Source: Symbiodinium natans (taxonomy: Eukaryota; Sar; Dinophyceae; Suessiales; Symbiodiniaceae). Taken from it: DNA of 64,000 bases. A model generated the notes under the pieces. It was not told where the DNA came from and did no database searches. It worked only from the letters and a program-made list of their open reading frames with translations. The position numbers and the translations under genes are program-made. Where the stretch lies: assembly GCA_905221605.1 (NCBI GenBank), contig CAJNDS010000446.1:379743-443742 (forward strand), read 5' to 3'. This document shows positions 1 through 64,000 of the stretch, piece after piece. Position 1 is the stretch's first letter. Each line of letters starts with the position of its first letter.

Positions 1-125
1 AACCCTAAACCCTAAACCCCAAACCCTAAACCTAAACCCTAAACCCTATAACCCTAAACCCTAAACCCTATAACCCTAAACCCTAAACCCTAAACCCTAA
101 ACCCCAAACCCTAAACCCTAAACCC
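1..125. repeat. Telomere-type CCCTAAA array at window start
   Basis: Imperfect tandem CCCTAAA heptamers with variants (CCCCAAA, CCCTATAA). The C-rich strand reading 5' to 3' from the first base is the orientation expected for a left chromosome end. The same heptamer is scattered through the whole window in both orientations, so a true terminus is possible but not shown. Confidence 0.85.
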
Positions 126-1527
126 GAACAGAAGGTTGAGGCTTTAGGGAGTTAACGGGTGGAAGAAGTTGAAGAGGCTTTGAGGCTTGGAGGGAGTGAG
201 GACGGGGAGCAGGGTCGCTTGCTTTGCTTTTCTGACCAAGCCCTAAGCAAAAGAAACCTTTCAAACCTAACAAGATGAGACCCAGTACCCAAAGTGCTTT
301 CAACTCTACTGATTTACGATCCCATGTAAAGATGGCGGTCTCCGGAAATTGATTGGGGATCCCCTGTCGAGGTTCTGCAGGGGTATACAGCAGGACCCTA
401 GTTTGGGACACCCCCATAGCGGACTTAGGCCAATGCGCAGCGGTAGCGAAGTTGCTAGCATTTTCGGCTTACGGTTGGCGGTTTGGGGTTTAGGGTTCAG
501 GATTTCCGGACTTCTCTGAAGGTTTAGGGTTTGGGATGTAGGAAACGAGCAGTTGAAACAATCCTTGCAACCGTGAATGAGCAACCTAAGCCCCCAAAGA
601 AGTACAGGCCCTCAACCCGAAAATGAGCCCTAAACCCCTGAACCATAAAAATCCTACAACAAAAAGCCCTAAGAACCCCTATACCCCTAAAACCCCAAAA
701 ACCCTAAACCTTCAAACCCTTTAACCTCAAAGGTTTCGAGGCCTCAGGCCCCGACTAAGCCGGCCAACAGACGCCTGGACACTCTAAAGGAGACCCTGAC
801 CAAAAAAAGTTCGGAATAACTAATGGTATTCCCATATGGTCCCTTTAGGAAAATACTATAGAAACCCCCTCCCCCCCCCCCCCTCAAAAAAAAAACAAAA
901 AAAAACTATTCTAATTCTTACGGCCCCTTTGCTAAGCGAGTTGCGGCCAGGGACTTGCATGAATCCGACCCCAGGCCAGGGCCAGCTGCAGGAGGGATTT
1001 AGGGGTGTGGGGTTTTAGGGGCTTAGGGTGTAAGGGTCCAGTGTCTAACGCTACCCCTTTTGGTAGTATAGGGTGCTTCCCCTTTTGGTAGTATAGGGTG
1101 CTTCGGGTGTTCCCTTTTTTTTTTGGAAGGGGGGGGGGGGGGGGTTGCATGTTGAGCTGCAGGTCTGCAGCACACAGAGTGCAGGTCGCTTGGGATGCTT
1201 CAAGGCTCATGACTTCCTGTCTCCAAAGACCCTGAACTACACCCCTGGACCCCCAGCTCAAGCACAGTCACGGCAACAGTGGCTGCTATTCTTCTTTTAT
1301 TGGTATGACTGCTATTCTCTTATTCGCACTATGATTCGACTAATGTTTATGTTATCATGACTAGCAGTATACTTGCTATCGTTGTGGCTACGTACTTCTG
1401 CGGATCAGTTCGGCGCCAAACCCGAGGCCCGAGACCCTAAACCCCTCAAACCCTCAGCCGTTTCCCGAAGCCCCTCAGCTCGATACCTTCAACCATAAGC
1501 CCTGAATCCTAAACGCTGAGACCCTTT
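126..1527. other. Sparse region without a convincing gene
   Basis: Contains short degenerate telomeric motifs, poly-C near 868-883, poly-A at 886-906, poly-G at 1129-1144, and two nearly identical 31-bp units around 1051-1095 ('ccccttttggtagtatagggtgcttc' type). Weakly protein-like reading occurs at 1145-1250 but has no partner evidence. No feature is called here. Confidence 0.5.
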
Positions 1528-1665
1528 AGGGTTTAGGGTTTAGGGTTTAGGGTTTAGGGTTAGGGTTTTGGGGTTTAGGGTTTAGGGTTTAGGGTTTAGG
1601 GTTTAGGGTTTAGGGATCCCCAAAACCCTAAACCCTAAGCCCTAAGCCCTAAACCCTAAACCTTA
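1528..1665. repeat. Interstitial telomeric arrays, inverted junction
   Basis: About 85 bp of TTTAGGG runs directly into CCCTAAA across a short GGATCCCC spacer near 1612-1622. This is the right-end-to-left-end orientation that a telomere-telomere fusion would give. Local fold-back or two independent array insertions would look the same. Confidence 0.75.
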
Positions 1666-1688
1666 TAAATCCTAAACCCTAAACCCAG

Positions 1689-4600
1689 AAACGAGGCACT
1701 GCCTTGCGTTCGACTCCGCCAAGCGCGACGGCGTTCTCAGCGATGGCTTCGAAGGCCAGAAGATTTGGTGAGATACATACCTAGCACAATGACAAACTAG
1801 TACGTTTAATAATGACAAAGTAATACCCGTAATGATATAGAAGTAAGAGGCTTCAGAACAACAAAAAAGGCTTGATAAGAATTTTTGAGTCATGACCATA
1901 GCTGTTACCAAGCCTGTTTTCGGCGCAGATTTGCTTTTGCGGTTGGGGGCTTAGGCCGTAGCGGTTAGGGTTTGGGTTTTAGGGTTTACCGTAACCCTAA
2001 ACCCTAAACCCTAAAGCCTAAATTTTACACGCAACTCCACTCAAAGGTTCTAGCGCCCCCGACGTCTTGTGTTCAGGGGTTTAGGGTGTAGGGCTCAGAT
2101 GATTTTGTTTAGGCAAAATCTCCAGAACCCTGCAGAGAAAGCCCTTCAGCCAATAAACCCTAAACCCTAGACCCCAGACCCTAAACCCTAAACCCTAAAC
2201 CCTAAACCCTAAACCCTAACCCCTTTCGAGACCCGAAAACCCGAAGCCCCGGCCATCAGCTATCGCCGGCGCGACCTTCGACCCTCGTCCCGCCGCCGAA
2301 GTCTTGCAGCGCCAGGGAGGGGGGAGCTTTAAGGGTTTTAGATTTAGGGTTTGGGATTTAGGTTTAGGGTTTGGGGTTTATGGTTTGGGGTTTGGGGTTT
2401 AGGGTTTGGAGTTTTAGGGTTTCGGGTTTTAGACTTATAGGGTTTTTGTTGGGGGCTGTAGTGGCTTTGGGTGTTTGAGGGGTGTAGGCTTAAGGGGTTT
2501 AGAGTCTAAGGTTTAGCATTCCAGGCTTACGCCCTAGGATTTCCCCGATAGAGGGCACAGGCTTTGGGGCTTCGGCGGTTTGGGGTTTACGTTGTAGGGT
2601 GTTTAGAGGTTACCCTAAACCCTAAACCCTAAACGCCCTAAACGCCCTAAACCCTTAACCCTAAACCCTAAACCCTAAACCATAAACCCTAAACCCTAAA
2701 CCCCAACCCTAAACCCTAAATCAACCCTTCAGTTCAGTTGGGGATCGTTGTTTTTTCTAAGCCATTTCTCTGCAAAGAGCACCACCTTTTGCTGGCCCCG
2801 CCGGCGTGGGTTTCAGGGGAGCCAGGGCCCGAGTTGCAGCCTGACGACGAACCGTAAGCACCAAGCACGTGCAGCGTTGCGTTGAGGATTTAGGGTTTAG
2901 GGTTTAGGGTTTAGGGTTTAGGGTTCAGGGTTCAGGGAGGGTTTAGGGTTCAGGGTTTAGGGTTTAGGGTTGTTCAATATTCCCTTCTGTGATATACGGA
3001 AACATTTCAGTTTTGTGGGGGGAGAGGACATTTTTTGGGAGGAGGGGCCTGCCTTGTGCCAGAATGGAGAGATGATGCAGACCTTCTTGAGAAGGTTTGG
3101 GAGGACCCGAAAGCTTCGCGACTGTAAGCTCGAAGTCTAAGCCCTAAACCCTAACCCTAAACCCTATATAAGCCCCTAAACCCATAAACCCCAAACCCCC
3201 AAAGCCCCAAAACCCCTAAACCCTAAACCCCTAAACCCCTAAACCCCTAAACCCCTAAACCCCTAAACCCCTAAACCCCTAAACCCCTAAACCCCTAAAC
3301 CCCTAAACCCCAAGTCCTAGCCCGGACCAGGACCTCAAAATTAAACCCCCCCCCCCGATACGTGGCTCCTAAACCCTAAACACTATACCCAAGACCAGTG
3401 GCTCCTGAACTCCAAAACTTCCAAAGACCCTAAACCCTAAACCCTAAACCCTAAACCCTAAACCCTAAACCCTAAACCCTAAACCCTAAACCCTAAACCC
3501 TAAACCCTAAACCCTAAACCCTAAACCCTAAAACCCTAAACCCTAAACCCTAAACCCTAAAACCCTAAACCCCCCCCAAGCCCAGGGTTGACTGCAGTGC
3601 AGAATCCCCATTATGCCGTGTAGGGGGATTTAGGGTTTAGGGTTTAGGGTTTAGGGTTTAGGGTTTAGGGTTATGAGCAAATCAATAAGCCTTATCGGAG
3701 AATGGTGATTACAAGTTTGCAGAAGGTGCTCGTTCGGGCCCACGGTTTGAGCGGGTGTGTTCAACACTGAACCCTGAAACCCAAACCCTAAACCCTCAAC
3801 CATCTAGCTTCTTGCTGGCAGCAAGTCTCGGATCTCGCAGGATGACTTCTGCGTCTCGCAGTTCAACACCTCCCTCATGCTCCTTGGCTGCAGGGCTTCC
3901 CACAGCGCACGAATCGCCGCCAACTTACCTGCTGAGTAGATGACTTGCAACCTTCTTGGTAGGAAAAGTAGCTCAACTGCCCAGAAACTGACCTAAGCCC
4001 CAAACCCTTTGCATCCAAAGCCCTAAGAAAACTCAGCCCTTAAGCCCCGGCCTGAAACCCTCAGACCCCACGCCGACGATGGCAAGCCCTCAACCGAACC
4101 CAGCCAAGGCTCTTCCCCACGCCGGTGAACAACACCTTTGCCGCCCTCTCAGGGGCATCTCTCGTGCGCCTTATGGAAGAAGGTGCCCGGAAGCCCTACG
4201 AAAAAGTCGAACACTCAGCCCTAAATCCGCAAGGGCCTGAACCCTGAGCTCCTAAACTCAAGGCCTTTAAGCCCTAAATCCCTAAACCCTCTCCTAAGCC
4301 CTGCTGAAAGACGCTTAGGCGACGCTTAGGTAGCCTACAAACTTACAGGCTGGAAGCCTAGAACGGGGTTCAGAAGCACCGCTCACGAAAGCAAGTCGGA
4401 TGTTTTCTAGGACCCAGAGTAGGCCCTGAGTCCCTTTCTTTTGGGTTTAGGGTTTAGGGTTTAGGGTTTAGAGTTTAGGGTTTAGGGTTTAGGGTTTCGG
4501 GTTTTAGGGTTTTAGGGTTTTAGGGTTTAGAACACAAAACCCTAAAACATTTTCATTCCCAGGAACCTCCAACCCTCAACCCCTAATGTTTCTAAGCCTA

Positions 4601-6157
4601 AACCCTAGGGCTTAGGAACCCTTCGCAGGACATAGAGTTCAGGGTAGGTAGCTTCCTGCTTCCCTAGTTCTCTTGGAGTGGAGAGAGGGGTGAGCGCCAG
4701 AAATGACTTGAGCGAACGAGGGCGAGAGAAGTTATACCCAGAGCCCTAAACCCTAAGCCCTACGCCTTAAGCCCGAAGCCCTAACCCTAAACCCTAAACC
4801 CTAAACCCTAAACCTTAAACCCTAAACCCTAAACCCTAAACCCTAAACCCTAAACCCTATAGGTTGGGGGATTCGGCTCAAAGGAGTGCGGGACTTCATG
4901 GCCTTTCTGCCCGAAGGTTTAGGGTTTAGGGTTTGGGGTTTGGGGTTTAGGGTTTAGGGTTTAGGGTTTAGGGTTTAGGGTTTAGGGTTTAGGGTTTAGG
5001 GTTTAGGGTTTAGGCCCCCTGCGAGATGCTTGTAGGGCCTGCGAAACCCAGAGCCCTAAACCCTCAATCCTAACCACCCTTTTGGGGTTTAGGGTCTAGG
5101 GTATAGGGTTTAGGGTTTAGGTTTAGGGTTTAGGGTTTAAGGTTTAGGTTTAGGGCTTAAGGTTAAGGTTTAGGGTTTAGGGTTTAGGGTTTAGGGTTTA
5201 GGGTTTAGGGTTTAGGGTTTAGGGTTTAGGGTTTAGGCCTTCACACGAAAGCCGACACCCACCGGAACATCACCTGAGATCACCGGCTGGCGCTACGACT
5301 CCAAACGCCGCAACACCGGTAACATCCAGATCGCCGGCAATGAGGCCTTGGCTGAGGGTTTAGGGTTTTGGGGGTTTTGGGGTTAAGGGGTTTTAGGGCT
5401 GTTGTTGGGTTTTGGGTTTTGGGGTTTAGGGTTTAGGGTTCTTGGGTTTTTGGGTTTAGGCTTTAGGGGTAAACTTGGGGGTTTGAGGGGTTTGGGGTTT
5501 GGGGGTTTGGAGTTTTAGGGTTTTGGGTTTTGGGGTTTAGGGTTCTGCGGTTTAGGGTTTTGGGTTCTTGGGGTTTTGGGGTTTAGGGTTTAGGGGGTTT
5601 GGGGTTTTAGGTTTTTTGGTTTTGGGTTTTGGTTTTTAAGGTGTCGGGTTTTGGGGTTTCGGATTTTTGGGGGCTTTTGGGTTTAGGGTTTTGGGGTTTA
5701 GGATTTAGGGTTTTGCGATTTTAGGTTGTCGGGTTTAGGCGTTTGGGGTTTTAGGCTCAGGGTTTGAAGGTTTTAGTATTCACGGCTTCAGCTTTTTTTA
5801 GGGTTCGGGGTTTAGGCGTTAGGGCTTGCACCTTGTGTGCTTAAGGGCGGGGACCTAGTGGGTGCTTAAAATTCCTGGTAGCTGAGTATACTTACTTAGC
5901 CAGTAGTTGAACTTTAAGCTTTTTGTGTCCTTATTTAGTAGGAGTAGTAAAGTTTAACCTTTTTATTGCCTTGGTTATTGGCGAAGTAAGTATATGGGAT
6001 GCTTTGCCATTTGGGTTTGCTACGAAATCTTGCCGCCACGCTTAAGGCTGAAGTGTTGCCGCGCATGGTCTCTTCATACGACATGAGGGTCCTTTCGCTG
6101 TATACCAGATTCAGACGGGCCTATATCACAATATCGGAAACCATACAAGGACTGTAG
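1689..6157 (+). CDS. Unidentified multi-exon gene, left cluster of coding islands
   Basis: Coding islands lie between telomeric arrays, all readable on the + strand. 1689-1768 (CLAFDSAKRDGVLSDGF) ends at a GTGAGA donor. 3045-3124 encodes LVPEWRDDADLLEKVWED. 3808-3936 encodes ISQDDFCVSQFNTSLMLLG. 4109-4213 follows AAG|G and encodes NNTFAALSGASLVRLMEE. 4868-4915 encodes GVRDFMAFLPEG. 5237-5357 encodes EITGWRYDSKRRNTGN. 5999-6157 encodes LKAEVLPRMVSSYDMRVL and ends at TAG, a possible last exon. A weaker island is 2240-2315. The islands have balanced amino-acid use and end at stops inside the arrays, as exons would. 3808-3936 is also open on the other strand, so its strand is less sure. I do not recognise the product, and linking the islands into one gene is inference from strand and order. 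Confidence 0.5.
3146..3306. repeat. Telomere-like array with octamer CCCCTAAA block
   Basis: After a few heptamers the unit becomes CCCCTAAA, repeated about nine times from 3233 to 3306. The octamer is a telomere-repeat variant and reads as homogeneous, so it was probably amplified locally rather than mutated unit by unit. Confidence 0.85.
3429..3565. repeat. Interstitial CCCTAAA array
   Basis: Roughly nineteen CCCTAAA heptamers, a few with one extra A. A TTTAGGG array of opposite orientation follows at 3628-3672, only about 60 bp away. Confidence 0.9.
4786..5237. repeat. Cluster of opposed telomeric arrays around a small coding island
   Basis: CCCTAAA array at 4786-4860, then the coding island 4868-4915, then TTTAGGG arrays at 4917-5013 and 5086-5236. 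The last array ends in TTTAGG directly before the coding island at 5237, so the acceptor AG of that candidate intron could be supplied by the array itself. Confidence 0.8.
5358..5880. other. Degenerate G/T-rich telomere-derived tract
   Basis: About 500 bp of diverged TTTAGGG, TTTTGGGG and TTTTAGGG words with no coding signal. It reads as an old telomeric array decaying by point mutation and slippage. Confidence 0.6.
5884..5998. mobile_element. Miniature inverted-repeat element, family S
   Basis: Ends are inverted copies: ATACTTACTTAGCCAGTA at the left and, reverse-complemented, ATACTTACTTCGCCAATA at the right. A second inverted pair around AAAGTTTAACC lies inside. It directly precedes the candidate last exon at 5999. 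No transposase; single copy seen here. Confidence 0.6.
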
Positions 6158-6880
6158 GGTTCAGGTGTAGGGCTTGCAGCCGACACCCTAAACCCCAAAC
6201 CCCAAACCCCTAAAACTCCAAGCTCCTAACTCCTGAACCCAAGCCCGAACCTCTAAAGCACCAAGGACTTGTGAATCCCTGAACGCCAAAAATCGCGGGA
6301 CCTAGGGTTAGGTTCAACATGTTTGAGAATATTAGCTTTATGGTTGCAGCTATCTGTTCAAGGAGATTGTGAATTGTATGGTTTTTTGTTGTTTGGTGGC
6401 GATGGTTTGTTTCAGCAAATCCTCGAAAATCCCACACCCCGGCTGGCAATTTGGGTGTGGGTTTAGTTTGTTTTAGGGTTTCGGGGGTTAGGGTTAGGGT
6501 GCAGGGTTTAGGGAGTCTAGGGTTTAGGGAGTGTCGCGTTTAGGGTTTCGAGTTGTTGGTTTCGGGCTTTGGGATTGAAAGGCCCGAAGCCCTGCACAGC
6601 TGAAGCCCTCGGCTGCAGTGCCTGGGATCTCGCACTCGGTCGCCGCTGGCTCCCAGTGGGGTTAAGGGGCTTGGGGTTTCGGAAGTTCGGCATGTTGTTC
6701 TTATTTTTTTATTTGTACTTTTTTTGGGGAGGGGGGAGGTTTCCTTCCAGTAGAGTCGCAAGGGCCCTGGAATGGGCTAGAAGTGCATGCTTATAGGGTC
6801 GTAAGTTCTTAGGAATCCTTAGCTGCCTTAGCTATCTAGTTGGCGGAAGCAATAACTCACATGGCTTTATAATCCAATAT
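6158..6880. other. Intergenic stretch, no clear gene
   Basis: Mixed degenerate telomeric words (6183-6210, 6470-6545), an AT-richer patch at 6310-6420 and a GC-rich patch at 6575-6660. Open frames are short and unconvincing. This lies between the left unidentified gene and the ankyrin gene, so the promoter of the latter may be here, but no motif was recognised. Confidence 0.4.
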
Positions 6881-6978
6881 TGGGATGTTCCCCCTTATAC
6901 TAACCGTCCTTGATAGGGATTATGACACCCCCCACTATCATCCCATTAAGGGCTGTTAGTATACGGGGGAACATCCCA
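6881..6978. mobile_element. Miniature inverted-repeat element A, copy 1
   Basis: 98 bp with imperfect inverted ends over about 45 bp each. Left end GGGATGTTCCCCCTTATACT, followed by AACNGTCCTTNATNGGGATT; the right end is its reverse complement. It sits about 70 bp upstream of the ankyrin gene start. Other copies are at 11642, 15848, 26687, 40837, 42725, 50433 and 63644. Confidence 0.85.
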
Positions 6979-7050
6979 AATTCAATATATGGTAAGTGGC
7001 CCTTCCAGAGAGCCTTTGGGGATTTTATTTTCACAATTTTCGCGGGGGAC

Positions 7051-10000
7051 ATGAAGCGTGCGCTTTCTCCCGGTGACACCTCGGACGGGATCCTGAGCGT
7101 GTGGAAAGCTTCAGGGGAGAAGCTCACCGCCATCCTCGTACCTTAGGGATACTTGGAAATTGATTTTTTTTTCTATTTTTAGGGTTTAGGGTTTAGGGTT
7201 TAGGGTTTACCGAAGAAACAGCTAGAACATCTTTGGTAGGTTTCCAAGTTCAGAATAGGTACAGGATCTTGGGGACGTCAAGATGTTGAAGCGAGACTTG
7301 GGCAGGCTTTGTGGCCTGTCACGATTTAGACAAAGGCTCCTTTGCGACGGCCAAGCCTTACCGGATGACGCAGAACCTAGCTCCTAGGTAAGCCCTTGGG
7401 CCATTTTGTATTTTCCCTTATTGGGTTGAAGAGGATCATATTCCTAAACCCTAAACCCTAAACCCTAAACCCTAAACCCTAAACCCTAAACCCTAAACCC
7501 TAAACCCTAAACCGGTTTCGAGGGCCATCCTAGGCTCATGTTCGGACGTTCAGCTCGTGCTGCTGCAACTCTGCGCCCCGGACCCTACCGAGACCTACCG
7601 CCTGATCACCTACGCTGCAGCGGGTGCAACATCCGAAGTTGAGGAGGGGGGGGGGGGGTCCCTAAACCCTAAATCCTAAACCCGAAACCCTAAACCCTAA
7701 ACCCTAAACCCTAAACCTAAACCCTGAACCCTTTTTTGGGGGTCCCTTTAAAGGGGGATTCTATTCTACTTGGGGTACAACAGGGGTACCCCCCCCATTT
7801 TGGGAAATTCCCAGGAGATGCTACAGAGGCCCATGGACCCTAACGGGAGCACCAATGGCCGGAGTGCTCTTCTCGCAGCCTGTCACTTCGTAGCTTACTG
7901 AGTGCACTTTACACTTTTTGGGATACTAGAATCCCCTATAGAACTGAAAGTGCACACTTCTTGGGGGTCTTATGAACTCTAAACCCTAAACCCTAAACCC
8001 CAAAACATGAACTCAGCAACGAAGGTCAGGGAGGGTATCCGGACATTGTGGAGATGCTTCTCGAAGCTGCAGCGGACCCGAACCTTAGTAGCTGAATGGG
8101 TGCACGTTACGCACTTTTTTTGGGATACAGCAATTTCCCTATGGAACTGAAAGTGTACACTTTTAGGGTTTAGGGTTTAGGGTTTAGCGTTTAGGGTTTA
8201 GGGTTTAGGGTTTAGGAATTCAGCAACTAAGGAACGTTGCTGGCCACTTGGGCATCACCCCCCTCATCTCGGCAGCGGGCCAGGGCCATCGGGAAATCGC
8301 TCGCGCTTTGCTGGAGGCCAGGGAGCCCTAAACCCTAAAGCCTAAGCCCTAAACCCTAAAATCCCAAACCCCTAAACCCTAAACCCCTAACCCCTAAACC
8401 CTGAGCCCTAAACCCCTAAACTCTAAACCCCTAAACCCCTAAACTCTAGACCCTAAACCCTAAACCGGAGGCCAGGGCAAACAAGGACGCCGCAGCCTTC
8501 GATGGTGGCACGGCTCTTCTCAGGTCCTCTGCCAACGAGCATTCGGAGGTCGCGCGCCTGCTTGTAGAGGCCAGGGAACCCTAAACCCTAAACCCTAAAC
8601 CCTAAACCCTAAACCCTAAACCCTAAACCCTAAACCCTAAACCCTAAACCCTAAACCCTAAACCGGAGGCCAGTGCGGACAAGAACATGGCAGCCCAGCA
8701 ACGCACGCAGTGTTTTTTTTTTTTGACTCTTCCTGGGTTCGGGGTTGTAGCCAACGATCAACAATGGACACCCCTATATCCCCCTGGGGAAATATTTTTT
8801 ATTTTTGTTTATATAAAACCCAAGAGGATATTTAAAGTACGATGTTTGTTGAGGTTCTAAGGGGAGTATAGACCCTGAATCCGAAACCCCAAGCCCTTAA
8901 CTGCATGGATCATTCTCTAAGTTAGGGTTTGTTTTCGGGGGCTCCTGTTTATATGGTGCCGCAATATGTATATATGTATATATATATATAGGGACCTAAA
9001 CAGGGAACCTAATGTAGAGAAGTACGCATATTATGATATGGTTGTTGGGTTACCCAGGCGGATGTGGAGGGCAAGACAGCTTTGATTGAAGCTTCCCGAA
9101 GGGGCCACTTGGGCATTGCGCAGTTGCTGACCGATTCCATGGCAGACCTGAACCTGGCAGATCGGATCCTTGCTTGAAGTAGGGTTTAGGGTTTAGGGTT
9201 TAGGGTTTAGGGTTTAGGGTTTAGGGTGAGTGTAGGTGTTTTCCTAAGGGCCTATGCTGAGCTACATTGACTGCCATTTTAAGAGCCAGGCGTTGAACGA
9301 TCAACTTGTTGTGCTTCCTTCTTTTGGAGTCTCTTTACTATGTAAACTGTAAACCCAAAACCCTAAAGCCCTAAAGCCTAAACACCAGTGAACTGATGCA
9401 CCCCAGACCTGCCAAAGCACGATGACTTGCAGGTTCAGCTGTAAGTAAATTATGGCAACTGTATTTCTAAATCCTATTTCGGCCACTTCTAACCTTATGA
9501 CGTCCAGCTGTGCACCGGGCAGACATATCTGAAAATGCAGTTATGCAGGAATAAGGTAGGTCAAAAATGCAGATCTCGACCTTCTCCATCGCAACAATGA
9601 GGGAAAAATGCAGACCCATTTCTCCTCCATTTTTTGGTTTCTGTATATAAAAGGCTGCATGACGGCTCCTACTTTTGTGTACGATATACACACATTTCAT
9701 ACATGCTCGGGAAAATCCCCGTCTATTTGTTCGAGAGTCCCCGACACCGGAATTTATGGACGAGTCGCCTGCTGCCATAAATAGCTGCAGCCCCCGAAAT
9801 ATGCAACCCCCTTCCCCGTCCGCCTGTTGCTACTTAGGGGTGGGGGGCGGGGGCCATGCAACCCCACGAGCATCTATCCTGGCCCCGGCATCCCAACCCT
9901 CATTTTACCTTCATTCCTGCGGTGAGGCCCAGGCCAGCCTCCATTTTTCCGGCATTCCTGAAAAACGGCTACCTCCATTTTTCCTCCATTTTTCCTCCAT

Positions 10001-12555
10001 TTTCCTTGCAAAAATGGAGGAAAAATGGAGGAACAATGGAGGAAAAATGGAGGCAACATGGGGGCTGCCAGGAACCTCATTCCAGAATGGAGGCAGAATG
10101 GAGGCAGGAGTCCAGCCTCATTCTGCGGGCGACCGGGCATACCCCGGCACCCTTCTGCACTTCAAACTCGAACCGTTTGGAATCTCGACATTCAGACTGG
10201 CGTGCCCTGTAATTGTCCAGCTGCGCCGGTTTAAAGTAATGACGCAGGTAAAGAAGTGCCAGGTTCTTGTTCACTAGACTTTCAGCATCAAACTCAGCTG
10301 TGATTTTGCTTTTGTGCGCGCTGGCCCAACACCTACCTGACGCTTGCGAGAAAAGTGAGAGAAGCTAGAATGCCTTGATTTCGCCAGCATTCTTGATTGA
10401 GGCCATGAATGGAGGCGGCTTTGCCTCCATTCCTCTACCCTCATTTTTTGGATGCTGCCCCCATTCTGCTATTCTGGGTGTCTGCAATGATGGGCTTCAT
10501 AATTCTAACCCTAAAACCCTAAACCCCAAACCCTAAACCCCAACTAAGGAACGGCTGGACTGCTGTCTTCTGGGCATCCTTCCATGGCCATGCGAAGATC
10601 GTGCGGCTCTTGGTGAAAGCAAAGGCTCACCTGGACGTGGCCGATGCACATGGGTGTACCTGGGTGCATATAGGGCTTCTTGTGTTTTGTTTTTTGTTAT
10701 TGTTCAGGGTTTAGGGTTTAGGGTTTCGGGTTTAGGGTTTTAGGTTATAGGGTTTAGGGTTTAGGGCTAATCTTGTCTACGGCTGACCTCTGCAGTGGCA
10801 TCCTTCTTTGCTTCTTTAGGGCTGAGTTTTCCCATTATGGAAACCCTAAACCCTAAACCTTAAACCTCCAGGTGTTGTTTACTTCAAAGCCTAAACCCTA
10901 CACCCTAAACTCTAAACCCGAAAGACTAGGTACGGCTTTCTCCTGGGCCTGTGCTGGAGACCACCTGGAAGTTGCGCGTGTTCTCGCAGATGCAGGAGTT
11001 GACAAGGATCTGTCCGACAAGGATGCTAGGCCCAACTTAGGGTTTAGGGTTTAGCGTTTAGGGTTTAGGTTTTAGGGTTTAGGGTTTAGGTTTAGGGTTT
11101 AGGTCTTGGGTTTTAGGGTTAGGTTTAGGTCTTGGGTTTTGGGGTTCAGGGTCGGTATTGTTCGGTTTTGAAGAGGATTTTGCTTTTAGGACTCTCTTTC
11201 GGAGGGCGATTTGAGCACGCACCGAGGACGGTGACACCGCTCTTCTAGTCGCATCGCGCATGGGTCATCGGCAGACTCTGCGCTTTTTACTTGAGGCTTG
11301 GTCGCCCAGCAGTACCCTTTTGCCCCCTCCTTTTTTGGGGGAGTTTAGGGTTTAGGGTTTAGGGTTTAGGGCTTAGGGTTTAGGGTTTAGGGTTTAGGGT
11401 TTAGGGTTCAGGGTTTAGGGTTTAGGGTTTAGGGCTTGGCAGCCCAGCGATGCCCTTTTGCCTCCTTTTTTCCCTGATAAAGTAACCAACTCCCCCCACA
11501 CAAAAAGGGTTACCCTCATTGTACTATGGTTATTGGCAAAACCCCAAAACACCAAAACACCCAAGACCCCAATTCCCCCAAACCCAATTTCTTGAAGAAA
11601 CTCATATGTTGGCTACCAAGGAGGCGGGTGTTCACAAGGACCGTCCTGAATAGGGACTCCAGTACCCCCCCCATTATAAGGACTGTGAGTATAGGGGGGA
11701 ACATCCCAAAAGGTACCCTTGTAATACCGTGGTTCTTGGGCTACCAAGGAGGCGGGTGTTCACAAGGACCAGACCAACTCTCAAGGCCAGACTGCTCTAC
11801 ACCTGGCGTCACTGAACGGCGACATTTTGTCGGTTCAGCTGCTGCTCCAGGCCCCCAAAACCCCAAAACCCCAAAACCCCAAAACCCCAAAACCCCAAAA
11901 CCCCAAAACCCCAAAACCCCAAAACCCCAAAACCCCAAAACCCTAAACCCTAAACCCTAAACCCTAAACCCGAAACCCTAAACCCTAAACCCTATAGACC
12001 CTAAACCCTCAACCTGAGAGCCGGGGTGCGAAGTAGGCCTTTTTGGGATGTTTTAGACTTTCCCTCCTTGGGTTGAAGAGGATTTAGGAGTGTTTTTTTT
12101 TTCAGATGGCTTTTCAGTTTTTTCAGTGCCAGCCTAGGTTTAGGGTTTATAGGGTTTGGGGTTTAGGGTTTAGGGTTTAGGGTTTAGGGTTTAGGGTTTA
12201 GGGTTTAGGGTGTAGTACTGCTCACCAGGCCGGGTTGAACAAGGAGGCCGTGGACATCAGAGGTGCCACCGCCTTCCATGTTGCCCCCTGCAGGGAAGCC
12301 AAGAACATGATCTCGCAGTTCCAGCCGCTGCCGCAACAAGAGCGCTTGGGGAAAAAACGAGGTTTAGGGTTTAGGGTTTAGGGTTTAGGGTTTAGGGTGT
12401 AGGGTGTAGGGTGTAGGGGTTGGGAAGTTGGTCTCCTCATATTTGGTTGGGAGCGCTTGGGGAGAAACGAGAATGCCGTCGGCTCACAAGTTGAGATCCT
12501 TCTGTCAGATTATACTACTACATATAGGGAAAGATGGTGTCTCCATACTTAGTGC
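7051..12555 (+). CDS. Ubiquitin-like/ankyrin-repeat protein, about 15 exons
   Basis: The start is ATG 7051. Exons by reading frame: 7051-7137, 7265-7379, 7534-7643, 7815-7889, 8030-8087, 8232-8316, 8471-8569, 8669-8698, 9058-9164, 10549-10655, 10930-11021, 11227-11295, 11752-11850, 12229-12360, 12451-about 12550. Exons 1-3 give a ubiquitin-like segment (VWKASGEKLTAIL, then LKRDLGRLCGLSRFRQRLL, then SDVQLVLLQL). The rest are ankyrin units, for example GYPDIVEMLLEAAADPNL, TALLRSSANEHSEVARLL and TAFSWACAGDHLEVARVL. Ubiquitin-like plus ankyrin is a common dinoflagellate architecture; the role is probably protein binding and the partner is unknown. Introns use GT, GC and possibly GA donors. Intron 2 and intron 5 borders do not resolve cleanly. 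The intron 14 border is also uncertain because the two copies of the flanking 21-bp repeat differ by one A. Confidence 0.82.
7138..7264 (+). other. Ankyrin gene intron 1 (GT-AG)
   Basis: Donor GTACCT at 7138 and acceptor CAG at 7262-7264, phase 0. The body holds a short TTTAGGG array (7181-7208). Retention would stop translation at the TAG of GTACCTTAG. Confidence 0.7.
7388..7450 (+). mobile_element. Introner-like element L at ankyrin intron 2, interrupted by telomeric array
   Basis: Begins AG|GTAAGCCCTTGG, continues through TTTTCCCTTATTGGGTTGAA and GAGGATCATATTCCT, then breaks into a CCCTAAA array to 7513. The same words in the same order form the whole intron of FNIP gene 1 (30239-30335) and copies at 38455, 40403 and 59866. 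The right end of this copy appears to have been replaced by the array. Confidence 0.7.
7890..8029 (+). mobile_element. Ankyrin intron 4, introner-like element M copy 1
   Basis: Starts exactly at the donor as GTAGCTTACTGAGTGCAC. Shared words with the next intron are TTTTTGGGATAC, CCCTAT and GAACTGAAAGTG. Inner ends AGTGCACTTT and, inverted, AGTGTGCACTTT suggest terminal inverted repeats. A short CCCTAAA array follows before the CAG acceptor at 8027-8029. Confidence 0.72.
8088..8231 (+). mobile_element. Ankyrin intron 5, introner-like element M copy 2
   Basis: Starts GTAGCTGAATGGGTGCAC, then follows copy 1 word for word with scattered substitutions up to AAAGTGTACACTTTT at 8165, where a TTTAGGG array takes over. 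The acceptor region CAACTAAG|GAAC is the same as that before exon 10 (10541-10550). Only the donor AG/GT alignment is uncertain. Confidence 0.72.
8317..8470 (+). repeat. Ankyrin intron 6 made of telomeric repeats
   Basis: Exon 6 ends CTG GAG and exon 7 starts GCC AGG. The intron is GCCAGGGAG, then about 140 bp of CCCTAAA-type units (heptamers, octamers and CTCTAAA variants), then ACCGGAG. The 11-bp word GGAGGCCAGGG lies at both edges (8313-8323 and 8467-8477). This gives a phase 0 GC-AG intron. It looks like insertion of an array with duplication of the target, so that one copy becomes the donor side and the other the acceptor side. Confidence 0.82.
8570..8668 (+). repeat. Ankyrin intron 7 made of telomeric repeats
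   Basis: Exon 7 ends GTA GAG, then GCCAGGGAA and twelve near-perfect CCCTAAA heptamers, then CCGGAG before exon 8. GAGGCCAG occurs at both edges (8567-8574 and 8666-8673). Structure, phase 0, donor GC and flanking word are the same as in intron 6, 250 bp upstream. Confidence 0.82.
8770..8876. mobile_element. Repeat element H, copy 1, in ankyrin intron 8
   Basis: Core words CCCTATATCCCCCTGGGGAA, ACCCAAGAGGATA and GAGGTTCTAAGGGGAGTATA are shared in order with 63877-63974. The ends (CTATATCCCCCT and AGGGGAGTATAG) are inverted copies of each other. It lies in the intron between exons 8 and 9. Confidence 0.75.
8940..9000. repeat. Short TA-rich tract
   Basis: ATATGTATATATGTATATATATATATA run at about 8964-8990 inside intron 8. 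Nothing else is visible between element H and exon 9. Confidence 0.7.
9165..10548 (+). other. Large ankyrin intron 9 with TGGAGG minisatellite
   Basis: Intron 9 is 1.38 kb, by far the largest of this gene. It has a TTTAGGG array at its start (9178-9225) and a central block rich in CCTCCATTTTT or its complement (9610-10130). A small perfect hairpin GAATGGAGGC/GCCTCCATTC lies at 10406-10432. Open frames across the block reach 200 residues but read as low-complexity translation of the minisatellite and change character abruptly. I call no gene in it. Confidence 0.6.
9972..10053. repeat. Near-perfect long hairpin of CCTCCATTTTT units
   Basis: The left arm 9972-10008 has three CCTCCATTTTT-like units and the right arm 10009-10053 has the complementary AAAAATGGAGG units, with essentially no loop (CCTTGCAAAA). 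This is expected to extrude as a cruciform or fold into a long RNA hairpin when transcribed. Confidence 0.85.
11296..11751 (+). mobile_element. Composite ankyrin intron 12: telomeric array, N element, A remnant
   Basis: In order: TTTAGGG array 11342-11440; an N-type element (GTAACCA... TTGTACTATGGTTATTGG) split by a CCCCAAAACACC tract; a 32-bp word at 11611-11642; a truncated A element 11642-11709; a second N right end; and the 32-bp word again at 11739-11770. The second copy overlaps the start of exon 13. Donor GAG|GCTTGG and acceptor GGAG|GCG give a phase 0 GC-AG intron. Confidence 0.65.
11853..11940. repeat. CCCCAAAA octamer array
   Basis: Eleven near-perfect CCCCAAAA octamers right after the GC donor of ankyrin intron 13, passing into CCCTAAA heptamers at 11941. 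This octamer is the telomere unit of spirotrich ciliates, but here it adjoins dinoflagellate-like exons and grades into CCCTAAA, so a local variant is more likely. Confidence 0.9.
12361..12450 (+). repeat. Ankyrin intron 14: TTTAGGG array between duplicated exon words
   Basis: The array at 12361-12417 is flanked by GAGCGCTTGGGGAAAAAACG (12340) and GAGCGCTTGGGGAGAAACG (12451). After the second copy the frame continues as NENAVGSQVEILLSDY. If the array is not removed, a TAG inside it (12379-12381) ends the protein. The two copies differ by one A, so the exact join is uncertain. Confidence 0.6.
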
Positions 12556-13412
12556 CGATATACTTGCCATATTATCAACCCCTTTGGACACCAAAACAAG
12601 CACTAAGCCCGGAAGCCTAAACAACTGAAATCCTAAACTGAATTCTTAAACCCTAAACCCTAAACCCTAAACCCTAAACCCTAAACCCTAAACCCCAAAC
12701 CCTAAGCCCTTTCTAGGGCTGCACTGGGATCCTCGTAGTTCGCTCCCAAGAAACCCTGAGGTGCTGTAAGGAAAGGGCCCGACAGCCCCGGAGCCTTGAA
12801 TCATGAACGCCCAAAAGGGGGTTTAGGGTTTAGGGTTTAGGGTTTAGGGTTTAGGGTTTGGGGTTTGGGGTTAGGGTTTAGGGTTTAGATTTCGGCGCCT
12901 CCTAGCAGCCGCCCAAGCCTACAACCGTTTGCCCACAACACCATGAAAACATTAATGTTGCAATCCCCCACCTCCCCCCCACTTTCCCCGCACCCTCAAC
13001 CCTAAGCCCCCTATAGTTAGCCCTAAAAACGGCCCTAGACCCCGCAAAAACCTGCAGCTTAAGCCCTCCCCATAACCCTAAAGCCCCGAAGCCCTTTAGA
13101 CCCTTGTAAAGAGCCCTAAACCCCATAAACCGGAAACCCCAAACCCTAAAGACCCGCCCCAATAAACCCTAACAGCCCGGCAAAACCCTAAAAGGACCAA
13201 AAATACCCTAAAAGCCCCAAAACAAGCCCTAACGCTCCCTTAAAGGCCCAAAAAAAGCTTTGAAGCAGCCCTCTAACAGCCCTAAAACTAAAAAAAATGC
13301 CCTTGAACAAAGCCCGCAAAAGCCCCCAAAAAAGCTTTGAAGCAGCCCTTCAACAGCAAAGCAAAAAAAAACCTTAAAAAGCCCCCCAAAAGCCCTAAGT
13401 CTTGTCAGGCGC
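12556..13412. other. Region between ankyrin and next gene
   Basis: Telomeric arrays at 12645-12705 and 12820-12890. The stretch 12716-12806 is open and protein-like on + (GILVVRSQETLRCCKERA) and may be another exon. 12900-13400 is rich in AAAGCCC words with two copies of an AAAAAAGCTTTGAAGCAGCC block near 13252 and 13328. No other gene is seen. Confidence 0.45.
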
Positions 13413-16400
13413 AGGGGGTCCCGCTGGAGCTTCACATTGTGGGAGCCGCGGACTTGGGCTCTCACATGGCTTGGGAGATCGGGTTTATAAGGGCTTAACG
13501 TTAGGGTTTGGGGTTTAGGGTTTAGGGTTTGGGGTTTAGGGTTTAGGGTTTAGGGTTTAGTGTTTAGGGTTGAGGGTTTAGGGTTTGGGGAGTTCTGGAT
13601 TTAGACCTGCACCCTGAAGCCTACGTAGCAGAAGCCCCAATTTCCAAGGTGATCCCCACCAAGTGGGCGCGCTACTTCAACGTGAAGTTCATCCTCAACG
13701 GCGACTTGACTTGGTCACGGTCTGACCCAGAACCCTCAAGCCTAAACTCTTAAACCGCTGGAAGTGACTTCGGGACGCAGCTCTACTATGTTTAGGGTTC
13801 CTGAGTAATGATTTCGTGCGAAGCGCACCTGGGATGGTGCCGTTCCTGCGAGAGTCCTGGCTCCAACAATTGGCTCCAAGCATAGGTTTTGCAAAGCGAC
13901 AGCAACAGTTGAAGATTGTGCTAGTCAACAGGTTGCCGTGCGTTCGGGCATGGGAACATTTGGGGCTTTCTGAACATTGGGGACCCCCTTGTCTACTTCG
14001 GCACCCCTGTTTTCGGAGACCCTCATATCAAGCACTGGCTCCCTAACCCCTATAAACCCCAAAGCCGACTTGCATCCGAATCACATGGGCCCGTTTAACA
14101 TGCGCCCTTGTTGTGGCAACCCTTCTGCGGTTGGCCAAGGTAGGCCCTGGGACATGCGTTCGCTTCTTCCAACGTAAGTTTGCTTCTGACAATATGTTTG
14201 TTGTAGTATTATTTTTGATGAGACACCATGGCTTTACATACGAATAATAGGTTTCAAGAATCGTTTTCCTAGTCAGAAGCATAAGAACTGTCATGATCGT
14301 ATACTTGAAGATCCGTTTGGCTACTGGTTCATACCTGGCCACCTGTATACCTCCCCTCGGTCTCAATAGCTGAGCAAGGACAACCCTAAACTCTAAACCC
14401 TAAACCCTAAACCGCGCCAAACCCAGGAAGCATCCCGCTCCCGCTCTACCAGCCAGAGGTGGTGGACGTGACAGCGCCACATGGCTCAACGCCCTGAACC
14501 GCAAACCCGAAGGGTCTGCTTGGAGGTTCAGGGTACTTCCACCCCCCCCCCCCCCCACCCAAATTATTACAAACTTATAAGCCCCCTAAGTCCTCTAAGC
14601 AGGGTGACTTAGAATTGGGGACTTATATTTATGCACAGCAACCTAAGTCCTTCTAAGCAGGGTAGAAGTACTAATTGGGGTTAGAATTATAGGTACCCCA
14701 TGAACCTCCAAGTAGGGTTTAGGGATGAGGCTTCGACTGAGAACTGAGGGCCCGACTCCTGTGCAGCCCCCCCCAAAACGTTGAAACGCCTTCGTAGGCT
14801 TTTAGGGTTTAGGGCTTTAGGGTTCAGGGTTCAGGGTTTAGGGTTTAGGGTTTAGGGTTTAGGGTTTAGGGTCTAGGGTCTAGGGTTTAGGGTTTAGGGT
14901 TTAGGATTTGGCGTTGGCACTTTCCGAGTGTTTGAGGGTGGTGTACTTCGGAGCCTTGTAAGAGGTCCCCCAGGCGGGTTGTATGGGGCTGACTGTGGGG
15001 CAGGGCAAACAGGCTGCTGCCGCCACTTTCGGGGTTTGGGTGCTTTATGGGTTTTGGGTTCTAAGGGTTTAGGATTTCAGGAGGGTGGGGTTCGTAGCCG
15101 CGTGGCTTGTTTTGCTGCCGCAGCTTCGAGCGTGTTACTTGAGGCAACAGCTCCCCGGCTTCTAGGGTCTTAGGGTAGTTCCATGGTCGCTTAATTTGGG
15201 GCCCTTATGTTGGGGAAACCTCATTATACCCCCTTACATACCCTATAAAACCCAAGGGGCCCATGCTTCAGAACCCTTTGATGAAGGTCAGGGACCCTTT
15301 TTAAGGAAGCAAGCCCAAAACCCTTCCATAAACCCTGACCCCTCAAAAGCCAGGGCCCAGGGTTGGGCCCTTCTTCCCTTCTTTTAGGGTCTAGGTTCCC
15401 TACTTATCAGCCCCTTTAATAAACCCCAAAGGGTCACCTTTTTATTCCTAGGTGACTCTTCGGTCACCCTAAACCCTAAACCCTAAACCCTAAACCCTAA
15501 ACCCTAAACCCTAAACCCTAAACCCTAAACCCTAAACCCTAAACCCTAAACCCTAAACCCTAAACCCTAAACCCTAAACCCTAAACCCTAACCCTAAACC
15601 ATAAACCCTACACCTGAAAGGGAGTTCACGGACAACTTGAACGTCACCATCGGAATCTTCGGGATCCGGCAGAAGGAAGGCGGCCTCAACGCCCGGGGCC
15701 CCAGAAGAAAAGGGTTTGTATGGTTAGAGTAGGGCTTAGGGTTTAGGGTTTAGGGTTTAGGGTTTAAGGTTTAGGGTTTAGGGTTTAGGGTTTAGGGTTC
15801 AGGGTTCAGGGTTTAGGGTTTAGGATTTAGGGTTAGGGTTTAGGGGTTGGGATGCCCTTATTCTAACTGTCCTTAATCGGGAGTACATGACCCCCTGTAA
15901 TCAGAATCCCGATTAAGGAGCTGTTAGTATAAGGGGGAGCATCCCAAGTTTAGGGGGGTTGCTAGCCCTAAACCCCTAAATCCTAAGCCCTAAACCCTAA
16001 ACCCTAGGGTTTAGGGTTTAGGGCCATTTCTGCGCCTCAGATGGGTATCCTGGACTACCTGCCCATCTGCTTAGATCCGCCGGTGGAGGCCTGCCATATT
16101 TAGCTGCTGCGGGTGACTGAACCCTGAACCCTGCACCCTAAACCCTAAACCCTAAACCCTAAACCCTAAACCCTAAACCCTAAACCCTAAACCCTAAACC
16201 CTAAACCCTAAACCCTAAGCGGCAGAACATGACCCTCGGATTCGGGCGCAAGGCTGTGCTCCCCACCTACTTGTTTGCATAGGGGGTGAATGTATAGGGT
16301 CATTGCGGGAGGGGGGTTCAAGGGGTGTGTAACCAACCCCCACCACTCCCTAAGGCGCACCCGTAAGAACCCTAGTAGCCCCAAACCCTAAACCCTAACT

Positions 16401-16612
16401 AAACCCTAACTAAACCCTAAACAAACCCTAAACAAACCCTAAACAAACCCTAAACAAACCCTAAACAAACCCTAAACAAACCCTAAACAAACCCCAAACC
16501 CCCTAAACCCCCTAAACCCCCTAAACCCCCTAAACCCTAAACCCCCGACGCCCGCCTGTTATGAGCTTTTCTGCGTCAGGCCCGCGGCTGCTTCAGGCAC
16601 CCAGGGGCTGGG
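13413..16612 (+). CDS. Unidentified multi-exon gene, part 1
   Basis: Islands on + with balanced composition: 13413-13486 (GVPLELHIVGAADLGSHMAW), 13608-13712 (SKVIPTKWARYFNVKFILNG), 13931-14044 (after CAACAG|GT; NIWGFLNIGDPLVYFGTPVF), 14426-14497 (SIPLPLYQPEVVDVTAPHG), 15618-15708 (FTDNLNVTIGIFGIRQKEGG), 16036-16105 (MGILDYLPICLDPPVEAC), 16224-16280 (NMTLGFGRKAVLPTYLFA) and 16552-16612 (CYELFCVRPAAASG). They are separated by telomeric arrays or inverted-repeat elements. Most are preceded by AG and end near GT or GC. I do not recognise a domain. Whether all belong to one transcript is inference from shared strand and spacing. Confidence 0.5.
14518..14712. mobile_element. Inverted-repeat element B, copy 1 (diverged)
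   Basis: Starts GCTTGGAGGTTCAGGGTACT and ends CCCATGAACCTCCAAGTAGG. The middle carries ACTTATAA and CTTATAAGCCCCCTAAGTCC words of this family, a poly-C insertion at 14542-14555, and a partial internal duplication of CTAAGCAGGGT. Confidence 0.75.
15361..15460. mobile_element. Element C, copy 1 (degenerate)
   Basis: Matches copies at 22356 and 48643 through CCCTTCTTTTAGGGTCTAGG, CCCCTTTAATAAACC and TTTTTATTCCTAGGTGAC. Outer ends are diverged. Confidence 0.5.
15468..15616. repeat. CCCTAAA array
   Basis: Nearly perfect heptamers, about eighteen units, ending directly before the coding island at 15618. A TTTAGGG array follows that island at 15735-15845, so the island is bracketed by opposed arrays. 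Confidence 0.92.
15848..15947. mobile_element. Element A, copy 3
   Basis: 100 bp. Left end TTGGGATGCCCTTATTCTAA, right end TAGTATAAGGGGGAGCATCC; inner inverted words CCTTAATCGGGA and TCCCGATTAAGG pair. Both termini are present. Confidence 0.85.
15985..16023. repeat. Palindromic telomeric junction
   Basis: CCCTAAACCCTAAACCCTA meets GGGTTTAGGGTTTAGGG with no spacer near 16007. This is the reverse of the orientation expected from end-to-end telomere fusion. A second, opposite junction (TTTAGGCCCTAAA) lies at about 16655-16675. Confidence 0.85.
16293..16374. mobile_element. Element F, copy 1 (short)
   Basis: GGGAGGGGGGTTCAAGGGG, GTGTAACC, then CACTCCCTAAGG and a right end complementary to the left (TATAGGGTCATTGCGGG against CCCGTAAGAACCCTAG). 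Other copies are at 19989, 43241, 49872, 60068 and 61871. Confidence 0.6.
16384..16545. repeat. Variant telomere-like arrays
   Basis: Unit AAACCCTAAAC (11 bp) repeated about eight times, then unit CCCCCTAAA repeated about five times. Each variant is internally homogeneous. Confidence 0.85.
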
Positions 16613-16811
16613 GATTTTAGGGCTCAGGGTTTAGGGTTTAGGGTTTAGGGTTTAGGGTTTAGGCCCTAAACCCTAAACCCTAAACCCTAAACCCTAAACC
16701 CTAAACCATAACCCCTAACCCCTGAACCCTAAACCCTGTAGGGTTTAGGGTTTGGGGTTGAAAGCTTAGGGGTTGCGGGCTGCAGGACTATGGAGCTCAG
16801 AGTTGAAAGTT

Positions 16812-16955
16812 GACCTGGGACCCTCTTTTCCCGCAGTTTTTGTGGGTTATACTTACTACGTAAGGGTAGTTACTACGAAACTTCAGCTAAATCCCTAAAA
16901 GCCTAAACCCCAAACTGTAAACCCGAAACCCTAAACCCCAATAGAGTCCCAGGTA
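16812..16955. mobile_element. Element D, copy 1, with telomeric insertion
   Basis: Left end ACCTGGGACCCTCTTTTCCC and right end GAGTCCCAGGT are inverted. The centre TTATACTTACTACGTAAGGG is typical of the family. A CCCTAAA-like tract of about 65 bp (16888-16942) interrupts the right arm. Confidence 0.75.
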
Positions 16956-17169
16956 GGGCTTGAAGATTCTGGGGCTCAGGGTTTCGGGTTCAAAGTTTAG
17001 GGCTTTCGGACAGGGTTTAGGATTGAAAGTTTAGGGTTTGGGGCTTTAGGATTATCGGGCTCTCGCAAGTTCAGGGTTAAGGGCTTTAGGATTATAGGGC
17101 GCAGGGTTGAGGGTTGAAAGTTTAGGATTTATAGGGCTTCAGGATTATAGGGGCCTCAGCCTCAGCGAC

Positions 17170-18275
17170 TGGCTCAGCCTCAGCGCCCGAGGCTTTCGAG
17201 CCGAGCCTCTTTCAGTTCCACCGGCGCCCTTCAAGCACTCCGGCCCCCGTGAGCATGGTCACGCTGAGCCAACAGGAGCCACTGACTCCCGAGGCGACCT
17301 CGCGTGCCTCTCAACGCTCGCACGGCGTCCGCAGTTGATCGGCGCGGAAACTTGCATCTCATGTGCCGACGCTGCATCCAGCGCTGCTTCCGCGCCTCGT
17401 GAGCATCCTGAATTGGGTCGTTGCAAGGAATGAATCCTGAATTGGATTGAGAAGGTCTTTCGCTCGGGTTTAGGGTTGGAAGTTTAGGGTTCTGGGTTTG
17501 CATCCATCGCTTCTTTTGTCCCAAACACTATGACACCGCGCAGGGCTTTGTCCATATGAAGGAGATGACGGTCGGATGTGGGCACCATGAATCTAGAGCT
17601 CCATATTGAAACGCATTGTACTAGCAAGCCCGTCTTGAGAAACTGCCCATGCGCCACCCCTAAACCGACAAGTCTTGGAAGAGCCTCCCCCCCACCACCA
17701 CCTTGGTTCGACCTACCCTCCGGTCAGGGTGCTGGCATTGTCCATCCCCCCAAAACCTAAACCCCGTAAAGAAACCCAGCAAACCCTCAGCCCAAAACCC
17801 ATAACCCCTAACCCCTAACCCCTAAACCCTAAACCCTAAACCCTAAACCCTAAACCCTAAACCCTAAACCCTAAACCCTAAACCCTAAACTCTAAACCCT
17901 AAACCCTAAACCCTAAACCCAAACCTAAACCCCCAAACGCCAAACCCTAAACCCGAATCGCAGCTGAGCGGCAGTGTGGAATTCATTGGCACCTGAGGGC
18001 TGAGGATCATGGGCCCTTGATAGAGTTTAGGGTTTAGGGTTTAGGGTTTTCCTTAATACGGTCCCTAAGGTTCTGAAGTATGGGCCCATGGGTTCCTTTT
18101 AGGGTATATAAGGGGTATATATGGGGTCCCCAACTAAGGGCCCATACTAAGGGACCATGCAACTGTCCTAAGAAAATCTCTGCCCCAATGGCAGGCTGAC
18201 TCACAAGATCTACGACGACAACAAGTTTAACGAGTGCCCCCGCGCGAAGTCAGGGCGACGGGGGCTCCGCTGGGC
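17170..18275 (+). CDS. Unidentified multi-exon gene, part 2
   Basis: Islands on +: 17170-17330, GC-rich, encoding FQFHRRPSSTPAPVSMVTLS and then Ser/Thr/Pro-rich sequence to a stop; 17517-17598 encoding YDTAQGFVHMKEMTVGCG; 17955-17990 encoding LSGSVEFIGT; 18195-18275 encoding LTHKIYDDNKFNECPRAKSG. 17170-17430 is also open in other frames, which weakens the strand call for that island only. Telomeric arrays at 17800-17955 and 18027-18047 separate the later islands. Likely continues part 1. Product not recognised. Confidence 0.45.
18059..18160. mobile_element. Element I, copy 1
   Basis: Left GGTCCCTAAGGTTCTGAAGT then ATGGGCCCAT; right TAAGGGCCCATACTAAGGGA then CCATG. The two ends are inverted copies. 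Others lie at 54650 and 60444. Confidence 0.65.
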
Positions 18276-18569
18276 TCTTGTTTTAGGGTTTAGGGTGTAG
18301 GGTTTTAGGTTGGGGGTTACGCAGGGTTTAGGGTGTTAAGGAACTTGAAAGGCTGATATTTATGGTCCAATTTTATGGTTTACCATAATAAGGTACTATG
18401 GCTTTACTAGAACATAAAGCAGTATGGCTTCCTTATCATGAGGGCTTCCGGGTCTAATCACTGGGCTCTTGCTAAAGAACTGAAAACTTAGTTTCTATAC
18501 TTATGGGTGCCCTGTTTTGGACTTCGTAACCCTAAACCCTAAACCCGGCTAAACCCTAAACCCCCTGTT

Positions 18570-18640
18570 TCTTCGTAGGGAATGAACCTTTGAAGGATTA
18601 CTTAGGGTACCTCATTCGCTCATGCCCTACTAAGAACCAG
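18570..18640. mobile_element. Element E, copy 1 (left end lost)
   Basis: TTCGTAGGGAATGA at the left abuts a telomeric tract. The right end CATGCCCTACTAAGAACCAG is intact and matches the reverse of GGTTCTTAGTAGGG at other copies (25201, 42111, 42530, 50560). Confidence 0.6.
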
Positions 18641-18734
18641 CCTGTAAACCCTGTGGTGGTAACCTAGTTTACGTTGGGCAAGAACCCATCTTCAGGTAAC
18701 CCTACACAAACCCTAAAGCCTAAAGGGCAGGAGA

Positions 18735-21700
18735 TTTTCAGACGTCGCCCGCAGCTGGTAGTGGATGACAGGTATAATTTCAAGGACATCATGTGGTGGC
18801 GACGGAACACTGTTCGAGAGGCCGACGCCCTTCAGGTTTTAGGGTGCTTTGGCTCCTTCCCCTTAACTACGATACCTTCACGAGAACTCCTTTACGTAAT
18901 CACAGGTTTCCTGGACATAGTGAATTTATAGTGCCATACCTTTGTTGGAGTTGGGCCATTGGTTTCAACAGAGCACAATGACAAGGGGTAGATGGGTTCG
19001 GAGTTTAGGTTGAGTTGGGCCCAGACCCTTCCCGGTCCTTTTCCATGAACTTTGCTCAGGTTGGCCAGGGTTTTGGCATGGGTTGGCATCTTGACGTTGA
19101 CTTCGTGGTTCTGACATGGTCGGAGTAAATTCGGGGAACGGGTCTTATACAGTGGTTTCAGTGGTGTCAACTGTACCTAAATCCCTACTTAGAAGCTCTT
19201 TTGACTTTGTAAGCTTACAAACCCCATAAGCCACCTTGCTACCCTACTGACTAAGTCAAAAGGACTTCCAAGTAGTTCCCTAAACCCTAAACCGTAAACC
19301 CTAAACCCCAAAACCCACACGCACGCACAAGGGCTTAAGCAAAAAACAAAAAAGACCCTAAGCCCGAAACCCTAAACCCGATACCCCAAACCCTAAACCC
19401 GATACCCCAAACCCTAAACCCTAAACCCTAAACCCTTAACCCTTATAAACCCTAAACCCTAAACCCTAAACCCGAAGCCCAGGGACTCAGCGAGTCCAAC
19501 TACCCATTTGGCGACTGGAACGCCACGGAGGGTCCATGGCCGGCCTTTGAGTGGTGCGCTTCCCCTCCCTCCCGAGCTGCGGTTTAGGGTTTAGGGTTTA
19601 GGGTTTAGGGTTTAGGGTTTAGGGTTTAGGGTTTAGGGTTTAGGGATCTACGGATCTAGGGCTGAGCGGGTTGAGGGGCTTTGTTTTGTGATTTCAAGGG
19701 GCTTTGGTGTCTTGAGGGGGGTTGGGGTTTAGCCAGACGGCCAGTAGTACCGTCCTTCAGCTTTGTTCGAGGTTGGTTCATTTTTTCTGAGCCCAAAAAT
19801 ATGAGCAAAGGGTGCCCTGTTTAGGGTTTAGGGTTCAGGGTTCAGGGTTATTGTGCAAGGTTTAGGGTTTAGGATTTCAGGGTTTATTCCGATTTCCTAA
19901 GCCCTTTGGGTCAAGGCTGGCATGTCATGGACAAACACCGACACCACAGTCCCGCTCGGAGCCTTTCAGCAAACATCTGTAAGGCAGTTATAGGGTCCTT
20001 ACGGGAGGGGGGTTCAAGGGGGTTATACAACCCAAGGTTCCCTAATAGTCCCCACTAAGCTTCGTTAACACCTACCCTATAAACAAGTGCTGATGTAAGC
20101 GTACAGGTTTAGGGTTTTGGGTTTAGGGTTTAGGGGGGGCTGAAGAACGCAACGCCTGCTTTATACAGGCTCCCGAAGAATCCGACAAGGGGCTCGTGCA
20201 AGCGTACAGGTTTAGGGTTTAGGGGTTAGGATTTAGGGTTTAGAAGGTTTGGGGGTAGGTTTGGACTCCCGAAGGTTGGGTGCCCCATGCACCTTCCCCT
20301 CTCCTCCTCCGGCAGGTACGGCTACAGCATGGTTCCGGAGGCAACTTGGTTTCGACCCTACGCAAAACAGTGCCCTGAGCGTTTAGCGTTTTCAGAGGTT
20401 TCGGATTTCGGGCCCCTAAACCCTAGCCCCTAAACCCTAGACCCTAAACCTTAAACCCTGAACCCTAAACCCGGGGGCTTGGGGGTTGGGGGGCGGGGGT
20501 TCGAGGGCGTAAGTTTAGGGATCTCGCTGTGTCCGAGCCAGGATTTCCTCTTCCGGGACATTGGGCTTTGCCACCCTTTACAATAAGCCACAGGTCAAAC
20601 ACCACAATTACTTTCTTACCTCGTAACACATGCAGGCTATCTCACCCTTGCTGGGTCCCATACAGTGGCATTCTTGGAGCAGCATGAGGCAGTGCCCAAG
20701 AGAGCAATCCCATGTGGCATGCCATCGCAGGGGGGGTGGGTGTGGACTGTCATTTCACCCTCGGTGGAGGAAGCCATGCCGATGCGGCCTGGGTTCCTCC
20801 AGGCAGCCTTGAATCGAACTCCATCCCGAAGTCCGTCAACGAGTTGGAGGTGGCCCTTCATTGGCATCCTTCTTTGCCGGGCCAGAGCAGGAAGCGTTTG
20901 TATCTGCAAGGCTGCTAGGCCTAAAGCCCAAACAGGCCCTAAGCTCCAACCCCCCCCCCCCCCCCCCTTACCCCAAACCCAAACCCCTCCCCCAAACCCT
21001 ACACCCTAAACCCTCCATAAACCCTAAACCCGCCCAAGCCCTAAACCCTAAACCCCAACCCTCATCCCCCCGAGCCCTCAAACGTAAATCCTAACTCCCC
21101 TCCAAGCCGGAACCCTAAACCCCCCCAAGCCCTCAACTCAACCCTCAACCCTAAACCCTAAGCCCTAAGCCCTAAGCCCTAAACCCTAAACCCAAAACCC
21201 TAAACCCTGACTTGGTATAGGGGGGCTTGCAAAGCTTAAGCTGCTCAGCTCCGCAGGACCCGGGTCTGACGTACCTTGGCCCTTGGGCACAGTACACCTT
21301 TCCGCAGAAGGAGTACAGCCTGGAGGAACTCGATGCTTGGCTTGGAGTTCGATATCCTAAGAGCCCCCAAACCCTTACATAACCCCTAAATCCTAGATTC
21401 TAATCCCCAAAACCCTTTCACCCCTACTCCCTAAACCCCCTTAACCCTTCAGCCCCTCAGCCCTGAACCCCCTGAACCCCTAAGCCGCTAGACCTAAGCC
21501 CCTCAAATCTAGGATATCCCCCTTAAACCCCAAACCCGGAACCCTAAACCACTAAACCCCTTAAGCCCCAACCCCTAAAGCAAGGCAACAGAAGGGATGA
21601 AACACCTTGCTCTTCTTTAGGTTGTTGATTGGGATGTCGTGCCTTAAACCTTATCCTAAGGTTTATGATTTAGGGTGTAGGGGTGTAGGGGTTTAGGGTT

Positions 21701-22165
21701 TAGGGTTGAGGGGTTAGGGTTTAGGGGGATTTGGGCTACTAATAGGGTTTAGGGTTTCATCAGGCTTGGCGGTCCATTCTATGTCCTTCTTCCGGGTGTG
21801 TTTCTACATGATGGACAAGCAGGTACCTTAAATACGCCCCTGCAATCGCTGGTCTATCTGGACCCTAGACCCTACATAGCCCTAAACCCTAAACCCTAAA
21901 CCCTAAACGCTGCATGCTGCCAGTCTGCCCTTTACGCCGAAAGCCCAGGACCCTAAACCCCTTCTACCCTAAACTTTGAACCCGGACCCATGAACCCTGA
22001 ACCCTGAACCCTAAACCCTAAACCCTACCCCTCCCACTTCTTCTTTCAGCCACCGAGTCCTTCTGCACGACCGGACAAAGCTGTGTCGACGTGCCTGTGG
22101 CCCCGTGATGCCGGCGGAGCTTGCGACACTAAGCCCTATCGACCTGATCTTTGTCATGGTGGGGC
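18735..22165 (+). CDS. Unidentified multi-exon gene, part 3
   Basis: Islands on +: 18735-18836 (LVVDDRYNFKDIMWWRRNTV), 19489-19575 (SNYPFGDWNATEGPWPAFEW), 20168-20209 (APEESDKGLVQAY, ending at GT of GTTTAGGG), 20318-20378 (YGYSMVPEATWFRPYAKQCP), 20634-20915, 21258-21350 (LTYLGPWAQYTFPQKEYSLE), 21768-21822 and 22050-22165 (VMPAELATLSPIDLIFVMV). 20634-20915 is the longest: one frame gives YLTLAGSHTVAFLEQHEAVP, and from about 20712 a second frame gives GGSHADAAWVPPGSLESNSI, so an intron or frameshift may lie between. Tryptophan, tyrosine and cysteine are frequent, as in a folded globular protein. No family recognised. Confidence 0.5.
19187..19274. mobile_element. Element K, copy 1
   Basis: ACTTAGAAGCTCTTTTGACT at the left pairs with AGTCAAAAGGACTTCCAAGT at the right (about 20-bp inverted ends). 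The second copy is at 36123. Confidence 0.8.
19989..20082. mobile_element. Element F, copy 2
   Basis: TATAGGGTCCTTACGGGAGG then GGGGTTCAAGGG; the middle has CCCAAGGTTCCCTAATAGTC. The right end is abbreviated to ACCTACCCTATAA. Confidence 0.6.
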
Positions 22166-22355
22166 AACATGTTGCATTTGTTAAGGGTATTTTTAAGGGT
22201 ACTTAAACTCAACAAGGAAGGCATTTTTTCATACTGTCCCAACCATGAACTAGTGATGTTTTGGGGTTTAGAGCCAGAGTCTGAGGGTTTAGGGTTTCGT
22301 CTTCCCAACGAGAAGCCATGAGGGCTGGGTCACGATTTGTTCAGAATCAAAGACT

Positions 22356-22464
22356 AGGATGCCCGGTAGCACCCTTATTCCCTTTTGTGGGTTTAGGTTC
22401 CCTTCTAAACCTCTTTTAAGCAAAGAAGGACACCCTTTTTAATCCTAGGTTACTAGGCAACCCA
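22356..22464. mobile_element. Element C, copy 2
   Basis: CTAGGATGCCCGGTAGCACC at the left; GGTTACTAGGCAACCCAG at the right is the inverted counterpart. Inner AAACCTCTTTTAAG is the family centre. Confidence 0.8.
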
Positions 22465-22554
22465 GAAGATTTAAGCCGAATGGGCAAGAGAATCCCAAAC
22501 TGCCAGGCCGAGACCAAGCGACTGAAACGAAGCCCTAATCCCTCAACGCTGCGC

Positions 22555-23040
22555 CCTAAACCCTAAACCCTAAACCCTAAACCCTAAACCCTAAACCCTA
22601 AACCCTAAACCCTAAGCCTTACCAAAATCCCTCAACGCTGGGACCCTGAGTCCCCGCTCGGGGCATGGGCTACTCCTGCGCGGCAGGTCTCCCAGATATC
22701 TGCACACCGCCGTCCTGCCCTGCCCTCGGACGGGCGGCTTCGTGTTTCGGGCGGCTTCGTGAAGCCCAAGACCCTCCGACCCTTCAAACCCTAAATCCCC
22801 AAACCCCTAAACCCTAAACCCCTAATTACACCCTAAACCCTAAACCCTAAACCCTAAACCCTAAACCCTAAACCCTAAACCCTAAACCCTAAACCCTAAA
22901 CCCCTATCATAAGCCCTTAAAGCGCCCTGCCACCTTGAGCCCTAAGCTCTAGACCCTAACCAACAAACAAAGGGTTTAGGGTTTAGGGTTTAGGGTTTAG
23001 GGTTTAGGGTTTAGGGTTTAGGGTTTAGGGTTTAGGGTTT
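22555..23040. repeat. Three telomeric arrays in alternating orientation
   Basis: CCCTAAA at 22555-22615 and 22795-22910, TTTAGGG at 22973-23040. The stretch 22620-22790 between them is GC-rich with a duplicated CGGGCGGCTTCGTG word; it may hold an exon, but no frame is convincing. Confidence 0.8.
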
Positions 23041-24260
23041 AAGAAGAGCCGCGGGGTTCCTTCCCCTTGCCCAATTCAGAAACCAAAACAGACATCACAC
23101 GAAAAGCTCTAGGGTTTAGGGTTGAGGGTTGCGCTGGTTTAGGGTTCAGGGTTTAGGGTAAGAACAAACGGGGTCTTATACAGCGACTCTACAGGGCCCA
23201 TGCATATACTACTGTGGGTTTTGGGGTACTATGCTTTACTACTTTGCTTTTTTTTTTGGTTGTGGGTTCCTATGATAGCTACTTATCCGTAAAAGTATAT
23301 CGTTTTTTTTTTTTTCAGGGTCTACTTCAAAGTAGGGTTATTGAGGTAGATGGATTCTTAAGGTACTAGAGATGATGTGCGCGTTGTGCAAAGCGTGGGG
23401 CTACAAAGCTTACCGGTTCTTACTCGGGAGTTAGTATTCCCGATATAATCCTTTACAGGGTGATGTAGGGACATTTTATTGGGGCACCTCATTCCATAAT
23501 TCCCGACTACTGTAAGAACTCGCAAGAAGAAGAAGAAGAATAAGAAGAAGAAGAAGGTACCATAATGGAGACCACAACGGGCCCCCATCCCAGACTCCCA
23601 GACCTCAACTGATTGAGGGTGGAGGATTAAATGTGTACCTTGGACTCTCTTTACCTACAGTTTAGTAGTAACCTACCCTAGCAAAGAAGGTATAACCCAT
23701 AAAACTGTAGGAAAAGTAGGGTTTGGGGCTTAGGGCTTCGGGCTTAGTGCCTTTTAGGATTTAGGGTGTAGGGTTTAGGGCCTAGGGTTGCGAAGCCCCA
23801 GCTGGAGCTACCCCTGCAGTCGTTTGGATTTCGGGTTTGTGGTTTGGGGTTTAGGGTTTAGGGTTTAGGGTTTACGAAAGCCCCCTTAGTTTGGAGTTGG
23901 TGTTTTTTTGGGGGGGTTTGAGGGCAGCCTTTTTAAAGTTGGGGTTCAAGTTCAAGTTTTTGGGCTTAGGGTAACTTTTTCTTGAGTTGTGTAGGCTCAT
24001 CGCTGGATAGTCCGCATGAGGACGTTGCAATTTACACGACATGGGCATTCCCCTCCTGCATCTCCCACATCTATTCTTCAAAACCACAACAAGGGACCCC
24101 CTCAACCACAAACCCCTGAACCCTAATCGTTTTTTCAGGGTTTAGGGTTTTAGGGTTTAGGTTTTGAGGCTTTAGGGTTTAGGGTTGTGGTCCCAGTGTA
24201 GTGTTTTTCCGTACGTAAGCTGTACTTCTAACTGGGGTGAGGGGGGACGCCTTCACTGCA
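23041..24260. other. Gene-poor stretch with inverted-repeat candidates
   Basis: 23160-23330 is T-rich with no gene. 23419-23525 has inverted ends (CGGTTCTTACTCGGGA and, complemented, CGAGTTCTTACAGTAGTCGG), a possible further element. A TTCTTC/GAAGAA microsatellite is at 23523-23558. Element D copy 2 is at 23635-23718. Short degenerate telomeric tracts fill the rest. Confidence 0.5.
23635..23718. mobile_element. Element D, copy 2
   Basis: ACCTTGGACTCTCTTTACCT, then ACAGTTTAGTAGTAACC; right part TATAACCCATAAAACTGTAG. Inverted relative to copies whose left end carries CTACAGTTTTATGGGTTATA. Confidence 0.65.
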
Positions 24261-24264
24261 GGTA

Positions 24265-27200
24265 CTACACCTGGGACTTCGAACAGCATGCGCGCAAGTG
24301 CCACGTCAGAGCTCGCTTGCGGGGAATTTAGGCCTTGGGGTTGAGGTGTCTAGGGTTTCGTGCATAACCCCTGAACCCTAATCGTGTCCTTAGGGTTTTA
24401 GGGTTTACGGTTTGGAGTTTTAGGGTTTAGGGTTGTGGTCCCAGTCTATTGTGTTTGTTTTTGGGTGAGCGATTTCGGGGTTTAAGGTTTGAGCGTGCGG
24501 GGCTTAGGGTTTGAGGTACATGGACCCCTATTCTGTTTGCAGGACTTGGGATTCGGTTTCTTTGGCGCCCAAGGGCGTAAGGGGAACAAAGAGCTCGGAG
24601 CTTTCTTGGAGGTTCATGGTACTTGTTAACCAATTGTTTAACTGTACTTATAGCTGTACTTATGACCATATTGGGGCACTTAAGGGGCTTATAAGTGGGT
24701 TGAAGTACAGGTAAAATTGGCTAATAATTGCCATGAACCTCCAAATGGGGGGCTGGGAAACCGCGATACGGGGAGGAGTGAGGGTTTAGGGTTTAGGGTT
24801 TAGGGTTTAGGGTTTAGGGTTTAGGGTTTAGGGTTTAGGGTTTAGGGTTTAGGGTTGCTTCGGGGTCAATCCTCCAGCCCTGCGTGTTCCGCAGGTACCT
24901 CTGCGATGCGAAGCCCGAGTGTGGCGGGACTCCCAGAAGTCGGAGGGCGTGCATCTTTCTCCCCTGGATTCTACCCCCTTAGGCCCCAAGTGCGGGGTTT
25001 AGGGTTTAATGTGTAGGGTTTAGGGTTTAGGGTTTAGGGTTTAGGGTTTAGGGTTTAGGGTTTAGGGCTACGGGTTTAGGGCTACGGGTTCATGGGTACT
25101 TAGAACCCCAGTTCTATCTGTACTTATAAGCCCCCTAAGTCCTTCAAGTAGGTTTTCAGTAGACTTGTAATAGGGGTAAGAAGTCCCATGAACCTCCAAG
25201 TGGTTCTTAGTAGGGAATGAGAAAGAATTAGGGCCCTGTACATATTCTCCTGTTTACAGGTCAAGGGGTACGGGGTTGGGGTACTCTTAGATATGGGTCT
25301 GACATGGGTAAGGGACTAAAGGAGGGACCCTTAGAAGGGACCTTAGGGGTTTTTTTACTTCGGTAATTTTATAGGGGCTATATAAGGAAAATACCTAGGG
25401 GTTAGAAGGGACCTTAGGGGTTATTTACTTCGGTATATAGGGGCTATATAAGGAAAAATACATAGGGGTTGTAGCCTCTTTCTCCCACAGCGAGCGGAGC
25501 TCCCAAAGCCCGAAGCTCCCTCGAAGGCCTCACAACGCCTTGGTAGCAGTGGTACCTCCTTTTCCTTTTTTTTTTTTTTTTTTTTTTTTTTGGGGGGGGG
25601 TTTAGGGTTTAGGGTTTAGGGTTTAGGGTTTAGGGTTTAGGGTTTAGGGTTAGGGGTGGTTCCCTTGTAAAGTGACCAGCCCCTGAACAGGGGTTCACTT
25701 CTTGTAATATGGTTACTGGGCTACCAAGAACTCCCTATGGAGCCATGAGCCCCTAAGTGTGTGTCGGGGCCTGGGGTCTAGGGATTTCGGGTTTCGGGTA
25801 TAGGGTTCGTTCAGGGTTTAGGGTTTAGGGGTTAGGGATTTAGGGTTTAGGGTTCTAGGGTTTAGGAGGCTCAGCCCCAATACACCGGAGAGAGGACGAC
25901 CTGACATGAATAAGGTGCCGACTGCCTGAGCAACCTGACCTGCAGTGGCCCCAGAGGGGCTTCGGGCTTGAAAGGGGTTTGGGGTGGAAGGTTTCGGGTT
26001 TGAGGTTTTAGGGTTTTTAGGGTTTAGGGTGTGGGGTTGAGGCTTAGGTCAATTTTTTGTTCAGGGTTTTTGGCAGGGTTTGGGGTTTAGGGTTGTGGCA
26101 GTGTTTGGGGCGTAGGCTTTTTTTAGCAGGGGTTAGGATTTAGGGTCGTGGCATTGTTTGTGGCTCAGAGTTTTAGTCGGGTTTGGGGTGTTGGAGGCTT
26201 GGGCTTTGAGAGTTGAAGAGTTTTACGAGTGCTTACTAAGGGTTTGGGGTTTTACTGGGGTTTTTGGTTGTGGGGCTTTGGGGTCTGAGGTTCACGGGGG
26301 TTCAGGTTTTTGTTGACAAGGGTTTAGGGTTTAGGGTTTAGGGTTTAGGGTTTAGGGTTTAGGGTTTAGGGTTTTTAATGAATATAGTTTGGAGGAGGGC
26401 CTTGGATTCCATAGTCTGTCCTTGGATTCCATAGTCTGTCCCTACGAAGAGTAAGAGTCCATCCCGTTTCGCATAGTGTTTAGGGTTTAGGGTTTAGGGG
26501 TTTAGGGGTTTAGGGTTTAGGGTTTAGGGTTTAGGGTTTAGGGTTTAGGGCTGCAGATGAAATATGCAGCAGAAATTCCTGTTGGGTCTTTTGGTTTCCT
26601 TCCCAGGAGGATCCAAAGAGTAGAGCCCCCACATAGTACCCTAAGCTACTGTCGGGTCATTCTTAGGAACCCTTCAGGGCATCTGCTTGGGGGTTCCCAC
26701 TGTTGCTAACAGTCCTTCGTAGGGATTATAGTGCCCTCCATTATAGTCCCCATGAAGGACTGGTAGTAGAAGGGGGAACCCCTAAAACCCTAAACCCTAA
26801 ACCCTAAACCCTAAACCATCTACTTGTTGGATCCTCCCAGCAGTCTGGGTTGGGTTCCTTCGCGGCTTTGTGTTTAAGGCTTGGGGCTTGAAACCTTAAC
26901 ATGGGCCCTTGAGAGGGGACCCTGTGTAGGGTTTAGGGTTTGGGGTTTAGGGTTTAGGGTTTAGGGTTTAGGGTTTAGGGTTTAGGGTTTACCCCCATAC
27001 AAATTGAGGGCCCAGACGTCAGAACCCTTTCAAGGAGTTAGGGACCATGTTCAGTGCCCGGGAAACTAGCCTACGATGCGGGCTTATACCATTCCAAAGT
27101 AGACGGGGCTTTCTTCCAGCCCTTTGGGAGGATCCAGCAAGTAGATCCCCTGAAGGTTTCCTAGGGTACCGTTTTGAAGTTCTATTGTGTGGATCCTTCC

Positions 27201-29215
27201 AGAAATCTAGGGATGGTTGCCTTTAGGCCTTGGTGGCAACAGCTACTACGACAACAACTTCTACTTCCGCTCCAGCACTTTCGAGCAAAGCCGGCGCAAG
27301 TTGCTGGAGCGGGGAGCTAGGGCTGAGGGTTGAGGGTTTAGGGTTTAGGGTTTAGGGTTTAGGGTTTAGGGTTTAGGGTTTAGGGATGGGTCGGGGGCCA
27401 TGCCTAGGAACTATTGAGGCTCTGAGAGGCCGTATGTGTCAGGGCGGCACGGCCTTTCTTTTGCAGAAGGGAGCTGAATGAAGTTGCCATGAAGTGGATA
27501 CGTGTAGGGTTTTTGGGTTTAGGGTTCAGGGTTCAGGTGTGGGGCAGTGGGGCTTGGGGGTTGAGGTTTAGGGTTGAATTAGGGCATATCTAGTTCCCGT
27601 GGAACAACAACCCATTCTGGCACTTCTGGCAGCTTCTGACACCTTGATGAAGAGGGTTGAAAGGCCTCAGGGTTTAGGGGTGAACGGGTTTAGGGTTCTA
27701 GGGTAGGGAGTGTAGGCGGTTTAGGGGGTTTAGGGGCGTTTAGGGGCGTTTAGGGGGTTTAGGGGTTTAGGGTTTAAGGGTTCAGGGTGTTGCGCTCGGG
27801 GGCCCCCGCCCGAAACTGTCTCGCGCCAGTGGCGATGACGGCGGTGCCATCGCCCCCCGCGATCTGGCTTTCGTGGACCGCCGGTGCTTCGTTGGGTTCA
27901 GTCATATGATTCGGGGTACCGTAGGGCCTTAGGGCTAACACCCAGGGAGTACAACCTAAGGGGTACGAGTTTGGATACGGAGACCATACCTGAGGAATCT
28001 CATATGTAGTTCTAGCGTGGGGAGTTTGCTATAGTCCCTAGTAGTCTAAACCTTAAACCCTAAACCCTAAGCTTGAAACCCTAAACCCTCAACCCTAAAC
28101 CTCAAAAGCCGAAAAAGCTTTTGTCCCTAGTAGCCCTCAGGGTCCACTTACTTTCAATAGCACATACTTGTGCACCAGCAACTGCGGTTTGGGGACATGT
28201 TTTGGGGTAGACGAAACCCTAAACCGAAACCCTAAACCCGAGACCCTAAACCCTAAACCCTAAACCTTAAACCCTAAACCCTAAACCCTAAACCCTAAAC
28301 CCTAAACCCTAAACCCTAAACCCTAAGCTTGAAACTCTAAACCCTCCTCTCACGAAGCCCAGGAAGAGCTGCATTGAGTGTCGAAAAAACCCTTAAACCT
28401 CAAACCCCAAACCCCTAACCCTAAACCCTAAACCCTAAACCCGGAAACCCTGAAACCCTGGAACCCTAAACCTCAAGCCCCAAACCCCTAAACCTCCAGG
28501 GTGAACTCAGAAGCCCGGCTCGATCTCAGGGTTTCTTAGGCTTTTGTTTGGTTTTTAGTCGTTGGGTTTTTAGGGTTTCTAGCATTTCTAGGGTTTCTAG
28601 GGGTTTTGGGGTTTTAAGGTTTTAGGGTTTCTAGGTTTTCAGGTTTTCTAGGGTTTCTAGGGTTTTAGGGTGTCTGGGGTTAGGATCCCGAGACCCCAAG
28701 CTCGCCGAAACCCTCTTAAAACCTAAGCCCACCAAGTCCCACAACTTCCCAACTGAAAAAAGGCACCCTCAGCCCTGAACCCTAAACCCTAAGCCCTCAA
28801 CCCTAAACCCTAAACCCTAAACGTTCTGGAGCCCTAAACCCTAACCCCTAAACCCCTCAATAGCCTCTTGGATGTTTAGGGTTTTCGCTTCGGTTTAGGG
28901 TTTAAGCTTCGGTCGTCGCGCCGCCCTGAGAAATAGGGTTGGGGTTTAGGGTTTAGGGTTTAGGGCTTGGGGTTGTAGGGTTTGGATTTAGGGATTTTTT
29001 CATGAAGACCATAGGTTTCAGTGTTTAGGTTTACTAAGGGCCCGTGTGCCGAAAGCAGGGTTTAGGGTTTACGGCTGAGGTGGGGTTTAGGGTTTGAGGG
29101 TTCTTGCTTGCAGGACTGCCCTCGCACGTGCTGCATGGCGCGCCGGACGTGCCTGCGCCTGACCGACGCTTGTGGATACCGGGTGCTGCTGGCATGTCTA
29201 TGCAAATGATGCCCC
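24265..29215 (+). CDS. Unidentified multi-exon gene, part 4
   Basis: Islands on +: 24265-24330 (CAG|G; YYTWDFEQHARKCHVRA), 24544-24600 (LGFGFFGAQGRKGNKELG), 24896-24950 (YLCDAKPECGGTPRSRRAC), 25492-25545 (RAELPKPEAPSKASQR), 27231-27312 (GGNSYYDNNFYFRSSTFEQS), 27466-27505 (RELNEVAMKWIR), 27593-27655 (FPWNNNPFWHFWQLLTP), 27790-27900 (DDGGAIAPRDLAFVDRRCFV) and 29107-29215 (LPSHVLHGAPDVPAPDRRLW). GGNSYYDNNFYF is kelch-like in flavour. The islands precede the FNIP gene and may be the C-terminal part of the 13.4-22 kb gene. Large gaps at 25.55-27.2 and 27.9-29.1 kb hold arrays and elements but no clear exon. Confidence 0.45.
24605..24745. mobile_element. Element B, copy 2
   Basis: TTGGAGGTTCATGGTACTTG at the left, GCCATGAACCTCCAA at the right, with CTGTACTTATAGCTGTACTT and GGGGCTTATAAGTGGG inside. 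It begins within 5 bp of the end of the coding island 24544-24600. Confidence 0.88.
25087..25252. mobile_element. Element B (left-truncated) joined to element E left arm
   Basis: B remnant 25087-25201 ends CCCATGAACCTCCAAG and is followed at once by TGGTTCTTAGTAGGGAATGA (E left arm). The E right arm is absent. Confidence 0.65.
25333..25470. repeat. Tandem duplication of a 65-70 bp unit
   Basis: TTAGAAGGGACCTTAGGGGT ... GGGGCTATATAAGGAAAA occurs twice in direct orientation, the first copy with a 6-bp insertion (ATTTTA). Confidence 0.8.
25563..25592. repeat. Poly-T tract
   Basis: About 30 T broken by one C, followed by eight G and a TTTAGGG array at 25598-25660. Confidence 0.9.
25657..25728. 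mobile_element. Element N
   Basis: TGGTTCCCTTGTAAAGTGAC at the left; ATGGTTACTGGGCTACCAAG at the right. The right end matches the sequence directly before ankyrin exon 13 (two copies, 11611 and 11739). Confidence 0.6.
26687..26783. mobile_element. Element A, copy 4
   Basis: TTGGGGGTTCCCACTGTTGC at the left, AGTAGAAGGGGGAACCCCTA at the right. Inner ACAGTCCTTCGTAGGGATTA pairs with CCCCATGAAGGACTGGT. Confidence 0.8.
26930..27385. repeat. TTTAGGG arrays bracketing an exon
   Basis: Arrays at 26930-26992 and 27328-27385 with the coding island 27231-27312 between them. Confidence 0.85.
27901..29106. other. Gene-poor stretch
   Basis: Degenerate and clean telomeric arrays (28218-28325, 28400-28470, 28790-28830), C-rich AAACCCC words and T-rich GGGTTTCTAGG words. 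Short AG-flanked pieces such as 28360-28385 (PRKSCIEC) could be micro-exons but cannot be supported. Confidence 0.45.
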
Positions 29216-29333
29216 TAAACCCTAAACCCTAAACCCAAAATGCCCCCCCACCCCCCCCCACCCCCCCGCCCCGCGACGCCCTTAAACCCTCAATCCTCAA
29301 CTCCAGAAGGGACCATCTGTCAGAGAAGTCCCC

Positions 29334-29412
<79 letters not shown>
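29334..29412. repeat. Long poly-C tract
   Basis: About 78 bases, almost all C, with one A. Preceded at 29240-29275 by shorter C runs. Such tracts are error-prone in sequencing, so the length is unreliable. Confidence 0.9.
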
Positions 29413-29436
29413 ATCCCATGTGTTCCTATGCCGCAA

Positions 29437-29530
29437 CCCTAACTAAACCCTAAACCCTAAACCCTAAACCCTAAACCCTAAACCCTAAACCCTAAACCCT
29501 AAACCCTAAACCCTAAACCCTAAACCCTAA
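29437..29530. repeat. CCCTAAA array
   Basis: About twelve clean heptamers, the last array before FNIP gene 1. Confidence 0.92.
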
Positions 29531-29539
29531 GCCTACGAG

Positions 29540-29968
29540 TTTCTTTGTCCTATGGCGGCTTAGGGAAGCTACCTTCAGCAACCGTAAAGCCCCAGAATCC
29601 CGAGAATAATCCCTAAAGCCCAAGCTGTTCAGCTTAGGGTTTGGCGTTTCGCATACGGTTAACTCGGGACTTGTGACTTCAACCAGGGATTGGATATGTA
29701 CTCCTGCCCAGTTGCACCGGACGTTCAGAAGAAATCAGCTCCCTTAGGGGCACGATCAGCCTAACATTGGTATAGATACCCTGTGCCCTGTACTACCAAA
29801 ACCCTATCAAGGTATGGGGGTTTACGACGATAAGGGACCCGTAATGTAGTCCCCCAAGTAGTAGGATTCCCTTTCTTCAGTACCCCAAGAAGGTACCCCT
29901 TATTTCGGAAACCACCGTGTAGGGTCCTTCCGTTCCCAAAGGTCACCCAAGCCAAGGTGTAAGGCCCC
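29540..29968 (+). promoter_or_regulatory. Upstream region of FNIP gene 1
   Basis: About 430 bp without telomeric arrays, unusually clean for this window. Contains GGGGGTTTACGACGATAAGG (29816-29835), resembling the ends of element P at 55301. No TATA box or dinoflagellate spliced-leader acceptor could be identified with confidence. The promoter role is inferred only from position. Confidence 0.3.
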
Positions 29969-40600: not shown

Positions 40601-41828
40601 CCTCGTCTGCTTCAAGGCTCAAAAGACCGACCCCGGCTGGCCCACCTTTTCTGTTTCCTTTGCAGGTTTCGGGGTTTAGGGTTTAGGGTTTTGGGTTCAG
40701 GTTTTAGGGTTTAGGGATAGGGTTTAGGGTTTAGTGTTTAGGGTTTAGGGTTTACGGTTTTCCCGCAAAAGCCCCCGTCATACTAAACCCCCAAACAGCC
40801 CCTACACTCTAAACCCTTATATCATATCGTTATGCTTTGGGATGTTCCCCCGTATACTGACAGTCCATTTTCGGGATTGTAATATGGGGTACTAGAAAGA
40901 AGGCGGATTCTCCCAAGTGGCACAGGCCTACTATCCCAAGTACCCGACTGGTGATTGGGCGGGTCCCTCAGAAGTTGTCCCCTCCGTATCCCTTTTTTCT
41001 GTTTTGGGAGGGCAGAGGAGATAAGGTTGAGGGTTTAGGGTTTAGGGTTTAGGGTTGACTTAGGGTTTAATTGGGGTTGAGGTTTAAGGTTGAGGGTGTC
41101 AGGTGTTCTGGTTTTGATGCTGTTTAGGACGTTTCGTGCATTTCGGGGCCGCAGGTCTTGAGGACTTGAAGGCTTCAGGGCTCTAGTTTCTTCTTCTTCT
41201 TCTTCTTCTTTGGTGGGATCCTGCAACTACAGTGAGCGAGTTTAGAGCTCGGGGTTTAAGGCTTGGCTGGATTCATCCCCTACGCCGAAGTGCTTCAAAA
41301 GTGGGAAGGGTGGCCAGAGATGAGGTGGCTGCCACATACGTGATTTAGCAGGGCACACGCTGTGCTATTTGGGGAACTCATATTATAATTAGATAGAACC
41401 TTCGAACACGACGCCAACAACGAAGCCCCAAAACCCACACCCCCTAAAACCTTGAAGAGTCCCCAAACCCGAACTCACAGATCCGGGTCTTACAATACCT
41501 GGCGTCGTTGGGCCAGGACGGCCCCTCCTGTGAGGTACACGTTTCTGTTCCACGGCTCCTATATGCCCGGCATATGAGTTCAATCATGGCACACGGCCTA
41601 TATGCTCGCCAAGCAAGAACTAAACAACCCAAAGCCATGAAGCCCGACAGCCCCAAAGCCCCAACCCTAACACACCGAAACCGAAACCCCAAACCCTAAA
41701 CCGACAAACCCAAACCGCCAAACCCCAAACCCTAAACTATGCTCCTGACGGAAGCTCTCTCGACTGAGATCCGCGGCAACGTCTGGGATCGACTGAAGGC
41801 GTGGGGATCGGGATTTGTGGAGCCTACA
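34167..41828 (+). CDS. Kelch-like multi-exon gene, part 1
   Basis: 34167-34226 is a 20-codon exon flanked by CAG and GTGCGC (SAPMILIFGGKGYEHVK). 35115-35214 (PVTGRLIYHYCEQMSKVDLR), 36534-36621 (LNELWRYNIRYNKWEPGS), 37008-37062 (FEIHKPHMMFVRAFAS), 37989-38085, 38827-38893 (FGHGAAIIEQVDEQNSAG), 39391-39469 (MYMYIYGGMGNQCTGPRC), 40054-40133 (CNDVWRYEIAWAAQ), 40918-40975 (AQAYYPKYPTGDWAGP), 41279-41342 (YAEVLQKWEGWPEMRW) and 41746-41828 (EIRGNVWDRLKAWGSGF). Motifs IFGG, YGG, GHG and LWRY/VWRY with a following W are typical of kelch beta-propeller blades, each blade being split over exons. Cellular role unknown. Exon order fits one gene, but no transcript links them. Confidence 0.6.
34628..35100. 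other. Stretch with simple repeats
   Basis: AT-rich ATATAAACATATACATATAC tract at 34680-34745 running into CTCTCTCTCT, poly-C at 34909-34927 and poly-A at 34930-34945, then short telomeric words. No exon seen. Confidence 0.6.
35216..35364. repeat. TTTAGGG array
   Basis: About twenty heptamers with three octamer or decamer variants, starting directly after the coding island 35115-35214. Confidence 0.92.
35726..35867. mobile_element. Element B, copy 5, with telomeric insertion
   Basis: ACTTGGAGGTTCATGG, then about 40 bp of TTTAGGG-like sequence (35741-35782), then B sequence again (TACTTACAACCTACTTAGAA) to AAGTACCCTGAACCCCCAC. Confidence 0.75.
36123..36238. mobile_element. Element K, copy 2
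   Basis: CACTTGGAAGCTCTTGTGAC pairs with GTCGAAAGGGCTTCCAAGT. Longer centre than copy 1. Confidence 0.82.
36353..36546. repeat. Telomere-like tract flanked by 15-bp direct repeat of exon start
   Basis: TCAGGGAAGAGTGGC occurs at 36353-36367 and 36532-36546. Between them lie CCCTAAA and CCCCTAAA units. The second copy begins the kelch exon (AG|G GAA GAG TGG). Confidence 0.8.
36830..36938. mobile_element. Element J, copy 1
   Basis: ACCCAAAGAGCCCAATACCC at the left and GGAGTATTGGGCTCTGGG at the right are inverted. The centre has a second inverted pair (ATACCTTAAATC and ACTTAAGGTAT). Confidence 0.85.
37786..38017. repeat. Telomere-like tract flanked by 29-bp imperfect direct repeat
   Basis: TCTGGGTGGTTTCTGAAGAC at 37786 and TCTGGGAGGTTTCTGAAAAC at 37989 continue to ACCGACT(A/C)GGC, with three mismatches over 29 bp. 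Between them are CCCTAAA and 9-bp CCCCCTAAA units (37850-37945). The second copy leads into open + sequence (SENRLGDEPHDERACRVAG). Confidence 0.78.
38455..38570. mobile_element. Element L, copy 3
   Basis: CTAGGTTGGCCCTTGGAACA, TTTTCCCTTATTGTGTTGAA, GAGGATAATACTTAGGAATA, then GGGGCTTAAGGATCATCCTA, which is inverted relative to the left end. Its location in an intron is inferred only. Confidence 0.7.
39595..39930. repeat. Poly-C and poly-G tracts with an inner duplication
   Basis: C runs at 39606-39618 and 39744-39753, G runs at 39642-39650 and 39866-39880. Imperfect repeats of CTCGG(G/C)AAAACC(T/C)(A/G)TG occur near 39658 and 39713. No gene. Confidence 0.6.
39940..40032. mobile_element. Element D, copy 3 (intact)
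   Basis: ACCTGGGACCCTCTTTACCA left, AAATCGAGTCCCAGGT right; centre GGGTAGTTTCTACGAATC. Confidence 0.85.
40403..40512. mobile_element. Element L, copy 4
   Basis: ACCTAGGTAGACCGTGGGGG, TTTTCCCTTCTTGGGTTCAA, GAGGATCCTATTCAGGAATA, then GGTTCTAAGAGCCATCCTTA. Follows coding-poor sequence between kelch exons. Confidence 0.68.
40837..40900. mobile_element. Element A, copy 5 (right arm missing)
   Basis: TTGGGATGTTCCCCCGTATA followed by CTGACAGTCCATTTTCGGGA; sequence then leaves the family. Confidence 0.7.
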
Positions 41829-42110
41829 CCCTAAAACCTAAACTTAATACCCTTCTACGGGATTCTACTGGTATGCGCTTAGGGCACAGAGCAGAGTGGT
41901 TACATGGGTTCTGGTTTGGTTTGAGGTCCAGGCCTTAATGTCGGGCTCAGCAGGGGGACAAAACTGTTCCCTAAATCCTATATAAGCCCTAAACCCTAAA
42001 CCCTGAACCCTAAACCCTAAACCCTAAACCCTAAACCCTAAACCTCACAAGCATCCTGAACCGCAAGCCCTAGACCCTAAACCCCCCAACTCCTTTAGGC
42101 CGTCATCTTT

Positions 42111-42312
42111 CTGGTTCTTAGTAGGGAATGAGGGAAGGAGGGCCCTTGTTATACCCCTTATGGGATTATTTAGGGTACCTCATTCCCCTCATGCCCTGCC
42201 AAGAACCCCTAAACCCTAAACCCTAAACTCTAATAAACCCTAAACCCTAAACCCTAAACCCTAAACCTCATTCCCTACTAAGAAACCATAGGGTACCAAG
42301 AACCAGCCAGTC
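42111..42312. mobile_element. Element E with telomeric array in its right end (composite 1)
   Basis: E body 42111-42207 (CTGGTTCTTAGTAGGGAATG to CCAAGAACCC), CCCTAAA array to 42266, then a second E right end CCTCATTCCCTACTAAGAAA to CCAGCCAG. The arrangement is the same as at 50560-50712. Confidence 0.75.
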
Positions 42313-42529
42313 ATTTGGGGTTTGGCTTGGGCTTTGGGTCGTGTCAGGGCTTAAGCCAGGCTTGGGGCTGGAATGTCAGATCTTCATTTACATTAATTAT
42401 ACTATACTATACTGTGTTCTATTATATTATATTGTACTATATTGCATTGTATTATAAGCGTCTTTCTGGCTTTTTGAGTTTGTTGCGTTGGGGCATTCTC
42501 ACCTTCCTCTCGCTTGGCCAAAACTGACA

Positions 42530-42632
42530 GGTTCTTAGTCATTAGTAGGGAATGAGAGAATGAGGTACCCTATATAATCCCTTGAAGGGTTTTTGTTAGG
42601 GCCCTAGTTCCCTCATTCCCTGCCAAGAACTC
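42530..42632. mobile_element. Element E, copy (intact)
   Basis: GGTTCTTAGTCATTAGTAGG GAATGAG, centre CCTTGAAGGG, right CTCATTCCCTGCCAAGAAC. Confidence 0.8.
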
Positions 42633-42639
42633 GGGCCTA

Positions 42640-43230
42640 AACCCTACAGCCTGGACCGCCGGCAGGACTGCCCATATGGCGGCCGCTATCGCAGGGGGCC
42701 CTGTAGTTGGCCGTGGGTGTTTTCTTGGGATGTTCCCCCTTATACTAACAGTCCCTTAACGGGGACTCCAACAGGGGATTATTATAATCCCTATTAACAG
42801 TCCTTAAAAGGGATTCGAATAATTAGGGGGTACTATAATCCCGATTAAGGACTGCTAGTATAAGGGGAGACATCCCATGTGGCATCTTCAGGTGAGGTTT
42901 TAGGGAATATCGGATTTGCTTTTGGAACCGTAAAAACCGAGAAGTCGTCCTTGCAGGGCACTTGACATTTTCGTAAAACCCCTAAAGGTCCATGTACCTA
43001 AATGGTGGAGCCCCCTTACCCGTACACCTTAAATCCCTAAAACCTATACCCTAAACCTGAAACCCTACACCCTAACACCCTAAACCCTAAGCCTGAAAGC
43101 CCTGAAACCCTAAAACTCTACATGCTAAAGCCACAATTCAGACCGCCGCACCCCCATAGCCTTCCAAGGACATGGCATGGCTCCCGTCTCAGATCCTGCA
43201 GGGAGTTTTTCGGGGGTTTAGGGTTGAGGG
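42640..43230 (+). CDS. Possible exons between kelch clusters
   Basis: 42650-42715 reads DRRQDCPYGGRYRRGP on +, and 43165-43205 reads GHGMAPVSDPA, again with the GHG of kelch blades. Between them is an A element and C-rich sequence. Too short to be sure; included as partial exons of the kelch cluster. Confidence 0.35.
42725..42877. mobile_element. Element A, copy 6 (enlarged)
   Basis: TTGGGATGTTCCCCCTTATA left, TAGTATAAGGGGAGACATCC right. At 153 bp it is half again the usual size, with an additional internal copy of CTATTAACAGTCCTTAAAAG. Confidence 0.85.
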
Positions 43231-43240
43231 TTGAGGGTTT

Positions 43241-43350
43241 AGGGGATTCAGGGGGGATATGTAACCCAAGGTTCCCTAATTCTCCCCACTACCTAAGGCT
43301 CCCTAAGCTTTACCTACCCCCCCCCCCCTCCCTTAAGGACCCTATAAAGG
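43241..43350. mobile_element. Element F, copy 3
   Basis: TATGTAACCCAAGGTTCCCT, CTCCCCACTACCTAAGGCTC, right end CTCCCTTAAGGACCCTATAA. The left end is displaced by a TTTAGGG/TTGAGGG tract. Confidence 0.6.
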
Positions 43351-43739
43351 TGGGACTTTGGGGCAGCGAGCTGACCGAAGAACCCCGAATGACTTGTCTT
43401 GTTTTGGCTGCCGCTAGTTTCCTAGGCAGGATAAGGGGGGGGGGGGGGGGCTTTAAAAGGGAGCCCTTCTGAACCCTCTTCTGGCTCTCTTAAACAGGGA
43501 CCTTATTATTCAGAGGGTCTATATCCCCAAGGGTTCCCCCTAATCCCATCCCCTATAGTTCAGGGTTTAAGGTTGAGGATTTAGGGAACCGGGCGGCGGC
43601 CTCCCAAAGTAGGGATGTCTGATGTCTTTAAGGAGGACCCTAAACCCTAAACCCGAAACCCTAAACCCTAAACACTAAACCCTAAACCCTAAACCCTAAA
43701 CCCTAAAGACCCTGTAAACCCTAACCCCCAAACCCCTCG

Positions 43740-46700
43740 GGGAAGAAGCTTGAGACGCGAAGTCTTTCAGCTGGTACCTGAAGAGCCCGAGTCCTACTTC
43801 GTTTTTTAGGTAACTCCAGAATCCTGTGAAAACCGAGAGGTAGATTCCTAAGAATGACCCAATAGGAGTATAGGGTACAAAAACCGTAAACCCTAAACCC
43901 TAAACCCTAAACATTGGGTTTCTACCTTTTGGGATCCTTCCAGGGGTCGAGGAGAAGGGTGTAGGGCTTCAGCATGCTTGACATCCCTTCGACGCTCAAG
44001 CCAGTTTTCGTCGCAAAGCGAAGAGTCTAGGGTTTAGGGTTCAAGGTATTTAGGCCTAGGGGTTCAGGGTTTAGGGTTCGGGGTTTAGGGTTTGGTGTTG
44101 AGGGTTTAGGGTCGGCCTCTGATTTTGCTGTGCTTTGTTCGACTACACCCTTTACAAACCCCGAAACCTAAACCCTAAACCTTATTTGTGGGGACAGTTG
44201 ACTAAGCTCTTCGCCGACTTCCAGTCAGGGGCCTTAATGTTTCAGGTTAAACCCCTAATTCCCAAACCCTAAACCTTCTCAACCCTCTCAATCTGAAGCT
44301 ATCTTTGGTGCACCAGGTCAGCACATCCAGCAATCAGTACATCTATGTCTTTGGCGGCCAGACGCTTCTTAGCTGCAGAACACCCCCTAAACCCTAAACC
44401 CTAAACCCTAAACCCTAAACCCTGAAAACTAAACCCTAATCCGAAACCCAAAGCCCTAAACGCCCGGCAAGGCTCGGCGGCTTCGAAAACACACTGCTGC
44501 GCTATCGTATCTCCACGGACCTCTGGGAGGACTTTCCACTCCAAAACACAAGAACTACTTAGGGTTTAGGGTTTAGGGTTTAGGGTTAGGGTTTTGGGCT
44601 TCGGGGTTTAGGGTTTACAGGGCTTTAGGATTTTACAGGGTCGTATGGCGTTTTGACGGGTTCTTTGAAGGGCTTAAGAGCTTTTATAAGGTTTCATAGG
44701 GTTTTAGAGGGCAACAAGGTCTCAACAAGTGGCCGTATGAACGTAGCAGATGAGGATTAAGTAGGGCCTTGTAGGGTTTATAGCTTTTCAGCCCGGGACT
44801 CTATGTACCTATAGATTCGTAGTAACTGCCCTTAACTAGTAGTATAACCCATAAAACTGTAGGTAAAGAGGACTCCAGGTAAGCCCTAAACCTTTACAAC
44901 CCCAAAACCCTCTAAACTCTACAAACCCTCATGAAAAGCCCGAGAACTAAACACTATAAAACCATATAAAACCTAGTTTGAGGGCCGATGCAAACTCCAT
45001 AAACCCTTTATCCCTAAATCGACCAAGCCGGCAACCCCTCAACCGTTTTGTGTTTTTCGTGTAATGCCCCGAAAGTCCACCAACAGCTCAACACAGCTCT
45101 GGGCTCTATTGGGTGTAAGAGTGGGGCTGCTGCTCAACCCTAAGCCCTAAACGAGTTGAGGACCCTTCGAAGCCCGACACCCTAAGCCCTGAACCCTAAA
45201 CCCTAAACCCTAAACCCTCAACCCTAAACCCTAAACCCTAAGCCCTAAACCCTAAACCCTAAACCCTAAACCCTAAACCCTAACCGGCCCTAACCCCAAT
45301 GTGTGCTCTGAACAGGACATGCGCCCCTATGGCCGGGTCTCGCTCACGCGTCTCATGTACGACTACTTCGGCGTCCGGAGCTCGGATTTACCAGAGTGTG
45401 GGGTTTTTAGGGTTTAGGGTTTAGGGTTTGGGTTTTGGGGTTTCGGGTTTAGGGTTTAGGGTTTGGGGTTTGGGGGTGTGGGGCTTGGGGGTTAGGGTCT
45501 AAGGATTGGGTGTTCAAAGAGTTTCAATGCTTTAGGATTTTTAGGGGTTAGGGTCATATCAGGGGCGTTTGCCGCGGCTTCTTTCGCAGCGCCTAGAAAC
45601 CCTAAAGACCCAGACCCAGACCTGAACCCCTGTGCTTGCCCCATGTGGAGTTGAGGATCACGAGCGTAGGGGTTCAGGGGAAACCCTAGACCCTAAACCC
45701 TAAACCCTAAACCTTAAACCCTAAACCCTAAACCCTAAACCTTAAACCCTAAACCCTAAACCCTAGTTTCGCGGGAGTCATACTCGGAGCCCTTAAGGTT
45801 GTACTCTAAGAGCTTCGCTGTACTCCTCATGTCGCCCCTATATTCCCTAAACCCGAAACCCTAAACCCGAAACCCTAAACCCTAAACCCTAAACTATATT
45901 CACTTAGAGCATCTTTTCTTTAAAAGGAGTCCCCAAGCCCAAGGGTTACAACCTTAGGGTCCAAGGTAGAGTCGCATGATAACCGCAACTCCTACGAGCA
46001 TCCTATCCGGTTTAGGGTTTAGGGTTTAGGGTTTAGGGTTTTAGGGTTTAGGGTTTAGGGTTTAGGGTTTAGGGTTTAGGGTGCCATGCTTGGAGATTTT
46101 GTTGAGGTATGGATGCTGCAGTCGTACATCCTGCTACTCTAAACCCTAAACCCGAAACCCTGAACCCTAAACCCCAAACCAAACCCTAAACCCTAAACCC
46201 CCTAAGCCCTCTGCACAGTCTGATGCATAGAGTGCTGAGACGCCGGCCGCCACCAGCGCGCCCGTGCAGTCCTTCAACAAGGCCCGTTCCAAGTGGAATC
46301 CCGAAACCCGGAACCCTAAACCCTAAACCCTATACCCTAAATCCTAAACCCTAAACCCTAAACCCTAAACCCTAAACCCTAAACCCTAATCCCTAATCCC
46401 TAAACCCTAAACCCTAAACCCTAAACCCTAAACCCTAAACCCTAAACCCTAAACCCTAAGCTAAAAACCCTCAACCCTAGAAAGCCTAGACCCCATAAAC
46501 CCGAAATGTAAACCCTAACCCTATAAACCCTGCCCCCCCTTAGCCGGTAGTTGATAGTTGAAGCTTCGGGGTGCCCTAATGCTGGTGTGAAGGAGGGGCC
46601 CCTTCACTTTACAAATTTGGGTTTAGGGTTCAGGGTTCAGGGTTTAGGGTTTAGGGCTAGGGTTTAGGGGTAATCAGGGGACTGATCTGCATTGAACCTG

Positions 46701-46866
46701 AGGGGGGTGGCCCTCCTTCCCAAAGGCTCCACGTACCCATATAGTGTGTACTTGGGCCTTGGAGGGGTTCCCAGATAGTAGCTTTAGGGCCCAAGTATAT
46801 ACTACATAGATACATGGACCCCTTGATGCTTCTCAGCGGTTAGCAAGATAGATATTCGTTGCGCGC

Positions 46867-46935
<69 letters not shown>

Positions 46936-49900
46936 AGTTTTATCTTGGAGACCTGCGATGTTTCGATGTATGTGGGGGCTCGTGGCACGGGATGGGACCC
47001 GGTCCAGCCTGATTGCCAAAGGCTAAGCTGGGTGCTTGTTAAAGAACCTACATTAAGCCATTTGGACTTATGAAGAAGTTTCTTAGCCAGAGCACCGCTG
47101 GTGGGGCTATTGGGGCTTAGGGCTGAGGAGGCTTGTTGGCCCTTGCGGTTTAGAGGGTTTGGGGCCCGGGCTCGGTTTGGGTTGAGGCTAAACCCTAAAC
47201 CCTCAACCCTACACCCTAAACCCTAAAACCTAAACCCTAAACCCTAGATTCAAAAACCCTGAAACCCTGGCTCAGGAGATCGATGTCGACTGCCGGGACG
47301 ATTTCCTGCAGCAGCAGTATCCCCATTGCAAGGCGATGGGGGGCCTTCAGGCTTGTTTGGATTTTAGGGCTGTCAGTTGTTGACTCCGATGTCAAGTTCA
47401 AAGGCTGTTGCCATGCTTCCAAGTGACGGTACGAGAACTGAAGCGAGGAGCTCTTTGCCTGCGCCGCGTGGCGTGGTGTGAGGAGTCCAAAGAGGATTGC
47501 ACCATGTGCCACCATTCCTCCTCGAAGATGGTAGCGCGGCGGACTAGCAGTTGCCTCTGGCAGGGCCCCTGGCAGATCCTGTGGGCAGTGCGAGAAAGGC
47601 CCTTGACTGATCAAAGCCGGGTAATGCGTGTGGGCGTTTGCGGTCTTGCCCGTGCGAGCCCTCCGTGGATCCCGTTTCTCGAAAGAAGAAGTGAGTCGAA
47701 TGACGCTTGCTGCGTGCAGCTCTTTGGCACGGATGCTGCTTGAGCTCGCTGCGAAGACGCCCTGCAAATTTAACTTTGCTACAACTGGCTAATTTTTAAA
47801 CCCTCCAGAAACTCAGCACTTTCTACCCTAAGTATAAGCCCCACCCTGGGCCCCTGAACATTCCCAACGCCCTATGTTGCTAGGGCTAAACCACACAACC
47901 CTAGAAGTTCTAGGAATCCGTCCCTCCCTCAACCCTATAAGCCCAAAAACCCTGACCTTGAAAACCCAGAAAACCTTACAGCCCCAAGTTCTAGAGTCCC
48001 TTATAGTATCCCCAAACCCCTAAACCCTAAACCCCTAAACCCTAAACCCTAATCCGAAAACTCCTACCTGGCACCCTCTTTACCTACTGTTTTATGGGTT
48101 ATACCTACTAATGAAGGGTAGTTACTACTAATCTGTAGGTATCAGATGAGCCCTAGAACCCTGTTGGAGTCCTCCCTATAATCCTAGACCCTTAAAACCT
48201 ACAATCCCCTCATAGTATCCCTAAACCCTAAACTCCTAAGCCCTAGAATCCTATATGGGAGTCCTCCCCGAGAATCCTAGACCTATAAACCCCACAATCC
48301 CCAAACAACCCAAAAGGTCCTAAGTACCTACATAGTAGAAAGTAGAGTTTCCATAATACGAATTACGATTTGGGTTTGGGTAAGTTTTCCCTATACTGGT
48401 ACTTAGCTTTGTGGTGCTTTGCTGTAACTTTAGATCCTTAGCCTTTTTGGGCTTACTGGTTTTCTTCGTAAGGCAGCTAAGAATTCAAGTTATCACTGCC
48501 CTCCTAAGTGCAGCCAAGTTAGGACTTGTTGGGTACTTGGAGGTTCATGGTGCTTGTTAACCAATTCTAACTGTACTTATATCCGCACTTATAACCACAT
48601 TTCGGGCACCCAAGGGTCTTATAAGTGGGTTATTAGTACAGTCTAGGATGCCCAGTAGTACCCTTATTCCCTTTTTTGGGGGTTTAGGTTCCCTTATAAA
48701 CCCCTTTAAGGAAAAAAAGGGCACCCGTTTTAAGCCTCGGTTACTGGGCAGCCTAGCAGTTAAAATTGGTTAATAAGTACCATGAACCTCCAAGTAAGTG
48801 CAGGTCTGCCCAACTTGCGGTCTGGTCTTGGGCCGTCGAGAGGCCTGCGTCTGCGCGCGGACTCGGGCTTAGTGCTAAGCGTGTAAAGTTTTTTGGGTTT
48901 AGCGTCTAGGGTGCAGGGTGTAACTAGGGTTTAGGGTTTAGGGTTTAGGGTTTTCGGGTTTAGGGTTTAGGGTTTAGGGTTTAGGGTTCAGGGTTTAGGG
49001 TTTAGGGTTTAGGGTTTAGGGTGGGTTCGGGTTTAGTGCTTAGGGTGTAAAGTTCAGGGTTTAAGGTTTGTGAGGTTTGGGGACTTGGTTGGGGCGTAGG
49101 GCTTGGGCTCAGTCTCTACCTGGGACTCCATTGACCTACAGATTCGTAGTAACTACCCTTAATTAGTAGGTATAGCCCCCAAAAAAACTGTAGGTAAATC
49201 AGGTTAGGGCCTAAACCCTAAACCCTAAACCCTAAACCCTAAACCCTAAACCCTAAACCCAGTTGAAGGTTCCATTCTTCTAGCTTCTTGGCCGACTCTT
49301 GACCCCGCCACGGCCGCAGGAGGGTGCCCACATGCCAGACGAGCGCTCGGACTTCAGTGTCTCTGGGCGGAATGGAGGGGCGTACGGTGTAGGGTTTTTT
49401 TGGGTTTTTTTTGGGGGTTGGGGTTTATTGGGGTTAGGGGTTTGGGGGTCTAGGGGGTTTTGGGGGTTTAGGGGGGTGGGGGGGTTAGGGGTTTAGTTTC
49501 CATAGCGCCCTCCGAACCCTCCCTCCGAACCCTCAGAATTTGCCACCTAATTATGCCGTGTGGTCATTGGTTGAGCCAGTGGAGGTAGTGCGCTGCTGTG
49601 GGACTTGGGTGCGGTGTAGGGATTCTCCTTTCTAAACCCCGGAACTACCCTCAAATGTACATGATGCCTTTAGGAAGGTACCCCAAACCCCTGCAACCCT
49701 CAACGCCCTAACCCTCAAAACCCTAAACCCCTTAAACCTGAATTTGAATCCTGAAGCCCGAAAGCCCTCTTGAACAACAAGCCACTGAGGTTGCAAGCCC
49801 CTAAAGCCTCCAAAGCCACAAACCCCTACACCCGAAAGCCCGAAGCCCTTCGTAAACAAAAGCCCACTCAGGTTTTATAGGGTTCTTCAGGGAGGGGGGT

Positions 49901-50803
49901 TCAAGGGGGGTAGGTACCTAGGGAACCTTAGGACAGCTTAGGGAGCTTTAGGGAGTAGTGGGGAGTATTAGGGAACCTTTGGTTGCATACCCCCCCTTGG
50001 CCCCCTCCTCCCTTAAGAACCCTACAAAGGTTGTAAGCTATTTGGATGAGACGCCGGACTCCACAGACGATGCCCTCGCCGCCGCGAGCCGAACACTTCG
50101 GGGCGGGGACCCTCAACCCTAAACCCTAAACCCTAACCCCAACAAGGTGTGGGACCTAAACCCTAAACCCTAAACCCTAAACCCTAAACCGGAGTGCTTA
50201 TGAGGCTTTGGGGCTGTAGCATTTTGAGAGGGTTTGGGGGCTACGATGTGTCCGGAGCGGCTGTCGGGGCTTCTCAGGGCTGGGCAAGGATGGGTGTTCA
50301 AGAGCAGCACCCAAACACTGAAAAGGGTTTAGGGTTTAGGGTTTAGGGTTTCTGACTAGAATATAGTTCCTGGGCTGCGCCAAATTATGGTTTGTTTGCG
50401 GACTGGTCTTTTGAACCAACTACCTTGAGATGATGATGTTCCTCCCTTATTCCAGCAGTCCTGAAGAAGGATTATCATATTCAATAGGGGGTATTCTCAT
50501 CCCGATTAGGGATTGTTAGTATAAGGGGGAACATCCCACACCCAAACTCTTAAGTCAGGTGTGAAGTAGGGAATGAGGGAATTAGGGCCCTATTTTTACC
50601 CCTCAAGGGATTATTTGAGGTACCTCATTCCCTCATTCCCTACTAAGAACCCCTAAACCCTAAACCCTAAACCCTAAACCCTAAACCTCATTCCCTACTA
50701 TGAAACCAGCCAGATTCTGTTTCCCAGGTTTTCGGCGGCTACCGCACCACCTGGGGCTACTTTGCCAAGATGCCCAAGGAATGTGAGGCCGGGGCGCTGC
50801 CGA
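43740..50803 (+). CDS. Kelch-like multi-exon gene, part 2
   Basis: Islands on +: 43745-43800 (REVFQLVPEEPESYF), 43975-44030 (LDIPSTLKPVFVAKRR), 44316-44380 (STSSNQYIYVFGGQTLL), 44465-44560 (LGGFENTLLRYRISTDLWED), 45317-45390 (MRPYGRVSLTRLMYDYFG), 45772-45842 (SYSEPLRLYSKSFAVLLMSP), 47275-47382 (VDCRDDFLQQQYPHCKAMGG), 48825-48880, 49318-49392 (AHMPDERSDFSVSGRNGGAY), 50037-50112 (ETPDSTDDALAAASRTLRGG) and 50727-50803 (VFGGYRTTWGYFAKMPKE). IYVFGG, VFGGY, DLWED and GRNGGAYG are kelch-like. They alternate with telomeric arrays and elements D to G. Probably the same gene as the 34-42 kb cluster. Confidence 0.58.
44792..44881. mobile_element. Element D, copy 4 (reverse)
   Basis: CCCGGGACTCTATGTACCTA at the left and GTAAAGAGGACTCCAGGTAA at the right. 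The inner part reads CATAAAACTGTAGGTAAAG, so the element is in reverse orientation relative to copy 3. Confidence 0.8.
45195..46460. repeat. Series of telomeric arrays between exons
   Basis: CCCTAAA at 45195-45290, 45690-45770, 45850-45895 and 46300-46460; TTTAGGG at 46010-46082. Each gap between them is 60-250 bp, and the gaps at 45317 and 45772 read as exons. Confidence 0.8.
46590..46720. mobile_element. Element Q, copy 1, with telomeric insertion
   Basis: GAAGGAGGGGCCCCTTCAC at the left and GTGGCCCTCCTTC at the right are inverted. TTTAGGG-like sequence fills 46617-46672. Confidence 0.65.
46732..46820. mobile_element. Inverted-repeat element R
   Basis: GTACCCATATAGTGTGTACT TGGGCC at the left and GGCCCAAGTATATACTACAT with GGACC at the right. 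It follows element Q directly. Confidence 0.65.
46862..46933. repeat. GT dinucleotide microsatellite
   Basis: CGCGCGC then about 33 GT units, ending GAGAGTTTT. Confidence 0.97.
47383..47770. other. Unique region open on both strands
   Basis: A 390-bp stretch free of telomeric motifs. A + frame from 47408 gives 111 residues (TVRELKRGALCLRRVAWCEE) and a - frame spanning 47237-47767 gives 176. Balanced codon use in both prevents a strand choice. The + choice is consistent with the exon at 47275-47382 just upstream (which ends at a TGA at 47380) and its neighbours. Product not recognised. Confidence 0.35.
48064..48152. mobile_element. Element D, copy 5
   Basis: TACCTGGCACCCTCTTTACC, TGGGTTATACCTACTAATGA, right end reduced to CTGTAGGTATCAGATG. 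Confidence 0.78.
48408..48521. mobile_element. Element G, copy 1
   Basis: CTTTGTGGTGCTTTGCTGTA, ACTTTAGATCCTTAGCC, then CTGCCCTCCTAAGTGCAGCC AAGTT. Only weak inverted ends. Copies at 55876, 61051 and 61904. Confidence 0.8.
48535..48795. mobile_element. Element B, copy 6, split by element C
   Basis: Left arm ACTTGGAGGTTCATGGTGCT, right arm ATTGGTTAATAAGTACCATG then AACCTCCAAGT. The right half is interrupted at CAGT by element C. Removing C restores a normal B element. Confidence 0.9.
48643..48756. mobile_element. Element C, copy 3, nested with 4-bp target duplication
   Basis: 114 bp. Ends CTAGGATGCCCAGTA and TTACTGGGCAGCCTAG are inverted over 15 bp. CAGT flanks both sides (48639-48642 and 48757-48760). 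This defines the exact termini of the family. Confidence 0.9.
48920..49022. repeat. TTTAGGG array
   Basis: About thirteen heptamers with two interruptions. A CCCTAAA array lies at 49205-49262 on the other side of element D copy 6. Confidence 0.9.
49117..49205. mobile_element. Element D, copy 6
   Basis: TACCTGGGACTCCATTGACC left; AACTGTAGGTAAATCAGGT right. Confidence 0.78.
49872..50031. mobile_element. Element F, copy 4 (longest, intact)
   Basis: TTATAGGGTTCTTCAGGGAG left and CTCCCTTAAGAACCCTACAA right are inverted. The centre alternates AGGGAACCTTAGG and CCTAAGG-type words. Directly followed by the coding island at 50037. Confidence 0.8.
50433..50538. mobile_element. Element A, copy 7
   Basis: GATGTTCCTCCCTTATTCCA left, TAGTATAAGGGGGAACATCC right. 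Confidence 0.78.
50560..50712. mobile_element. Element E with telomeric array in its right end (composite 2)
   Basis: E body 50560-50650, five CCCTAAA units, then CCTCATTCCCTACTATGAAA and CCAGCCAG. Matches composite 1 in order and junctions. Confidence 0.75.
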
Positions 50804-51035
50804 GGTTTAAGGTTTAGGGTTTAGGGTTTAGGGTACAGGGTTTAGGGTTCAGAGTTTAGGGTTTAGGGTTTGGGGTTTAGGGTTTAGGGTTTCGGGTTTA
50901 GGGGGCGTTGAGAGACTTCTATGCGATTCAAGTACTGAATCCCAAGTGTATGACCCTAAACCCTAAGCCCTAAACCCAACACCCCAGGCTTTTGTGGCTC
51001 CACATCACGAACCTGAACCTTGAGCCCTTAACCTA

Positions 51036-51138
51036 CTGGGTGGTTGTATGGAATGAGGGACTTATAGGCACCCTGCATACTCCCTCAATTTTTTAAAGTG
51101 GGATAAAGGGTACCAAATTCCCTCATACCGCACGAAGG
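51036..51138. mobile_element. Element E, diverged copy
   Basis: TGTATGGAATGAGGGACTTA left, AATTCCCTCATACCGC right, with CACCC and GGGTACC between. Confidence 0.55.
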
Positions 51139-51409
51139 ACGCCCTAAGCCCTTTATATTACCGAACATTGTGGTACTTGCTCCCTGCACCATTTTTTTGC
51201 AATGCTGGGACCTCCGCTCTCAGGGTTGGGCCGTAGGGTTTAGGGTTTAGGGCTTAGGGTTTAGGGTTTAGTGTTTAGGGTTTAGGGTTTAGGACTGAGG
51301 GTTTAGGGTTTAGGGTTTAATTTCAGGGCTTCTGTTCTTGTCCCGGTGCCACCCTAAACCCTAGACTTACACCCTATAGTACCCTATAGGCCCTTTAAGC
51401 CCCGGACCC

Positions 51410-53780
51410 GAAAGCAGCTCGCCTCGGCTTCGGAAGGTCGTGGTGACGACGACCACCACAACGACAACGACCCTGCCCGGCCAGGCCTTGGAAGTGAAGA
51501 ACGTTTCGGGTTTAGGGTTTAGGGTTTAGGGTTTAGGGTTTAGAGTTTCGGGTTTCGGGTTCTAAGGGTCCACTTCGTTTTTCTTTGGGCATCGTTGTAT
51601 GGTTTATTTGCTGGTCTCCAAAGGGTCCTTGCGTTTGCACTTTTAGGGTTTGAGGGCTTTTCGGGATCTGACTCCCCACGCCCTAAACCCTAAACCCAAA
51701 ACCCTAAGTCCTAAACACTGAACCCTAAACCATCAGTCCTAAACCCTAATCCCTAAACCCTAAACCCTAAACCCTAAACCCCAAGCCCTAAACCCTTAAA
51801 CCAACAAAGAAAGAAAGTCTCCGCGGCAGGTCATCACGCTGACGGACCCGCCTGACACCACGCCAGTCCCGTTGGCACCTCAGGGCTTCTTGAGTAGGGT
51901 TTAGGGTTTAGGGTTTAGGGTTTAGGGTTTAGGGTTTAGGGTTTAGGGTCTAGGGTCTAGGGTCTAGGGTCTTTAGGGTTTAGGGCTTAGGGTTTAGGGT
52001 TTAGGGTTTAGGGTTTAGGGTTAGGATTTAGGGTCTTTAGGGTTTAGGGCTTAGGGTTTAGGGTCTTTAGGACTTAGGGCTTAGGGTTTAGGGTTTAGGA
52101 CTTAGGGTTTAGGGTTTAGGGTTTGGGGTTTAGGGTTTAGGGTTTAGGGTTTAGGGTTTAGGGTTTAGGGTTTAGGATTTAGGGTCTTTAGGGTTAAGGG
52201 CTTAGGGTTTAGGGTTCAGGACTTAGGATTCAGGGTCTTTAGGGTTTAGGGTGCAGGGGTTTAGGGTCCACAGGGTTTGGAGTGTAGGGTTTAGGGTTTA
52301 GGGGTGTTGTTTCCGGGTTTTGGGGTCTATAGGGTCTAGGGTTTAGGGTCTAAACCCTAAACCCCAAACCCTAAACCCTAAACCCCAAACCCTAAACCCT
52401 AAGCCCTAAACCCCAGGGTCTAGGGTCTACACCCGCAGCACCACATCCCATGCCTTTGCACGGAACCGGCCCCCAGACTGGTTTAAGGCTTGGGGGTTTG
52501 GGAGCCTTGGGCTCGGGTTTAGGGTTTAGGGTTTAGGGTTTAGGGTTTAGGGTTTAGGGTTTAGGGTTTAGGGTTTAGGGTTTAGGGTTTAGGGTTTAAG
52601 GTCTGGGGCTTCGGGTTTAGGGTGGAGGGTTCGGTAAACTAACCGTCAAGCCTGCGTAACCTCCCCACTCGGCCAAACCCTGAACCTTGAAGCGTTTCAG
52701 CCGGGACACTTAGTAGCTTGACGAAGACCAGCCGAAAGGAGGCGCTGTTGAACATAAACTGGACTTTTGACGATTGCCAGTGCTTCCCTAAACCCTAAAC
52801 CCTCAACCTAAACCCTAAACCCTAAACCTCAAACCCTAACCCCTAAACCCTAAACCCTAAACCTCAAGCGCCGCCGTTAGTAAGCTGCTGGATGTGCTTG
52901 CGCTGCTGACGGACGATGATGTCTGTTTTGCGCAGTCCGTTTGCTCAGCTGGCGCAACGGAAATGGCGCGCCGATCAACTCTCAGCGCCAGAGCGCAGCA
53001 TACTCCACCAGCGCAGCGGCCGCGCCGCGACGCACCTCCCGAAACGCCGGCAGCGCCAGAGCGCAGCATACTCCACCAGCGCAGCGGCCGCGCCGCGACG
53101 TACCTCCCGAAACGCCGGCAGCGCCAGAGCGCAGCATACTCCACCAGCGCAGCGGCCGCGCCGCGACGTACCTCCCGAAACGCCGGCCAAAGACGAGCTG
53201 GTAGAGTTTTTCGGGGCCCAAAGCTCGTCGAATTCAAACACGACCACCAAACCCCCAACTCCAAAGGCCCCTAAACAGAGGGACCCAGAACGCCAGTTTC
53301 CCTCTTCTTCTTGTTTCTCGCTGCGCGTAGGCTGACACGCAGGTCCTGTTGGGTAGTCTCACTTCGCCTTGCCTGGGAAATTTCGGGTTTTAGATATGCT
53401 ACACACTCAGCTTCTCCACAGCCATGTCCTGCAAACCCTGAAGCCTTTTAGCCCCGAAAACCCCAACCCTTGAAGTCCTCAAACACCTAAGCCCGCGTAA
53501 CACCTTAAACCCTGAAACTACCCTAAACCCTAAACCCTCAAGACCCCTGTAACTTGAAAGTATTAAGAAAAATCTAAAAAACGCAACTCCTTGAAACTCC
53601 TCGAAACTTCCCCGGACCTGAACCCTTAATAATTTCAATAAACCCTAAACCCTAAACCCTCAACCCTAAACCCTAAACCCTAAACCCTAAACCCTAAACC
53701 CTAAACCCCAGCAGCGCGAAGGGTGGGCCCGGTGACGACGACCCTGCTAGATGGAGGCCTCGGAACGGCCTCTCAGGTCA
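51410..53780 (+). CDS. Thr-rich and other coding islands
   Basis: 51425-51505 reads KVVVTTTTTTTTTLPGQALE; 51833-51893 reads ITLTDPPDTTPVPLAPQGFL; 52718-52790 reads TSRKEALLNINWTFDDCQCF; 53725-53780 reads GPVTTTLLDGGLGTASQV. Thr runs of this kind recur at 60740-61640. These may be a mucin-like linker region downstream of the kelch exons, or a separate gene. All lie on + between telomeric arrays. Borders are approximate. Confidence 0.42.
51895..52420. repeat. Longest telomere-type block of the window
   Basis: About 450 bp of TTTAGGG with TCTAGGG, TTAGGAC and CTTTAGGG variants, ending in an inversion to CCCTAAA at about 52352 (GGGTTTAGGGTCTAAACCCT). The variants are arranged in blocks, as if copied by unequal exchange. 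Confidence 0.92.
52870..53335 (+). CDS. GC-rich reading frame with 3 x 68-bp repeat
   Basis: Upstream part 52876-52980 reads KLLDVLALLTDDDVCFAQSV; downstream part 53190-53330 reads AKDELVEFFGAQSSSNSNTT in another frame. Between them are three 68-bp repeats. Because 68 is not a multiple of three, each frame passes through all three reading phases of the unit and all three stay open. So the frame that joins the two ends cannot be decided from sequence. The product is Arg/Ala/Ser-rich and not recognised. Confidence 0.4.
52983..53186. repeat. Three tandem 68-bp GC-rich units
   Basis: CAGCGCCAGAGCGCAGCATA starts each unit at 52983, 53051 and 53119. The copies differ only at one C/T and the extreme ends. 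Confidence 0.95.
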
Positions 53781-53931
53781 GACCCAAAGAGCCCAGTACC
53801 CCTTTTAGGGTTTAGGGTTTAGAGTTTAGGGTTTAGGGTTTAGGGTTTAGGGTTTAGGGTTTAGGGTTTAGGGTTTAGGGTTTAGGGTTTAGAGTTTAGG
53901 GTTCTAAGGAGTATTGGCCTCTCAGGTCAGA
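53767..53931. mobile_element. Element J, copy 2, centre replaced by telomeric array
   Basis: ACCCAAAGAGCCCAGTACCC, then about 100 bp of TTTAGGG, then CTAAGGAGTATTGG. The whole is bracketed by GGCCTCTCAGGTCAGA at 53767-53782 and 53916-53931. The coding island 53725-53780 runs into the first copy. Confidence 0.78.
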
Positions 53932-54500
53932 TGTCGTTTGAGATAGGTTGAAGGACTTGTGGAGGGTGATCCTATCGGTTTAGGGTTTAGGGTTTGGGGT
54001 TTAAAGTTCTGGGTTTGGGGTTTAGGGTTTAGAGTTTAGGGTTTGGGGTTTAGGGCTTAGGGTTTATGTAGGACTTAGGTTTTAGGAGCACGTTCAGCCA
54101 GATAGCTCAGGTTTGGTGTTTTAGAGGCCCTTGTTGGCACGCGTATAGATTTTAGAGGTAGGAGCTATCACATGGGTTCTCTAAGTTAGGATCCTCTTTT
54201 TTTTGCGGGGGGGGGGGGGGTCATATGTGCGGGACCCAAAAGGGGGCCCTAATGTCGAGAACTACTCCAAAGGACTTGTGCCACAGACACCGACGAAATA
54301 AGGCCAACAGTCGAGATCGCCCCTAAACCCTAAACCCTCAACCATAAACCCTAAACCCTCAACCCTAAACCCTAAACCCTAAACTCGGTTGGCTGGGTTC
54401 AAGGATTGTCTAGAGAAGTCCGCGCCGCACCCTCATTTTATCTACACTCTACCAGAACCTTAGGGCTTAGGGTTTAGGGTTTAGGGTTTAGGGTTCAGGG

Positions 54501-54583
54501 CTTTTTACCTACAGATGAGTAGTAACTACCCTTAATTCGTAGGTACAACCTTAAAAGCTGTTAGGCAAAGAGGGTCCCAGGTA
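54501..54583. mobile_element. Element D, copy 7
   Basis: TTTACCTACAGATGAGTAGT left (outer end replaced by telomeric words), AAAGAGGGTCCCAGGT right. Confidence 0.72.
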
Positions 54584-54649
54584 AACTTTACAATCTTGGG
54601 TTAGGGTTCAGGGTTTAGGGTTTTAGGGCGAGAATGCTGCCTCCAGTGT

Positions 54650-54800
54650 GAGGGTAGTTGTATGGGCCCCTAATATCTCCTTTAAAGGGCCCATGTGAGG
54701 GCCCTCATGTAAGGGCCCTCAATTTGTACAGGGCATATAGGGGGGGGTATATAATGCTCTGTTAAGGGCTCAAACTAAGGGACCATGTAACTACCCTTAC
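54650..54800. mobile_element. Element I, copy 2
   Basis: GAGGGTAGTTGTATGGGCCC left, TAAGGGACCATGTAACTACC right. Several GGGCCCT words repeat inside. Confidence 0.72.
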
Positions 54801-55028
54801 TTGTAAGTTCAGGGTACTTCTAACCCCAATTATAACTGTACTTGTAAGCCCCCTAGATACTCTAAGTAGGTTATAAGTAGACATATGATTGGGGTTATAA
54901 GTACCCATGAACCTCCAAGTAAACCCTAAACCCTAAACCCGAAATCCTAAACCCTACACCCTAAACCCTAAACACTAAACCCTAAGTACAGTTCTAATTG
55001 GTTCATAAGTACCCTGATCCTCCAAGTA
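54799..55028. mobile_element. Element B, copy 7, plus telomeric tract and B right-arm fragment
   Basis: B 54799-54920 ends CCATGAACCTCCAAGT. A CCCTAAA tract follows, and then TAAGTACAGTTCTAATTGGT to CTCCAAGT, a second right arm. This is the same layout as the E composites: element, array, duplicated right end. Confidence 0.7.
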
Positions 55029-55280
55029 CCCTTAGATCTAGACTTTCCACCGCGAAGATAAAAGAAAATGCAGCCCTCAACACGCTCGGAGGGCCTTGGC
55101 CGCCTCTGTTGGCAAACCCCAAACCCTAAACCCTAAACCCTATACACCCTAAACCCTAAACCCCCAACGCCCTACGCTGAAGCCAAGGCCGCAAGCCCCC
55201 CCAAGGCCCCAAACCCTCAGCTTTTCACCCTAAACTCTCAAAACCCGAAGAAGCCCCTATACAGACCCATCCTGTGACCT

Positions 55281-55515
55281 CCTTCTTCACCTACAGTTTT
55301 AAGGCGGTTTACGACATTAGGGGTACCTTTTTGGGGTCCTTATTGTAAGGGGATCCTAAATTTGGGGGTCTATAAGGGCAGAACAGTTTTAAGGCGGTTT
55401 ACGATAGTAGGGGTACCTTTTTGGGGTCCTTATTGCAAGGGGGTCCTAAATTTGGGGGTCTATATGGAGGGCCCTTACTGTCGTAAACCCCCTTATGGGT
55501 TATCCCTACTGACTC
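55281..55515. mobile_element. Element D split by element P, with later tandem duplication
   Basis: D reads CTACAGTTTT up to 55300 and resumes ATGGGTTATCCCTACT after 55494. The insert has inverted ends AAGGCGGTTTACGACA and TGTCGTAAACCCCCTT. A unit of about 91 bp that includes ACAGTTTTAAGGCGG is repeated (55293 and 55384). Confidence 0.75.
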
Positions 55516-55587
55516 GAGCCCGAGGATGAAGCTCTATACGTCTATAAGCCCTACAAGGCCGTACTTAAACCTCGACTTGATATTGCT

Positions 55588-55687
55588 TGGTGGTCTCTTT
55601 AAGTAGGGTTTCTGTTTTGCAGGGGGTTCTTATTCGGGTATATAGGGGCTATGTTAAGGTATAAGGGTACCAGATAAAGAGGCCACC
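55588..55687. mobile_element. Inverted-repeat element T
   Basis: TGGTGGTCTCTTTAAGTAGG left; ACCAGATAAAGAGGCCACC right. Confidence 0.65.
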
Positions 55688-55875
55688 GGCCTTTATAACC
55701 TCGACTGCTAAATTCTAAAGCCCACAAGTTGAGGCCTCCTTTGCCTGAAAGGCCCTCGAAAACCCTATTATGAAACCCTAGAAACGCTTCTCTCCACCCT
55801 TTGCGCTATACGACCCTTATCACAACCTCGAAAGCCCTCTAAACCTTGTTTCACACTTCTTCAAACCCCCACGTT

Positions 55876-55982
55876 CTTTGTGGTGCTTTACTGTAACTTT
55901 AGATCCTTCGCCTTTTGGGGCTATTGGGTTTCTTAGGCAGCGAAAACTTTAATTTATAACTACCCTCCTGAGTGCAGCCAAA
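55876..55982. mobile_element. Element G, copy 2
   Basis: TTTGTGGTGCTTTACTGTAA to TACCCTCCTGAGTGCAGCCA. Confidence 0.82.
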
Positions 55983-56318
55983 CGCTGAGAGCAGTGCCTG
56001 GGCCCGAAAGGCGTGCAGGTCGTGGGGACCTTCGACACTCTCGGCAACGACCAGAACCCCGACACCACTCAAGGCGTGGAGATTGCCTGGGTTTTGGGGG
56101 CTTTGGGGGTTTACGGGGTTTTGGGGGTTGAGGGGGTTTTGGACTTTAGGGGTTTAGGGGTTTTAGGGGTTTAGGGTTTTAGGGCTTTAGCAGGGTTTTG
56201 GGTTTCGTTGAACCCAACACAAAAAGCGGAAGGTTAGGGCTTACGGTCTGCTACTGGGAGCCTCCCGTCTGGCTCTTCCCGCCTGCATCTGCCGAATTAG
56301 GTTCAGGGTTCAGGGTTG
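55983..56318. other. Possible exon and G-rich tract
   Basis: 56020-56092 is open on + (NDQNPDTTQGVEIAW) directly after element G. 56095-56185 is a GGGGTTTTGGGGG tract. 56190-56300 is unique without a clear frame. Confidence 0.4.
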
Positions 56319-56488
56319 ACAAGGAGGGGCCCCCCCCAAGTTATAATTAAGTAGAGTTATAAGGGCCCTAACTTGGGTTCTAAGGATCCTAAACGAGGTT
56401 ATAAGTCTCAACTTGGGTTATAAGGAGCCTAAACTAGGTTATACGTCTCTTAACTATGGTTAGTATAGAAAGGGGGCCCCTCCTTGTA
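56319..56488. mobile_element. Element Q, copy 2 (intact)
   Basis: ACAAGGAGGGGCCCC left and GGGGCCCCTCCTTGT right form a perfect terminal inverted repeat. The centre repeats TTATAAGG and AACTTGGGTTATAAG words several times. Confidence 0.82.
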
Positions 56489-56831
56489 CCCCACCCGACT
56501 CACTGCTTACCAGGACATCCCACATCCCCGGAGGGACTCTAAATCCAGCTATTTGGGTTTAGGGTTTAGGGTTTGTGGTTTAGGGTTTAGGGTTTAGGGC
56601 TCGGAATCTGACATTCTAAGCACTCTCTGCCACCCTTATCCTTGCGGCTTGAATCCCAAAAATCCATGTACCAATGTTTATTCAGCGGTTGAAGCCCTAA
56701 ACACTTAACCCTTCTAACCGCGTTGAAGTTTGGAGTCAAATAGTTCATTATTTCTATGTTTCTTTGATAAGAGCTCGTAAGTGAACCAACTGACATTTCC
56801 ACGCACTCGTGCATCATTCTTTGTCGAGAGC

Positions 56832-59183
56832 ATGCGGCCGTTGACCATCCACAGTGTTGCCGGGTCGACTCTTGAGCTCCGTGTGGACGATACGGAAACG
56901 GGGCTGAATGTGCGGAGACGCGTCGCAGGAAGTGTTGGCCTGTCCGCAGGGTCAATCGTGCTGACTTCGGGGGAGCGTCTCCTCGAACTGCACCAGCCGC
57001 TGTTGCGACAAATTCAAAACCAAGAGCTGACATATGTGGTGCGGAAATGTGGCGCAGGCTGCGCGGCACGTAGTTTGGAGCGAGCATTAGAGAAGACAGG
57101 ATTGGATCAAGACGCGGATGCCATGGATGTCGTTGTGGCCTTGACCTTCGGCGGTGACTTCGACCAGAGCTTGGAAGGGGTGCAGCTTCCCAGCGGCCTA
57201 CAGGCCTTGACCTTCGGGTTTTGTTACAACCAGAGCTTGGAAGGAGTGCAGCTTCCAGGCGGCTTACAGACCTTGAGCTTCGAAAGATTGTTCAACCGGA
57301 GCTTGGAAGGGGTGCAGCTTCCCAGCGCCCTACAGACCTTGACCTTCGGCTATCGTTACAACCAGAGCTTGGAAGGGGTGCAGCTTCCCAGCAGCCTACA
57401 GACCTTGACCTTCGGAGATGAGTTCGACCAGAGCTTGGAAGGGGTGCAGCTTTCCAGCGGCCTACAGGCCTTGACCTTCGGCTATCGTTACAACCAGAGC
57501 TTGGAAGGGGTGCAGCTTCCCAGCGGCCTACAGACCTTGACCTTCGGCGACAGCTTCGGCCAGAGTTTGGAAGGGGTGCAGCTTCCCAGCAGCCTACAGA
57601 GATTGACTTTCGGAAATAAATTCAACCAGGGCTTGCAGGGGGTGCAGCTTCCCAGCGGCCTACCGACCTTGACTTTCGGTCATGATTTCAACCAAAGCTT
57701 GCAAGGGGTGCAGCTTCCCAGCGCCCTACACGCCTTGACCTTCGGCCATTTTTACAACCAGAGCTTGGAAGGGGTGCAGCTTCCCAGCGGCCTACAGACC
57801 TTGACGTTCGGCGATGGGTTCGACCAGAGTTTGGAAGGGGAGCAGCTTCCCAGCGGCCTACAGACCTTGACTTTCGGTCAGAATTTCAACCAGAGCTTGG
57901 AAGGGGTGCAGCTTCCCAGCAGCCTACAGAGATTGACTTTCGGAAATAAATTCAACCAGAGCTTGGAAGGGGTGCAGCTTCCCAGCGCCCTACAGGCCTT
58001 GACCTTCGGCTATCGTTACAACCAGAGCTTGGAAGGGGTGCAGCTTCCCAGCGGCCTACAGGCCTTGACCTTCGGCTATCGTTACAACCAGAGCTTGGAA
58101 GGGGTGCAGTTTCCCAGCGGCCTACAGACCCTGACTTTCGGCCATGAGTTCGACCAGAGCTTGGAAGGGGTGCAGCTTCCCAGCGGCCTACAGACCTTGA
58201 CCTTCGGCTATCGTTACAACCAGAGCTTGGAAGGCGTGCAGATTCCCAGCAGCCTACAGACCCTGACTTTCGGCAATGACTTCAACCAAAGCCTGGAAGG
58301 GGTGCAGCTTCCCAGCGGCCTACACACCTTGACCTTCGGCGATTGTTACAACCAGAGCTTGGAAGGGGTGCAGCTTCCCAGCGGCCTGCAGAACCTTGCA
58401 TGTGGTGTCAGCCAGTGCTTGGAAGGGGTGCAGCTTCCCAGCAGCCTACAGACCTTGATCTTCGCCCCGGATTTCAACCAGAGCTTGCAAGGGGTGCAGC
58501 TTCCCAGTGCCCTACAGGCGTTGACCTTCGGCCATCGTTACAACCAGAGCTTGGAAGGGGTGCAGCTTCCCAGCGGCCTACAGACCTTGACCTTTGCATT
58601 TGGTTTCAACCAGAGCTTGGAAGGGGTGCAGCTTCCCAGCGGCCTACAGGCCTTGACCTTCGGCTATCGTTACAACCAGAGCTTGGAAGGGGTGCAGTTT
58701 CCCAGCGGCCTACAGACCCTGACTTTCGGCCATGAGTTCGACCAGAGCTTGGAAGGGGTGCAGCTTCCCAGCGGCCTACAGACCTTGACCTTCGGCTATC
58801 GTTACAACCAGAGCTTGGAAGGCGTGCAGATTCCCAGCAGCCTACAGACCCTGACTTTCGGCAATGACTTCAACCAAAGCCTGGAAGGGGTGCAGCTTCC
58901 CAGCGGCCTACACACCTTGACCTTCGGCGATTGTTACAACCAGAGCTTGGAAGGGGTGCAGCTTCCCAGCGGCCTACAGACCTTGACCTTCGGCGACAGC
59001 TTCGGCCAGAGTTTGGAAGGGGTGCAGCTTCCCAGCCAGCCTACCGACTTGATCTTCGCCCCGGATTTCAACCAGAGCTTGCAAGGGGTGCAGCTTCCCA
59101 TTGCCCTACAGGCGTTGACTTCGGCCATCGTTACCCCCAGAGCTTGGAAGGGGTGCAGCTTCCCAGCGGCCTACAGACCTTGA
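56832..59183 (+). CDS. FNIP-type repeat protein 2 with ubiquitin-like N-terminus
   Basis: ATG 56832 is the first in-frame ATG; the open frame extends upstream to 56781 without one. Residues 1-75 (LTIHSVAGSTLELRVDD, VAGSVGLSAGSIVL, ELTYVVRK) match the N-terminal segment of the gene at 29.97 kb, including ELTYVVRK against VITYVVQK. Then a short linker (ERALEKTGLDQDADAM) and about 30 repeats of 22 residues, consensus YNQSLEGVQLPSGLQTLTFG. Positions 21-22 of the unit vary most (YR, DE, HD, NK, CY). One unit near 58400 has only 20 residues. No intron is evident. From about 59119 a one-base loss shifts the frame, and the open frame ends at 59183 within a repeat, so the natural C-terminus is lost or misassembled. 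Confidence 0.85.
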   Translation: MRPLTIHSVAGSTLELRVDDTETGLNVRRRVAGSVGLSAGSIVLTSGERLLELHQPLLRQIQNQELTYVVRKCGAGCAARSLERALEKTGLDQDADAMDVVVALTFGGDFDQSLEGVQLPSGLQALTFGFCYNQSLEGVQLPGGLQTLSFERLFNRSLEGVQLPSALQTLTFGYRYNQSLEGVQLPSSLQTLTFGDEFDQSLEGVQLSSGLQALTFGYRYNQSLEGVQLPSGLQTLTFGDSFGQSLEGVQLPSSLQRLTFGNKFNQGLQGVQLPSGLPTLTFGHDFNQSLQGVQLPSALHALTFGHFYNQSLEGVQLPSGLQTLTFGDGFDQSLEGEQLPSGLQTLTFGQNFNQSLEGVQLPSSLQRLTFGNKFNQSLEGVQLPSALQALTFGYRYNQSLEGVQLPSGLQALTFGYRYNQSLEGVQFPSGLQTLTFGHEFDQSLEGVQLPSGLQTLTFGYRYNQSLEGVQIPSSLQTLTFGNDFNQSLEGVQLPSGLHTLTFGDCYNQSLEGVQLPSGLQNLACGVSQCLEGVQLPSSLQTLIFAPDFNQSLQGVQLPSALQALTFGHRYNQSLEGVQLPSGLQTLTFAFGFNQSLEGVQLPSGLQALTFGYRYNQSLEGVQFPSGLQTLTFGHEFDQSLEGVQLPSGLQTLTFGYRYNQSLEGVQIPSSLQTLTFGNDFNQSLEGVQLPSGLHTLTFGDCYNQSLEGVQLPSGLQTLTFGDSFGQSLEGVQLPSQPTDLIFAPDFNQSLQGVQLPIALQALTSAIVTPRAWKGCSFPAAYRP
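58075..58980. repeat. Higher-order repeat in FNIP gene 2
   Basis: A block of nine FNIP units recurs 588 bp downstream: the distinctive GTGCAGTTTCCCAGCGG occurs near 58104 and 58692, followed by the same order of units (HEF, YRY, NDF, DCY). A third, partial block at 59040-59330 is the decayed one. Confidence 0.85.
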
Positions 59184-59650
59184 CCTTTGCATTGGTTTCA
59201 ACCAGAGCTTGGGAAGTGAGGTGAAGCTTCCCAGCGGCCTACAGGCCTTGACCCTTCGGCTATCGTTACAACCAGAGCTTGGAAGGGGTGCAGTTTCCCA
59301 TGGCGGCCTACAGACCCTGACTTTTTCGGCCATGACTTCAAAACCACGCCTGGAAGGGGTGGCTCTTCCCAGCATTCCTACAGACCTTGACCCTCAGCTA
59401 GGTTTTCAACCAGAGCAGCAGCTTCCCAGACCTGACCCCTACAGTTTCAACCCTGATGGTCGCAGCTTCGACCTTCGCCGTTTGTTCAACCGAGCTTGCA
59501 AGGGGTGCAGCTTTCCCAGCGCCCTACAGACCTTGACCTTCGGCTATCGTTACAACCAGAGCTTGGAAGGGGGTGCAGCTTCCCAGCGGCCTACAGCACC
59601 TTGACCTTCGGCGACAGCTTCGACCAGGTTTGGAAGGGGTGCAGCTTCAA
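59119..59650 (+). pseudogene. Decayed distal FNIP repeats of gene 2
   Basis: About eight more units are recognisable, but small insertions and deletions break every frame: ACTTCGG for ACCTTCGG, GCATTGG for GCATTTGG, CCCATGGCGG for CCCAGCGG, TTTTTCGG for TTTCGG. The errors are mostly in short homopolymers. This may be true decay or low-quality consensus at the end of a repeat array. Confidence 0.75.
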
Positions 59651-59865
59651 GCTCGTTATTGCGTTTCTCCTCGCGCATGTGTTTAAGGTAGACACTTCTT
59701 AAACAACTCAGTTTGAAATGGAATTTGTTTCTGGAGGGCTACCGCGTCATAGAGCAAAGCCCTTCATGGCTCACTTCTGCGGCCTACGAGAGTCCGAGGA
59801 GGGAATCAGGGAGCCGGTTCAAAACCTTCTAAGCCCTAGCCCTAACACCGGAACCTAGATCCTAC
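59651..59865. other. Sequence after FNIP gene 2
   Basis: Unique sequence; in one frame it reads KLVIAFLLAHVFKVDTS to TAA at about 59702, a possible original C-terminus by comparison with gene 1 (VSVVVHVSKDVQ). Nothing else seen. Confidence 0.4.
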
Positions 59866-59967
59866 GATGTAGGCAGTTGGGACATTTCATGTTTTTTCCC
59901 CTTGTTGGGCCAGAGGGAATATTCAGGAATGTTAGTTTTTCAGAGAGTTTTAAGGGCCAAGCTAAAA
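59866..59967. mobile_element. Element L, copy 5
   Basis: ATGTAGGCAGTTGGGACATT, TTTTTTCCCCTTGTTGGGCC, GGAATATTCAGGAATGTT, AGTTTTAAGGGCCAAGCT. Confidence 0.65.
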
Positions 59968-60067
59968 GCCAAGTCCCTGTTTCAATTCTAAACCCTACCC
60001 TCGCCGATCGGCGCGGTTTCGGGGTCTGGGGTTTTTACGGCGCTGCTTGCTTCTTGACAGCGTCCTG

Positions 60068-60292
60068 AAGGGATGGGGGTTTCATCGGGGGCAGGTACCT
60101 AGAAAACCTTAAAGGAAGCTTAGGGAGCCTCAGGGATTCCTAGTATCGTAGTGGGGATTAGGGTAACCTTGGTTTTACATACCCCGCCAATCTCCACTTC
60201 TCCCTAAGGCGCCCTGAGCTTCCCTGAGGTTCCCTAGGTACCCTATGTACCTAACCCCTGATGACCCCCCCTCCCTTAAGGAAGGACCCGAC
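60068..60292. mobile_element. Element F, copy 5
   Basis: GGGGGCAGGTACCTAGAAAA, GAAGCTTAGGGAGCCTCAGG, ACCTTGGTTTTACATACCCC, right end CCCTCCCTTAAGGA. Longer than the other copies owing to a partial internal repeat of the CCCTAAGG words. Confidence 0.65.
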
Positions 60293-60443
60293 AAATTCTG
60301 TTTAGTCTTGAAAGCCGGCTCCAGAAGCCTTGTGTAAGCCTCGAAAATGCTGTTAGATATACCGTTTGGATTTGAACGTTTGGGGACAAAATAGGTCGAT
60401 GGTCCCAATTTCCTACATCTACACCCTTTGCTTCCTAGGTATT

Positions 60444-60555
60444 TGCATGGTCCCTTACTATGGGCGCGAATTGTGGAAGCCCGTATCTACCCCTTGTTGT
60501 ACCCTTTACTGCAGAACCCTTTAAGAGGCACGAGCCATATGCGGGACCATGTACC
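60444..60555. mobile_element. Element I, copy 3 (diverged)
   Basis: GCATGGTCCCTTACTATGGG left; CATATGCGGGACCATGTAC right. Confidence 0.6.
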
Positions 60556-60730
60556 CTAACTCCTAAAAACCCTAAACCCTAAACCCCCTAAACTCCCTAA
60601 CCCGAACCCTAAACCCGAACTCCCTTACCCAAACTCCAAACTCCCTAAACCCTACCCCTAACCCCGAAACTACCAAACCCTAAACCCTCACTCCCGAAGC
60701 CTAACCCTATACTCTGCGTCCGGGCCTCCG
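60556..60730. repeat. Degenerate telomeric tract
   Basis: CCCTAAA words with CCCGAAC and CTCCCTAAA variants; no coding signal. Confidence 0.7.
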
Positions 60731-60734
60731 AGCC

Positions 60735-61640
60735 CTGGCACCTTCAGGCATCCTCACGACCACCATCACCACCACGGAGAGGACCAGCAAGAGAAGCAGC
60801 TTAGGGTTAGGTTTAGGGTTTAGGGTTTAGATTTAGGGTTTAGATGGTAGCATGGTTTTATCGCCGCGAAATCGCTCAGCCAGGTTCATCCAGGAGCCCC
60901 CCCCCCCCCCCCCCCCCCCAACCCTTCCGATCACGAAGTGGACCGTGTGCCATTCTGAGTTTAAGCCCTCAGACCTACCCCCGATATTATGTACATAGAC
61001 AGCTACTAAAACGAGAACCCAACCGTACTTTTGGGGCTCAGGGTCCTTTTCTTTGTGGTGCTTTACTGTAACTTTAGATCCTTAGCTATTTTTGGGTGAT
61101 CCTTAGCTATTTTTGGGTTTATTGGGTTTCTTAATAAGGCAGCCAAAAATTTAATTTATAACTACCCTCCTAAGTGCAGCCAAGTTTTAGCGTTCTTATC
61201 CGAGAAGAATTAGGATCCAGGGTAGGCCCTTACTCCTTGTCTTAGGGTTTAGGCTCCTTATAAGCCCCTTTAATCCAAAAAACGGCACCCTTTTCTTCGT
61301 TCCTGGGTTCCTCTTGGGTCCCCAGCCCTAAACCCTAAAGCCTAAAGCCTAAAGCCTAAAGCCTAAAGCCTAAAGCCTAAACCCAAATTTTCGCATGGCC
61401 CCCCGCCTCTGTGAAGGACTTGGAGATCATAATAGGCAACACCATCACCTCCACCCAGACGGCCACCACCATGACCCTTGGCTTTCTTTGCTTTAGGGTT
61501 TAGGGTGCAGGGTTTAGGGTTTAGGGTTTAGGGTTCAGGGTAGAAACTACAATAAAGAGCCTAAGGGTTAAACGTTTAGGAGGGGTTCAGAAGCCAAGGA
61601 CCAGCACCATCATCACCACCACGACCATGCCGTGGGCTCG
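60735..61640 (+). CDS. Thr-rich coding islands, distal
   Basis: 60738-60800 reads SGILTTTITTTERTSKRSS; 61400-61482 reads VKDLEIIIGNTITSTQTATT; 61585-61635 reads PRTSTIITTTTMPWA. They share T-run character with 51425-51505, so the intronless FNIP gene 2 may lie inside a long intron of this gene. This is inference from order, strand and composition. Confidence 0.4.
60897..60919. repeat. Poly-C tract
   Basis: About 22 C. Confidence 0.9.
61051..61187. mobile_element. Element G, copy 3, with 21-bp internal duplication
   Basis: TTTGTGGTGCTTTACTGTAA; GATCCTTAGCTATTTTTGGG occurs twice in tandem; ends CCTCCTAAGTGCAGCCAAGT. Confidence 0.82.
61205..61320. mobile_element. Element C-like, diverged
   Basis: AGGATCCAGGGTAGGCCCTT, TAGGCTCCTTATAAGCCCCT, CGGCACCCTTTTCTTCGTTC, GGTTCCTCTTGGG follow the order of family C with weak ends. 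Confidence 0.45.
61325..61382. repeat. AAAGCCT heptamer array
   Basis: Seven perfect TAAAGCC units after one CCCTAAA. A telomere-repeat variant amplified on its own. Confidence 0.9.
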
Positions 61641-61870
61641 GGCGAGGTTTGGAGTTTAGGGGTATTTAGGGTTTTAGCTTTAGTGGTGTTTCGTTGTTTT
61701 TCTTGGGGTTTAGGGTCTAAAGTTTAGGAACGTTTAGGACTTGAGTTTTTGTTGGGGTTTCTTTCGCTTCGAGGGATTTGATGGTTTTGGGTGCAGGTTC
61801 TTTTCTCCTTTGAAACCCCATAAGCCCTAAACCCTAAAGGTTCAGGAGAGAAGAGGTTTGGTTTGCTATA

Positions 61871-62150
61871 GGCTTCTTAAGGGAGGGGGCTCATCGAACC
61901 TTGCTTTGGGGTGCTTTACTGTGACTTTAGATCCTTAGCCTTTTTTGGGTTCACTGGGCTTCTTAACAAGGCAGCAAAAAAATCACCCTAAACCCTGAAC
62001 CCTGAACCCTAAACCCTAAACCCTAAACCCTAAACCCTAAACCCTCCTAAGTGTAGCCAAGTTAGGGAAGCTTACGGAGCCTTAGGGAGTAATAGGGAGT
62101 ATCTTGAACACCCCCCCCCCCCCCCCCCCCCCGCCCCCCTTCAAGGGTTT
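61871..62150. mobile_element. Element F, copy 6, split by element G
   Basis: Left arm TTCTTAAGGGAGGGGGCTCA to 61903; right arm GGGAAGCTTACGGAGCCTTA from 62064, ending in a poly-C run (62110-62135) and CCCCTTCAAGGG. Element G lies between. Confidence 0.75.
61904..62063. mobile_element. Element G, copy 4, nested in F and carrying a telomeric array
   Basis: CTTTGGGGTGCTTTACTGTG to CAGCAAAAAAATC, then about 60 bp of CCCTAAA (61984-62045), then CCTCCTAAGTGTAGCCAAGT. In intact copies ACCCT stands at the break point. Confidence 0.85.
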
Positions 62151-62399
62151 AGGGTTTAGGGTTTGGGGTTTAGGGGTTTAGGGTTTAGGGTTTAGGGTTT
62201 AGGGAGATTCTGTGGTGTCCAGAAAACCGTGAACCCTGAACTTAGCATGTTCCTCCCCTCACCCCCGTTGGTACTTCATAAGGGCCTCTTGTCACGATGG
62301 CGACTTGCTGTAGCAGCTGTTGCAAAAGGGGGAACATCTTGACCCTAAACCCTGAATAAATCACAAAAGCCCTAAGCACCAACCCCCATCAACCCTGAA

Positions 62400-62498
62400 A
62401 CCCTAAATGCTCTCTAGACTTCAGCAGAACCGGGGCACCCCCTAAATCTCGACTGGGAAGCGTGCGACACAAGCTGGAAAGAAAGCCTCGTTGTAGCC
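62400..62498 (+). CDS. Possible exon
   Basis: 62448-62498 reads DWEACDTSWKESLVVA on + and runs up to the left end of element B copy 9. Short; included because composition is protein-like and its end is cut by the element. Confidence 0.35.
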
Positions 62499-62702
62499 AG
62501 TTGGAGGTTCATGCTCATGAACCAACTCTAACTGTACTTCTAACCGTACTTATATCTATATTAGGGCACTTAAGGGGCGTATATGCGGGTTATAAGTGCA
62601 GTTATAGATGGTTCAGGGTTTAGGGTTTAGGGCTTAGGGTTTAGGGTTAGGGTTTAGGGTTTTGGGTTTTGGGTTTTGGTTCATAAGTACCATGAACCTC
62701 CA
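62499..62702. mobile_element. Element B, copy 9, with telomeric insertion and 6-bp duplication
   Basis: GTTGGAGGTTCATG left; AAGTACCATGAACCTCCA right. The right arm reads GATGGTTCA, then about 60 bp of TTTAGGG-type sequence, then GGTTCATAAGTACC. GGTTCA therefore occurs on both sides of the array. Confidence 0.88.
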
Positions 62703-62795
62703 GCAGAGCTTCTGCACACTCGCACGCCAACGATGGCCCAAGGGTATCGCCATAAACTCAACATCTTCCAAGCCGACCCTTCCGACACCATGTAA
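62703..62795 (+). CDS. Possible terminal exon
   Basis: 62708-62791 reads MAQGYRHKLNIFQADPSDTM and ends at TAA, just before a CCCTAAA array. Directly after element B copy 9. Confidence 0.4.
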   Translation, partial: AELLHTRTPTMAQGYRHKLNIFQADPSDTM

Positions 62796-63030
62796 GCCCT
62801 CAACCCTAAACCCTAAACCCTAAACCCTAAACCCTAAACCCTAAACCCTAAACCCTAAACCCTAAACCCTAAACGTAAGGGGTATAAGGAGGAGCCCCGG
62901 GAAGGGACCTCGGATCTCATTCCCCTATATCATCCCTAGATATGCCTTACATAGTCCCTATATGCCTAAGTAGCCCCTAAACCCTAAACCCTAAACCCTA
63001 AACCCTAAACCCTAAACCCTAAACCCTAAA
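62796..63030. repeat. Two CCCTAAA arrays
   Basis: 62800-62873 and 62978-63030. The 100 bp between (GGGGTATAAGGAGGAGCCCC to CCTAAGTAGCCCC) has no gene and may be another small element. Confidence 0.85.
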
Positions 63031-63099
63031 TAACCCCCAAGTGGCCCCTAAGCCTTGAATGTTTTCAAAAAGGTTCATGGTCGGATACATTCCCAGGAC

Positions 63100-63510
63100 C
63101 CCCAACAATTGTTTTGAGGCAGGCAAAATAGCAAACAATTGTTTGACAATAGTTTAGTAATTTCCAACAATGGCAAACAATTGTTTAACAATTGTTTAGC
63201 AATTTCCGAAAATGGCAAACAATTGTTTAACAATTGTTTAGTAATTTTCAAAAATGACAAACAATTGTTAACACTTGTTCTATTGCCAAACAATTGTTGA
63301 GCAATTGTTTATATTAACAAAACTATTGCCAAACAAGTGCTGAGCAATCGTTTATATTAACAAACTATTGCCAAGCAATTGTTTATATTAACGAACTATT
63401 GCCAAACAATTGTTGAACAAATGTTTATATTAACAAACTATTGCCAAACAATTGTCAAAACAATTATCGAACATATTGCAACACAGAAACTATTGCCAAA
63501 CTATTTCAAT
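63100..63510. repeat. AT-rich block of CAATTG palindromes
   Basis: Two unit types: ACAATTGTTTAACAATTG with TTTAGTAATTT (63110-63260), then GCCAAACAATTGTTGA with TTTATATTAACAAACTAT (63280-63470). CAATTG recurs more than a dozen times. Base composition is far from the rest of the window. Frames across it encode Asn/Cys/Leu low complexity and are not called. Confidence 0.9.
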
Positions 63511-63643
63511 GTATTGCCAAAAACTATTGTCACATTTTTCTATGCGTGTACCCAGAACCTCTTTTGAACACATACAACCTAAGCCTAAGGTCCCTTACAG
63601 GGGTCCCTCCTTCAGTCCCACCCCAGCACGTTCAACCCCAAAC

Positions 63644-63770
63644 TTGGGGGATGATTCCCACGTATACTGGCAGTCCTTAATAGGGATTGTTTTAGGACCT
63701 TTAGGGTTTAGGGTTTAGGGGTTAGGGCAGTACCCCCTATTCTATTCCCTACTAAGGGGGAGCATCCCAA
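63644..63770. mobile_element. Element A, copy 8, with telomeric insertion
   Basis: TTGGGGGATGATTCCCACGT left, ACTAAGGGGGAGCATCCCAA right; CTTTAGGGTTTAGGGTTTAG lies in the centre (63697-63727). Confidence 0.78.
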
Positions 63771-63876
63771 CCACGAACCCTGAACTTGACTCCTTTTCGA
63801 TCTTCGGGTTCTTGTTCTGGTCTTTGGCTCCCTGTTCTCAGTTGGTCAGCCCAGAGCGCGCTGCTGCAAACCCTGA

Positions 63877-63974
63877 TCCTATATCCCCCTTGGGAAATAT
63901 TTGTTTGATATAAGACCCAAGAGGATAATAAACATGTTATTCTTATTAAGGTTCTAAGGGGAGTGTAGAAACCC
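63877..63974. mobile_element. Repeat element H, copy 2
   Basis: CCTATATCCCCCTTGGGAAA, TAAGACCCAAGAGGATAATA, AAGGTTCTAAGGGGAGTGTA. Same order as 8770-8876. Confidence 0.78.
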
Positions 63975-64000
63975 TCAACCCCGAACCCCAAAACGCGCCA

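Follow-up and report, generated by a model that had tools for sequence, protein, structure and literature searches.

Introns of telomeric repeat with duplicated edge words in an ankyrin gene of Symbiodinium natans

The origin of new introns is a long-standing question, for which transposon-like introners and break repair are the leading answers. The parts of what we describe here are known separately, as telomeric insertion with target duplication in the horse, intron gain with direct repeats in Daphnia, and the introners of dinoflagellates (reports given by accession are represented by excerpts unless the full text is named). Introners are present in Symbiodinium microadriaticum and other dinoflagellates (PMC9860276; Roy et al. 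2023, via PMC11453091); those of Symbiodinium carry 4-bp duplications and inverted repeats, with the 5' splice site provided by the duplicate (PMC9860276), and terminal inverted repeats are absent from some published introner families. GC- and GA-type donors and introner-like introns are known in dinoflagellates, whose telomere repeat is TTTAGGG (PMC11453091). In Daphnia, newly gained introns with direct repeats have been ascribed to staggered breaks (PMC4202315). Telomeric insertions in the horse sometimes come with a target duplication, with duplication alone at 3 of 66 loci, and the excerpt reports no human short interstitial telomeric sequence within an exon (PMC7215372). Among the matches listed by a literature search that lay outside most subscription papers, none describes an intron made almost wholly of telomeric repeat.

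Two consecutive telomeric introns in an ankyrin gene

We analyzed a window of 64,000 nt (C446:379743-443742) of the S. natans assembly (759,417,921 bases in 2543 contigs). Near its left end lies an ankyrin gene, gene 1, which we mapped from the residues SDGILSVW; an in-frame ATG is present upstream at 7051, and the true start may differ from the mapped beginning. Splice sites were solved by requiring GT/GC/GA-AG boundaries and an open joined frame, with preference for the solution that best matched uninterrupted paralogues or ankyrin repeat guides. All eight introns of gene 1 are solvable in this way, and joining the exons leaves the frame open all the way from SDGILSVW to the stop. The spliced protein matches Ank_2 at 2.2e-34 (118.3 bits), against 33.1 bits for the best unspliced frame. 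Every intron of the gene has some telomeric sequence (32, 71, 64, 22, 54, 111, 88, and 16 nt in I1 to I8), and in two of them it makes up nearly the whole body:

7081..9177, + strand: ankyrin gene 1, nine exons and eight introns, mapped from SDGILSVW to the stop TGA
8317..8470, + strand: intron I6, GC-AG, 154 nt, phase 0, 111 nt of exact telomeric heptamer, degenerate
8570..8668, + strand: intron I7, GC-AG, 99 nt, phase 0, 88 nt of exact telomeric heptamer, pure
8313..8323, + strand: left copy of GGAGGCCAGGG at I6, donor side
8467..8477, + strand: right copy of GGAGGCCAGGG at I6, acceptor side
8567..8574, + strand: left copy of GAGGCCAG at I7
8666..8673, + strand: right copy of GAGGCCAG at I7

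The first-pass annotation of this DNA had described two consecutive ankyrin introns as consisting almost wholly of CCCTAAA units with duplicated words at both edges, and the mapped introns bear this out. The junctions (splice sites marked by a slash) read CTGGAG/GCCAGGGAG-(CCCTAAA)n-ACCGGAG/GCCAGGGCA at I6 and GTAGAG/GCCAGGGAA-(CCCTAAA)n-ACCGGAG/GCCAGTGCG at I7, so that direct repeats of 11 bp (4+7 nt) and 8 bp (3+5 nt), with downstream parts of 7 and 5 nt, span the respective junctions; the annotation's end points, 8313 and 8673, take in the duplicated words. Its further claim that removing the array and one copy restores an unbroken phase-0 ankyrin frame is likewise upheld: joining gives GHLGITPL..ALLEARANKD..RLLVEASADKNM, an open phase-0 frame, retention of either array brings stops into it, and paralogues of the same genome encode it uninterrupted. 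An earlier 204-aa joined protein, whose joints differ slightly at some introns, gave 156 reported genome matches; each of the best 25 of these covers at least 172 of the 204 positions in a single stop-free frame, and the top identity among the listed matches is 45% (C234:42777-43373). The uninterrupted paralogues are about 45% identical to gene 1, and alignment to three of them (L009, L013, and L010) is gap-free at both I6 and I7. Because scoring, which reached 150 of 2261 candidates, was biased to uninterrupted copies, these matches show that empty sites exist and do not give the frequency of intron-bearing copies. A recent paralogue in which arrays separate the same exons was considered and rejected: matches on C1727 and C280 were taken as array matches, with exon 7 DNA alone matching the genome only once. 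Whereas gene 1 has eight introns, ankyrin genes whose frames are uninterrupted form a very large family in the genome.

Repeated pure CCCTAAA contains no GT, GC, GA, or AG, while repeated TTTAGGG contains GT and AG in each unit; in a C-strand array, the splice sites therefore have to come from the flank. As had been proposed, a GC donor and an AG acceptor can both be read from the duplicate at each of the two introns. I7 has GC at position 1 only and AG at intron positions 4 and 98 only, and the degenerate I6 has seven AGs, the final one, at 153, closing the intron. The two thus combine the splice dinucleotides and restored frame of a spliceosomal intron, and both place the organism's telomeric repeat within unique DNA, as interstitial telomeric sequences do. 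Their non-array nucleotides number 13 in I6 and 11 in I7 (7-9 nt on the donor side, 4 nt on the acceptor side). The terminal inverted repeats of introners are missing (3/14 in I6, 2/14 in I7), as is a fixed short target duplication.

The two introns are close to each other in their ends and not in their surroundings: the first 21 nt agree at 20 of 21 positions and the last 20 nt at 20 of 20, whereas the exon flanks agree at 32 of the preceding 60 nt and 20 of the following 30 nt. Moreover, I7 ends CCGGAG as I6 does, unlike the TAGAG of its own left flank. Near-identical intron ends within divergent exon flanks make it unlikely that I6 and I7 are unrelated events. The annotation's picture of two telomeric introns stands as far as both lie between coding exons in phase 0, and the insertion at breaks healed with telomere repeats that it proposed is a putative mechanism. 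On these sequence comparisons, one intron copied to the neighboring ankyrin repeat would fit better than two unrelated events; alternatively, a second insertion at the homologous word may have produced the pair. With I6 degenerate and I7 pure, either of them may have come first.

Neighboring introns and the comparison set

The remaining introns of gene 1, together with those of a second ankyrin gene in the window, show a different architecture:

7138..7258, + strand: intron I1, GT-AG, 4-bp repeat GTAC, weak inverted termini (7/14), 32 telomeric nt
7380..7533, + strand: intron I2, GC-AG, 4-bp repeat GCTC, inverted termini 10/14, 71 telomeric nt
7644..7814, + strand: intron I3, GA-AG, junction repeat 2+3, no inverted termini (4/14), 64 telomeric nt
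7882..8024, + strand: intron I4, GT-AG, 4-bp repeat GTCA, inverted termini 11/14, 22 telomeric nt
8080..8231, + strand: intron I5, GA-AG, 4-bp repeat GAAC, inverted termini 13/14, 54 telomeric nt, array in G orientation
8690..9057, + strand: intron I8, GC-AG, only 16 telomeric nt; a donor 3 nt later scores nearly equally
11022..11226, + strand: intron G2a of ankyrin gene 2, GA-AG, 82 telomeric nt
11293..11748, + strand: intron G2b of ankyrin gene 2, 4-bp repeat GAGG, inverted termini 11/14, 90 telomeric nt inside
11851..12228, + strand: intron G2c of ankyrin gene 2, GC-AG, CCCCAAAA array at its start, 142 telomeric nt, junction repeat 4+3

In I1, I2, I4, and I5, the 4-nt start of the intron equals the start of the next exon, as in a 4-nt target duplication, and inverted termini are present in I2, I4, I5, and G2b (10, 11, 13, and 11 of 14, respectively; in G2b, CTTGGTCGCCC and GGGCTACCAAG, with both splice sites equally placeable 3 nt later). 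By these features I2, I4, and I5, and perhaps I1, resemble the published Symbiodinium introners, with the array lying inside. The equation of telomeric array with intron, taken as a general rule, fails on these introner-type introns. An intron of another ankyrin gene, L012C, has termini beginning CTTGG that pair at 11/14, a downstream repeat of 3 nt, and no telomeric base; set beside the array-bearing I2, I4, I5, and G2b, it indicates that introner-like introns exist with and without an array. At two further ankyrin loci (L008 and L012), five of six mapped introns, several with near-equal solutions, contain telomeric repeat; these six lie outside the set used for counting below.

To place the junction repeats in context, we assembled 27 introns, from gene 1, gene 2, 13 HSP70 introns, and three introns of a ClpB-like gene (69% identical to E. 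coli ClpB over 32 residues) on C2009. Introns B1-B3 of HSP70-B were dropped because the solver drew on exons belonging to more than one tandem copy, and HSP70 intron A5 (repeat 3), first solved across copies, was manually assigned copy-1 coordinates. I6 and I7 have the longest junction repeats of the 27. Those of the HSP70 introns measure 2-6 nt (mean 3.8) and those of the other 12 measure 1-7 nt (3-5 nt in the other six of gene 1; 4, 5, and 7 nt in gene 2; 1, 4, and 1 nt in ClpB), and when intron starts are crossed with the exons of other introns, a match of at least 5 nt occurs in 1.0% of cases, with a maximum of 7. Inverted termini of at least 8/14 occur in four of the 27 introns, against 1.2 expected, crossed intron pairs reaching this level in 4.4%; I4 and I5 are alike and hence not independent in this count. 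None of the 13 HSP70 introns contains telomeric repeat, and nine of them have GC donors. All three ClpB introns do contain it (92, 64, and 260 nt); one of them, K2, shares its first 19 nt with I7, has no long duplicate, and is followed by an exon starting GTCAAG. A search for the TCP-1 family gave six matches.

Telomeric arrays across the genome and their flanks

Telomeric repeat is abundant well beyond the ankyrin genes. The window contains 184 arrays of at least 28 bp, with listed lengths of 28-177 bp, 87 in C and 97 in G orientation, and 12,929 of its 64,000 bases are exact telomeric heptamer, against about 303 in shuffled sequence. In 20 further 10-kb pieces (L014-L033), which we placed on ten large contigs including that of the window, the heptamer averages 19.5% of 190,000 readable bases, with nearly equal orientations (18,421 versus 18,642 bases); 18 of the pieces range from 10.6 to 28.7%, and the remaining two (L014 and L027) have 0.4 and 1.8%. 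The arrays are therefore widespread in the assembly. At the same time, three HSP70 loci (L055, L056, and L057, two of them fetched with tandem copies) hold only 7 telomeric bases in 18,343, which, together with the two sparse pieces, indicates that arrays avoid some regions. About one-fifth of the sampled nuclear DNA consists of dispersed short telomeric arrays, which is unusual for a nuclear genome and noteworthy independent of the intron question; no account of a comparable nuclear genome was found among the literature matches listed.

We note in addition that viral contigs contain five stretches with the telomeric array, and that two large repeat-protein genes of the window (29963-32221 and 56781-59604; long open frames of the FNQSLENV..PGSLQSLSFG type) have no array of at least 28 bp inside them. 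A Pfam scan of plus-strand frames outside both ankyrin genes and outside 9178-10799, 30301-33499, and 56301-64000 returned no family at E 0.05.

Flank duplication was assessed over 609 usable arrays out of 619 from the window and the 20 pieces. Of these 609, 17 are directly flanked on both sides by an exact repeat of at least 8 bp, against 2.4 expected when flanks are re-paired randomly; both I6 and I7 are among the 17, about five of which are telomere-like words. For repeats of at least 12 bp, the count is seven, against 0.0 by re-pairing. Random places, partly through tandem repeats, show the two lengths at 41 and 17 of 3000 positions (8.3 and 3.45 per 609); the excess of repeats of at least 8 bp over this local background is about twofold, and about half of them could be background. 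A first flank test found a shared word of at least 8 in 27 of 183 arrays, against 7.0 by re-pairing, and a looser test (masked local alignment, score at least 24) found no excess in 6 of 183 arrays over 39 of 900 random places, with 0.0 by re-pairing; the abutting test alone keeps its excess over both controls. Clear duplication is thus present at no more than about 3% of arrays, with lengths of 8-19 bp, other abutting examples being found in L030 (17 bp), L019 (13 bp), and L031 (11 bp). Such variable lengths speak for breaks rather than for one transposase. Across the 609 arrays, no shared motif at array edges was found.

Arrays as the cargo of elements with inverted termini can be rejected as a rule, the combination of 4-bp repeat and termini occurring at 22 of 594 arrays, against 20.1 expected and 31 in a mirrored control; we keep this reading for the single cases I5, G2b, and L019 5357-5523. 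The last is a repeat with long inverted termini (GTACTTATTAACCAATTA.. and ..TAATTGGTTAATAAGTAC) and a telomeric array in the middle of the element, and flanks resembling it, judged by eye only, are perhaps present at window 54920-54985 and at L025:2148-2201. Elsewhere in the window, the arrays at 42207-42267 and 50651-50687 have a common right flank word, CATTCCCTACTA, and a 15-bp word, CCTCATTCCCTACTA, stands on either side of the latter.

The junction GGCCAGGGAA/CCCTAA occurs at 12 genome sites, including window 8569-8584, under a search pattern that demanded a non-T final base and so may let some sites escape. Read-through of a telomerase-RNA template was rejected as the source of this junction, since at all 12 sites the 33 bases shown continue as telomeric or telomere-like repeat, with no template-like locus.

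Origin of the intron pair and comparison with known systems

The most economical account of I6 and I7, judging from their sequence, would be an insertion of telomeric DNA in which the duplicated word serves as both donor and acceptor. We give about an even chance to the specific version in which insertion at a staggered break made one of the two introns, the other being copied or made at a homologous site. Here a staggered double-strand break would have opened an ankyrin exon at GGAGGCCAGGG and been repaired with (CCCTAAA)n, either made by telomerase or captured, while filling of the overhangs would have duplicated the break word. The duplicate would then give the GC donor GAG/GCCAGG and the acceptor GGAG/G, and exact excision as a spliceosomal intron would restore the protein. 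The second intron would have arisen through gene conversion or unequal exchange between neighboring ankyrin repeats, or through a new insertion at the homologous word. We infer the staggered break, telomerase, gain as the direction of change, and splicing in the cell. In favor of the account are junction repeats of 11 and 8 nt where HSP70 introns have 2-6 and other introns 1-7 nt, and the lack of inverted termini where I2, I4, I5, and G2b reach 10-13 of 14. The few non-array nucleotides of I6 and I7 likewise seem too little for an earlier intron. Against insertion weigh the flank repeats, whose frequency is just about double that of random places, the 12 sites of GGCCAGGGAA/CCCTAA, and the 13 array-free HSP70 introns. 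In addition, K2 starts as I7 does, and A3 starts GCCAGGGAA without telomeric repeat, so that donor consensus or an element end in common may account for part of the "duplicate".

The main rival, which we consider rather unlikely, holds that I6 and I7 are former introner-type introns in which an array arose or expanded, displacing the body and its inverted termini. Since arrays lie inside the introner-type introns of gene 1, they may be secondary in I6 and I7 too; I2, I4, I5, and G2b are introner-like with arrays inside, L012C has similar termini (11/14) and no array, and a placement of G2b and G2c at the matching LLE/A and LLQ/A position of the ankyrin repeat is feasible. However, I6 and I7 retain no inverted termini, their junction repeats exceed 4 nt, and what is not array comes to just 7-9 nt on the donor side and 4 nt on the acceptor side. 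It is more improbable that I6, I7, and ClpB K2 (GCCA/GTCA) were made by a mobile introner whose body is telomeric and whose duplication is 4 bp long (GCCA). The start GCCAGGGAACCCTAAACCC is common to I7 and K2 and agrees at 20 of 21 positions in I6, and the pattern GGCCAGNGANCCCTAAACCC has 18 sites in the genome and none when written backwards; but reversal of the pattern destroys its telomeric part as well, the sites are unlike at their right ends outside the window, and the frequency of arrays framed by a 4-bp repeat and inverted termini is that expected, as given above.

It is very hard to see the edge words as mere splice-site consensus plus ankyrin codons (AG/GCC) with no duplication. AG/G is indeed frequent here at both junctions, GC donors occur in nine of 13 HSP70 introns, and A3 starts GCCAGGGA; nevertheless, HSP70 introns reach at most 6 nt (n = 13) against 11 in I6 and 8 in I7, and the crossed starts and exons, matching at 5 nt or more in 1.0%, stop at 7. 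We give equally little credence to gene 1 being a pseudogene broken by arrays that stay unspliced, to which the single genome match of exon 7 DNA might point, against the eight GT/GC/GA-AG solutions that together restore one open frame and the 118.3-bit ankyrin score of the spliced product.

Whether insertion extends beyond this pair is a separate matter, and we regard as doubtful, somewhat more so than the overgrowth of a former introner, the broader view that in this genome telomeric repeat provides a constant supply of new introns. On that view, arrays at staggered exon breaks would become introns whenever the break word has AG/G, and telomere-repair chemistry would feed intron gain across many genes. 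If the insertion account is true, the body of an intron would be a simple sequence of known maker, telomerase, and intron gain would be tied testably to break repair; the very many arrays of this genome suit such testing.

Among the described systems, the dinoflagellate introners resemble I6 and I7 in inserting with target duplication, taking the 5' splice site from the duplicate, and restoring the protein, and it is with I2, I4, I5, and G2b that they share the 4-bp duplication and inverted termini; as far as the excerpts describe them, they differ from I6 and I7, which lack inverted termini, have longer duplications, and carry a telomeric body rather than a family consensus. The non-canonical introners of Amoebophrya are likewise dinoflagellate introns with direct repeats at their boundaries, but, unlike I6 and I7, they combine direct repeats of 3-5 nt with inverted repeats of 8-20 nt, and the excerpt gives no telomeric description of them (PMC7789003). 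The new introns of Daphnia share with I6 and I7 direct repeats (4-12 bp in Daphnia) common to the adjacent exon, whereas telomeric inserts go unmentioned there ("telomer" occurs 0 times in the text of PMC4202315). Mammalian short interstitial telomeric sequences, which enter at double-strand breaks, match I6 and I7, as excerpted, in being telomeric repeat inserted in unique DNA, sometimes with a duplicated target. In our judgment, the array density here is far above theirs, and, unlike the mammalian cases, I6 and I7 separate coding exons and would be spliced out as introns.
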